This document shows positions 1 through 64,000 of a DNA stretch of 64,000 nucleotides, piece after piece. The DNA is from Diplosphaera chodatii. Its lineage: Eukaryota; Chlorophyta; Trebouxiophyceae; Prasiolales; Stichococcaceae. Under the pieces are notes generated by a model. It was not told where the DNA came from, made no database searches, and worked only from the letters and a program-made list of their open reading frames with translations. Each line of letters starts with the position of its first letter. Positions within the stretch are counted from its first letter, which is position 1. A program made the position numbers and the translations under genes. The stretch spans positions 1,426,001 to 1,490,000 of the forward strand of contig JAALGY010000036.1 of the NCBI GenBank assembly GCA_032358165.1, given 5' to 3'.

Positions 1-1861
1 GCAGTACATCACGGCTGTCTGCATCGATGGCCTCTCAGCCAGCTGTGCTGCGCTTGACCCTACACTTCACCGTGCAAAAAATAAAACTGGACGCCTTATT
101 TCAATCTCCCCTTGAGCTTACAAATCACTCAGCACCATCAGCGCTCCGCAACTATCCACACTGTGCAATACGGCCTAGATCATGCATGCTTGTGCCGTGG
201 TCGGAACATAACGAAACTGCAGTTGAAACTCTTCATCGTACTTGATACTGCTCACCCGCTGGTTACGTCTACCATCTGGCTAACTGGCTGCAAAGCTAAA
301 GAAGCGCTGACCCGGCCCACTGAGCTGAGCAAGCTTGCAAATCCTGCAACTACGCTAGAAGTGATTTCGGTGCTACTGCAGGTCTAGTGCCAGGAAACAC
401 ACCGGGCTACCGCCACTGCCATCACCTGCCCCTGTATGAACGCAATGCACATGCAAGCAACCTCCGCGGCTGAGGCAACCGTTGCCCAATCAGGGCTCCT
501 GCACCACTGCCGCGGTGCTGTTCTGACACGCAGGTGTGTCTTCCTGCCCTGCACACATCGTTGCGCTGTCGCTGGCTGCAGCTTGATCATTGTGCACCAT
601 GCGGCCCATAGCATCTGGAGCGGGTGCTGCACGTCCGCTGACAGCGGGCTGCTGGTGGTATGATATGACGCACATCAGCAGCACCGCTGCCGCCAGCACA
701 GTGTACAACACACGCAGTGTGTACTGGCTCCAGTCACGCCTGCTCCTGTGCAACATGGAAAGAGTGCTTCGGCATGGCTGATGAGCCGGCTGTCTGGTGA
801 CTCTCGGGCGAAGCCCTATTCGTTCAGTGCGATTGCCATTGTGCAGCGCTGTCCCCCGAAGGCTGGACATGCTCAGCTTAGATAACGGTCCTCCAAGGCC
901 GGCAGCAGCTGAGAAGCAACGCACCTGACTACTTCTCACATGCGCCCACCAGTGAGGCGCTGTTTTGGATGCGGATTCGGGGATGGTGGCCAGAGTGTTG
1001 CGCTCCATGGCTGCTCGTGCGCGGCAGGCGCCAGCTGATCTGCGCCCCCGCCACAACGCTGCACCTACTGTGGATGTGAGGGCAGCTCCAGGTAAGGAGC
1101 TGAATCTTGATGCTAAACATGCTGTGCAGTCCTGAAACACGGTAGAGGTTCACTCATGTTCATGGAGAGGCGAGGTTCATGAGATGCGTCGGTGTTCTCT
1201 CCAATCAGTGCAGCAATTTGTAGAAGGCTCATATCATGCAGCAGAGAGAGTTGCAAGAAACGACGAAAAAGGGCATCTGTGTGCAAATCAAAGCCCCCGC
1301 ACACCTTGATGAAAACGTCTCCGTCTGTTGCACTTGAGGTCCAAGGCGAGCTAGGCAAGCGCTCCTACCCAGCGAACCCGACCCCTACAATAGGTGCCGC
1401 CAGATTTTCCGTCAATCGTGCTGCACTGTGTCTTGTCGTAGTAGCAGGCTGCTTAGGCTCATGTAGTGCCTAGATATTGCAGCCCGCCGTACATCTGCAG
1501 TGTGTGGTTGCAATCTTGAACGTCCTGCTGCTGGCTGCCAAGCGGCATCAAGCTTCCAAAAGGATGGCAGAGCGAGGCAAAGGTGAAGGTGTACTAGGTG
1601 TACAGCCTGGCTGCACCTGTCACGAACGACACATAGGCTGCGCTGGCGAGGCAACAACTGTCAGTGCTACATCCAGCTGCCTGTGCAGGCAGCAGCACTG
1701 ATGAGTTTTCGAGTCACTACTTCATGGCAGAAGCTGGGCTGGTAAACTCTTGAAAGGAACCAGCCCCGTCCCCAAGTCATACCTACGTACGTCATCGATA
1801 TCGCTGTTGGCAGTGTCATCGGCTGCACTGTCATACGCCTCTTCAAAGCAGCTTGGGCAAC
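1..1861. other. Left edge, no firm gene
   Basis: No gene can be supported with confidence here. The only suggestive stretch is on the minus strand at 490-757. It reads as a short basic start, a hydrophobic segment of about 17 residues (TLRVLYTVLAAAVLLMC) and a Ser/Ala-rich tail, which would fit the N-terminus of a type II membrane protein such as a Golgi enzyme. No catalytic domain follows before the window edge and no splice chain could be built, so it may be chance. The rest is mixed-composition sequence with short ORFs on all frames. Confidence 0.3.
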
Positions 1862-4674
1862 ATGTCGTCAAAGCATCATCAGCAACCACCTGCAGGTGTG
1901 CCGTGCAGTGCAAGACCCACATCGACATCTCCTGACATGCCGCAGAGGCTTCAGTGTGGTCAGCATACTCCCGTCGAAGATCTGTACACAGCAATCTGCG
2001 CGTTTATCAGTTGGGTTGCTGCTGATGAGTCCAGCACCTCCCATGGGCACACCTTGATAGTCACCGGTTGTCAATAAGCATACAACAAGTAGTGAAACTG
2101 CTTGCAGGGTCTGCACTGCCTTTGATGGCACCCGATGAGGCGGCGGCTGCACTGCTGTCAGGGCAGCCGCTGGCCACCCAGCCTGGCGCAATTGACAGCC
2201 GCCTGCTGGGCAGCCCAGCAGGCAATCATCTCTGGTTGATAGCCCTGCATGTATTCGCCTTCCGTGCCAAAGCTGCCACTGACAAAGATCTAGTAAATGG
2301 ACAAGCAGGCACCCATGCCGGGATGCCCCATCGCCAAGAGCAGAGCAGCTTTTGTTGCGCCAATACATCGATGTCGGGACTGCAGCATCTGGGGCCTCAG
2401 TCACACTGAGCAGCAGCAAGTATGGAACGTGCTGTAGGCTGCTGTCCAGTTTGGTCTGAGCTCCTGCGGCTGCTGCTCCTGCTGTGTACCTGCGGCAGCA
2501 TCGATAGCCTGCTTTGCACAGCAGGTCATTGATCGATTCCTGATCTGCAACCGCCAAGCTACCAGACCCCTTGCTGGGCGCGCCATGACTATCAGTAGTG
2601 CTGCTAGCAGCATGGATTGCTTGAGAGCCAGGTTATGGGTTCTATGGACGCTGCACCTGCGCACGCACGACGTTGTCCTGCTGTTAACCGAGTGGACGTT
2701 GCATGAGACATGCATGGGGTCTATGCCGCAGGTCACGCTCCTGCGTCGCAGCTGCCATTCCTGCAGCCGCTTGCGGCTATAGGCGCAGGTGTGCCGCCGG
2801 GAGGTCTGCAGCATGGATGCCTCAACCCGATGGGCGGCAGTGGACCTGACCTTTCTGCATCGCCAGCAGCTGCGGCTGCTCTGCCGCCTCTGGAGCACGA
2901 GCTGATAGCGGGTGCATGCTCCAGTAGCGACTCGCATCCACGTACATGCATATGCGTGCAGATGTGCTGCTTCAATCCTGGTGTGTATGCAACCGGTGCT
3001 GCACGCACCTGCCGTGCCTTTCTGCACGCATGATACAGGCTGCTGCGTGTGCCAATGCCGTACACCATGGTACACCATGGAAAACATGTGTGCAGGACTA
3101 CGCACCGAAACGAGCGCGCTGCGGGAGATTGTGGGCTCTGTGGTGGATCGCCTGGACCAGCTGGTGGACTGTCAAAATGCGCTGCAGCGCCAGGTGCGGA
3201 CAGCTGCTCCTCATGCGGCCGCCTGGCGGTATTGCCAGCAAAGCCTGTTGTGGATGTCAATAGCGCTGGGTATCTGAGAGGCAGCACTGAGCACAGCCTG
3301 GAGCTGCCCCGTCTGCTGACGAGCAGTGCAGCTCCTGCAGCAGCCATGCGGGATGCATTCTTCAGTCTGTGTGTTGATAGTTGTGGGCTACACAGGTGGA
3401 CGCGCTGACGAGCCAGCTGACAGCTGTGGCGGCCATCACGACGAACGTGCAGCTGCGCAAGGACAACAAGCTCGTGACTGATGAGGTGCGTCAGTTGAGT
3501 CAGCGCGCTGGCACAGGCACTGCGGGTGAATGTGCACACGAACCCGTGTGACGTAGCCCACACATGGGTCTAGCACAGCCAGATGCTTGAAGGAGCAGGC
3601 GGAATGCCTGATAACAGCCACAGTCACCATCCGATCACTGATGATTTACTACAGGACGCTCTGTGTACTTGGCGGTTACCCTGTTCCCATGGTCGACAGA
3701 TATTCCGGCTCCACATGCAGGCAGATCTGGAGTTTCGTCGTGCTCAGGCCGAGAAGTTCCACCATCATCGGTACTACCTTGAGGAATGGCAGCAGTTCCT
3801 GGATGTGCCAATCAAGCCACTGGTCGTGGAGTCATCAGGCATGTCTCCTTCATAAGATGACACTGCTCTATGCCCGTCAAAGGCATCATTCACACATTGC
3901 CTCAGCTATCCCTGGATGAACTGGCTGACGAGTCACGATGGTGCGCTTTCCTAACGGTGCTGGGTTGCAAGGGCAAAAGCATGCTGTCCAGCTGTGTTGC
4001 ATCAAGTACCATACATATGTCCACAAAACCTGCAAGTTGGTAGCGACCCGGCATTGGGCAGTGAGTGCTGTGAAGTCACGTCACAACTCGGACTACCTAT
4101 TTGGTCAGGCCTACAGCCAAATGTCTGAGTTTGAGGTCCGCACTGCTGCCCGTGCTGTTCTCACAAACTCACCAGCAGGGTTGATCCTCGTCATCACCAA
4201 TATGACCGAAAGTTCTGCACATACAGGCGGCCCAAACGCTGCTGGGCATGTCCTCCAGGCGCCGTCCTTCCCTGCAACCTATGCGGCCATCTTCAGGCTA
4301 GACCATGCCGGGTGCAGTCACAAATCTACCTCTGGCTGCTGTGTCTCCACGCTTGCTGCTTTCTGAGCGTTGGGGACCTATTGAGATTGTAAAGGCCTGA
4401 CCGTGCCTGACAGTGTTTCCGAGATGGAGGTGCAAGCGGTCATCAAAAGTGGTGCCAGGATGAGGTCTGCAGGGTTGATGCCCTGGCCGAGGCCATGCAC
4501 GAGGACTTCGGCAGCAGCAGCGCGCGCCTGTTTGATCGCCGGCTGCGGGTGGCCCGGTATGTTGGGGCACGTTGCAGCAGAGAGCTGCGCATGCATGTGG
4601 TGTCCGGCACTCAAATCGAAGAGGTTGCTGCAGAAGAGAGCGCTGTATGTGGTGATGATGACCCTCATTCCTGA
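1862..4674 (+). CDS. Hypothetical coiled-coil protein, multi-exon
   Basis: I do not recognise this protein. Exons that chain in phase are 1862-1895, 2108-2221, 2732-2911, 3096-3193 and 3396-3485. Further likely exons are 3721-3822, 3906-4005, 4062-4135, 4473-4556 and 4581-4674. The joins around 3486-3720 and 4136-4472 are unresolved. The protein starts MSSKHHQQPPAG and continues through an Ala/Pro/Gly-rich, probably disordered region. A heptad-like coiled coil follows (3096-3485; LREIVGSVVDRLDQLVDCQN). A charged region with FRRAQAEKFHHHRYYLEEW comes after it, and the C-terminus is acidic, ending DDDPHS. The second exon seems to end at a GC donor (CAG|GCAATC at 2222). There is no signal peptide or membrane segment, so a soluble, possibly nuclear, adaptor-like role is a guess. 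It converges on the next gene with about 160 bp between stop codons. Confidence 0.55.
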
Positions 4675-4831
4675 CTTGGGAAAGTATCTCGGACGAGCAA
4701 AGCAGAGGAGCCTAACCCCGTGACTAGCTCGTAACACGTACCTGGTAATAACAAGTCAACAGCGGCGGCCACACATGCCCTTGAAGTATATCAGACTTTA
4801 CTAGGACTCTGGCTGCGTGGTCCGTGTGCGC

Positions 4832-7800
4832 TTATTGCAGCATGTTCGAAAACCTCACTTTGCCTCCGAGGTCAAACAGGCTGGAAGTCTCAGGGTGTTC
4901 TGCGCTGATACCCTGAAGTAGTGTTGCGCAGCTTGCACACAGCCGCTCCATCTGCGTATGCATGCCACTAGCAAGAAGGGGTGCCAAGGCAACCCAATCG
5001 ACAGTGCACGGTAGGTAGCTGAAGCTGGCCAGCGGTGGAAGGGCAATGTCACGACACTGGTCTGTCTGACTAGCACAGCAGACAGCAGATATCAACTTGC
5101 CAAGATGCCAGATGGGTGGCGCCACTGTTGTCAGATGAAGCATGACATGGTGCTGGCCTTAGCAACCAACCATTCGCAAAATGCCCTGCTTTGACTTCCT
5201 GCCTGTTGTCTATTGAATACCGTACTGTCCGCAGTTTTCTCCGTTTTTTAACAGCTCACAGTGTGTCAGGCTGCAGCCCCAGCTGTCAGTGTTTGCCGCT
5301 GCATCCGGCTGCATGTATCCTGTTGTGCTGCTGGCGCCAGCATTCTCAGTCCAAGGTGCCTCAGGCTGCTTGCGTCTCCGCAGCCAGCTCATCGGAAATG
5401 CCAATCACATCCGGCTGCATGCCAGAGCACAATGAAGCTTAGATGCTAGTGGTATGCTGTACCAGCACATGGTGCTGTTCGGTTTCACGTTCTGTCGAAC
5501 GCATTGCCAAAACAGCTGGAAATGGCACCTCCTGATGAGTGCATTTGTACCAATGGTTGGGGCGCACCATGTAGGGGTAGCAGGTGGCGTTGCAGCGCGC
5601 GTGCTGCAGGGGGGTCAGCAGGTGGCACGTGAACCAGGAGGAGAAGTCCGTGATGACGCGCCCCTCGGCGTCCAGGTTCGACCGCAGCGCCGCCGACGCA
5701 TCCACCACGCTCTCCTGCCCCTTGCTGCCCGGCATCGTCAGCATCTGCGTGGATGAAAAGCTACTATTAGACGCCTGTCATGTGGATGGCCGGCGCTTCA
5801 GCACATGTGTTTGTCATGCGTCAGCTCCTCTGCTGCAGCGGAAACAGCACAAGCCAACAGCCCGCAAAGCTGGCAGGTGTGCCGCGCTAGCACTATTGGA
5901 CACGGCACCCTGACCAAGTACGACCTTGACAGTCCCTACGTCTGGGAGGCTGACAGATCAACGTGAGCACAGCGGCTCAGCAAGTGCACCTGCAGGCGCG
6001 CCAGCAGGGTTTTGCGGTCAGCCTGGCTGCGCTCCAGCTCAGCGTCCAGCGCCCGCCGCCGCTGCAGGGTGGGCAGGGTCAGTCTAAGCAAGGACCTTTG
6101 CCATCAACAGCGAGCATCCCAGCTGTTTAGAAGATACCACAAATTGGCACCTTGCCGCAGGTACAAGTTTGTGCCCCAACACAATCAGAAGTTGCACGCA
6201 ATCATGTGGCAGCCTTCCGATGTTTGAGTCAGCCCGTCTTCGAGCCCCTGCTGACTCCGAGCGTCAGCGCTTGGCCATGTGGCCAGCAAATGCTGTGGCT
6301 TGCAGCGCATACCTGCAGCACCTCCTGCCGCTGCTCGGCGCTGAAGCTGATGGCGGCGATGGTGGGCCGCACGTCCATGGTGGCGCGGTCGCGGTACGCC
6401 TTCTTCAGCTTCTCGGCGCCTGCGGGGTCAGTGGCAGCAAACTGCTGGCTGTGGGCGGGGGGACATGCCGTGTACCTGTGTCCCGCTGCTGGGGCGCACA
6501 CAGCATCCCATATGCTCAGCAGGCGAATCACGCGACACCAGCAGCAGCCAATGCTCCTGCACGACGCGCGGAGCAGTCGGAGCTGGTGAAACAGCCTGAT
6601 TCTACTGCGCATCAGGTGGACTGTGAGTCCCGGGTGTCCAGCACGCAGAGAGCAAGGTGGCCAGCAGGGCACACAAAGAAGCGCCGCGTCAGCCGCAGGG
6701 GCCATAGCTCGGACTGCACAGACGCAGCACCGGACCAAGCACGTGTGCCAAGCAAACACACAATCACGGACGCTCAATCGTGGTAGCAAACGCAGGCAGT
6801 AGCAAGGAGATTAGAGGTCCGAAAATCAGTTGGTTTTTCCATGATCGATAAGTGAGCTCACCGGGCCGCGTGGCGCTGTTCTCGCTGAGGGGCGCCAGGT
6901 CCAGGGAGCGGCGCCCCCGGCGGCCGTCTCCACCCCGTGGAGACCCGTCCCGCGTGCCCGCCGCCAGCCCCGCGAGCTGCCGCACCACGGGCGCCGACTC
7001 GCTGCGGCGGCCACGGGCCGGCTGCGCGGCTTCCGCTGCTTCCTCCACTGCCGGTGCGCCGGTGGGGCTGTTGGCGGCGCCGCCGCCCGCTGCGCTGCCG
7101 GCGCTGCTGATCGCGGCGCCGCTCCCTTTTGGCCTGCAGAACGACAGCCGGCGCGACGCCAGTCAGGAGCAGCGAGGCTGCGCAGGTCATGGCCCCGACA
7201 TCAGCATCGCCCAGGCAAACCAGCAGCCCTGCCGTGCAGAGAGGACATAGGGGTGCCGCACGAGCATCGCGCAAAGGGACCGCGCCTGTAGGCGGTCTGC
7301 TCCCGGCCGCCGGACAGCGTGGCCACCTCCGCGCTGAGCTCCCCCAGCTGGCTGAGCGTCTCCAGGTTGGAGTAGCGGTGCTCCATGACAAAGGTGGCGC
7401 TGGCGTACTGCAAATATTGAGGTTTGTCCCTCAAACGAGAATGCCCAGAAAGGCACCAGCACGAAAGTCACTGCAGGTGTGCAGGACAAGCCCCTGCCTG
7501 CAGCAGTCATTGCACACGCAGCTGCTGGGTACACCGCCGGGTGAGCGCCAGCCACGCAGGTGCACGGCAATGCTCTCGGGCAGCATGCCGCATGTCCCAG
7601 AATGGGCAAGGGCCTGGTAGTGTCCTGATTTGCAGCATGAACATGACCAGCCGCTGGGCCTCACCAGGCAGGCCATGTACGCGCGGAAGGCGAGTACCAT
7701 GCGCAGCAGCAGGGCGCCGGGCGCCGAGGCCGCGTCCTCGACGTCGGGGGCGCCCAGGCATTTGCGCACCTTGCCCATGTACACGCTGTACAGCGCGTAG

Positions 7801-8781
7801 TCGGGCTCGTCCTTCGCCTTCCACCCTGCGGGGAGCAGCCGTGGTGTGTCGGCGGCTGGAGCTGCGAGTCGCCGCGGCGTTCCACATCGGCAGTTCAAGC
7901 CTTACACTGCGCACGTCTGCTGGCTCCGTGCAGGCTGTCGCGCGCGAGCCCCGCAACCCGATGCGGGGGCGCTGTGCGAGGTTCGTGGGAGTGCACAAGG
8001 AGTCTGGGGGCGCACCTGCGGCCAGGGCGGCCTCCTCGCTGCCGTGCACCGCCAGCGCCCAGTCCCACTGCCGGTCGTGCAGCCGCTGCAGGTCCGCCGC
8101 GCTCTGCGGGGCAGCACGTGGCAGCCCTGTCAGTGCCCAAGAGAGGCTGATATGATGCTGGTGGCCGCACAGCAGTCATGCCGCCAGCCGAGGAGCTGCT
8201 GCAGATCCATTGGGTGCTGGAGAAAGGACGACGAAAACTGCAGGGTCAACCCCAGGACTACAACTGCTCTGGTCAACGTCCTCATAAACGACAGACTGCT
8301 CAGGGCATGAAGGCCCTCACGAGGCAGCGCCATCTGCAAGGGGCTTTTTAAGATCTACATATGGCGACATGTGTGGACTCTTGGTAGTTGCGCCCACCTC
8401 TCCAGACGGCGCAGCGCTCCCGCCCGGATGGATCGTCCCCGGCGGCTGTGCGCTGCCATCGCCGACCGCAAAGGCCGCCGCGGCCTCCGCCGCAGCCTTG
8501 GAGCCCCCCGGGCTGCCGCTGCTGCTGGTGCTCAGGCGCGAGAAGACATTGGCCGCTTCCGCCGCAAGGTTACTGGCTGCGTTGAAGGGGCCGCCGCCAT
8601 CTGTTGCTGACGCTAGGGGCTTTGAGCCCTCCGCGCTGGTGGCCTTGCTGTTGCTGTGCTGCCAGGGGTGATCACCGCCGGATTTGGGCCGCTTTGGAGG
8701 GCTGCTGCCCTCGCAGCGATCGTGGTCGTCATGCAGCAGCTCGTCCACAAGGTCGTCCTCGTTCAGCACGGCCGCCGCCAT
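4832..8781 (-). CDS. Putative bZIP-like nuclear protein
   Basis: Proposed exons on the minus strand are about 8360-8781 and 8016-8103, then 7665-7825, 7286-7407, 6862-7133, 6313-6448, 5990-6061, 5551-5744 and 4832-5069. The phase join at 6862/6448 did not close, and an exon near 8200 is uncertain. The N-terminus (MAAAVLNEDDLVDELLHDD) is acidic and is followed by a PPKRPK nuclear-localisation-like motif and a Ser/Ala/Gly-rich stretch. A short basic/leucine coiled-coil segment is encoded at 5990-6061 (RRRALDAELERSQADRKT). The end holds a conserved-looking block (VITDFSSWFTCHLLTPLQ) that reminds me of C-terminal blocks in green-algal bZIP-type regulators; this is from memory. A transcription-regulator role is inferred. 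The start at 8781 gives the cleanest acidic N-terminus, and an in-frame ATG also lies at 8802. Confidence 0.5.
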
Positions 8782-9590
8782 GCTGGTGACCGTCGAGCGC
8801 AACCAGGGGCGGCCTGCGAGTGTCGCTGCGATGCGGGGCAGGGAGCCAGCGCGTGCTGCAGTGCTGCGTGGCTGCAGCTGCTGATGTTTGCGCGCTTCCC
8901 GCTACCGCAGTATCTGGTGCCCTGCAGAAAGGCAAATGAAAGAGTGTCAAAGAGGCGGCTGTGGGGGATCAGAACGTCAGGAGTGGGCACTTGGCAGACT
9001 GGATCCCTATGGTCCTGGGGCACATGCGCAGCCGGGACCACCCACGGAGCTGCTCAACATTATGTGCATGCAAAGAAGTATGCAGGTTCAGGACAAGCCC
9101 CCATTATGAGGCGACCACAAGAACTGCACCGTCACCAAACCACGGACAGTCCCTGCTGGTCCATGCAGACCCGTTGCCATGCATGCGGGTCGAAACCCCT
9201 CCACAGGGTCTGCAGAACGCTACGTGAGTACCGCACACGGCACCTGAGGGCTGGCAGGGCGCCTGCGTCCGTGCCCGCGGCGAGCTAGACCCAAGCCAGC
9301 ACGGCCATTTGCGGTACACTCGGTTTTGAGGCCGGCTGCAGAGGAGCGAGCGCCACACTGCTGGGTACGGTCTGGAGCTTGGCCCGATAGGGGCGCGATG
9401 GAAGGTTTGTAGAGGCGTTTGCCGGCGCACAGGCGGGGCAACAGTGATCGCTTGGTGGCAGATCTCTGGGGTCTGATTTCACCACCGATTTGCTAGCTTC
9501 CCGATGGGGTGGCGGGACTCTCGTCGCAGAGAATGCATTCAGAAACGCGCTTCGGCAGAGTGGCAATCTTAAGGAACTTGCATCACCACA
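8782..9590. promoter_or_regulatory. Divergent intergenic region
   Basis: About 0.8 kb separates the start of the minus-strand bZIP-like gene from the start of tryptophan synthase beta on the plus strand, so it should contain both promoters. The ORFs here are short and biased like the surrounding GC-rich sequence. No convincing TATA element, repeat or RNA gene was seen. Confidence 0.45.
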
Positions 9591-11734
9591 ATGACAAGCG
9601 TGGCATCCACCAGTGGTCGGGCTGCTGGCTGTGCGCATGTTGCGGTGCCCACAGGAGGCCGCCAGGCCAGTTTCAGAGCAGTGATTCATCGGTTGCAGCG
9701 CAAGCACGCTCGCAGGAACGACTGCAGAATGGCAGCAGCAGCGGTGGTGGCAATGCCAGAGCAGCCTCTGCCCACCAAGCCGCCCGCACAGCGCCCAGAC
9801 GCAGCGGGCCGGTTCGGCAGGTTCGGAGGCAAGTACGTGCCGGAGACGCTCATTGCAGCGCTTGCAAAGCTTGAGGAGGACTACAGGGCGATCCAGGCAG
9901 ACCCCACATTCCAGGTGAGGATACTTCAACGCATGTACACCCAGATTATGATAATGATCTGCACCCAAATGCTCGACGTCATCAGTGTCGAGCATATCTG
10001 GTCGAGTGCAAGCCATGTTGAGCGTTGGATCGAGGACAAATGGCCTATCAGGGATGCCGCAGCTAGTCTGAAAGCAACCAAATGCTCCGCAGAAAGAGTA
10101 TGCGGCCCTGCTGAAGGACTATGTCGGGCGCCCCTCGCCGCTGTACCATGCCGAGCGGCTATCAGAGCACTACAAACGGTGACTGCGTGCACAAACTGTC
10201 GCAAGGATGTGCTCAAGAACATTCCGCGAAGCATGGCACCGTGGCAAATGTGTGTAGCTTCGCCATGCCAACTTGGCGCCGCATAGGCTAACCACATGCG
10301 AGTTACCTGATGACAATTGGTGGTCACACAGGCCGGACGGCACCCGCGCAGAGATCTACCTCAAGAGGGAGGATCTGAACCATACTGGCGCCCATAAGAT
10401 CAACAACTCGTTGGGGCAGGTGACCAGCTTTTGGCGGCATGATTGCGCGTTTGCTGCAGTAGCTACTTTGGTGGTAACAATCATCATGAGTATGCAATGC
10501 TACTGATGTCTTCAACCTTGAACTGTTCACTGCCGCTGTGTACAGGTGCTGCTGTGCCGGCGCATGGGCAAGCAGCGCATCATCGCAGAGACAGGCGCTG
10601 GGCAGCATGGTGTGGCCACGGTGAGCTAGGGGCAGAGACCCTGCAGCAGATACCTGCGCAGGATGCACATGCGCTGCGCCTACAGCTTGGGACTGGTCTG
10701 GCGACACGCTGTGCTGCTGTCGGCGTGCTGTGGCGCGATGACGCCGTGCTTCCCACCGTGCAGGCCACCGTGTGCGCCAAGTTCGGGCTCAAGTGCATCG
10801 TGTACATGGGCAAGAAGGTGAGCCTTGCCAGCCCTCTCCCACATCGAGTGCCGTGGAACCAGCACATGAGCAACTTGCCGCTGCTGGCATGCCGGCGGTG
10901 CATGCACCTGTCACATGCACCGCGTCATTGGAACCACACCAGCTGTCATCGGCCCTGTTCTGTGCCCCTCATCACCCTGTGCATGCTGCAACACAGGACA
11001 TGGAGCGGCAGCAGCTGAACGTGTTCCGAATGCGGCTGCTGGGGGCGGAGGTGCGGGAGGTGGCCGCCGGCACTGCCACGCTCAAGGTGCGTCGCTGCTG
11101 GCGGCATCGCTGGTCGGGGTCTCACGCACCACAGCTGTGCCCACACAGAAAGGGCGGCCCCTGGAACAATGCACACGAATCCACCGCCGCATCTCCAGTG
11201 CAGCGTGAGCAGGGTCCTGCAACTGACAGGGTCCCACAACCCTGCCATCACCCGTTCGCAGTAGCGAATTTGACGGCGCTGGCCGCTGGTGCAGGACGCC
11301 ACCAGCGAGGCGATCCGCGACTGGGTCACCAACGTGGAGACGACGCACTACATCCTGGGCAGCGCCGCCGGGCCGCACCCCTACCCCATGATGGTGGGTG
11401 ATCCAGGCGCCCTGGTGACGCAGGTTTTCGGCAGTGCGCACACAATGATCAAGCCAAGGCAGGGCTTGCTGCCATGGCTCACCCCAACCGCAAGCCTGTT
11501 GCAGACCTCTGCACTCTACCGGGTAGAAAGACGCACATGGTCACCACCGCAACCCCATCATCACAGAGCCAGACCCGCTCGGGGTGTGTGTGATGTGGGC
11601 GCTGGCAGCAGCAGCGAGCGTGCCAGCTGAAGGCGGGCGGTGCCGTGCAGGTGCGCGACTTCCAGGCGATCATCGGGCGGGAGACGAAGGAGCAGTGCCG
11701 CGCGGCGTGGGGCGGGCTGCCGGACGTGCTGCTG

Positions 11735-11766
<32 letters not shown>

Positions 11767-12825
11767 CCTGTTCCACGACTTCGTGGTGCGCGGCTGTTTC
11801 ACATACGGTATCGGGTGCTTCTGAGCAGCTGTTCAGGTGTTATGAAAAGGGATGCAAGGGGGTGCGCATCCATGTCGGCCTGCGGCGGCCAGTCAAGTGT
11901 GCCTTTGATCACACTGGTTTTGGTGACCATAAGTCTCATGAGCCGAGTTGAAGCGATGGGCGTGCAGGCAGGGGAGTTCATGGATTGCATCGGTGGCCAA
12001 CGCCATGTGATCGGGCATCCAATGCGGTCCCGTGCTTCTCTGCCTGAGCGCTTGCCTGTGAGGGAGTCTACTGAGCGGCAGTCACATGTCAAAAATATCC
12101 CCAGCGTGTCAGGCTGCCAGGGGCAGCACCAGCATTGCAAGCATGGTGTCCAGCATCGACAGCAGCAGCATCGACAAGAGCCTGCAATGCCTGCTCTGCT
12201 TCAGCATGGTGCTCCAGGCCCAGATCCTGCATGCAGGAGGCGGCGGGGGTGCGGCTGGTGGGCGTGGAGGGTTCCTACTATTCAAGGGCATTTCAGTTAT
12301 GAAAGGCAGGCACCAATCCCCGCTTTGATGTTGTGTGTACAGGAGGAGGAGGGGGTGCGGCTGGTGGGCGTGGAGGCGAGCGGCCACGGGCTGGACACGG
12401 CGAAGCACGCGGCGACGCTGACGAAGGGGTCGCCCGGCGTGCTGCACGGCAGCTTCAGCTACCTGCTGCAGGACGCGGAGGGCCAGGTCATCGACCCCCA
12501 CTCCATCTCCGCAGGGCTGGACTACCCAGGCATCGGGCCGGAGCACAGCCACTTCAAGGACATCGGGCGCGCCGAGTACGTGTCGGCGACCGATGCACAG
12601 GCGCTGGAGGCCTTCAGCCTGCTGTCGCGCACAGAGGGCATCATCCCGGCGCTGGAGACCAGCCACGCCATCGCGCACCTAGAGGAGCTCACGCAGACGG
12701 TGCCGGCGGGCGCGCGCATCGTGCTGTGCTGCAGCGGCCGCGGCGACAAGGACGTGAACGCTGCGATGCGGTACTTCGACATGGAGTCGGGCCAGATCCG
12801 GGATGACCTGGACCAGCTGACTTAG
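9591..12825 (+). CDS. trpB: Tryptophan synthase beta chain, plastid-targeted
   Basis: The enzyme condenses indole with L-serine to make tryptophan, using pyridoxal phosphate. Nine exons keep the frame throughout: 9591-9914, 10093-10178, 10332-10419, 10546-10620, 10764-10817, 10997-11086, 11295-11393, 11651-11785 and 12343-12825. The product is 477 residues. The first 75 or so are Ser/Arg/Ala-rich and look like a chloroplast transit peptide. The mature part starts near [19 protein letters not shown]. The PLP lysine lies in [18 protein letters not shown] is present, and the phosphate-binding loop is [12 protein letters not shown]. The ending DLDQL matches family length. The ATG at 9591 is the first in frame with a targeting-like leader. 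The last intron (557 bp) is the longest and holds a partial copy of the next exon boundary. Confidence 0.95.
12233..12271 (+). repeat. Duplicated acceptor and exon start in trpB intron 8
   Basis: About 38 bp, from CAGGAGGCGGCGGGGGTGCG to the end of GTGGGCGTGGAGG, repeats the 3' splice site and first codons of the final trpB exon (12340-12377) with only two or three differences. It lies about 105 bp upstream inside the intron. Splicing here would encode [12 protein letters not shown] and reach a TGA about 22 codons on, giving a truncated enzyme. Confidence 0.8.
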
Positions 12826-13293
12826 TGGGACTGCCGGCAACAGCAGGAGCAGCTTACAGCAGCGGGTGCTGCATGTGTGCATGCACAAATGTATATGTGT
12901 AGGGGCTTGCTGCTGCGGCTGGGATGGAAGTTGGACGTGGTTCATTCACCATGCATCCCTTGCATGGTATGGAACTGGACACTTCGTGATGTTTGGGGCA
13001 AACCTCACGACACTGCCATAATAGCAGCAGTATGCGAAGCAACACCCATTGGATTGTCCTCCCAACCCATTGTGTAAACGTATGGAGTAATACAACACGA
13101 GCAATGGTCATGACAGTGCGAAGCTATGCTCAACAAAACCGCCGACCCAGAGTGCCCTGTGTCAGCCTGACGATCCTATGCACAGGTCAGCCCCTTGATT
13201 GCATGATGTCATGGGGGCTGTCCCGTTCAGATTGCAGTGCTGCGTTCGGTCTCAATGGCATGTGGCAGGGTGTCGTCGAGCGCCATCTGACTA
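12826..13293. other. Convergent intergenic region
   Basis: This spacer of 468 bp lies between the stop codons of trpB (+) and the first nucleoside-phosphorylase-like gene (-). It should carry both 3' UTRs. It is less GC-rich than the flanking coding sequence. No gene or strong repeat was seen. Confidence 0.5.
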
Positions 13294-16200
13294 TCATGCA
13301 TTGACGATTGTGCCGGGGTAGTCGATGACATAGGTGCACTTAGGCGACTTGGCGCCGTACTTTGCAACGCAGCCGGTCTTCAGGTACTGCATGATGACAT
13401 TGGAGGTGGTGGCGATGGCGTACGCATACCCCGTGCTGAAATTGAACTCCGGCGGGTCCTCCACATACCTGCCGGACACGAAGACATCTCAGCTGATCAT
13501 GCTGAGCAGTTTCACTGAGTGATAGCACGGAAAGCTGGTGCTTATGCAAACGACTTGCGCGGCACACAAGTATAGCATGCTGGAGTCGGTACTGACGGTG
13601 CATGTGGAGCAAATGCACGGACGGTAGCAACAGCAAGTACTTTCAAGACATGTGCAATCGCAGCGCACCCCCAGGTGCCATTGGTAAACTTCTCGATGGG
13701 CTTGTACAGGTAGTCCGAGTTGCCGCGCACCATGACATAAGGGATCTGCGCAGAGTCCACAGGCAGTTGAAGAAAATGGCAAAAACTGGCCAAAAAATAT
13801 GGCCAATGAAGACTGGGTCACTGTGCAACGGCACCTTAGGGTTTTGCGCTTTGGCGTTCCACTTGGTCAGCAGCTCCATCACCCCGACTGCCTCCATGGC
13901 AGACACCACCTGCGATGACAGCAACGGCAGCTTTGCTGTCGTGCACGGTGACATGTAGCATGGCCGCTGCGCTTGTGATGCTGGCGGTTGCGAACCGGCG
14001 CCAGCTCCTGGCAGGCACCTCGGCAGCTGTCTCATGACGACCCGCATCGCACACCATGTGCAGAGAAGGGACGAGTTGAGACAAGCAAAGCAGGGTTCCG
14101 ACGCTCGCAGCTGGCTCACCAGGACCTCCTTCTTGCTGATGTTCATCTTGAGGCCCTCGCTGAGGTAGTTCTGCAGTGACGACATCGACGTGTTTCGTGG
14201 GTACCCTTAAAATCTAATGAGCATCAAATGTGACCTCAGCACGATGCTGCGAGTCTGCTCAGCGCCAGGTGCAGATACTGCCAAGAACCATCAGCAAGGT
14301 ACGGGTGTGCAGCAATTTGCATGTGCATCAGCACCTGAATGTAGACGCGCGCAATCTCGTCGTATGGCGGACCTGCATGAAGCGCATGGAGCATTTTAAT
14401 GCACTGAAGCAACACACACAGCCTGCTGCTAGATGCACAACGAATGCCAGTGGGCCTAGATGACGGGACACTTTCTGTGGCCCAGCCTGCATTAGCAATG
14501 ATGAAAATACTGCCAGGTGCAGAGGGCGCAGATGGCGTCTGACGGCACCTGAGTAAAAGAACTGGCTGTCCACCTCCATGCACGTCTTGTAGTCCCACAC
14601 CCTCGCCGGGGCGGTGCTGCAGCATGCAGCCTTGCCGCTCAGTGGATGTGTCACACAGAACTGCTCACTTCTGCTCCAGGTGTGCACGACGGCCAAGTCA
14701 TGTAGGCTTAGGGCAAACACGCCAGCAGGAGAGCTGCCAAGCTTCCGGCACAGAGGCAGCCTCCTGAACCGTCAACCCCCTCCAAAGGCCGCACCTTGAG
14801 TAGTCGTAGTCGACTCCAGTGCCGGCGCCCATGGACTTGAAGTAGGCATCCTCGTAGGCTGTGACCTATATGCAGGGCATATTCCAGTCCTGGTGACGTG
14901 CGCAGGGTTGCAGTGCTTCTCGAGCCTGATGCCGGGTTTGCCGTGCGGGAAGCAGCATGTTGTGCTGTAAAGCTGCAGGGTGGGCAAAGCGCACCATGGA
15001 GGTGCGCACGGGGCGGCTGTTGATGCCGTTGGGGGATGTGGCCGTCTCGTACATTTTCTGCACGCAGCAGAGTTGCTGTTGTACTGGGATGCCAGGGGTA
15101 CTCAAACACAGCTGCAGTTGCCAGGGCTGATGCCCAAGCCCGGCTGAAGATGCTTGAAGCGCGGAGGTCCACCCGTTCAGAGTAATCATGCACTGCAGAC
15201 ATGTGCATGGTGCAGCAGGGCAACAGAGAGCGGCGCAGAGGGCGCTCACATTGGTGAGCGCCATGGAGCCCTTGTCGGGCGTCGTGAAGATGCACTCGCC
15301 GTACAGAAAGCTGTCCCCGGGGGAGTTGGTCTCCTGCAGCAGCGTCGACCGTCGTCAGCACAGCCCTGGCACGATTTGGTGTGCTCACAGGCCGTTGCCT
15401 ATGAGCGTGCTGGTCGACAAGCATGTTGGTGGCAGCAAAACGCCACAAATGTGGGACGACGCAGCAAGGGGGCACGACATCATTAACTAACAGCAGGTAC
15501 AGGTCGGGTGGACAGGTCCTGATGCACCCCCTGTGGCGTCCCCCATGACGACACAGGCTGCAGTGCAGTCCGTACAACAGCGGTGAGTGGCAACACGGCT
15601 GCTTGCCTGCGGCAGGGAGCACAGATCCGGTGCGCCGACGACCTGCTGGCTGTAGTCCGCGAGCTTGCAGTTCCTGCACAGGGGCAGGTGGCCGGGAATC
15701 GGGAACAGCAAGCACGGCCCCATACCTGCTGACGTGCGGGGCCCCCTGCAGGATCGGAAGTCGAATGCAAAACCAAGAAAAGCAAGTCACACCCGTGGCA
15801 CGCGCAGTGTTGGGGCAATCACTTGGTGACGACATTCAGCGGGTCCTCTCAGCGCAGGACTCAGCGCAGGACTCTGCAGCGCTGCCACCTACACCCCACA
15901 CGTGGGTACGTGGCGCACCAGTTCATGGAGAACGGCGACACGCACACGTCGCCAATGCGGGCCAGGGTGCCCAGCGCGCCGTTGGACTGCGCCGTGCCGC
16001 ACTCGTCGCTGTTGATGACGCCGCTGCACAGCGCCAGGACTCATGTAAGTATCAGTGCATTGCAGCCAGCAAACAAGCGGCCATCTGTGCCCGGCCAGCA
16101 GTTCAGGAGCGGATCGGCCGATGGGGAATGTGGCGTGCCGAGTTTCGCGCGCTGTCATGCAGCAGCTCCGAGGGTTTGCGACATGGGCTCACCCGACTTG

Positions 16201-17704
16201 GGGCGTCCACCCTGAGGTGCCCGAGTACAGCACCTCCTTGATGCGGCTGGCGCACTGCAGCAGCTGCAGATACGGCACACAGGCCCCGTGAGCTTGCATC
16301 GCACTCGGGGTTGCGACTTCACCTTGAACGCCCAGCTACGAGAGGGCCGCTGCGACAGTTCTGCACCCAGCAAGCTCTAAAACGATCCCAGCGACAAGCA
16401 CACAGCACTCTGTTGCACCACACAGGGTTCCAAGGACCGACCACTGCTTGCTGAGCAGTCTGGCAGCAGAGTGGAGCTGGATCAAGCACCTCGGCCAAGC
16501 AGATGATCGCCGCGCCCGGCCCGATGCCGGTGGCGGCCAGGACGACGGGCTCACCCACCAGCGTGCCATACGACCTGCGAGATGCAACATTTGCAAGGAT
16601 TACAGCACCTATTTGAATGCGGGCTGGTCTGCTGGTGCAGCGATGACAATTTGCCATGTTTGCACTCACAGCGGAAAACACGTATCACCAGGCGCGCAGC
16701 GGGAGTGCAGGACATCCCGGCAGGTCTGCCACCCACCTCCCGGCGCACAGCGTCTTGTTGGCATCGATGGTCACGGCGTTCTTCAGGTTGGAGGCGTAGA
16801 ACACGCCCTCGGCGACACCCGAGAAGCTGCCTGCAGCCGCCGCAGCACGCCAGGTGCTGTCAGCTCATTGTGCGTGGGTTGGGTGGGCAACTGCTGCAGT
16901 CATCAGCCGGCGCAGCGCGAAAGAGGGCGGAAATTTTGATGCGGAACAGTGACACCACTGGGCAGCACCGCCAGGCACTCTGGTCTGCAGCCCCCTCGAG
17001 CACAGCACTCAAGTGTGACAGTGTTACCTGTGTCAGCCACCAGTACTGCCGTCACCTTCTTGGCTGTGCCAAATGTTGCATCGCATGGGTCAGCCTGCGG
17101 TCAGCGAATGCCATTGTGTCAGTCTTCGTCGGAAAGTGGCAGCCTCTGCAGGGGCCAAACACTGATCAATGGTAAGGCTCACCGGCGGCTTGTCGTGCTT
17201 CTGCGTGTGCTTCCGGTGCTTCTTCCATTGATTGTGGTTCCCCAGCAGCTGCCGGCGCCCCTCCGGCTGCTGTGCCACGAGCGCTGCAGTCACGTCCACC
17301 ACCGCCTTGTGCGGCAGCTGCGCGATGATCTGCAGGCCGGGCAGCATCCTTTCAGCAGGGCTGCGTGCCTCTACACTGCCTCACTGTCTGTCCCTGGACC
17401 CTGCCCTGGAGCGAAGCACTGCGCCACTACATGGTGCACAGCAACCAAACCGCTGAGTCCCCATCAGTTTCACGGAGCTGACACGCACCTGCTCCGTGAC
17501 GGAGCTGCTGCCGGCCGTGCGGTCCAGGGCGGCCCGCAACTTCCGGGCCGCAGCCTGCCGCGCCGCCGCAGCCATGGCCGGGGTGACCCCCGCGGCGCCT
17601 TCCGTCCCCGCCGCCGCACCGGCGGCCGCATTGGCGGCATAGCAGCTCGCTGCCAGGGCCATGAAGCAGGCTGCGCACAGCAGTGTGGCCATTTTCGCCA
17701 CCAT
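13294..17704 (-). CDS. Secreted nucleoside phosphorylase superfamily protein, copy 1
   Basis: The 17 exons, all in phase, are 17489-17704, 17183-17329, 17028-17094, 16737-16830, 16490-16574, 16193-16263, 15919-16023, 15607-15673, 15250-15333, 14995-15057, 14795-14865, 14549-14616, 14335-14372, 14120-14170, 13835-13909, 13669-13745 and 13294-13468. The product is 517 residues. It starts with a signal peptide ([20 protein letters not shown]), then a short helical and basic stretch, then a domain that fits the PNP_UDP/MTA-SAH nucleosidase fold. The supporting motifs are [41 protein letters not shown] and [14 protein letters not shown], the last resembling the purine-site Met-Glu motif. Many paired cysteines fit an extracellular or vacuolar protein. 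Possible roles are purine salvage or a storage protein like plant bark storage proteins; catalysis is unproven. The intron after 15607 uses a GC donor. Confidence 0.8.
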
Positions 17705-18812
17705 CGTGCAGGCGGATCGGCGTCGTGAGTGCCTGCGCCTTGCCGCCCTGCGCGGCGAGGTGCACGTCAGAAAATAGAAAAGACACGTTTAGCAGTCTCC
17801 TTGCACATAGTAACCCTGTGCTAGAGCTTGCTCACGATCTCAAGCAAGCAGGGGCGGCTGCGGGAGCCGTTGCCCACGAATGCATTGCGGGTTACCGCAG
17901 CCCTGACACGCTACGCGAAGCCTGGCACAGCGCAACATCGGCACGACGGTGAAGCCATAACACCCATGCAGCTGCTGGCCTAGATGCCCGGCCTGGCCCC
18001 AGTTGAGTGCGACGGGCCCGAGCATATAGATTTGAAACCGCTGCCAACATGTTCACTTTCTCACAGGCCCGATGTGGAGCAGCGTGGTCACTCCGCTACA
18101 CACACTTCGCCTTCAAAGTCGTGGCGGTACTGTGGGGGAGTCTGCGCGGTGCGGCGTGCCCTCCGTGCGCTGCACGGCGCGTTGTAACGTGGGTCCTACT
18201 AATCTCTTGTGGCATGTGCAGGCCCCCAAGACAGCGCCTGTGGCACCGCAGATTGCATATTCGAGGCCTAACGAGGCTTACAATGCTGCTGGAATGTTGA
18301 GCTATGTCTTTCTGCGGCCGGACGCGTGGCTGGACGCGGGCACTGACTCATGCATAATCTCAGCTCTAGCAAGGCACTTGGGCCTAAACTGGCGTCGCAG
18401 CATGTGACGCTCGCGCGAAAACGGAGCATCAACTGGGCACCGACATGCAAATGCAGGGCGATCGCGCTAGCGTCGATAAGCATGGTAACGCCCATCGCAG
18501 CTACGGCAGTGCAACTCGGCAAGCTACAGAAGTTGTACTCACCTCCGTGCGTGGGTGCACCCCTCCGGAAGATGAGAGATGTTCAAGTCGTATGAACTTC
18601 GGGCGCGTCGATGGTCAAAGCTAACTTACAAGACAGATGCTCAATGCACCCGGGTCCTCGAGGAAAGGAATGTCAGCAAAGGAATACCAATCAGACCCGC
18701 AGGGACTAGGGTCCCACCGCCGCTGCGGCCGAGACCCTATTCGGTCCATGTGATCGCGCCCTCCGCCTTGTGCAGAGGCACTTTGCGGCGGTCACCATCA
18801 AGGAGCAGTGTC
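17705..18812. promoter_or_regulatory. Divergent intergenic region
   Basis: About 1.1 kb separates the starts of nucleoside-phosphorylase-like copy 1 (-) and carA (+). It should hold both promoters and 5' UTRs. Open frames here have no recognisable domain, and no clear repeat or RNA gene was seen. Confidence 0.45.
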
Positions 18813-21800
18813 ATGATGGCTGCGGGCATGCAGCTGCGTTCGTTGCCCCAGGCAACGTACACCCGATCAGCACCGCAGTTGCCATCGGCACAGCACCCGG
18901 CAGCCCGGCATGCAGCCGCTCAGCTGGCCAGCAGCCGGCAGCAGGCGCAGCGTCTGAAGCAGCGTGCACTGCTGGTGCCATGCTTCAAGTCATCAGCCGC
19001 CCGCAGTGGCCTCAGCGTGCGGGCGGAGGCCAATAGCAGTGCCCCATCCCCGCCCTGGAAGCAGAAGAACGCCCGGCTGGTGCTGGAGGATGGCTCCGTG
19101 TGGCACGGCGTGGCCTTTGGCGCCACGGGGCAGGCAGTTGGCGAGGTGGTGTTCAACACCTCCATGTCCGGCTATCAGGTGGGGTCCTTGTGCCATTTTG
19201 GGCACAGGATCTGCTGCTCGAGTTGGGTGCAGTCACTGTGCCTCAAGCTGCCCCACACGCGGCTGAGGCGAGGTGCAACAGCATTGCATGCAGCCGGCAG
19301 CACAGGATCCGGAGGCTGATGGTGCAGTAGACGCGCCAATCGGTGTCTAGGGTTGCAGCGGCGGCAGCGGGGACATGTTCCACACCAGCAGCAGCGTCCG
19401 CATGCTCGTCTCCCCTGCATGTCAGCAGCAGGCCCGCTCTCACTAGCATCATATACACGACGCAGCTGACATGCAGCCCTACGTGAAGCAACTCGTGGAA
19501 TGGCAGTCTGACATCGCTGCTCAGAGCTGAGCTGAGGTGCTTATCACTATGCCTGCAGGAGATCATGACGGACCCGTCCTACAGGGGCCAGTTCGTGTGC
19601 TTCACGCACGTGCACATAGGCAACACCGGCATCAACTTCGGTGCGCCTGGACAGCCACCCTGTACCCTGGAACCCTGCTTTAGAATCAGCCGGCATCAGG
19701 AGCCGTGCCTGGCATTCCTTCTCAACACAGCGTCAACGCACATGCAACAGATGCAGCCTGCTTGGCTGCAGCATGTCAGCCTTGAGTCAGGCACTGACGG
19801 CCGCAGCGCGTCTTTCACCGCAGATGATACCGAGTCATCAAAGACGCATCTGGGGGGCGTCATCGTGCGGGACCTGTCGTGCGTGGTGTCCAACTACCGC
19901 TCCACCCAGTCGCTGGACGAGTACCTGAAGGAGCAGGTGAGGGGTGTAATCAGAGGCGCACACAAATGGCGAGGACGCTCTGGGACTGTGCGGACGGCAT
20001 TTGCAGCGGTCTCGGGGCCAGAGCAGCTGGCCTGGCGCATGCGGAGACGACCTGCGGTCAGGCGGTTGTGTGCGGCCAGAGTTTCCTGGCAACAGCATGC
20101 TCCACGTAAGTGGTGCATGCTGTCTGTCAGGGCGCCCAGAGATGCTTGGTGCATGCTGTGGCACCGCCCGCGGGCGGCCGCCCTGCCGATTGCCAAGCCT
20201 CTGACTCCTCGCTCCAGGGGGTGCTGGGCATCGCGGACGTGGACACGCGCGCGATCACGCGAGCGCTGCGGCAGACGGGCTGCCTCAACGGCGTCATCTG
20301 CACCGACGCCAGCAAGTCCGACGACGAGCTGCTGGCGCAGGCCAAGTCCTGGTCCATCCTGGGCAAGGACCTCATCTCAGAGGTGGGTGCGCTGCTGCAG
20401 ACTGTCCCCCGAAGATGCTGCTCAGGCACTCGCGATTGCGACATGGCTGTCAGCTGCACCAGTGCCAGCAGGCGATAAGAGTGGCACTATGACCCTGTGC
20501 ACAGTCTCCACTGCGGCAATGCCAGCACTGCCAGCTTGAGTGCGTGAAGCACCGTGTCAGGGGCCCGGCATCTGGTCGCTCCTGTGCTCCTGGTGACACC
20601 AAGTGCTGCACACCAAAGGGCCGCAAATACTGTGCAACATCACAACCCGGCAACTGGGGCCGCAGGTCACCTGCAGCGAGCCGTACGAGTGGACGGACCC
20701 CACCATCGACGAGTGGGAGTTCTCGGCGGCCGTCAAGGCCCGCGCCGGCAGCGAGCCCTTCCATGTGGGACCCCCTGCGCTCTGTCGTGTTTGCCGCTCG
20801 AGGCGCATGCCTTGACCACTCGAACACCCTCGCCTGCACAGATGCTCTCCATACCATGCCAAAGTGGCGGCACAGAGCATACCTCGCTACCATGTATTTC
20901 GTCTGCGGGCAGTGTGAGGAGTATTGTTGACCATCAGCATTATATGCAGGTGGTGGCATATGACTTCGGCATCAAGCACAACATCCTGCGGCGGCTCACG
21001 TCCGCCGGGTGCAAGGTGACGGTGGTGCCCGCGGCCTGGCCCGCGGAGAAGGTCCTGGACATGAAGCCCGACGGCATCTTCCTGTCCAATGGGCCGGTGA
21101 GCACAGGACTGCTGCACATCGTTTGCCAGATCCTGGAGGAGTCATGCGGAACCATGCTCATGCTTGACTGCGCTGCAGGCTGTTAGGAGGATTGGGGTGG
21201 CGCTGTTACGCAGTTCAGGCGCAAAGCCGCATGACATGCTGTGACACCGCTGTCTGCCGGGCTGCAGGGTGACCCGAGCGCGGTGCCGCAGATCGTGGAC
21301 AATATCAAGACGCTGCTGGGCAAGAAGCCCATGTTCGGCATCTGCATGGGGCACCAGATCTTGGGCCAGGTGGGCACCCGGGGGCCTGTGCAAGCATCTC
21401 GCATCTTGGAGACTCTCCACCTCAGCAGCAGCTTCCAGCAATGCTCCATCCTATTGTTGTATTTTCACGGTCAGCAGGGTTTATATCCGCGGATCAGAGG
21501 AGCAGGCGTGCCTCTGCATGACCGCACATCCACTTGTTGTCTGCACTTTCTGTGGCTCCTGCAACTTCAGGGTCGTGTCGTTGGTCATGCAAACCAGCTG
21601 CCAGCCCACCACAGCATGGGCCAACCTTGAGGACTGGACTATAAATCAGCGTGCTTATAATAATAAATTGCCTGTTCAGGTGGTGGGCGGCACGACCTTC
21701 AAGCTGAAGTTCGGGCACCACGGCGGCAACCACCCCATCCGGCACAACAAGGACGGTGGGGGCCCCACCCCCAACCCCCTGCTAGATTTGACATCACTTT

Positions 21801-22338
21801 GCGGACTCCCCAGCTTCAGCAGGTCATCCACTGCATGCCGGCAGCGCACTGCACTGCTGAAAAGCATGATCGCTGAAGCCAATGCGATCCTAATGCGAGC
21901 GTTTCTGAGGCCGCAGGCCGCATCGAGATCAGCGCGCAGAACCACAACTACGCGGTGGACACTGCCACGCTGCCGGACGGCGCCAACGTCAGCCACATCA
22001 ACCTCAATGATGGCACCTGCGCCGGCCTGCTGCTGCCCACCGAGAAGGTGAACCCCTGTGATTTCGTCTGAAGACGGGCTCTGGTGCAGCTCAGTGGCAT
22101 GTTGAGGTCACTTGCAGGCAGCATATCAGCACGACCCACTGCCTGTTTGCCCGACCATTTGTTAGTGCTGGACTCCTCAGCCTCGGGGCTGCATGCTGCT
22201 GAACCTCTATCTCACGCGGCACCGCTGGAGTCACTCTGCATGCAGGCGATGAGCATCCAGTACCACCCGGAGGCGAGCCCCGGTCCCCACGACAGCGACA
22301 TCTGCTTCGACCAGTTCATCGCGATGCTGGTGCGCTGA
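18813..22338 (+). CDS. carA: Carbamoyl-phosphate synthase small (glutaminase) subunit
   Basis: This subunit hydrolyses glutamine and passes ammonia to the large subunit, making carbamoyl phosphate for arginine and pyrimidine synthesis, in algae and plants within the chloroplast. The ten in-phase exons are 18813-19178, 19559-19640, 19824-19936, 20218-20382, 20666-20764, 20950-21096, 21268-21369, 21680-21755, 21917-22047 and 22246-22338. They give about 457 residues. The first 70 or so are Ser/Gln/Arg-rich and look like a transit peptide. The N-terminal domain starts at [17 protein letters not shown]. The class I glutamine amidotransferase domain has the catalytic Cys in [12 protein letters not shown] and the His/Glu pair in [26 protein letters not shown] and AQNHNYAVD are family hallmarks. 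The large subunit is not in the window. A second ATG directly follows the first. Confidence 0.95.
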
Positions 22339-24220
22339 CCGCTTCCCACACACACAGATGCTGGCGGGTCATGGTGCTGACCGGGGCCATTGGGGATTGC
22401 CTTGTGAAAGGCGTCACAGGTCAGGTGCAGGGGTCGAGCTGCATCCGCACGGCAACGGCAGCACTTGCGTAGCCGCGTGGACAGGGGAGGAAACATGCGA
22501 CAAGACGCTGCCGGACTGCCGGGAGCGTTCGCGATTCAGTCTGAGATACTGACCAAGGGGAACTGCTGCGGATGCAGGAAGCAGAGCGGGAAGGCAAGGA
22601 AGCGCGGCCCGAGGACGTCGGCAGGCTGGAGCCGACGCTGCTGAAGAAGTAGGTTGCCAGCCTTTTGGCATGCCGGCAATGGGGGTTCTGATCGATTCGA
22701 CATAGGAGCTTGTGCTGTCAGCACAGCCTGGGAGCTGCAGACCGTGCGGGTGGCAGCTGGCGCGGCGGGCTGGCCTGGCAGATCAGCAGCGATGGCAGGG
22801 TCGGCGCAACAGCAGGGCTGCAAATGGAGGCTTGCAGCTCTGCAAAGTCGCGGATGTTGACGACAAGTTCCCTAGGGTGCACACACTTTCACCGGCAGCT
22901 ACAGCGGCACGGCGTAGTGTACGCTGTACCATGCGCAACACAGCGCAGCACCTGCGTCCCTTGTGCAACTTGCTGCACAGGTACACAGCTAGGTCAGGAT
23001 CGAGGCTTCAGCAGGCAGCATGGACATCGCGAAACACCGGTTTGCACCAGCAATGTGAGGACCAATGGTGTTGCGAGCGGATGCTGCAGTGTGCAGCACC
23101 GACAAGTGTACATTACCAGAGCGTTGTAAGACTCAGCGGCGGCAATCGGCAGCCAGCAGACCCCAATTAGTCGTCAAACATTTCGCACCCTCTGGGGCAG
23201 CCAGCTCACGATCCAGCTCATTATGATGACGCAAAAAGATTCTCTGCGAGCTTCAACAGCTTTCTTTGAAGTTGTCGTGTTACAGCTCTGGCCCGCGTGT
23301 TTCATCGGTCGAGGTGGAGCAGGAACTTACTATAGCACGCGCGCTACGCGGTGCCAGCCAGGCTGCAGATTGTCGCCCTACGCACGTGAGCGACGCCGCT
23401 CTTTCTGCTGTCTACTCCCGCTGCACCTGCGCCCGCGAATGCCTGACTACAGGACATCAGTGCCTGCCGTCCTGCCGGTGTTCCACTGCACCGTGTTTGG
23501 CCCCGTCAAACGCCTGCTGCAGCGGTGTCAGCTGGCTGCTCTGGTTATTTGGAGTCGCTGCAACCGGCAGAGATTCGCGATGAGACGCGCGTGTATGGTT
23601 CATATGTAGGCTGCAGCGGCTGCACACAGTGTCCGATGGGCGGCATCGCAAACTGAGCACGTCTAGTCGGACCGCGCAGGATGTGTCATGTCCAAGGTGC
23701 ATGCCGCGCACGCCGTGCTACAGTTCTCGCGAGCATGCAATCTCAGAGGCATGATGTTTTCGACATCATTCGTGCAGCCTCAGCTGCGTTTGCATGCTGC
23801 TATCTGGGCGGGCCGACATGCATGCAGCCCAGCTAGAGTATCGGCTAACACGGGCAACACCATCGCGCGGCAGGCGATCGGGCGTAACCAAAGCATATTC
23901 TATGGCATCATGGGACTGCATACTCCTTCCGGAGCAAAGAGAGCAGCAAAACAGGAGGGTCAGTTGCGCAGTTGGGATATCACGTAACCTCGCACTAATG
24001 TCGGGTGACGCCAAGCAGATATATAGGCACCATGATGTCTGCGCTTATCAGCTGCACCTCAGCTTCAGTCATAGGCTGCTCATGAAAGGGCTTTTGTGTC
24101 GCGCAAACAATTGGCATTTGGTGCCCTGCTCTACAGATGTCATGGATCTCCTGATATCAGCGTTTAGAATTACATGCAGCGGAACTGCACGCTGACTGTC
24201 TATGTCTGTAACTGCAAAGG
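22339..24220. other. Intergenic region, no supported gene
   Basis: About 1.9 kb lies between the carA stop and the second nucleoside-phosphorylase-like gene on the same strand. The largest ORF (23223-23609, 128 codons) has no recognisable domain and no splice partners. The segment probably holds the carA 3' UTR and the promoter of the next gene. Confidence 0.5.
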
Positions 24221-27200
24221 ATGACGGCATGGGTGGTCGCACTGCTGGTCGCGTGCCTGCTGGTTGCACCCGCGGCTGGCGCATCAGCCGGCAATGCAGC
24301 AGCAGCGGCCGCAGCCGATGCGGTGGCTGGCCCCTCCCTCAAGCGGCGCCTGCACGCAGCTCTGGAGCATGCTGAAGACGACTCCGCCGTTGACCAGGTG
24401 CAGAGACATGACACGCTGCGAATCGCATGTCAGCCGGATGCTTCGCTCGTGTGTGGCGGCATGCCAACGCTGTTTATAGCATCATCCACAAAACGGATAG
24501 GATGTGCCTCTTTGCTCTGTGCCACACGACCAGGTGCACAAAAGCTGACGAGTCTGAGGCAGCTGGCAGGGCAGTGCCATGGCCGCTGTGACACATCAGG
24601 CATCTGGCTAACTGGCAATGAGCCAGTGCATGTCGTCCCTTATTGATTTGGATTTGCTTGTGTACAGATACTGAACCAGCTGCCGGCAGACGTGCTGGCG
24701 GAGCTCGAGCGCGCGCTGCCCGCCAGGAGGCAGCTGAGCAGCAAGGGGATGACGACGACTACAGGGGCCCCCACCGCGGCGGCAAGTGCCCCAAGGCCAA
24801 GCCCTGCCCAAAGGTGCCCTCGTGTCAGCTGCCGGGCTTCCCACCCAACATCGCCTATCGCCCGCTGATGCTGTATGAACCACTGCTGCACACACCAGCG
24901 GTGTGCTGGTCGACGAGCATCGCAGTCACTGTGGTGCGTGTTGGGGCTCACCACTCACCTGCTGCTTGCTGCAGAAGAAGGATCCATGTGATGCGACGTT
25001 CGGCACGGCCAAGAAGGTCACCGCCGTGATGTTTGCTGACATAGGCAAGCAACCTCCACTGCTCTGCCTAGAACTTGCGAGCAGCTGTTCCAGGAGACGT
25101 AGTGGCCACACCCGTTCACCTGCAATACAACATGTGTGTGATAGACGGAGCGGATTTTGCTGCACGTAGGTACCTTCACTGGGGTTGCCGAGGGCATCTT
25201 CTATGCCGCTAACCTGAAGAACCCTGTGCTCATCAGTCCCAACAAGACCGTCTGTGCATCGAGGTGAGCATATCTGGGGTCATGCCTCGGTGCTGATCCG
25301 CATATCGCATCAAGACATGCTGTGGCACTGGATGTGCGGAGGAGGGCTTCTGCCGAGCACAGCACCATCCATCTACAGCCCACTGTCAACTGAAGGATTG
25401 AGATGAACAAGGGTAGCACGCACATCCTGCAGGGAGTATGGCACGCTGGTCGGTGAGCCAGTGGTGCTGATCGCCACCGGCATCGGCCCTGTAGCAACCG
25501 CCATCTGCCTGGCAGAAGTGCGCGCTGCTAGTCATGCGGATGTGCATCAGTCCTGTGCAACACCGACCGCCACATTTTACATGGGTGCTTCATTGTTGAT
25601 GCCATTTTCCGCTGCATGATGCATGTGCTTGATACCTTGCGGTTCCAACGCACAGGTGCTGCAATGCGCTAGTCGCATTAAGGAAGTCATCTACTCCGGC
25701 ACTTCAGGGTGGACGCCGCAGGTCGGGTGGGTACACCTGACTTTGACGTCAAACTGATGCCAAGGCTATTACTTCTGTCAGCCTACCGCCCCATGATGTG
25801 CGCACACGAACGAAATCTGTTCGGCATGGGAAGAGGTCAGCAACCCACAGTTGGGAAGCGTCAAGACAGCATGGGCCATAGGCTGAGGCGGCATGATAGA
25901 GGAGTCTGATTGCCACTGGCCGAGGCTATTTTAACTGCTGCAGGGGCGTGATCAACAGCGACTCGTGCGGTGCGGCAAACAGCGACGGCTCGGCAGCGAG
26001 GATCGCCCGGGTCGGCGACATCTGCGTCTCGCCCCTCGCCATAAACTGGTGCGCCCAGCTCGAAAATAGAAACAACATAAAGTTTGTGCAATCGCAGCAC
26101 TGGTCGGCATCACAAGTCGGTACAGGCGGCCACAGCTCCAGGGCCTGCTGCATCTTCAGTGCCTCATGACGGGGCATTAGTAGGTTGCGGCTCCAAGCCA
26201 TGCGGATGACAAATACCGGCTGAGGGGACTGCTACCTCTGGCGCAGGAACTGCAAGCTGACGGACTACGAGCAGCAGGTCATCGGCGCGCCCGACCTGTG
26301 CTCCCTGCCGCAGGCAATCTTTTGTTGCAGCTCCTGTTGACCCTGACGGGAGGACCCTCAAATCTGACCACACCTGAACAGGCCACAGATACATTGAACC
26401 ACGCGAGCATACTACTGACCAGTCCAGCCAGGCACTGACAATTCCGCACTGTTTGGACACTGTATATACTCATCGCTATAGCATGTGTGCCCTGTCTGCA
26501 GAACACATTCGGCCCGGATGCAAGCTTCCTGTACGGACAGTGCGTCTTCACGACGCCTGACCCCGGGTCGCTGGCGCTCACAAAGGTGCTTCTAAAGTTG
26601 TGGCTGCACGCAACTGTAGAACCACGGCCATCTGCGGAGCTCTTATGAATGCATGCGAATAGGCTCTTGTTCTATGGCCGATTGTTGCTGGAGCAAGCGA
26701 GCTGCCGCTTTCGCCTGTCAGCAGACCCGTGTAATGCGAAGTCAGCAAAGGTTTTCAGTGCACAGCCGTGACCACTGCGTCTGTGTGCTTTGGCAGAGGG
26801 TGCAGGCTGCGGCGACCGCCGCCAATGCCGCGGCAGCCCGCCCAAAGCGCACCACAACGGTGACACCCCATTCCCTGCACCTTCACCCCTCATCAGCAGC
26901 TGTTGGACGCAAGCTTGTCAGCACCTTTCGGTTTACTCAGATTGAACTCCCAGCTCGCTGTCTGCAGATATCTGACTACGAGACAGCGTATTTCGGCAAC
27001 ATGTCGTCAGGCACAGGTGTCAACTACGAGTACAGCAGGTGAGCTTTCATCTTGCACGACACTCACGGTGGCCGACGACATGAACCCTATACCCTGTTGC
27101 TGTCACGGACCGCCATGCGCCCGTGGCCTAAAACGAAACAAGACACAGATGCACAATTTTATGCTGACAAAGAAAGTGCCTGTCATGCAGCACCGCGACG

Positions 27201-28700
27201 CCCACCATCTGGAACTACACCACCTGCGCCGAGGTGGACAGCCAGTACTTCTACTCAGGTGCACACTAGCCAAGATCTCAGCCGGCATTGCCAGCGACCC
27301 GACCCTCGCTTCGTGTCAGTTGCAGGGTGCCGCTGCTAAAGTGGCCAGAACCCATTGCGCCGCTTGGTGCCTGCATGCCGCAGTAGTTTGCAGCACAGCC
27401 CACTGTATGGGTCGCTGCCGCTGCAGGGCCGCCGTATGATGAGGAGTCCCGTACCTACATCCAGGTGCGGCCTCTACTGCTGCGCATCAGCCGGCTGCAA
27501 CGCCCTAGCCCCGCCTGCTTGCTTGTCAAAACTGACTGCACCTGCTATGGCACACGGGTCCAGTTGTCGAACTGAAGCCACACAACCTGAACCTTTTGCA
27601 GTGGCTAACTTATAAAGCGTACCTGCTTGCATTCTGCCTGCACAGGACTTCCTGAGCGCCGGCCTGAACATGACCATCTCGAAGAAGGACGTACTGGTAA
27701 GAGAATTGGCTTGCAAGTCGGCCCTGGTCGGCTTTTGTTGATGCAGTTCTTGATATGCTCAGCAACGGATGGCTTTTCGTCAAGCATGCACATCCGTGCC
27801 CCACCGGGAGCCGGACATGGGATACTCAAGTGCAGGTCGTGTCCGCAATGGAAGCCATCGGGGTGGCGGAGCTGATCACGAAGTTCGGTGCTGACCCCGG
27901 CAACCCACAGGTGGGCATTTAGAGTTTATGGGGGAGAAGTCCACATGGGTAGGTTGACGCCTGCTATTCGTAGCCTGATCTGCTCTTCAGCTGGAAGTGA
28001 ACTGGCGTGCGTTTAGTTTCCTGCTCTCGGCTAGCTGCTGCTGGAACTGATGGCTTTTCAAATTGCTGCAGATCCCGTACACCATTGTGCGTGGCAACTC
28101 CAACTACCTGTACCGCCCCATCCGCAAGCTTGGAGACGGCACCTGGGGGTACGTGTTTCATCGATGCTGATGACACCACAGCTGCTTGCAAAGCATTGTT
28201 GAGAGTGTGCCTGCCAATCGCGCAACACAACCTGCGGCGGCAACGCAACACTTTGCAGAGCATCTCTCCAACCGTCATTCCTACAGCCTGGCTGGTCTCC
28301 CAACTGCAGGTATGTGCCAAACCCGCCAAGCATCTCGCCCACCACCGGATATGCGTATGCCATCTCCACCACGTCAGATGTCGTGATGAGTTACCTGAAG
28401 GTATATGTGCACTGCGCTCGAAAACAAAGTATCATGCCGTCAGCGGCTGACCGGACAGCGCATGCGAAAGGCTTGGTCTACAGGCAGCAGTGTTGATGTA
28501 GCCTGGCAGACGGATTTCGGGCGGGAGCACATGCGAACTGTCGACAGCCCTGCTTTGGCATGTGCCACGTGCTGGGACATTGGTCCTCACCTTCTGTGCG
28601 GCTTTCTTTGCAGGCTGAGTGCATTGCGAAGTATGGCGCTAAGTCAAAGAAGTGCACGTATACGATCGACTACCCTGGGACCATTGTTGGAGCTCGCTAA
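24221..28700 (+). CDS. Secreted nucleoside phosphorylase superfamily protein, copy 2 (1-bp frame break)
   Basis: The 18 exons are 24221-24397, 24668-24813, 24975-25044, 25170-25263, 25433-25517, 25656-25726, 25944-26048, 26247-26313, 26502-26585, 26797-26859, 26968-27038, 27191-27258, 27427-27464, 27646-27696, 27836-27910, 28072-28148, 28310-28400 and 28614-28700. The product would be about 506 residues. The signal peptide starts [20 protein letters not shown]. The domain motifs parallel copy 1: [40 protein letters not shown] and [14 protein letters not shown]. Most exon sizes are identical to copy 1. Exon 2 is 146 bp instead of 147 and loses frame near the GGGG run at 24745-24748. This is a real frameshift, a sequencing error, or is bypassed by a later donor near 24823. 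Two introns have GC donors (25045 and 26314). The role is as uncertain as for copy 1. Confidence 0.75.
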
Positions 28701-30002
28701 GCATGGCGGCTGCGAAGTACGCCGAAAGCCGCAAGGCGTCCATCATGTCGAAGTTGCCGCGACATGAAGCAAAACAGAAGTCAGGGCTGGGGGTGTCTTT
28801 GTCGCACACAGTAAATACGCCTTGTGATGTGCACCGCGGTCCGTCTGGTGGGCAGTAACAATAAACGTGTTGTTGGTTGGTTCACATACAGTGTGTCAGC
28901 ACAGGGCAGGGCAACAGAGCTTACTGAAGTGCGCTGTCGAAACTGCAATTGACAACAATGTGACTGGTTGGTGACCTTGATTGGGTATAATGTTATTGGT
29001 TGCAATACACTCTCAACTAGTAAGTTCAGTCCTACTTTAAATCCTGCTAACGTGGATCCAGTGCACGACATGGCCCTGCATCCAATCGTGAAGCACTTCA
29101 TGATGGCCAGTAAGCTATGTACTGGCAGGGCCAGTCTCCACGCAACACATGCTATCAGGCATTTCCCCAGTGTCACAGTGGCTGGCTGCTCAAGCAGTTG
29201 ACAACCCTTCGACTTTGACTTTTCATGGCGTCAGATGTGCATGGTGGTCCGATGGTGGGTCGAAGGGCTGCGGCCGGCCAGCGTTCACGTGGTCGGCCTG
29301 CGATGCCAGACTGGCCTGCTTCGCCAGCTTCTTGCTGCTCCCTGCAGTAGGATGCCCGACTCGCTTAAATATATGACTCTAGAGCAGTCGCTCCTCCTGC
29401 AGGTCAACTCACATGGTCCTGTTTTCGACCATGAATTGCAGCAGTTGCGGAGGCAGTCCGTGCGCAGGCAGTCCCTGACATCACGTCACCATTGGATACA
29501 GGGCTGCCCGCACTGCCCGGGCTCCGCGCGGCTTGCAGGTCCGCCACCGTGATGATGGTCGGCGGCGGCCCTGCAGCACATGGTGCTTGCGCAGACTGAC
29601 TAGCACAGGCTACACGACCTTGAGTGCAGAAAGAGACCACCATCACTTCATTGAACAGGCCCATTGCACGTTGAGCTCACGGGCGCCACCGCTGAAAGAT
29701 TTGCAGGTCAACGATCGGCGAATTCCTAGCTGCACGCACCCCCTGCGCTGGGTGCTCCGTTGTCGCTGTTCCGTCCCCAGCGATCAAAGGACTTGGCGTA
29801 CACTTTGTGCAGCTCCGGCTGCCTGCGCCTACGCCTGCAATATCGCAAGATGTTGCAATTGCTGCATGCTGGATCTCTCCATGGTGATGTTGGCGGCACC
29901 CCTTCGGATGCTGTGAAGCATGCATGTGATGCTGTTGCCAAAAGGCATGTGATGTTCAGTACGCCCCAACCCAAGCACATCGGTCTTGAAGAGTGCCAAC
30001 GC
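28701..30002. other. Convergent intergenic region
   Basis: About 1.3 kb separates the 3' ends of nucleoside-phosphorylase-like copy 2 (+) and the PA-repeat gene (-). An AATAAA hexamer lies at about 28858-28863 and could serve copy 2. A relatively AT-rich patch lies near 28950-29050. Minus-strand and plus-strand ORFs here carry no recognisable domain. Confidence 0.45.
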
Positions 30003-33000
30003 TCACATGACAAGGAGCAGGACCGCTGCTGCCAGTAGCGCCGCGCCCGCGATGCTGCCGATGACGATGCCGGCAACGGCACCGCCGCTCAGGCCGCTGC
30101 TGCCTCCACTTGCGGGCAGGCTGCTGGCGTCCACCGTCTGCCGGAATGAGCAAACATGGACCTAAGTGAGTGGCATGCATACAGAACCCGGCCTTGCAGT
30201 CACAGCCCTACTCGACCGTCTGCAGGTCTAACGCCAAGCCTTGAATATCCAGCACTGGCTGCACATGCCAAGCTGATTGCATGTCCAATGATGTTTTGGA
30301 CAAAAGTATTCGTACATACCTGTCCCCCAGCGCTTGTCGGTGCACCGGGCGCCGCAGAGATGTTTGTCACAGGTGCCACAATTGATGTGGCGGTGCCGCT
30401 GCGGATGCCCGGGAAAGACAGTCTGGCGGCATCCTCCCGGCTCTGGAATGCGTCAAGTATCGTTTCCCCTGGACCACAGAAGAGAATTCTTGACTGCAAC
30501 CACCTGATGCTTGGGACTGTGCTGCTGCCATCTACCGGCTTGCAAAATCCACGTAGACACAAGCGCATTGATGCGTAAAACATGTGGCTAACTTGTGGTG
30601 ACGGCAGTGTCCAACACAGTTGTGTTTGGCACCTGCGGCGGCCGACACCGAAAACACCGGGATGCTCCCGCGGCCGCTCCCCGCTTCCGCCACCAGCGTC
30701 AGCGCCGCACCCTCCACATTGGCCACCAAGAGGCCCACAGCACCGGCGGCTGCCGCAAGCTGCGCCACGTTTGCCAGCGGCAGCAAGCAGGAGGCACCGG
30801 ACGGCTGAAACACCTGCGGCTCGACACAGCAAATTGCTACACACTCCTGCTATGCTCTGTGTGATTGGGCTGCCTGCGCCGGCATGGACGTGCAAGTTGG
30901 ATATATATGCGGGCCCAACATGCAGCATGCTGATGCGGCTGCAGCCAGCAGCTGTAGTATCACTCACCAGCAGGCAGAGTTGCAAACAAAGGACGCCGGT
31001 CGAGCAAAAGCAGGGCCACGGATTCCCACTTGTAAACACGATGGGCTTAATGCCGCACCCCAATGCGGCCTTCGATGGGGCCCAGCGTTCTGTCGGGCCC
31101 CAGCGGCACAAGCTTCTTGTCAGCCGGCAGAGCATCGCATGCTGCGCAGTTGCCGCCTGCTGCGCATACCCCACAAAGGCGTGTCAACAGCGCCTAGCAA
31201 AGCACCCCGACTAACCTCGAACCCTCGAGCACACCACATGGCAGGACTTCTAGTTGCCCGGATCATGCACATGATGCGCATTGCGACTCAGCACCTGCAC
31301 CGAGCTTGTGGTATCCAGCAGGCAATGCCAGACTGCAGCAGACTGCACTGCTATCATGGCTGAATCTGACAGTACCTGCGGATCTGGTGTTCTTGCAGGC
31401 CTCTGCAGGCGCCAGCTGGACGAGGGATGCAGTGACGCCTGTGCGGCTGGCCGGGCTGAACGTCGCCTGCCCTGCAGCAAAGTCCCGTGCCGCCGCCCTG
31501 CCACTGGCCTGCAACAGCTCATTGAGATCCTTGCCGCCATGCGAGCAGGTGTCATTGGTGTATCATCGCACCACTTGTTTGCCACATGTTGTGGCACGAC
31601 ATGCTGTCAGCATGCGGCAGGATTTGCATCAGGCAGTGCTCTTTGCTGAGTCTAGCATGAAGCAGCAGCTGTGCCCATACTGCCCATACATCAGACATAC
31701 TTATGTGTGCTACCACACGAAATAAAAATCGGCATTGGTACCACAGCAAAGTTGCATCCTGTACCGCAAGGCGGATCGTGGTGGCGGGCAGCCCCAGCCG
31801 CCGGCTGCCGCCAGACAGCAGGTTCAGCAGCGGCAGCCCCGGGGCAGCCAGCCCAGGGCCGGAGGTGATCACCGCGGCGCCATTGGCAATTGCCGGCAGC
31901 CGCACCAGGCCCTGCAGCGGCGCACCTGCGGGAGAGACATGCTGATGTCATCAGCGGCGGTGGCGCTGTGGCCATTGGGCGTGACGTCATATCATGACGC
32001 CTCTGTTCCTCTGCTCGCTTCCTACCAAGTTTTCCGCGTACTGCGCAAGCACACTGTGGAAAAGACCACGATATCACGAGAAAATGTACCACTGCAGTAC
32101 TGGACAGCCACACCTGGGCGTTCTCAAGGAGCCCTGGAGAACCTCAGCTGCCCCTGTGGGAAATGCTGGGACGGCGAATGGTAACAGATGGCTCATGATG
32201 CGGTTTTGGGCGCACCAGCATTCGTCAGTGCTGCTGGCCTGAGGGCCGCCGCAGCCGCCGCCCTCAGCGCGCACGTCTGCGGGATGCTGAAGACGGGGAT
32301 GGGGGACCGGTACCCGGAAGCGTCCTGCATGGACCGGAAATGCATGTTTGCAGGTGGGCAATTGCAGGCTCGGTAAAAGGGCATGCTGTAAACGCTCCGC
32401 CGCTGCAGTGCCTGCCTCTGAACGGGCCTGAAGCAAAGGAGTTGGGCAATGACTAACGGCAGTGTACACGAAGATGGTTTTGATATCTGTCAGCTGGGAG
32501 TGCGGCATCGTCAACGTGTAGTATGACAGCCGATTGCCTGCAGGGTGTAACCAGCATCATTGACGGGGGCAGTGATGATGAGCGCCGCCGCCCGCGCTGC
32601 GGTGGCGACGCCCACAAACTGGCGCCAGGAGTGGAAGGGCCGCCACTCCTCCTGGTTCAGGACCAGCACCTGCGAATGAGCGTGGCACAGCAATAGTATC
32701 GCAGGGCAGCTTGGCATCAGTTGAACGAGGGGCATGCATTGCATTATGGACACCCCCAGCCATACAGTTCAGACATTTGGATCATGATGCAAGAGCGCGT
32801 CAATGAATTGAAAGGAACAACTGCTGCCCTGCGCACCTGTCCACGTGCAGCTGCAGCAACGCCGCTGCCCAGCTCACAGCCGTTGGGGTTGGCAAATGTG
32901 CAGAAGCCTGCAAAGTAAATCAAATGCAGCTTCATGTAGAGGCAGGCACCTCTGGCGTGAGCCACAAGATGTGTGCTGACGCACAGCATCGGACCAGGCC

Positions 33001-36000
33001 TGGGCCAGCCGCGTCTCTGGCAGAGAACAGTGAGCTCGAGCAGCGAGCAGACCAAGAGCGTCCCTGCCAATCAAGCTACAAAATTTCCTCTGTGTACGCA
33101 TGCTTCCCATATACAGAGAGCGACGCTGCCCACCTGCAGGGTGCCCGAAGATCGCGGCTGCATCGCTCAGTGCCGGCGCGGCACTCGGGTTGAACGCCGC
33201 CTGCCCAGCAGCGCACTCGATCGCCGACCGCGCAAGGCGCCCTGTTTGCGCCTGCGCAGTTGTGACGTGAATGTCCGACCGATGTGAGGACATCCGTGAG
33301 CCGGCCGCTTGGGCGTAGGGGAGGCGGTTGACCAATGCCCAGGCAGCAGGACTACAGGTCTAACTGCTCTAACACAGTTTCCGTCAAGAATGGCAGGCCT
33401 TCGCACCAGCACCACATACAGAGACGGCCTTGCTCTGTTGCCAAGAGGTTGCACCCGACACAAGTGGGTGAGAGATGGTTCCTCGGACATCCTATTTCTG
33501 GTTTTTGTGTATGTGATCCCGCGCACCACGAAGCTCAGCGAGGCGGCGGGCAGCGGGCGGGCGGCTGCGGAGAAGTAGGGCGCGTAGGTGGCGCAGGCAG
33601 TGGCTGCCGGCGGCTGGGCCGTGGCCGCGGCGGCCTCAGCCGCAAGGGCACTTGCCGCTTCCGGCAGCAGCCTGCGATTGATGTCATATTTGTGGGACAT
33701 AGATCAGTTGACGAATGTAAATGTCAGGATGAATGATCCTGCAGTCTCCATGCAAGTTGCATCTGGGACCGCGGCGACGTGGTCAGCAGGCCAATGACCA
33801 TGGTATTGGCCCACTACATGTTTACCTTGTGTTTACCTTGTGAAACAATAGTACGCTGATCGACAGGCCGCTACAAGCTCACGTGAATGTGTCAATGGTC
33901 AGAGCCGCCGCGACGGCTGCGGGTCCAGCAGGCGGCGGCGTGACGCTGCGGTCGGAGGTTGTGGGCACAAAAGCAGCGGCGGCGCCGGCCCGCTGCGCGT
34001 GCAGCGTCAGATGCCAGGGCTCTGGAAAGCACGCCGTCTGAGAGGCAGCAGGCACGGTGCAAGTCAAATGCTCTGTTTGGTGTAGCATGGAGACAACGAA
34101 AGGTGTCACTATGACAGCAGCTGAATGCGGGCGGCACATGCGCTGCTGCCTGTTAAGCAACGAGCATATTCACCAGGTGACTTTTTACCTTGTGGCATAC
34201 ACAGCGAGCTGAAGTCCAGCATGTTGGGCATGACAGCCACGGACAACAAAACCTGGGAACTGCACTGAACCCGGAGGCCCGCACCTGTGTGCGGATGCTG
34301 ACTTCGTCTGCTGCCAACACCGCAACGCAGCCGCGCAGCTCAGGAGCGTTGCCAAAAGGCGATGCAGCCGCCCAGCAGGCGGCACAGGCCTGGAAGGGCG
34401 CCGCCAGATTGCGTCCGGCGGTGCGGCAAGCTGCAGTGCCACACAATCATAAGGCATGCTCATCACCTTGCAGCTCGACTGTTGCTGACAGCACACAGCT
34501 CGCTCGACAGGCCTATAGCGATCGCCAGCTGATATGAATCTGGTGCAAGGCTCACATCCGCAATCCCAAATTTGTGAATCAGCATCTACGAGTAACCACA
34601 TGAGGGCACACCTGGAGACAGGGTGACAGCTGTGACGGAGGTGGCGGCAGCAGCGGCAGCCCGCCTGCTGGTGTTGGTGTTGAACAGCGCGGGCCAAGCG
34701 GGCGAGGGGGCGCCAGCCAGTGCAGGCACCCCTGCAGCAACACGCGTGCTGTGAACCGCAAGTCCCTGCCCATCCACTGATGGAGACATGAGTAGCAGCA
34801 CGCACAAGGGTCCGCCAGCGACAGGAGTCGTTACTGCCGCCGGAGGATCTGTTGCACCATGGCTCTTTCACATGTCGGTTTCGGGCTCTGCTGCCTCGTC
34901 AGGCTTTACCATATAGATTTGAGTGAACCGGTTCCCACAGGCAAACGCTGAGCGCACCTGAGATGTTGGCGGCAGCGGGCGCCGCGGCACCCGCTGTTGC
35001 AGCAACAGTATACGAGCCGACGCCAGCCACCTGCGCAGGCGTGCTGCCTGCTGCTGCGGCAGCGGTCCTGAGTGCTGCGCCGTCCGCCTGGGCCATGAGG
35101 CAGGTCGGAAGCGTGAAGCCACCTGTGACACAAGCAGCACCCAGCACATTGACTTCTTGTGCCTGGCTGTCAACTTCAGGTACAGTGGCAGTGCGGTCGA
35201 TGGCACCATGCTGCCGCGATGCAGGTGCAGTGTTGGAAGGAAACATGCCAGACGCAAGCCTTGCGTCTGGCGTGCAGACTTGAAGTGCGCGGGTCAGCCC
35301 AGCGTGATGTAGGGCTCACGCTCGATCTGGACGGGCAGCTGGCCGGCGCTTGCCAGGGTGATGATCGCGGCGGCCGCCCCCGCAGCCGAGGCGGCAGCGG
35401 CGCGCGCCGCAACGTCCGCCCCAAACTCCTCCCACGTCGCGAAGTCGCAGTCGCCAGCAGCCTGCAGACACTCCCGCGCATCAGAGTCCCTGCTCGGCAT
35501 CGTGACGCCGCGGCGATGCGGTGACGCCTCAGCTGCGGCAGCGATTGGCACGTTCCAGACCCTCAGGCCCTGTTATTTTTGGAAACACACGTGCGGCGCT
35601 GCACATGCGGTCACGTGCGGCATCTCAGCCAGCGAAACTGCCGCAATCGATGTGTATGCGCACCAGGATCACGACCTTGCCACGCGCCGCGGCAGCGCTG
35701 ACTGTGTATCGACGCTCCTGGCAGCGCAAAGAGCAGGCTGCACGGTCAGTCACAGGTGACAGCATAAATAGCCAGCTAGTCGCGGACGGCTACAACAAGT
35801 CAGCCACCTGACACAGGCACCGCACATGCCCAGCGATTCAGGCGCAGCGGCAGTGCGCAGCGGTGTTTGCAGCATGAGTTATGTGCACCTGGGTGCATGG
35901 GCCCACGCTCACAGCAGCGAGCCGCCTGGCACCCAGACCAGTCCAGCCCCCGGCAGGCCCCTGCAGCGTTGAGAGGGTTTGAGCGCTCGACAGTTCGGCT

Positions 36001-36478
36001 TCATGACACGCTGATCTGTTCAGGAACACGTGCCCTTCTGCTGCGTGCATGCGTATCAGCAGCAGCCGTACCGTTGACTGTCAAGTGTGACAGGCAGCAG
36101 CGTACCTGCTGCGGCTGGCAGAAGAACCTCCCGCTCCCGAGCCTGCGAAAGAGATATATATGGACACGACTGGTTGAAGACAGCACGCAGACATGCATGG
36201 TTCGACTTGCACCGCACGGCACAAACAGCCAGATGAGACATGCCGTTGAAAACAGTGCTTCGTTACCACATATGCCATGCAAGCTGCCGGCATAAGGCCA
36301 GCCATCGCGCACGCATGCAGACCTCAACAGGGGAATCGCACCTGCTCACGGCAGCACTGCCGGAGGGGCGCAGCGACTCGATGCTGGATTGTGCATATGC
36401 GTTTGGAAGCATGAAGAGCGCCAAAAATGCAAAACGAGCACGGAAGGATCCTGGTATGCCCGATTTGACAGCCGCCAT
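30003..36478 (-). CDS. Type I membrane protein with repeated PA-like domains
   Basis: The 19 in-phase exons are 36342-36478, 36107-36143, 35913-35960, 35320-35461, 34958-35122, 34612-34731, 34285-34430, 33883-34037, 33527-33671, 33134-33251, 32837-32907, 32538-32669, 32216-32324, 31765-31925, 31376-31508, 31059-31156, 30633-30804, 30320-30468 and 30003-30137. The product is about 790 residues. It starts with a signal peptide (FAFLALFMLPNAYAQ) and ends with a Gly/Ser linker and one membrane helix (GGAVAGIVIGSIAGAALL) plus a tiny cytosolic tail. In between are three or four modules resembling protease-associated domains. Each has an Ala-rich helix before a hydrophobic strand (AAAAIITLASAG, AAALIITAPVNDAG, GAVGLLVANVEG) and a later PTCL/IPVF strand (SPIPVFSIPQT, SIPVFSVSAAAG). 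No protease or RING domain is attached. A sorting receptor or surface scaffold role is a guess. The intron after 32538 has a GC donor. Confidence 0.7.
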
Positions 36479-36856
36479 GCTGTGCGATGCGAGCCAAAAG
36501 GCCAACGCCAGGTGCTGCCAAAAGCACTACCAGGCACTCATGGATGGTCTGGAACGGCTCTGTAAAGGCGACAAAGGCGTCGAAGGCAGAGGGTGAGCAG
36601 CGTCGGCGGTGCTGCACCCCAAGATCTGCCCAGCTGGATCGTTACCATATGGATCTACCACCCGGCACAAGCCAGCGGACGACAGGCACGCGCCCCGCCG
36701 TGCTCAAAGGTCCATGACGGCGCCTGCATGCCCAATATATCCTGTTTCTGTTGTCAAAGTGTTGCATCGGAAGTCAGGCGCCTTTGGTGGTGCACGGGGC
36801 AGACCACCCCGAAGATTCAAATTTGAGGAGAAGCCACGCGGTTTCCGAAAGTCACT
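36479..36856. promoter_or_regulatory. Bidirectional promoter region, PA-repeat gene and transferrin
   Basis: Only about 378 bp separates the start codons of two divergent genes that both encode signal-peptide-bearing proteins destined for the cell surface or endomembranes. The region must hold both 5' UTRs and core promoters. I found no unambiguous TATA box or iron-response motif by eye. Confidence 0.6.
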
Positions 36857-39800
36857 ATGAAGTTCGGGGTGCAGCTCGCGGCGCTTCTGGTGCTTGCCGC
36901 CGCCAGCGCGCACGCGCAGGCAACGAATGGTGTGAAGCTGATTCGAGATGCGTTGTGGTGACACCCGCTGCGAGTTGCATGAAGTGCCGCTCTTTGTATT
37001 GAGTCATGGGGCGCCGCCACTATTGGCGCGTGCCCGCGAGAGGTGCAACCGACCGTGTCGACGCTTTAGCTTCAGTCACTCAGCAGTTGATACCACAATC
37101 ACCAACTGCAGCTAGCCTCATGCAGCTGATTTCCCCGAATGGCCTGCCGATTCAGCATGACATTGCCGGCAGCAGTTGAGACGCATGCAATACGATTTCG
37201 CCAGGTCAATGCCGCCATGAATTTGCCGAACAGCACATGAGGTCCCCTGATATGACTTATTCTCCAGCGACGCTCGTTTCACCGGCCGCACTGGGCTAGC
37301 CCTGCACATCTCGGCAGGCACAGAACCTCGCGTTTTATGCATCTGCCCCGTCCGACACGTGCCGCATGAACATTGCCTGTTGTCGTCCCTATATCGCTTT
37401 CAGAGAGAGTGGCTTGCTTGTGTGCATCCATCGCCGCTGCAAGACATCTGCGCGGAAACGCACTGCATGAGCAACAATGGTGTGCAGCGTGGGGTTCTGA
37501 TGACCGATGAGGTCACCACAATAGAGGTGTAGCTGACTTGAGCTGCACGTCATGTGTGTAAAGCTTAATGCTACATTTCCTGCGCTTGAGCGGAAGTCAT
37601 GCAGGCAGCGCTATATAGGGGGAATCTGCACTTGTTATTTGGTCTGCACTGCGCCCACGCAGCCATGCACACTGTGCGAAGCACGACATGCACCTGCAGT
37701 CACCAAGGCTCGTTCGCGATGAAACACATTCCTACTACCAGCTACCTGATGCAATTCTGCGTTCCACATCTGCTGATGTCATGCAGGTGGCGCCGTCGAG
37801 GCGGTGCGCATCTGTGTGCCGGTGGCGGCGACCAACCGCACCCTGCTGGCCGCCTGCGACGCCGCGGTCGGCCTGGCCAACAGCACCGCGCAGCGCGTGG
37901 GCTTCGTCTGCGTCGGGGTGAGCAACCTTTCATCATACTGGCAGCATCAGTGAGGCAAGTGATTGATGAAGGGTGTGGCGCTGTGAGCCACCAGCACACA
38001 GCGCTGACGGGCTGCGCCAGGCAACAGCATTTGCTCATACATCTAAGTTACTGGCTGCTCAGCTGATTCTCACGCGCATGCCAGCCACAACTGTGCAGCG
38101 TCATGTAGCTCCTCACAAGCGTTCACAGTTGGCGTCGCAGTTTACCATGGAGACAGTTCACCACGGAGACGGCGGACGACGGTGGTTCTGTATGTGCAGG
38201 GCGGCGAGAACTGCACGGACGCGGTGGTCAGCGGCGACGCGGAGCTGGTGCAGCTGGGCGGCACCGGGCAGTACGCCTCCTACATCTCTGACCGCATCGT
38301 GAGAAATCGTGCCACACTTCATCAAGGCCACTCATGCTTGACTGGCGCATGCTGCTGCCAGAAGCACATGTATGTGTGGTGTGCGCTGCACCAGCTTGCA
38401 GACAGGCGCCTGGGCCTGCAACTGTGATGCATAAGGCAGACGAACTGGCCAGACCGCAGGCCTGCCCAAACCCAGTCCTCTGTAGGCATCAGAGTGTCGA
38501 ATCCTGGCGTTCCTTCCATATAGCTGCTCTCACGGGCCTGTTCGATCCCTTTTCCGTAAAGGTGCCGCTGGTGGCGGAGGAGTACGCGGACAGCATTGGC
38601 AGCAGCTACTATTCAGTGGCCGCCGTCAATGCGGAGCTGTGCACGCCGGGCGTCACGCTGGAGGCGCTGCGCGGCCTGCGCTCCTGCCACACCGGCTACG
38701 GCCGCACCGCCGGCTGGCAGGTGACGCTTGTCAAAACATCACTAATGACCAGGCCCAATATAGTGCCCCTCAGTAACGCTAGCTTAGTTTGAAAGTCTTG
38801 TCGGCCCGCTGTGAGCCCTGCCAAATGACAGGGTGCGGTTAGTGTCCCAGCGAGGATACAACGTCTCAATGCTGCAATGGCTTCACGCGATGCGCCGGCT
38901 GGATGTCAGTAGGGGTAGTTGAAGAAGTTCTTTAACTACCCCTAATGTCAGCAGCCACCTGGGGGTCAAATGCCTGCAGATCCCTCTGGGCGCCCTGGTG
39001 GAGGCGGGCGTGCTGCCCGTCACGGCCGGCTCGGCCGCGCTGCCGACCGACGCCGCCTCCATCGCAGCCCTGTTCAACCAGACCTGCGCCCCCCAGGTGT
39101 GCACTGCATCGGTGCTGGAACTTTCAAGCCAATGCCAAGCTGCACGCACACGATGACTGTCATCCCGTGGCGCTCCTGTATGCGCCTGCACGATGAAGAC
39201 TGTGCATCGCCCACTGCTTGAATAAAGGTGCAGAGTCTGCAGTGCGCCAAGCGCCTCAAAATTGAAGCACTGAAAGTCAGCGTCAAGTGGTGTACATGCA
39301 GGGCCTCGATCCCGGAGAGGAGATCATCCCAGAGCTCTGCACTGGCTGCGGTGAGGTGAGCTGCAGCCTTCCTGGTGGTATCTGTGGGGTCGATCGTTTT
39401 TGCAACCTCTTGACGGGTCACCATGCAGCTTATCTGTCAGCCATGCTTTTGCCTATGTGTGCCCAGGCAGCTTGCTGTCAGCCAGATGACGCCCTACACC
39501 GTCCCGCAGGTGAGCTTACGATCACGTTGGGTTGACAAATGTCGCCTGATATCTCGTGCAGGCCACCTGCGATGATGAGTCCATCTACTGGGACTACCCG
39601 GGCGCGCTGCGCTGCCTCATGGAGGACGCCGGCGACGTCGCCTTCTTCAAGGTGCGAAGACTTGTGCCACGGTCAGAGCACCTGACCCCACGTGTGCGCC
39701 TGCGTTCTGCTGGCCTTTCTGCGCCAACCAAGCGCAACTGCACCTGTGTCACGTCTCTGCCGAGCGACACTGCACCCTCGAGCAGTCACGTATGATGTGG

Positions 39801-42800
39801 CCCATCCGTCGAGCTGTCAAGTGTGCTGCAGCTGAGATTATGCTTACCAAAGATCCCTATGATGCAACGCTGTGTCACTGCTGTAGCACACCGTCATCCC
39901 GGAGTACGCCCGCGGCGGCTCCCTGGCGGAGGCCTGGGCCACGAAGCCCGCCTCCGCCTTCCGCCTGCTGTGCCCCGCCGGCGGCTGCGCCCAGCCCGAC
40001 GCCTTTGAGTCCTGCACCTTCGGCCGGGTAGGGCTTTGTGTCAGCTGCTGGCCCCAGTGTAGTATAGTGGTGACGCACCTGAAACCGCACGTTTCAGGCT
40101 GAACTCGAATGGAGAGCGAGTAAGAAGATCGAGGTACGAAAGATTGTCAACTGCGCCCAGCCACTAGCACATGCTGTCGACTGGTGGCTGTGACATAGTC
40201 ATCGGCCTGATCTGCACGAAACCTGTTGCTTCTTCCCTTTGCTTCTTCCTATTGCTGTCTTTCTCACACCGCCGTCCATGTCTTATGCGCAGACGCCCTC
40301 GCGGGTGCTGTCTGGCACGGAGGCGCTCAAGGCGTCGGCCCTGGGGCGGCGCGTCCAGGCGGCGCTGGTGGCCGCCGCCGAGTCGGGGCCCTTCCTGAAC
40401 GCCAGCACCGACATCGGTGGCGAGGGCTTCATCTTCGGGTGCGCATCGATTGCGCCCCCCATGTGCTGGCAGGCCCTGGCATGCATTTCATCTTTCAGCT
40501 GCTCTAACAACACATAGACAGCCCCAGCTGCAGGATTCTGCCATGTCAAGATGCCTGCATCTGCGGTGTGCATTTTAAAGTGGCGTGTATCATATGCCCA
40601 ACTGAGCCCTGGTCATCCTAGTATTCGTGTATATTTTCTGGCACAAATGTTGCACGGATGGGCTGTAGGCCGGACATCTCAGGGCTGCGCGCCGTCAGCG
40701 AGAACTTCACGGCCTTCTTCGGGGCGGACCTGTTTGCGGCCTTTGGCGGCCTGGCCACGCTGCGGGCGGAGACCGTGCGCTGGTGCACCTCGTGAGTTTT
40801 CTACGGCCTCAGGAGAATGAACAGATGAAGGGCATGTATCAGACTGTTCATGTTCAACACCTTGTTGTCGGCCACCAGCTCATCATCCGCACTCCAAGGT
40901 GACACGTGCTACAGAAAGGGCATTTGTAAGTGACCACATCATGCCAGTCTGTAGTGAGCATGCAGATCTGAATATCGAAAACAAAAATTCTTTTTGGAGT
41001 TTTATGAGCCTGCTGCTGCTGTCATGCAGCGACGCCAATGAGACGGCGACCTGCGAGATGGCGGTGGACCGCATGAACGCCCTGGACACCGGCTTCCAGT
41101 TCAGCTGCGTCGAGGTGGGAGACGACGAGGAGTGCGCCGCCGCCATTGCCAACGGCACCGCCGACATCAAGGCGAGCTGTCATCTTTTGACGTCAGTGGC
41201 CAGGCTTGAAACTGTGCTGTTGAGACTGACTGGTCAGTGACGTGATATATTGCCTCTAGCTCCATATGTTGAATTGCCAGGCTTGCAAGTCGCACACGAT
41301 GTGCTGGTCGGCACTTGGACGTTTCGCTTCTGCTACCACAGGCTTTGTATCGACACCTGCAAGCAGGCGCAGTCGTCCAATACACCAGTAAAATTTCCTC
41401 ACATCGCTCTGAGCTGTGATGCAGAGGTTTGGTGCTGGATCCGCGTACACAGCATACACCGAGCACGAGCTGCGCGCGATTGCATCTGAAAACCTGGGGT
41501 GAGTCGTCCATAGGCAGTGTTTCTGAAAGCGCTTGCTCAGAAGTCAAGGACCAGAGTCTGTAGCAGCATCTCGTGATTCATGTTGTTATGCTTCAAACTC
41601 TGTACGAAGTCATTCATTCGGTGCTTGCGGACGGTTTGAGGGTCTGGACTGGCAAGAGCACTTCTACAGTATGCACCCCGCTGAATATGATAATCATTAG
41701 TATCGTGCATGAGCCTCGGTCCTCAGCCTCACACTGTGCTGCAGGCCGGACAAGGATGCACAGTACTATGCCGTGGCCCTGGTGAAGGCTGAGGTGTGCG
41801 CATCAAAGGACGACTTCGGCCTCGCCGACCTGAGGAATCTGTCCTCATGCCACACTGGTGCGCATTGCAAAGCCCAGAAGATTGCAACTTTCAGGACTTA
41901 CAACACAATGATACAGATGGTGGTGTTGCAGTGCTCGTTTGGGCGGGGGCAGTATTGCTGGGCTGCTTTCTCTGCCATGTTGCATCTGCAAGTTGGCTTG
42001 AAAAACCTTGACAGTGTGATGTGTGCAAGCGTTCCTAGCTGCATGCGTGTTTATAAGCTTTCAGAACCAAACATGACATTATGTACCTGGCAAATTTTTA
42101 TTCACCTGACAGGCTACCGCCGCACTGCCGGATGGAACATGCCCATCGGCAACCTCATCAACTCCGGCATCATGCCCCTGATCGACGAGGACGCAGACAT
42201 CGCAAATGACGCCGAGTCCGCCGCCGCCTTCTTTGCAGGCAAGTGCTTGGTCTGAAACTCATTGATATCCTGTCGTGTGTGTCGGGCTGCTGTAGCATCC
42301 TGCCTGCCTCAAGCAAAGCAAGATTTCTACTATTGCCTGTAGTAAAAGCTCATGCAGCAGCACCCGGCATTTGTCATGCGGGGGAAGGGGCTGCTGTGCG
42401 CTCAACACAGATCTGTCAGATGTTTCGATGTGAGCCGTCTGTTGCTCTGCAGGCTCGTGTGCTGTCGGCACACGCATGGGCGAGGGACCCAACAGCGGCG
42501 CTCCCGTCGCCTCTGCAGACGGCAATGGAACGCGCTACGACCCCCTCTGTGCGGCCTGCGACGTGCGTCAGTAACTCTACAGCAAACCTGTGTGAATATG
42601 CCATGTGTACGTGGCAACAAAATTTGACTACAACTGATAAACAGGATTCGACCTGCGAGCACATGGCTGAGCTGCATGGTTGCTGGCAATTCGCACAGAT
42701 GCACGCCCAGATGCATGATGGTCATGTGAGCCCCAAAAGGCAATGGGACTTGGCTGCGCTCGCTGCAGGACCCAGAGGCGTGCGTCCGTGAGGACATCTT

Positions 42801-44433
42801 CTACGACTACGCCGGCGTGGTGCGCGGCGTGATGGAGGACGGGTGCCAGGTGCTCCTTCCTGCTGCCGTTCATCTGCTGCGTGGCCTGCTGCATCCCATG
42901 CAGTGCAGCTGCGCTAGGCTGCTAATGATGAACATCTGCAAGGCTTCATGCTTGGCATATATGCATGTTGGAATTTTGAATGAACTGGCCGGCGTCATTC
43001 CACCTACACTTGCACACCAGCTCGATTGTGAGGCATGATATGGCATTCCACAACTGCAGGTTGGCTTCACGAAGCAGGACACGATGCTGGAGGTGGTGGC
43101 CGATGGCACCGCCCCCGAGGTGCGGCCACAATGATGATCAGGGTTTTACAATGCTCTCACGGCCATGACGGCACAGCAACTTCTGATGTGAGCTCCAGCG
43201 CCCTGCATGGCCGATCCCATGAGCTGCCAACTGCGCCTACTGCTAACCTCCAGCGCTGTCAACCCACTGATAATGCAGCTTCACACCTGTGCCTTTTTAT
43301 GCTCTACAGTCGTGGTCGACCGTTCCCAAGGCGGACCTGCGCCTGGTGTGCGCGACCGGCTGCGCGCCGGTGGACTCCTGGGCCACCTGCAACATGGCCC
43401 GCGTGCCGACCGCCGCCAGTGAGCCAACTTCCTGCAAATGCCTGGGTTTTCTACACATCGTTCCAGTATGACTGCTCATCAGGAACCGCGTGGCATGTGC
43501 ATGGGTGTGCTGGATCACAGCGTGCTGTGGCAAAAAAATATGTGTTCAGCCATCGGGAGCCCACCACGCATGCACCTGTCCCAGACTGAAGGTCCGCTTC
43601 CACTTTGCAGTCATGACGCGGGCCAACTTCACGGGCATCGTCGCTCTGCAGCGTGCGCTCACAGCCGCTGCTGACGACACACAGGTCAGGCACACTCATT
43701 GAGGCCTATATATTCTGATTGCTGCACTAGCTGAAAGGTGTTGTTGACTAATGCCGCATCCAAGCTGCCCCTGCTGCGCGGTGACTTCGATAAACCTCTG
43801 CAGCCGACACCTCGCTTCAGGTTAGGCTTAAACGTCGGGCCAGATCTTGGGCTCACAGCCTCAGATGGCATTTTCTCATGGCCACAGATCAAGGCGATGC
43901 TGCTGAACGAGGAGGCCAACCCCGATGGGCACCTGCTCGGCTCCTCGGCTGTGGGACTGGACGCCGTGACCGGCGACACCGCCACATACCTGGACACCTC
44001 TGCCACCGTGAGTACCCTCCTCTACCATGTTGTGATCAACGGGAATTTCTGGATTGTCTGTAGCAATAGCCCTGCAGTGGCGCGGCGTGTTGTGAAGCAG
44101 CAGTGCGGAATCTGTGCAGGGTTTTGGCCGACCAAGCCTGACGTACCGTCCCCCTACCTGTATAACTTTATTGAGCAGGGCTACGAGGGACTGGAGTCTG
44201 CCGAGACGTTCTCTGGACCCGGCTCGCCCGCGAGCGGCGGCAGCGGCAACATGCCGGAGGCGGCGGCACCAGTGAGCTCGCCTACGACACCAGAGACATC
44301 TGAGGCTTCACCGACGACACCAGAGGACTCACCGACACCCGCGCCGGCTGGCCAGGGCGCCTCTCCTACAGCGCACGTGCCGCTGGCGGCGCTGGCGGCG
44401 GCGGCTGTGGCCGCCGTGGCAGCGCTGGCCTGA
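36857..44433 (+). CDS. GPI-anchored bilobal transferrin-like protein
   Basis: This is probably a cell-surface iron-binding protein. The 21 in-phase exons are 36857-36929, 37787-37917, 38200-38298, 38562-38720, 38980-39096, 39302-39355, 39562-39651, 39887-40027, 40293-40438, 40669-40791, 41030-41171, 41425-41498, 41745-41857, 42113-42238, 42453-42562, 42769-42849, 43060-43119, 43310-43418, 43611-43684, 43888-44007 and 44179-44433. The product is 798 residues. The signal peptide is MKFGVQLAALLVLAAASAHA. Lobe 1 carries LRSCHTGYGRTAGWQIPLG and YWDYPGALRCLMEDAGDVAF. Lobe 2 carries LSSCHTGYRRTAGWNMPIG and FYDYAGVVRGVMEDG. Both lobes keep the two iron-site tyrosines (SYYSVA/QYYAVA and DYPGA/DYAGV) and the anion-site Thr and Arg. 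The Asp and His ligands are replaced. A Pro/Thr/Ser-rich stalk and an Ala/Val-rich hydrophobic end fit a GPI anchor. Introns after 41171 and 42238 use GC donors. Confidence 0.9.
38910..38944. repeat. Perfect inverted repeat in transferrin intron 4
   Basis: TAGGGGTAGTT (38910-38920) and AACTACCCCTA (38934-38944) form an 11-bp perfect stem around a 13-nt loop. It lies in the intron between 38721 and 38979, about 35 bp before the acceptor, so in the transcript it could affect splice-site access. It could also be a small palindromic element. Confidence 0.7.
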
Positions 44434-44974
44434 TAGGTTACATGGCAGTGACGCAGCAGAATCAGCATTGCACTGGCCTCAGCTGCAAGCGTAGTGATGA
44501 GTGAAGCGTAGCTCGTGACCGTATCCTTCTTCCGTGACGAGCATTGCTCATCAGGAAAGCAGCCACGCCCTACAAGTATCGAAGCGTCTGAAGTACTGAA
44601 CTGATTGAAGTATCAAAGTGTGTTGCGCAACTGCTGCTTGCTCGTAAGGTGTGGTTGCCATGCATGTGTGAGAAAGTGTTGATATCAGAAAGCAGAGGCA
44701 CCATATCATGATCACTCTCCGTCGTTTCACTGGACCACCACAGTAGGGTGTTCATGGACCTGGACCATATTCACACGATTTCTCGCCTGATGATTTCGCC
44801 CATCACCCTCACCCCTCAATCCATGTCCTTTGTCGACATAAAAGCTTGCTATAGAGCCCATTCTTGGGCCCAAAATGGCTGGACCCATGGTGCACGTCAA
44901 ACCATACGGATGTTTTAATTGAGCAAGGCGCCCTGCCCTGGGAGATGTTTCACAGAATGGGCGCACAGCTGATG
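44434..44974. other. Intergenic region after transferrin
   Basis: This spacer after the transferrin stop codon lies before a degenerate LRR remnant. It should contain the transferrin 3' UTR. No gene or repeat was recognised. Confidence 0.45.
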
Positions 44975-45160
44975 GGCTTGCCGACGCTATCTGGCAGGCA
45001 ACCTGCTGCAGCTCTCAGGTCCAGGTCCCGCAGGCTGCGCAAAGCACCATGCCCGGCAGCTTCTTTAGATTTCTACTACCCCTCAGATACATATGGCGCA
45101 GCCAGCGCTAGTTGCCAATGATGTCCGGCAGCTCCTCCAGCTTGCTGCAATTTAGGCAAT
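44975..45160 (-). pseudogene. Degenerate LRR remnant
   Basis: On the minus strand, fragments of plant-type LRR sequence appear in two frames with stops between them: KLEELPDIIGN followed by a stop, then RWLRHMYLRGSRNLKKLPG, then in another frame LRDLDLRAAAGCLPDSVG. The repeat style matches the neighbouring NLR genes. The broken frames point to a decayed LRR-encoding copy. Sequence up to about 45500 may contain further unrecognisable decay. Confidence 0.6.
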
Positions 45161-45957
45161 ATGATAGCATCATGGACGAGCTCGCAGGCTGCATGATCTG
45201 ACGCTGAGTGCAGGGTTGCACTTGCACAGCCATCAAAGTTCACCTCTCGACTGGCTGGAGTTGTGTTTGCTTGAGCGCACCCCGAGCAGCCGCAGCATGA
45301 GCCACAGTCTGCAACATGCGGCAGGTGCGGCTGCCGGGCTGTCAGCTGTTTGATGTGTCGGTATGCCCTGGACTCAAAGGCTTGCAGACGTGGGCAGCTG
45401 TTCAGTCCGCAAGCTGTGGCACGACCCTCACCTGCTGCGGAGTTGCTGCACTGCCTGCACCCGCTGAGTGATGCCCCGTCGCCACGGGATGTGTGTATGC
45501 ATCTCTTGCCTGCAGGAGCAAGAATGACGTGGACCTCAAGCTTCATCGCCATCAGGGCAGATGCCACAGTGCCCTGCGTCAGTGACCAGAAAATCAGGCA
45601 GCCCATCACGTGCTGTGCACGGTGCTCCTCACGTGCAGCAACTTTACACTACACGCTGGCCTGCAGCACGATGGCTCCCCGTCAGCTGCTGCTATTGCAA
45701 AGGGACTGAAGCACGCATTCGCAAAGTGTCTACATTGGCATGCGCAGAGTTTCAGATAGGCCACACATGACGGCACACATACAGGTGTGCAAATGGTGCA
45801 CCCTCAAAAGTTTGTATCTGGGCAGTGGAGTAGTCCGTTGAAATGTCATGGGGATCAGATTGAGAGGCCTCCAGCACCTGCCAGGGAGCCGTGGTGAGCC
45901 CGCAGGTAGGCTGCTGATTTGGCTGCAGCTGCTGCGGCACCCACCAGTAGATGTTAT

Positions 45958-46869
45958 TCAATGGTCCAAAGCTGGTCGAAGGGCTGCCAGCCATTGCGGC
46001 AGTGGCTGCAGCGCCACGCACCCGCTGACGCCCAGCGTCTGCAGGCTGCACAGGCTGCCGATGCTGTCTGGCAGCTGCTGCAGCGCCCTGCACCCGCTGA
46101 GGTACAACTCCCGCAAGCTGGACAGGCCGCCGATGCTGTCTGGCAGCCGCTGCAACGCCTCGCACCCGCTGAGGTTCAGCGTCCGCAAGCTGGACAGGCT
46201 GCCGATGCTGTCTGGCAGCTGCTGCAGTGCGCTGCACCCGCTGACATCCGGCGTCTGCAAGCTGGACAGGCCGCCGATGCTGTCTGGCAGCTGCTGCAGC
46301 GCCCAGCACCCGCTGAGGTACAACTCCTGCAAGCTGGACAGGCCGCGGATGCTGTCTGGCAGCTGCTGCAGCGCCTTGCACCCGCTGAGGTACAACTCCT
46401 GCAAGCTGGACAAGCCGCGGATGCTGTCTGGCAGCTGCTGCAGCATCTCGCACCCGCTGAGGTACAGCGTCTGCAAGCTGGACAGGCTGCCGATGCTGTC
46501 TGGCAGCTGCTGCAACGCCTCGCACCAGCCGACATTCAGCAGTCGCAAGCTGGACAGGCTGCCAATGCTGTCTGGCAGCTGCTGCAGCGCCCTGCACCCG
46601 CTGAGGTTCAGCGTCTGCAAGCTGGACAGGCTGCCGATGCTGCTTGGCAGCTGCTGCAGCGCTCTACACCAGCTAACATCCAGCGTCTGCAAGCTGGACA
46701 GGCTGCCAATGCTGCTTGGCAGCTGCTGCAGCGCCCCGCACCAGCTGAGGTCCAGCGTCTGCAAGCTGGACAGGCGGCTGATGCTGTCCGGCAGCCGCTG
46801 CAGCGCCACGCACCCGGTGACGTCCAGCGTCTGCAAGCTGGACAGGCTGCCGATGCCATCAGGCAGCTG
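45958..46869 (-). pseudogene. In-frame LRR continuation beyond the TAG of NLR A
   Basis: About 12.5 more 24-residue LRR units follow in exactly the same frame as NLR A, immediately after its TAG. They end with a plausible natural terminus (LPQWLAALRPALDH, then stop). The units are as well kept as those before the stop, with no other frame damage, so the interruption is recent, a sequence error, or read through. If the stop is real and not bypassed, this segment is untranslated. Confidence 0.75.
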
Positions 46870-48340
46870 CTACAGCGCCACACATCGGTGCACGTCCAGC
46901 TTCTGCAAGCTGGACAGGCCGCCGATGCTGTCTGGCAGCTGCTGCAGCGCCCCGCACCCGATGAGGTTCAGCGTCTGCAAACTGGAAAGGCTGCCAATGC
47001 TGTCTGGCAGCTGCTGCAGCGCCCCGCACCTGATGAGGTACAGAGCCTGCAAGCTGGACAGGCCGCCGATGCTGTCTGGCAGCTGCTGCAGCGCCTCGCA
47101 CTTGCTGACGTTCAGTTTCTGCAAGCTGCAAAGGCTGCCAATGCTGTCCGGCAGGTGCTGTAGCGCCTTGCACTTGCTGACATCCAGCGTGGTCAAGCTG
47201 CAACAGCTGCCGATGCTGTCTGGCAGCCATTGCAGCGCACAGCACTCACTGATGTCCAGCGTCTGCAAGCTGGACAGGCTGCCGATGCTGTCTGGCAGCT
47301 GCTGTAGCGCATAGCACTCACCGGCAACTAACGCCTGCAAGCTGGAAAGGCCGCGGATGCTGTCTGGCAGTTGTTGCAGCGCCCCGCACCCGCTGACGTT
47401 CAGCGTCTGCAAGCTGGACAGGCTGCCAATGCTGTTTGGCAGCTGCTGCAGCGCCCTGCACCCGCTGATATTCAGCGTCTGCAAGCTGGACAGGCCGCCA
47501 ATGCCATCTGGCAGCTGCTGCAGTGCGCTGCACCCGCTGAGGTACAACTCCTGCAAACTGGACAGGCCGCCGATGCTGTCTGGCAGCTGCTGCAGCGCCC
47601 TGCACGCGCTGACGTGCAGCGTCTGCAAGCTGGACAGGCCGCGGATGCTATCTGGCAGCTGCTGCAGCGCCCTGCACCCGCTGACGTGCAGCGTCTGCAA
47701 GCTGGAAAGGCCGCGGATGCTATCTGGCAGCTGTTGCAGTACCCAGCACCCGCTGACATCCAGCGTCTGCAAGCTGCACAGGCCGCCGATGCTGTCTGGC
47801 AGCTGCTGCAGCGCCCTGCACCCGCTGAGGTACAACTTCTGCAAGCTGGACAGGCCGCGGATGCTGTCTGGCAGCTGCTGCAGTACCCAGCACCTGCTGA
47901 CATCCAGCGTCTGCAAGCTGGACAGGCTGCCGATGCCATCTGGCAGCTGCTGCAGTGCGCTGCACACGCTGAGGTACAACTCCTGCAAGCTGGACAGGCC
48001 GCGGATGCTGTCTGGCAGCTGCTGCAGTACCCAGCACTTGCTGACATCCAGCGTCTGCAAGCTGGACAGGCTGCCGATGCCATCTGGCAGCTGCTGCAGT
48101 GCGCTGCACCCGCTGAGGTACAACTCCTGCAAGCTGGACAGGCCGCGTAAGCTGTCTGGCAGCTGCTGCAGTACCCAGCACCCGCTGACATCCAGCGTCT
48201 GCAAGCTGGACAGGCTGCCAATGCTGTCTGGCAGCCGCTGCAACGCCTTGTACCCGGAAACATCCAGGACAGCCAGCCGCTGGAAACAGCCCAGCCAGGC
48301 AGGCAGCGGTCCCAATAGCCGTAGGTACAGCAGCTGTGTC
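45958..48340. repeat. 72-bp tandem repeat array encoding LRRs
   Basis: The array has 32 consecutive units of 72 bp, each encoding the 24-residue consensus LQTLDVSGCRALQQLPDSIG plus a linker such as SLSS or GLSS. Divergence is low. Pairs of units repeat as 144-bp blocks near 47780-48250 (a WVLQQLPDS unit followed by an LQELYLSGCSALQQLPDG unit). The array is nearly free of stops in several frames on both strands, which creates large spurious antisense ORFs. Confidence 0.95.
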
Positions 48341-51300
48341 AACTGTCTTTATTGGCGGGTGGACGCTCAGCTATCAAAGCCGTCCCGAGCATGCGCCGCA
48401 AGTGACGAAACCTCGGGCGTGTTTCAGGTGCCACCTGCTCAAAGCTGGCCAGCTGCAACCCCGTGTGGCAGCGCAGAACTTGAGCCAATGACACTGCTGG
48501 CTGTGCACCAGCTGCCTGGACGCAGCGGAGCCGATCTGCTGCAAAGCTCGAGCCCTGCCGTATGCACATAGCAAGGTGACCATGGTTGCAAATAAACGTT
48601 CATTTTTGGGGCAGGCTGGAGCTGCCATACACAACATTGCAAACAGATGGCCAGTAGCCCAATCTGATGATAGAATGCCCTTATGCAGGATTGTGCGGCA
48701 AATGGGCTGCACCTCGGGAAGCACGTCGTCAGCTGCCATATCACTGAGTCGCCACAGAGATCCCCTTCCAAACTCGCTGGCAATCTGACTTGCCATGTCA
48801 CGCAATCGATCGTGGACCCAGAGCCTGCATGGAATGGCATGACATGTGACACCGGCTTGCACACACCTACTATGTCAGTTCTACTTCCATGGTTGTGATA
48901 GCAATCAACTTGCAACGGTCATGCCGCCCACTTGCCTGGCGACAGGTGGCATGATGCGAAGCGCCACCTGGTTCTCCCCAGCCACTTCGTCCAGAAGCGC
49001 TGCGCTGCCAAGCTCTGTGAGCATCTGTGCTGCTTTCTGCTGGCAGTGAGCGGCGTGACGCTTCTGCCGCAGCTCGTCGTTGCAATCAGTGACAGCACCG
49101 GTGCCCCTGCTGCGCCAGCCAGAGCCACGGAACACAGCATTGCCGCCACTTTGGCTGTCATCAAGCTGCAGCTGCGCTGCCCACAGTGCAGTCAGGTGCT
49201 GTGCTGGCTGCCCATGCAGCAGTAACGCTGCGTCCAGGAACATGCGCCGGTGCGCATTGCTGGGCAGCGCCTCATAGCTCTTCGTCAGTACCGCGCTGTC
49301 GTCTGCCGGGCCGGATGCTGACGACCAGTCGCCAAGCACAGCCTAGCAGTGGTACGGAACTTTGTCACTGATATTGACACTGGATGGTGCATGTTGCAAA
49401 CTGGTCATCACACTACGTCGGACAAATGGCAGAAAAGTTGGCATCAGCACGGGTCTGCACCTGCCAACCAGGTGCGCCGGTGTGCCGCCTGAGCGCACCG
49501 CCCAGCAGCCGCAGCGTCAGCGGCAGCCCACCGCACATGGCCACTGCAGCTGCCATCTGCTGCTCGCTGAATTCAGGCGGCCACACGCCCTTCTCGAATG
49601 CATGCAGGCACAGCAGCTGCTGCGCAGCAAGCTCTGGCAGTACAGCCATCTGCTGCGGCTCTGCTGCGCCGTCAATGCGGCCGCTGACGAGTGTCTTGTT
49701 CCTGGATGTGATGAGCACCCGGCTGCCGACTGCCCATGTGCCTGCTGACAGCTGGCCATTGTTGCTTAGCTCATACCCAAGCAGTGCTGCCAGTTGCCGC
49801 TCATCCCATAGGTCGTCTAGCACCAGCAGCAGCGGCCCGCCAGACTGGAAGCTGCTCCGCAGTGCTGCACGCGGCACTGCATCGTCACTGCTTGCTGCTG
49901 TCTGGCCGCCGATGCTCTTCAGCAGGTCTTGCTGCTTGCTGATCAGCGCCGGGCCAGAAAGCGCTTCTTGGCCGACGTGCACGAAACAGTGCCTTGTGAA
50001 CTGGCTTTTGGCCTCTTCGAAGAATTGCCGTGCAAGCGTGGACTTGCCAATGCCGCCGAGGCCATACAGCCCGTGCAGCTGCAGGCCTGCCCCTGGTGCA
50101 AGAGCTGCCCTGATGCGCTGCAGCTGCGGCTCCAGCCCAACCAGCTGCCCCATGCTCAGCTGCATGTACGGCAGCAGGATGCGCTGCGCTGCAGCAAACA
50201 GGGTATGCAGCAGCAGATCATCGCCCCTGCACACCACACATGCCCTGTGTTGGTGCTGATAGACTCAGCATGACACGCAGGCATGACACACACCATGGCA
50301 ATGGAAAACGGCGCTGGACCAATCATGGATTAGGCACCTGGCCGCGGAGTCGAGGCGGATGACAGTGGCTTCAGCTAGCTGCGAAAGATCTGCAGCTGCC
50401 TGCTGTGCTGTGACCGCTACGCCGTCAGCCACGCTCGCAGATGGATGATAGAGGCGCAGCAGTCCGCTGAGGCTGCCGCTTGATAGCTCGCCAACATCCA
50501 CGGTGGCATCGTTGGTGGCAACATCAAGCTGTTGTGCCACTGCAAAGGCGTCTGCACCTGGGGCTAGCAGGGAAGCTCCTGACAGCAGCTGCTGCAGCTC
50601 TGGCACGCGCCAGCTGGGGCTGAGAGACATGGGGTACAGCACCGTCAGCAGGTGCGGCAGCGCTGCAGCCGGGCTGGTGCCTCCCGCTGCGGCTGTTCCC
50701 TGCTGCTGCTGCCGCTGGTCCAGCGCCCACCGCAGCTCCTGCACCGTGGCGTGCCGGCGCAAGAAGTCGCGCGTGACAACAAACACCACCAGCTGCGCCT
50801 GCCGGCAGGCGGCTTCCATGACTGCGGCTGCGGAGTGATCATCGCCAGGCAGCAGCTCCCGCTCGTCCACAAATGTGCTGACGCCCGCGTCCCGCAGCTG
50901 TGTCCGCAGGTGCAGTGCAAAGCCCTTTTGGGGGCCCGCATGGCTGATGAACACCCGCTCCTGCCGGTATACCTGCAGCGTCATGTGCCAAAATGTGAGG
51001 CATCTTTGCCAGGCAACATGTCAGCACTGTGAGGTTGAAGTGATGGCGCAGCACACGTGAGGTAATGGCTGCACATTTTGCGGCGATGTTGCAGGCAGAC
51101 GCTGGCTGCTGAACAGGCTTGCGGATGTGTGGCAATGGCACATAGGCAGAGGGCTGCAGGGGAACCACCTGCCGTCCTGGCGCATCCTGCGCAGCAGACA
51201 CCGGGACCGGGTAGGTGACTGCGGCGCTTGACGTGGCACCCGGCTGCTGGGCGGCCATGTCGCTAGCGGTCAGTGGAGCGGCGGCGGCACGGGCACCTGC

Positions 51301-51447
51301 AGCCGCACCGCACGATCCAAGGCTGACGCTTGTTCCAACTTCTGACAAGATGCTGATAAGCATGCTCTCATGCACGCGAGCCCGCGCAGGTGCCACACAG
51401 GCAGGATGCCTGCCTGGCACACTTGCTAAACCATCTCGGCGAACCAC
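46870..51447 (-). CDS. TIR-NB-ARC-LRR receptor, NLR A
   Basis: This is a plant-type intracellular immune receptor architecture. The in-phase exons are 51169-51447, 50338-50972, 49461-50226, 48936-49342, 48713-48824, 48435-48554 and 46870-48342. They give 1,263 residues to the first stop. An in-frame ATG at 51363 is an alternative start. The TIR domain begins at VYRQERVFISHAGPQKGFAL and keeps a Glu in the position of the NADase glutamate (ATVQELRWALDQ). NB-ARC motifs are a P-loop (GLYGLGGIGKSTLA), kinase-2 (LLLVLDDLWDE), RNBS-B (GSRVLITSR), GLPL (CGGLPLTLRLLGG), an RNBS-D-like block (FLDAALLLHG) and an MHD variant (WVHDRLRDMA). Regular LRRs follow. An in-frame TAG (46870-46872) replaces a CAG in LRR unit 20. 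The intron after 48936 has a GC donor. The ligand is unknown; nucleotide switching is inferred from the motifs. Confidence 0.88.
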
Positions 51448-54313
51448 GCGCGTAAGCTCTGTAGCGATGGGCAGCTTCTGCTACACGATGACACTACTCA
51501 GCAATCAGGCGCGCTGAGCACAAGCGGCGCCGGCAGACGTCGCCCTGATGGCGAGTGATCCTGGTCTTGGCGCATGTCTTTGGGGTCAGAGCGCTGCAGA
51601 CGGGTGGGATTGTCAGCAGCATGCACATATGTTGTGGCATGCTCACCGTCTCGCATACGCACGCTGCAGGGCGATGCTTCAGCAGCCGCTGCACCTGCCG
51701 CGTGTCACGGATGGAGCCGCATGGGGCGCTAGATCTGTGTGCACCAATTAGCAGATCGCTAGCGATCATTGTCACCACACACGTCTCAGTTTCGGTGATG
51801 TAGACAACTGATTGTCTTTGGCTACTGCTCACTAGTCACGGCAGGCTTCCCACCAGCCCGTGTGCCCCATGATCACGTGACCAAACGGCATTCGTTGCAG
51901 AACACTTCTGCGAACACTTCTTTGCATGGGCTGCAGCCGCCAAGAGGATGTCTTCCATGCAGACCTGATCCTCTGTGCCGTCATCAGCTTCATCTGTGCA
52001 TCCTCAAATGTCTTATTGCCTGAAATCCTGCCGAGTGTACCCTGAAATCCTGCCGAGTGTACCCTGAAATCGCCGCCTGCAGCGTTCAGTCGCTGCGACC
52101 ATACCCGCTGTCGTTCAGGCAAATGGGACCAGATGTCGCCGCTGCAAGGCACACAGGGCGTGCTTGTCATGGATAGGGAGCCTGGTCTGTTTGCTGGCAT
52201 CAGATGGGGCCTGTGTCAGCAGGCAAACGGCGAGCTTCACGTCAAAATATCCACGCGGAGCAGCATTCAGTGCTGCGACACGCTTGGGGTGCACGAGGCC
52301 GCTCCTATCATGATCATGCATGGGCCGCCCGCAGCAGTACTCAGAGGCTGGCGCAGCGGCGGCGATCCAGACACTCTCGCCATACCGGCAGGAGAGCTTT
52401 CACCAGAGTGGCAGGTGCTGACTTTTATATCCTGAGTCCACCAGTTGGTCTGTGTGGCAGTGCTATTTGATTGGCACTACGTTGCCAACCATGCAGTAGC
52501 CAATAGGACATCAAGCCACATCTGTGTGGTCTTGCTGTGGTGCACCGAAGTCAGTCAAGCCGAGTGACACATTTCACCCGCCTGCAGGCAGCGTGAGCAT
52601 CCCTCGACATTCTCATGGCCACACATCCCTGGGCGCGGCTGGGTGTGGCCGTGGAGTGGGCTGCTGGACGGAGCACCGCCAGGACCGCAGCACAGCACGC
52701 AGCTCGTTGGCGCCACTGCTGCAGGCCAGCCTGCCGCTGCCCCCCGACGTGGTGATCGAGTCGTATATGTGCGGCGCTGTGTGCGGCAACTGCCGCTGGC
52801 AAGTGGCGTGCAGCAGGTAGGCTACCAGAAATGGTGTGCTATTACAAGCTGAAGGGTTTGCCACTGCTTGCTTGCACCTGTTACCCAGGCGCTGTCGTGA
52901 TGGAGCCGCTTCGATCACCAGCTGCCAGCACAGTCAGAAGATGTCCTGCAGCACCAACATGGGCATTCTCTGGAGTTTGCTGGGAGCTGAAATCCGTGTG
53001 CTGCGCGCTGAAGAGCAGCGTATTCGGCGCACCACCTGATCGCAGGCATCCTGGGCATAAGCATGGCAGTGGAGCAGGCTCGATGCTGTCAGGGCCGCAC
53101 GCAGTGAGCCCCTGAACAAGTCGTGGGCACGGCAGCACCCGTGGCAGGGGTGCCTTGCGCTCGCAGACAGCCTCTCTAGGGAAGGAGCAGCAGGGCGGCG
53201 AGCCCTGACGCTGTTGCATGGTAAGGCCTGCACATCAGCAGCTGTCTGGGGAGCTGCATTTTGCTTTAGGTGCACCAGGACCAGCAGCATGACACATAAT
53301 GCAGCACTATGTGTGGCAGTGGCTCCGCTGCCTGGCGCTTGCAGCACCTGGACACTGCCTGCAGCAACTGCCACCAATGTTGTGCAGACCCTGTGCTGCA
53401 TAGATGCAGCAGCCGTGGGCTTGACCGACTTCCTCGACACCAGCTGGCATGGGAGCACTGCGGCGCGTCGCAAGGGCTGCGTGTCGTCCAGGAGGTTGGT
53501 CAGCGACTGTATCAGCGGCAAATTAGGGCTGGCACTTAAACACGCAGCACAGAGTTGTTGGCTTCAAATCACAATCGTGCTGATTGCAGATCAGTCCACC
53601 GGTGTGTGCTGCACTTCTTTCTTGCAGGCTCTGTCGTCAGGCGATGTTGGTCTCTGTACATGCAGGTATGTGAGTTTGCAGCGCCAGCCAGCAGACAGTG
53701 CATCACGCTGGCTGACCTGTGGTGGCGCCGACGCCAACATCGTGGGCATGCTGGCTGATGTGGCGATCTTCTGGGAGCACGACAGGAAGGAGGTGGGCGC
53801 TTGGACCTGCTTATGACTCGGGGAGCAGAGGTTGCTGATACACCAGGGGTCCCAACCCGCCATGCAAGCCGATGCTTTTCAACTGGAACATGGCTAGCGG
53901 CAGCAGTAACATGGACTCCACAGCGCACCTGACCTGGCTTTGATGAAGCCTGTTGCATCAAGCAGCGATGCTGCGAGCATGCCACGTAGTGCTAGATGTG
54001 TGTTACCACCTCAGTGCAGGGCAGTTGGGTTGGACCGGCAGCAATTGCGGTCAAGGCAGAACCCTTATGTGTTGTATGTGGTGGTATCAAGCACCTGTCT
54101 GAGACGGAGGTGTTAGCCAAGCGAAGCACTTCATGACATTGCGGCCAATCCGACAGAGAGGTTTCAGGATGCAGGGTGCAGTCGTTCGTGCTTGTTGCAT
54201 GCGTAATAGGAATGAAAGGCAGGTCTTCGTGGTCTAAAGATTTGATGTGCTGTATGGTATTGAAGGGAATAGAGGGCATGGTGGCTGCTTGTCACAATTC
54301 AATTACAAAGTCA
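51448..54313. other. Spacer between NLR A and the orphan LRR
   Basis: This spacer of about 2.9 kb upstream of NLR A has no gene I can support. Short plus-strand stretches near 52740-52800 (VVIESYMCGAVCGNCRWQ) and 53706-53792 (CGGADANIVGMLADVAIFW) look exon-like and sit next to possible splice sites, but I could not chain them into a frame. The NLR A promoter should lie just above 51447. Confidence 0.35.
52019..52072. repeat. 22-bp direct tandem repeat
   Basis: A 22-bp unit starting CCTGAAATCCTGCCGAGTGT occurs twice in perfect tandem (52019-52040 and 52041-52062), followed by a 9-bp partial third copy. It lies in noncoding sequence upstream of NLR A and looks like a minisatellite-scale duplication. 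Confidence 0.85.
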
Positions 54314-54928
54314 TCACGCATCACCCATACGGACTGTAATACGAAGCGGCCATTCAGACCAGCGTGCTCTATAGCTGGTAAGACGTACTTGTGTCCAGCC
54401 TGCGAGGCATGCTGGCGGCGTCATATTGACGTCGTCGAGAGTGTTGACATGCAGGTAGGTCAGCGCGGTCAACTTGCTGATGCAAGCAGGAAATGGCTGC
54501 CAGAGGCCCTCGCAGTCGCTGATGTCTAGATGTCGCAAGCCGCCCAAGCGGCTCATAGCCTCTGGCAACGAGCACAAGGCGTCGCATTCCGCCAAGTCCA
54601 GATATCGCAAACTCAACAACGACCCCAGCGTGTCTGGCAACACGGCAAGCTTGTAGCAACCATGAAGCCCCAGCCGCTGTAGGCCGTGCAGCTTGCCGAA
54701 GCTGCCTGGCAGATGTGTCAGCTGGCAGCCTTGATATAGATCCAAGCGCTGTAGGCTGCTCAGCTCGCATATGCTGTCCGGCAGCCGCCGGATTTGTCTG
54801 CATCTATCGAGCACCAGCTGCTCCAGGCTGGACAGACCGCCAATGGTTTCTGGCAGGCTTTCCAAGCTGCAGCAATCCGTGAGGTCCAGCCACCAGAGGC
54901 CCGTAAGCCTGTGGATGTCGTTGTTGCC
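54314..54928 (-). pseudogene. Orphan LRR fragment
   Basis: This open frame of about 200 codons encodes roughly seven LRRs of the same family as the flanking receptors (LWWLDLTDCCSLESLPETIG, LRRLPDSICE-type units, LRYLDLAECDALCSLPEAM) and a non-LRR tail ending RITVRMGDA. It is preceded by an in-frame TGA at 54929-54931, with no TIR or NB-ARC exon attached. The repeats are more diverged than those of NLR A. It is probably the 3' end of a lost NLR gene, though expression as a short LRR protein cannot be excluded. Confidence 0.7.
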
Positions 54929-55839
54929 TCAGCTACATACAGCAGCCAGCCGCTGTCACCGCCAGCTGTCTGTTTACCAGTGCAGGCAGATCCGCTGAGA
55001 CTCATATAGTGGCACCTGCGCCAGCGTTGACCACCTGATCATGGGGCATCGGTGTCAACTGCAGAACCATATTTGACACACCAGCTATTCCCCAGCCGTT
55101 TGGGCATCAGTGGCACGAGAGCAGGTAGCGGCCTTGTGAGGGCTGTTGGGACCAGCCGCAGGCATCAGTGCGCAGTGAGGCGCACTGCCCACACACCGCT
55201 TTTGCTACAGGGTGCTGTGATGCATGTTAGTAGCATCTAGCGGACCTTGGGCAGGGCCGCTATTTGGCATAGCGCAGCTTCGGCAAGTTTGCCCAGCACT
55301 AGACAGCACCAACATGAAACATTCATGGGTGCAGCCATCTACGTTCGCGTGGGGAAGCAAGTCGGTTGCTGCCGATATCACGCGCATGTTGGTTGGCACT
55401 CAAAACCTACACCATGGTGCGATGCATGATTCTTTTCTTGGAATCAGCTGCAGGTCTTGCTGAACTTGACAGATGGTCCAGCTGACGAAGGCACATCCGA
55501 TGTTCATGGTGGCAGGACTGCAGGGTTGCAACCACGGCAGGCGCTCATATGATTCTAACTTAGCTGATAAGGGCCCATACATCTTGCACAGCAACAAACG
55601 GATTGCAGCAGGTTTGCTGTTGCCGTTACACACTCGAGGGATGACATGACTGTTTGACAGCAGGATTCTTATGTCAGCATAACGGCCTTGAGCTGAGCTG
55701 AGCTCGATACCTTGGTAGATGCAATTTGGCAGGGTTTCATTGGCTTGAGGGACTGATGACTGACAACTGTATGTCACACCAATGTTGTCTTCAAGACTCA
55801 AATCAATACCATCCTAGTGTACACCCTCCTAGCGCTAGT
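54929..55839. other. Spacer downstream of NLR B
   Basis: This region lies between the orphan LRR fragment and the NLR B stop codon and should hold the NLR B 3' UTR. Only short unassigned ORFs were seen. Confidence 0.5.
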
Positions 55840-58800
55840 CTAGCTTTGAGGTGTGTGTGGCAAGGCATCGCTCCCCAATATTTTCAACTGGTGCAAGGTA
55901 CGAGACGTACCAACTTTTGCTGGTAGTGCCTCCAAGGATGAGCAGCACTGAAGGTTCAAGCACTCCAGTTTGCGAAGCTCACTGATGCCATCCGGCAGCT
56001 GCCTCAATGTGCTGCAATTGTACATGTCAAGCCGCGTCAGATTGCTAAGCCTACCCATCGCAGTTGGCAGCTGCTTCAGCGCCTGGCAGCCGCAAAGGGA
56101 CAGCGTGTGCAACTTGTTCAAATTGCAGATACTATCTGGCAGCTGCTCCAGTATCAGGCAGCCGTTCATGTCGAGCCGCTTGAGCTCCAACAAGCTGCCA
56201 ATGCCGGCAGGCATCTCCCTAAGATTGTTGCAGTTGGCGAGGCAGATGCTAGTCAGGCTGCATGAGCCGCAGATGCTGTCCGGCAGCTGCTGCAACCCCC
56301 GGCATTCTTTCAGGCTGAGCATTTGCAAGGCGCGCAGGCCGCAAAACATGTCTGGAAGGGTCTGCACCGCTGAACAGCCGCTGAGGTCCATGCTGATCAG
56401 CTTGTCCAAGCTGCTGACGCTGCCAGGCACGCGCTGGACACCGCTGCAGCCGGCGATGTTCAGGCTTGTCAGGCTGCTCAGGCTGCTGATGCCATCCGGC
56501 AGCAATTGGAGGCCGCAGCACTGGCGGATGGTCAGGCTGCGCAACCGCCCCAAGTCGCCAAGACCCAGCCGCTGCAGGCTGTGCATCTTGACCACCTCCA
56601 ATTTGTCAAGCGCATGGCAGTCGGTGACGTCCAGCCGCCGCAAGCTGCTGCCCAAGCTGCGGACGCCGCGCGGCAGCTCCATCAGGGCGCGGCAGCCGCT
56701 GAGGTCCAGGTCCTGCAGGCTCGTCAGGCAGCTGATGCTGTCCGGCAGCTGCTGCAGGGCGCTACATCCCCCGAGACGCAGCAGCGTCAGGCTGCAGAGT
56801 CCAGCGAACAGGTCCGGCAGGCCATGTAGACCTTCGCATGTGCTGAGGTCCATGCTCAACAAGCTGTTGAGGGTGCCAAAGCCGGCTGGCAGGTAGCGCA
56901 CACTGCTGCACCCGGCGATGTTCAGGTGTTGGAGGTTGCTCAGGCCGCCCACGAAGTCTGGCAGATCTTCGAGGGAGCAGCACCTGCGGAGGGTCAAGCT
57001 GACCAGGCTGCGCATGCTGCTGGCAGCCAGGTGCCGCAGGCTGCGCATATCCGTCATGTCAAGCTCCTGCAGTGCTTGGCAGCCTGCGATGTCCAGCACC
57101 TGCAAGCTGCCGCCCAGGTTGCGTATGGTAGGTGGCAGCTCCAGCAGGGCACAGCAGCCGCTGACGTTCAGGTGCTGCAGGCTGGTCAGGCTGCCGATGC
57201 TGGCCGGCAGGTGCTGCAGTGCCACGCAGTGTCGGATGCCCAGCCGCTGCAGGCGGCTGAGAGCGGCAAATATGTCCGGGAGCTGTCGCAGAGCTGAGCA
57301 GCCCCCGAGGTCCATCTCGAGGAGGCTGCTGAGGCTGGTGATGCTGCATGGCACCTGCGACAGGTTGGGGCAGCCGGAGATATTCAGGTGTGTCAGGCTG
57401 CTCAGGCTGTCAATGCCATTCGGCAGGGCAGCCAGGGACCAGCAGCCGCGCAGGCTCAGGCTGACCAGGCTGCGCGCCCTGCTGACGTCCAGGTGCTGCA
57501 GGCTGCGCAGCTTTTCCAGATCCAGATCCTGGAGCGCCTCGCACCCCGCAAAGCTCAACTGCTGCAGGGCTGTCAGGCAGGTGATGCTCCGGCGCAGCAT
57601 CCGGTTGTCGCTGACGTGCGGTAGCTCCAGCAGCGCGCTGCAGCCGCTGAGGTCCAGCACCGTGAGGTTTGTCAGGCAGCTGATGCTGTGGTGCAGCTGC
57701 TGCAGCCTGGGGCAGCTGCTGAGGTCCAGGCGCCGCAGCCCCTGCCAGGCGTCAAGCTTCTCGTTGCTGCTGAGCGGCAGGTCCTCAAGCTCTGCGGACC
57801 GGCTGACGTCAAGGTGCAGGCAGGTCATGTACTGCATGCTGAGCGGCATCTTTGGCAGCACCCGATAGCCGCGCATGTACAGCCGCTGCAGGTTGACCAG
57901 GTCGCCCAGTCCGGTCGGCAGCCGCACCAGCCCCGCGCACCCGCTGACCTGCAGCTGCTCCAGGGCGCTGAGGCTGCCGATGCTGTGCGGCAGCTGGCCC
58001 AGGCCCGTGCAGCCGTCGATGTTGAGCTGCGTCAGGCCGACCAGGGTGCCAATGCTGTCGGGCAGCTGGCGCAGGCCCCAGCAGCCGTCCATGTCCAGCT
58101 GCTGCAGGCCCGTCCACCGGTCGATGCCCGCCGGCAGCTGCACGAGGTTGCGGCACCGCGACAACACCAGGTGCCGCAGGCTGACGAGCCCGCTGCTGGT
58201 CTCCGGCAGCTGCGTCAGGTTGCAGCAGCCGCCGAGATCCAGGACCTCCAGGCTCTGCAGGTCGCCCAGGCTGTCTGGCAGCTGCTGCAGCGTCTGCGAG
58301 CCGCTCAGATCCAGCACTGCCAGCTGCCGCAGGCTGCCAAGCCAGGCTGGCGGCGTGCCGGCCAGCCGCAGGTACAGCAGCCGTGATGTGTGGCCGCTGG
58401 GTGGGGCAGCAGCGCCCGACGGCAGCAGCTCGAAGGGCAGTACCGCGGCCTGCAGCACGGAGTGCTGCTCCAGCAGCTGCCCGACGGTGAAGGTGGGCAG
58501 CGCGTTAACTGCTGCGCAGCAGCGGATGCGGTCAGCTGCGTACACCGCGTCCTGCGGAGACATGAAGCGAGGGTGGGGCTGACCCTCTCACAGACCGTGG
58601 CTCCAGCTGAGATATTTTGCGATGTTCATGAGCTGAACCCCGGAGCATTGCAGTGTTGGCACACCAGCGGTATCCAGCAGTGCCTCCGTAGACAATTGCC
58701 GTCCTTGCGGACCGCACCTGCGGGGGCGTGTCATCAGTTGTCAGGTCGCTGAGCAGCCAGCGTGCCGGGCTGCCGCAGTCCTGGGCGATCTCGCTGGCCA

Positions 58801-61092
58801 TATCGCGCAGGCGGTCGTGCACAGCAAGCCTGCAAGCACAGCGGCAGGACATCCATGTTGTGAGTGGGTGAGACGCCTGCGATGCCAGCCATCCGTGGCC
58901 TACGCTGCAGAGTGCCACCTCAGGAGCCGAAGCCTGCACGCAGACGCTCAGCGGTTGGTAACCCACCGCACCTCACGATGGTGCCGGGTTCACTGCTGCC
59001 GGAACTGCCGACGCTGCGGCCAATGACGCCAGAGACGCCGCTGCCATCACCTTTGTCCAGGACTACAAAAGACCGCTGCACAAGCTCCTGCAGAGTGCCC
59101 TCAGCGATCTTTCGACAGCGCCGGGCGTTTTCCACGGCGCGCTGCGGGCGCGAGCCGTCGTGGATGCTCTTGCCCCGGCTGCGCCACCCTGTCCCGCGCA
59201 GAACGAGGCCGCCGCCGCTGTGGAGATCGTCCTGCTGCAACTGTGCCGCCCACAGGGCTGTGAGGTGGCGCTGCGGGCGGCCGTGCAGCAGCAGCGCCGC
59301 GTCCAGGAACATGCGGTGGTGCGTGCTGCCCGGCAGCGCCTCGTAGCTCTTGCGCAGCAGCCGCACATCGTCTGCGGCCCCGGGCGCCGTTCCCCATTCG
59401 TCGAGCACAGCCTGCACGGCAACATCAGCAGCATCGAATCTGGAGTTCGCCCCCTGCTGTGGTGTGCGCAGATGCACCGCCGCAGCTGCTGGGACCCAGA
59501 AGGGCAAGGCGTCGGCGCTAGCCACCACACCTGCCAGCCGGCGGTGGTCTTGTGTTGACAGAGTGCACCGCCCAGCAGCTGCAGCGTGAGCGGCAGGCCA
59601 CCGCAGATGTCCGCAGCTGCCGCCAGCTGGCTGTCACCAAAACCCGCTTTAGGCGTGCTCTGCCCAAATGCCCGGAGGCAGAGCAGCTGCTGTGCGTAGG
59701 ATTTTGGGAGGGGGCTGACCACCTGAAGCTCTGCAGCGGCCGGCACGGCAGCCGCTAGGACTTCGCTGGTGCGCGACGTCAGCAGCACTCGGCTGCTGGG
59801 GGCAAGCTTTGCCACGGTTGTAATGATAGAGTCGCTTGCCCGGCAGCCGAGCAGCGCCACCAGCTGCTGCTTATCCCACAAGTCATCCAGCACCAGCAGC
59901 AGCGGCCCGCCATGTTCAAAGCTGTGGCGCAGCGAGCTGCGCAGATAGGCGTCATTGCTGCCACTGTCAACAAGGCCGCCAATGCTGCTGAGCAGTTGCC
60001 GCTGCTTAGCAGCCAGCGGTGCGCCCAGCACCGCATCTTGGCCAACGTGCAGAAACGCAGCGCGGTTGAACTGAGGCTTCGCATCCTCATAGAAACGCTG
60101 CGCCAGCGTGGACTTTCCGATGCCGCCGAGACCATACAGGCCGTGCAGCAGCACGCTTGGGCTGCGTGGGCGCTCGCCCATGCCCAGCGCCTCCCTGATC
60201 TGCAGCAGCTGCGGCTCCAGGCCAACAAGCTGCCCCATGCTGAGCTGGTCGTTGGGCCGCAGCATGCGCTGCACGGCTGAAAGCGTGTCCCCCAGCAGCA
60301 GATCGTCACCCCTGCACACCAAGACAGGAGCGCATGTCGGGCACATATCATGCAATGCAGACGCAACAAGCAGCCATCCACAACACATGCACGACCGCCT
60401 GTGCAGCTGCCAGAACCGAGCTGCACCAGCATCCTCGCCTACCTGGCTACAGAGTCGGCACGGACAACAGTGGTTGCAGCGAGATGTGCAATATCTGCAG
60501 CAGCCTGCTGTGCTGTCACAGCTGCCACTGCGCTGCCAGCCACACCTGCAGCCGGATGGTACATCTGCAGCAGTCCACTGAGGCTGCCGTCTTGCAGCTC
60601 TCCAACATCCACGGGGTCATCAACCGCGGCAGCATTGAGCCTCTCCGCCACTGTGTCGATGTCAACGCCATCTGAGATGGGCGCCAGCTCCCTCAGCAGC
60701 AGCTGCCGCAGCTCGGGCACCCGCCAACTTGCGCTGCCTGACGTCGGGTACATCACCGTGAGCAAGCGCGGCAGCGGCGCCGCTGGTCCGCTGTCAGCTG
60801 TTGTGGCTGCGTCTGCTTCCTGCTGCCGCTGACGCTGGTCCAGCGCCCAACGCAGCTCTTGCAGCGTGGCAGCCCGTCGCAGGAAGTCGCGCGTGACCAC
60901 AAAGACGACCAGCTGTGCCATCCGGCAGGCCGCCTCCATCATTGTGGGTGCACACTGATCAGCGCCGGGGAGCAGGTCCCGCTCATCCACGAAGGTGCTG
61001 ATGCCGGCGTCCCGCAGCTGGGTGCGCAGGTGCAGCGCAAAGCCCTTCTGCGGGCCCGCGTGGCTGATGAACACCCGCTCCTGCCGGTACAC
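55840..61092 (-). CDS. TIR-NB-ARC-LRR receptor, NLR B
   Basis: This tandem paralogue of NLR A has an intact LRR exon. The in-phase exons are 60443-61092, 59531-60311, 58972-59411, 58718-58829 and 55840-58551, giving about 1,564 residues. The first coding exon, expected beyond 61092 by analogy with NLR A, was not found, so the 5' end is incomplete. Motifs are TIR VFISHAGPQKGFALHLR with ATLQELRWALDQ, P-loop GLYGLGGIGKSTLA, kinase-2 LLLVLDDLWDK, RNBS-B SSRVLLTSR, GLPL CGGLPLTLQLLGG, RNBS-D-like FLDAALLLHG and an MHD variant LAVHDRLRDMA. The LRR exon encodes roughly 35 diverged repeats (for example LQQLDMDGCWGLRQLPDSIG) and ends DALPHTPQS. Intron positions and phases match NLR A, except that B lacks the intron just before the LRRs. 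The family is known from plant immunity; the function here is inferred. Confidence 0.88.
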
Positions 61093-62457
61093 CTGCAGCA
61101 GCGCACTGAGAGACGTCAGTTTGATGATCAGGCAGCTCTGGCACCTGAATTTTCAGCTCTTACGCACCCAGAACCTCCTGTGACGGCAGCCGATATGTAT
61201 AGCAAGCAGCACACCAAGGCTGTACAGATGGTGGTGTGCGCGTGTAGTACAGCTGCTCTGCTACAGTGCGGCACTTGCAAAGGACAGCAATTCAGCAGAT
61301 CACACCTGTTGTATGGTCGCCAAATGGCTGGCTGGCGGTGCTGCACCGCTGACTTCTGTGTTGTTGCTTGCACCGTCTTGCTGCACATCCATCATCCCAG
61401 CAAGCACTGATGACAGACAAAGGCTGAAGCTGGGCGGGATTGGGGCATGTACCTGTAATCACATCGCGGATGTGGGTCTCAAATGAAGTGTCTGGCAAAA
61501 AGAAAGGAGCGCCAGACATGCATGCGCTCGCCTGGCAGGCAGTGGGAGGGCACAGTGTGCAGGTGCCAGGGGATCGGTGCTCACCAGGAAGCAAGTGTCA
61601 CGCCAGCCTGGCCAGTGCGCCAGCACGCAAGCCGGCAGGCATGTTCCTCCGATATGTATCTCAGTTGATCTCACGCTGTACGACAGCAAACAAGGCAGCT
61701 TGGCATGCTACAGCCTACGTGAGACCCGCATGTCTGTGCGTACATTTAGGGACCACCACACGTTAGGCAGGTAATATCATGGGCGTTTCTATACACTTAT
61801 AGGTGCAGATCCCCAATTGATGTCATACGAGCTGCTGGCCGAAGCCTCGGCGGCAGCTGCACCAACCTGTGTGTCAAACGCCTGACAGCATGGCAGCGTG
61901 ACAGGTGCCGACTTTGACGTCCATCATCTGACGATACAGCGCAACTTCCGCGCAGCAGGTACTTTGCAGCAGGTATGATAACAAGAGACAGCGGCTGCAG
62001 CTGTTCAGGGTAAGAGCGCAGTTAGACATCCTGGAAACAGCGCATGCTGCACATGTCGGACGTGCATGTGCCCATTGTCACGTGATGGCCGTCTGCAGAC
62101 CCTGTCCTGTTCTCGGTTCTAAGCAGTTGCAGCTTTCAAGTTTCATCTGAGATGATGCTATGGGTAGGTTCTGCGTTGCTGGGCGTGTTTACAGCGCATC
62201 TGACCACTCTTGTCTGCCGGAGCCCAATCTGCTGCACCCAGCTCAGCATGTCGCAATCAGGACGCTGATTGACCAGACTTGCGGACGGCGGACGTGAGAT
62301 CAGCACCAGGCGGCAGCAGGCTCGTGGTTGTTGCAGTCGACATAACAACATGGGCTGCACTTGGACCTGCGGCAACACGGAACTGACAGGCTAGGCCAGT
62401 GCCGCCATCCTGCTGCAGCAAAACGCTGTGAATGTGCGTGGCTACTGCCTTGAGTGC
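61093..62457. other. Upstream region of NLR B
   Basis: This region should contain the missing first exon and promoter of NLR B and the 3' UTR of the membrane-protein gene to the right. No first exon with an ATG and a phase-0 donor could be picked with confidence. No repeat or RNA gene was seen. Confidence 0.4.
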
Positions 62458-63739
62458 TCAGACGGCGATCATCCAGCCCACCAGCACGTGCACGCCGAAA
62501 AGGTTGCCAGATATGTGCATCTGCGGCAACATGACCGACTGTCTTGCCTTCCACTAGTCACTCGTGCTGTGTCGTTCATGTTCTGTGATTCGCTCCTCAT
62601 GTAAACCTGGAGTCGTGCTGTGGAGCGTGTTGCTGTAACCAGGAGAACCGTCCCAGCTGCAGCAAACAGATACCCCATGCCAATGCTGTCAGGCATGCAC
62701 ACCATTATTATCAACCATGCCAGCCAGCAGAGCATCAAGTGGTCTGAGGATGCCCTCACTGTGGGGCTGGTTCAAGCATGCCCCGCAGGATGGCTGTTTG
62801 TAGTCCGGTTCGATGATGCACGGTGCTCTGATGCAGTGACGCGCCGGAGGCTGCATGGATGGTGGCATGCCAACCTGCCGACCTGCATGGTTCACACTGC
62901 TGCCCTGGTGCCATCTTGCAAGTTAGGCTGGCTTGCATGTCATCAAGCAGTGCGAGACCATCCCTGACTGCACCAGACTATGTGCTTTTTTAAGCGCAGG
63001 TTGTCTCAGTCACGTCAGCATACAGCTCCTGGCTGGCAGGTCAAACTCCTGCCTTCTCGCTCAAATACAGGTGAGCTGCACGCCCCTGGGTTGCCAGCGG
63101 CGAGCGTGTACCTTGCTTGACACAGAACCACAGAAACGTCCGAGGTGCTACATTGTTGTTTGTGAGCCAGTGTGAACCAGTGATGCGCATTAGATGCATC
63201 ACCTGCACGTCAGCGCCAGACGGGGCCACTTTGTGCTCTGCGCGTTCCGTGCAACCTATGAGTCACTTGCACTGCCGGCAGCAGGCAGCTCTGCTTGAAC
63301 GGCGCAACGCTGTACTGCTGATCGGCATCAAGCAGTCATCTAAGTGCCATGCTGGTGCTGACGGCAAAGCCGACGGGCCACTACGATTGATTGTGTTGTG
63401 CTTCTGAACATTCTCGCAGGCATGATTGGTGATCAAACATTGGAGTTACTCGTGGAGCAGCATCACAGCAGCAGTGGCGCTCTGGACCTCAAAGGCAGCT
63501 TCAGAGCGGCGTGCACAACCGAGATGCAGATGCAGAAGGCACAGTACGGCACGTTGCTGCCACACCTGCCTTGTACTCATGGATTGCATGCCTTACTCAT
63601 CAAATATCCAGGACATCAGTGCCACAGTCACCGCCTTCTGAGTCTGAGTGTCTGCTCAACATCCGTGTAGGTATGGGCTTATCGGTACATGTACCGCGCT
63701 CTTGATGACGCTGTCGGGGAGTTGCTGGTCAATTTGGGT
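62458..63739 (-). CDS. Multi-pass membrane protein, 5' end incomplete
   Basis: I do not recognise this family. Minus-strand exons with matching phase are 63695-63739, 63597-63643 and 63488-63565. A second run is 63112-63202, 62607-62758 and 62458-62520. One exon joining the two runs is missing or misread, and the start lies further right, possibly outside the window. The segments give TQIDQQLPDSVIKSA and TQKAVTVALMSWIFDE, then a hydrophobic stretch PYCAFCICISVVHAAL. Two strong membrane helices follow (LCWLAWLIIMVCMP and MGYLFAAAGTVLLVTA), and the C-terminus is hydrophobic (NLFGVHVLVGWMIAV, then stop). At least three membrane spans are therefore likely. The chaining of short exons is the main evidence, so single exons may be wrong. 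Confidence 0.45.
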
Positions 63740-64000
63740 CTGAAGGTGGACCGTCCATTTTGCTACATGATGAAAGAATTCCCTGCCCAAAGTATGCATG
63801 TGCAGCTGCCCTGCTGCTTGCCAAGTAAGGAGGCAAGGTCTTGTTTACTATCCAAAACAATGGGGACACATCTGCAATTGTCTCATGAAGCTTATGACAA
63901 CTGCTAGATGAGCACGCCCTAGACGCAGTGGACTGCATTGTGCAACATGGCGCTGCGACATCATCACATGCTCTGGCGGGTACGGCCCACGCAGACGGAA
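63740..64000. other. Right edge, unassigned
   Basis: This segment may include upstream exons of the minus-strand membrane protein. Nothing in it is recognisable on its own. Confidence 0.4.

Follow-up and report, generated by a model that had tools for sequence, protein, structure and literature searches.

TIR-NB-ARC-LRR receptor genes and EP-domain genes of the green alga Diplosphaera chodatii, candidate parts of an EDS1-like relay

Are the two genes of this locus, which look like land-plant TIR-NB-ARC-LRR (TNL) receptors, genuine genes of a green alga, and if so, what could they signal to? The window, that is the whole stretch of 64,000 nucleotides of Diplosphaera chodatii analysed here, carries two such genes, A and B. 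Both belong to a large TNL family, and eleven genes of the same genome encode the “EP” domain of EDS1 and PAD4, the part of EDS1 by which the signal is received. We consider it probable, at roughly 0.6, that the TNL family and the EP proteins form an EDS1-like relay, in which the product of the TIR domain would be read by the EP proteins.

In both genes the TIR_2/TIR, NB-ARC and LRR families exceed the curated Pfam cut-offs, with E-values of 5.1e-23 (gene A) and 1.2e-18 (gene B) for NB-ARC, and of 1.9e-14 and 6.9e-14, respectively, for TIR_2. The landmarks of the NB-ARC domain are all visible, namely the P-loop (GLGGIGKST), kinase-2 (LLLVLDDLW) and GLPLTL, and in both genes VHD takes the place of MHD, as had been noticed from the letters alone. 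In the spliced model, the reading frame of gene B runs over 1,564 amino acids without any stop, across introns of 119-166 bases which are all GT-AG. Its start codon lies upstream of position 61092, in an unplaced exon. The ARC2 region of gene B aligns with Roq1, and no C-JID was listed after its LRRs at a Pfam E-value of 0.01. The introns of gene A are also GT-AG, except for the third, which is GC-AG. The start of gene A has two candidates, an uncertain upstream exon (Table 1) and an in-frame ATG four codons ahead of 50972. Scans of the window for tRNAs and Rfam families gave no matches.

Table 1. Positions of the receptor genes and their parts in the window.
Feature	Position	Strand	Details
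Gene B, TNL	61092-55840	minus	exons 61092-60443, 60311-59531, 59411-58972, 58829-58718, 58551-55840 (stop included)
Gene B, TIR exon	61092-60443	minus	from Pfam and Roq1 alignment; catalytic-Glu equivalent in QELRWAL, about 60858-60856, aligned opposite Roq1 CLEEL
Gene B, NB-ARC exon	60311-59531	minus	P-loop about 60133-60107
Gene B, ARC2 and VHD (two exons)	59411-58718	minus	LRKSYEALP..HHRMFLDAALLLHG; VHD about 58822-58814
Gene B, LRR exon	58551-55840	minus	L..LP.SI..L..L..L.L.GC repeats; stop at 55840
LRR fragment between genes A and B	54928-54317	minus	LRR_14 E 2.8e-21
Gene A, possible first coding exon	51169-51258	minus	30 aa, phase compatible; uncertain
Gene A, TNL	50972-45958	minus	exons 50972-50338, 50226-49461, 49342-48936, 48824-48713, 48554-48435, 48333-45958; VHD about 48817-48809
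Gene A, in-frame TAG	46870-46872	minus	inside LRR (last exon), open frame on both sides

The sequence-only reading had described two complete-looking TNLs on the same strand, with LRR remnants around them. Both genes are real and share the minus strand, gene B looks fully complete, and one LRR fragment lies between them. Gene A, on the other hand, is interrupted by a TAG within its LRRs, past which another 303 codons are open; the left boundary previously given for the locus is this stop. The in-frame stop and the LRR fragment might indicate a decaying receptor locus, in which the window copies are pseudogenes. Such decay is improbable, as gene B is open throughout with its motifs intact, and dN/dS in the NB exon of the seven window-type copies (21 pairs) ranges from 0.28 to 0.66.

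A survey of the 85.6 Mb genome, as the sequence-only reading had suggested, revealed 25 TNL members on eight contigs of 1.0-2.1 Mb each. One paralogue carries TIR through ARC2 within a single open frame and another NB-ARC, ARC2, VHD and LRR, which shows that the TNL domains are truly fused. Together with the TIR, NB-ARC and LRR matches, these paralogues rule out a chance locus of LRRs only, and the window TNL genes are not chance matches. The glutamate at the catalytic position of the TIR domain is present in 25/25 copies (22 by script, three by eye), from which enzyme activity is predicted.

The host is an alga, as the other genes of the window had already been taken to indicate. The plastid rbcL groups with the chlorophyte rows of the tree (84/86), outside a well-supported streptophyte group, and an EF-Tu gene is located on the same contig as rbcL; both disfavour a land-plant contamination. 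Among the best full-length rbcL rows of a search, those with a label are a Batophora cluster (92%) and a moss cluster (91%), beside unlabelled rows at 93%, 92% and 91%. In a comparison of rbcL with PDB, which is a weak test, the top entries 8q04 and 1gk8 score 1067 and 1064 bits. We take 1gk8 to be the Chlamydomonas structure, and the entries at 997-1022 bits to be those of pea, rice, Arabidopsis and spinach, while some intermediate entries are without assignment.

The nearest NB-ARC domains are those of plant NLRs. A profile built from nine of the 25 algal copies matched in PDB the plant receptors Roq1 (2.7e-45), ADR2 (2.7e-31) and RPP1 (1.6e-30) well ahead of APAF1 (3.7e-9) and AfsR (2.1e-7). 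In the NB-ARC tree, the 25 algal rows and six plant NLR rows are separated from 17 bacterial rows with a support of 85/83. The profile ranking and the tree, which is one without fungal sequences, rule out an origin from bacterial STAND proteins. That genes A and B come from contaminating plant DNA, or are STAND proteins of bacteria or fungi, and were misread as algal TNLs is highly improbable. Such a misreading would fit the lack of a close public protein for gene B: of the 8000 candidates that were scored, a single one matched, a Capsella CNL at 1e-5. It does not fit the introns in both genes, the spread of 25 copies over long contigs, the plant NLRs as nearest relatives and the green-algal plastid markers that the assembly contains.

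The resemblance to land-plant TNLs, which had been called typical, holds only in part. Shared with plant TNLs such as Roq1 and RPP1 are the glutamate at the catalytic position of the TIR domain, the P-loop, kinase-2 and GLPL motifs, the FLD motif of ARC2, the MHD-like VHD, the LRRs, and the clustering of the genes. A residue other than W at the end of kinase-2 is a hallmark of TNLs. The algal family departs from it, with W in 24/25 copies, and in this it resembles the two plant CNLs compared. Among the plant structures compared, Roq1, ADR2 and RPP1 end in N, E and D, respectively, whereas NRC1 and CNL9 end in W. Gene B further differs in having no listed C-JID, and the algal NB-ARCs fall outside the sampled plant NLRs. 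In the best tree the algae stand outside TNLs plus CNLs (83/50), yet a topology joining the alga with TNLs is not rejected (p-AU 0.32). With plant TNLs and all plant NLRs both possible as the sister group, plant-type TNLs cannot be dated from this locus, which had been thought to bear on their age. The earlier reading as a whole is partly supported; it was right about plant-type TNLs in a green alga.

NLR genes of chlorophytes, which according to the sequence-only reading had been reported from only a few species, have been in print since 2019, when six CzNLRs of Chromochloris zofingiensis were tabulated (Andolfo 2019, PMC7145615, Table 1; EDS1 appears there only among the references), and a 2023 paper reports that Chromochloris encodes TIR-NLRs (PMC10952240). 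As far as descriptions go, the Chromochloris genes are alike in being clustered chlorophyte TIR-type NLR genes, and they number six against 25 TNLs here. Chlorophyte TNLs are thus already known, and the window genes add further members.

The EP genes are all outside the window. Ten out of ten Pfam matches are above the cut-off, with none in 14 prokaryote controls, and the eleventh copy sits on C9. A profile of nine copies was compared with PDB, and all 13 matches below an E-value of 1e-4 were EDS1, PAD4 or SAG101. The algal genes have in common with these three proteins the EP core (W..xxA..FR.L.EP.DIANYYR..GHYL..NRP), with identities of up to 43-44% to Arabidopsis EDS1 or PAD4, and of 34-40% among the algal copies, relative to the first row of the alignment. 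Where EDS1, PAD4 and SAG101 have a lipase-like domain, the algal proteins carry a membrane helix or TIR exons at the N-terminus; a hydrophobic helix, predicted to lie in the membrane, was found in eight of the nine EP proteins scored. No lipase family was detected in the EP pieces of the five genes scanned (out of 11), none of the 47 genomic Lipase_3 matches at E 0.001 lies at an EP locus, and no lipase-EP gene was found in the genome. The equivalent of EDS1 R493, a positively charged residue of the EP cavity, is an arginine solely in a TIR-EP protein, and another residue in the six other cores aligned. A six-frame genome search for RPW8, run without a plant positive control, gave no matches at E 0.1, so that the output arm of seed plants is either absent or unrecognised.

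Nine of the 11 EP genes are transcribed divergently from a TIR gene, or from a TIR match, at a spacing of about 0.85-2.6 kb and on six contigs; tandem copies inside one cluster are not independent, and one of the nine TIR matches (C10:3060204) is below the Pfam cut-off. A further EP gene is a TIR-EP fusion, in which TIR exon 2, a linker and two EP exons are connected by phase 0 joins and GT-AG introns. The frame of its first EP exon has no upstream start codon. The EP part alone matches PAD4 at 1e-9 and EDS1 at 1.5e-9, and the match also covers the EP helices preceding the core. The reading frame is offset in TIR exon 1, where Pfam gives no TIR match, and exon 2 reaches only 16.2 bits against a cut-off of 21.3. 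These exons are called TIR because they resemble the TIR exons of a C10 gene (47% over 120 amino acids and 55% over 60 amino acids). The C10 gene encodes a TIR domain, a P-loop NTPase and TPRs, by which it is similar in domain content to TIR-NB-TPR (TNP) proteins and distinct from the window TNLs.

The pairing bears directly on whether these are ordinary chlorophyte TNLs, as published for Chromochloris, next to EP genes with some other role and no relay. The TIR-NLRs already in print would agree with this, as would the loss of the R493 equivalent from the six membrane-type EP cores aligned, and the 18 of 25 TNLs for which no EP neighbour was found. Genes A and B are among the latter; a search of the window, extended by 3.5 kb outside it, gave no EP gene, and its best match had an E-value of only 0.58. 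However, divergent pairs recurring on several contigs, and an EP domain joined to TIR exons, would be difficult to account for if the genes had no functional connection, although the tandem copies of a cluster are not independent cases. We therefore regard mere neighbourhood as rather unlikely.

In the relay that we favour, the LRRs of the window receptors would sense a ligand inside the cell, and the NB-ARC domain with its VHD would act as an ATP/ADP switch. In the assembled receptors the TIR domain may then become an NAD-consuming enzyme, and its putative nucleotide product could be bound, in the way that EDS1-family heterodimers bind TIR products, by EP proteins, most of them small, probably membrane-anchored and encoded in divergent pairs with TIR genes, in addition to the one TIR-EP fusion. 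The presumed outcome would be an immune response, by an EDS1-like relay that lacks the lipase-like domain and, judging from the genome search, RPW8 helper NLRs as well. The partners that we propose are EP genes elsewhere in the genome, none of which was found next to gene A or B.

Where the EP genes came from is a separate question. Published work restricts them to seed plants: the EP domain is said to uniquely define the EDS1 family (PMC9806590), EP proteins and RPW8-NLRs to be present in seed plants only (PMC10834447), and seed plants are proposed to have evolved this specialised module (PMC9153377). A 2024 survey took the EDS1-type lipase and EP domains as its search targets, and may consequently have missed lone EP genes. 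Our literature searches, with subscription papers (e.g., Feng 2024) and bioRxiv outside their scope, recognised no report of an algal EP protein, which does not imply absence from print. The gap between green algae and seed plants could be due to many losses or to one transfer. A horizontal transfer of EP and/or TNL genes between the two, in either direction, would make the shared EP domain not ancient and would be compatible with the relay; the identity of the EP cores to the Arabidopsis proteins is in line with it. Yet the algal EP copies are diverse and have no lipase-like domain, and the algal NB-ARCs lie, with moderate support, outside the sampled plant NLRs, which makes a recent gift from seed plants improbable and transfer as a whole unlikely. 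With slightly less than even odds, we suggest that TIR-to-EP signalling predates seed plants and that a chlorophyte already runs it with membrane-anchored EP receptors, whose genes stand head-to-head with TNLs, and with a TIR-EP fusion. The EDS1 family would be younger, formed once a lipase-like domain was added to an existing EP receptor, or would have been passed from algae to seed plants.

With EP genes beside several plant-style receptors in a green alga, the immune relay may go back much further than has been assumed. Chlorophyte EP genes that are paired with TIR genes, one of them joined to TIR exons, contradict the simple form of the statements that confine EP proteins to seed plants. 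Even if the pairing is not functional, 25 TNLs are still a larger set than that of Chromochloris, with six NLRs in its table, the sole chlorophyte count compared. The algal EP-TIR set offers a compact model, open to testing, of the earliest reading of TIR products and of EDS1 before it had a lipase domain.

By themselves, the two TIR-NB-ARC-LRR (TNL) genes of the window, here called A and B, are a further example of already known chlorophyte NLRs. According to the respective papers, NLRs occur in chlorophytes (PMC7145615, PMC8891106) and Chromochloris encodes TIR-NLRs (PMC10952240). A 2026 review, citing Feng 2024 among others, states that responses in N. benthamiana can be elicited by NLRs from algae. 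A variation on the known systems is formed by the pairing of TNLs with genes for the EDS1-PAD4 (EP) domain, and by a TIR-EP fusion. No published report of algal EP domains was met in the literature searched, which excluded Feng 2024.

The tandem receptors proposed by the sequence-only reading are real, as TIR, NB-ARC and LRR domains are encoded in both, on the minus strand. That reading called them complete-looking, which holds in full only for gene B with its uninterrupted frame; in gene A, a single TAG (46870-46872) interrupts the LRR frame, open for 303 codons beyond. The left boundary proposed for the locus, 46870, is this stop. Support for the exon joins comes from intronless stretches in two paralogues, where a single open frame runs through TIR, NB-ARC and ARC2 in a copy on contig C9, and through NB-ARC, ARC2, the VHD form of the MHD motif and LRRs in a copy on C51. 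Judged by dN/dS ratios of 0.28-0.66 in the NB exon (simple Nei-Gojobori, seven window-type copies, 21 pairs), the receptor part is therefore under selective constraint.

Positions and predicted exon structure of the window TNL genes (window coordinates) and of the TIR-EP gene (contig C51)
Gene	Position	Strand	Structure
Gene A	from 50972	minus	six exons joined as in gene B, one intron GC-AG; predicted first coding exon uncertain
Gene B	61092 to 55840	minus	five exons, GT-AG introns, 1,564 residues without stop; first coding exon unplaced
TIR-EP gene	C51:123261-125065	minus	TIR exon 2, linker exon, two EP exons; phase 0, GT-AG introns

Elsewhere in the window, a plus-strand exon (41713-42255) matches Transferrin (E 4.3e-9) and a neighbouring frame (43735-44433) has a Ser/Pro-rich and hydrophobic tail; the locus possibly encodes an algal iron-binding surface protein. 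Plus-strand exons at 11527-12825 and 18576-20539 match a pyridoxal-phosphate enzyme (25.7 bits, cut-off 35) and the carbamoyl-phosphate synthase small chain.

The assembly includes a 174-kb contig carrying rbcL and an EF-Tu gene; a plastid copy of EF-Tu is not known from land plants. An rbcL tree was built from 22 rows, namely the host plus 21 of the 120 listed. It joins the host to Batophora and Trentepohlia (84/86) and sets the nine streptophyte rows apart in a group of their own (96/97), leaving three unnamed rows unplaced. This excludes a land plant, as had been claimed from the other genes of the window. Because the tree holds just one streptophyte alga, which we take to be one from its identifier prefix, we consider the host only likely to be a chlorophyte.

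Searching the genome (85.6 Mb, 55 contigs) for further copies gave 25 NB-ARC matches above the cut-off in all, every one with a TIR match (C14 and C51, five each; C24, four; C1 and C9, three each; C28, two; C30, the two of the window; C52, one). Glu occupies the TIR catalytic position in all 25 (22 by script, three mis-read by script and then seen by eye). The final kinase-2 residue, which as a rule separates TNLs from CNLs, is W in 24 of the 25 copies and in the two plant CNLs compared, and N, E or D in the three plant TNLs. On C10 (3080-3153 kb), six tandem TIR matches occur without NB-ARC matches; the one gene read there combines a TIR with a P-loop NTPase and an extended array of TPRs, resembling TIR-NB-TPR proteins. 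A lone weak TIR_2 match (C3:141017-141181; 21.5 bits, below cut-off) lies apart from the clusters.

The NB-ARC domains could instead have belonged with bacterial STAND proteins. However, a profile of nine of the 25 algal copies, run against solved structures, retrieved first the TNLs Roq1 (2.7e-45), ADR2 (2.7e-31) and RPP1 (1.6e-30), then other plant NLRs, APAF1 (3.7e-9) and bacterial AfsR (2.1e-7). The corresponding tree has 48 rows: 25 algal (five cut by length, whose ends may hold a few intron-derived residues), three plant TNL, three plant CNL and 17 bacterial, from 21 loci of which four gave no row under the motif filter; fungal rows were left out. With moderate support and six plant rows, the algal rows form one group (88/86) adjoining the plant NLRs, and the bacteria are separate (85/83). 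Both profile and tree thus place the algal domains with plant NLRs. The tree does not fix the order of algae, TNLs and CNLs; grouping algae with TNLs was not rejected (p-AU 0.32).

Searched with the EDS1 EP domain, the host genome gave ten matches, each of them above the cut-off, and 14 prokaryote controls gave no match; protein searches added an eleventh, weaker copy on C9. The EP-type gene at C9:786.6-788.1 kb, divergent from a window-type TNL, contains a long insertion rich in Q and P, and its EP core is weak. Against the PDB, a profile of nine copies matched 15 sequences at E up to 1, of which 13 are EDS1, PAD4 or SAG101 (9e-12 to 3e-5) and two are unrelated (0.14 and 0.24). With only the EP part of a single gene as query, all matches fell within the EDS1 family (13/13; PAD4 1e-9, EDS1 1.5e-9, SAG101 0.006). 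Identity of seven algal cores to Arabidopsis is highest at 23/53 (EDS1) and 23/52 (PAD4), and lowest at 15/53 (PAD4), another core reaching 15/46 to both. The profile also matches 14 unnamed public fragments, all labelled as the same Pfam family (13 at E 2e-40 or better); relatives therefore exist in environmental data. By eye, the JGI metagenome EP fragment P0002 looks near-identical to the C51:127-kb gene in its first half and to the C51:112-kb gene in its second.

Seven of the EP genes are placed upstream of a TNL in divergent orientation (two each on C1 and C24, one each on C14, C51 and C9). Another on C51, with its start at C51:126211, is divergent from the TIR-EP gene and of the membrane type, as we call all EP genes other than the fusion, and one on C10 is divergent from a TIR match below the Pfam cut-off (26.7 vs 28 bits). 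Measured to the TIR from the start of the EP gene, or from the first of its pieces to be recognised, the distances are 0.85 to 2.6 kb. The pairs span six contigs, those inside one cluster not being independent due to tandem duplication. Among the TIR matches listed, none neighbours the EP gene at C10:3043 kb, and no EP neighbour was found for gene A or B.

The EDS1 family is defined by a lipase-like plus an EP domain (PMC9806590), and by this definition the algal genes fall outside it. Pfam found EP only, and no lipase, in EP pieces from five of the 11 genes, and none of the genome's 47 Lipase_3 matches is at an EP locus. Six of the seven algal cores aligned also differ from EDS1 at R493, a charged cavity residue required for TNL immunity (PMC6377607); among these seven, solely the TIR-EP protein keeps the Arg. 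A strongly hydrophobic 19-residue stretch is found near the start of eight of nine membrane-type proteins scored (exception, the C10:3043-kb copy), the C14 start not being located and the C9 stretch having no placed start codon.

By its exon layout the TIR-EP gene is a fusion, and the frame of EP exon 1 lacks a start codon. The TIR of the fusion is identified from its similarity to that of the C10 TIR-NB-TPR gene (47% over 120 aa, 55% over 60 aa); Pfam scores TIR exon 2 at 16.2 bits, below cut-off, and exon 1 has no match. One frame offset lies near the end of TIR exon 1, so this copy of the gene may be damaged or its assembly wrong.

In plant TNLs, the LRR senses a ligand, the NB-ARC exchanges its nucleotide, and the TIRs are brought together as an NADase. 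By analogy, the first steps in the alga would be the same. In seed plants, the TIR products bind a pocket of the EP domains in EDS1 heterodimers, which leads to the recruitment of RPW8 helper NLRs (PMC10442000 and PMC12856790). In the alga, the messenger would be read by EP proteins at a membrane; as no RPW8 domain was detected in the host genome, we leave the output of the relay unspecified. We put the probability that EP proteins read a TIR product at slightly below 60%, a value somewhat reduced by the sub-threshold Pfam score of the fusion TIR. If such a relay exists, the window TNLs, having no EP neighbour, would share EP proteins encoded elsewhere in the genome, which would parallel seed plants, where many TNLs share EDS1.
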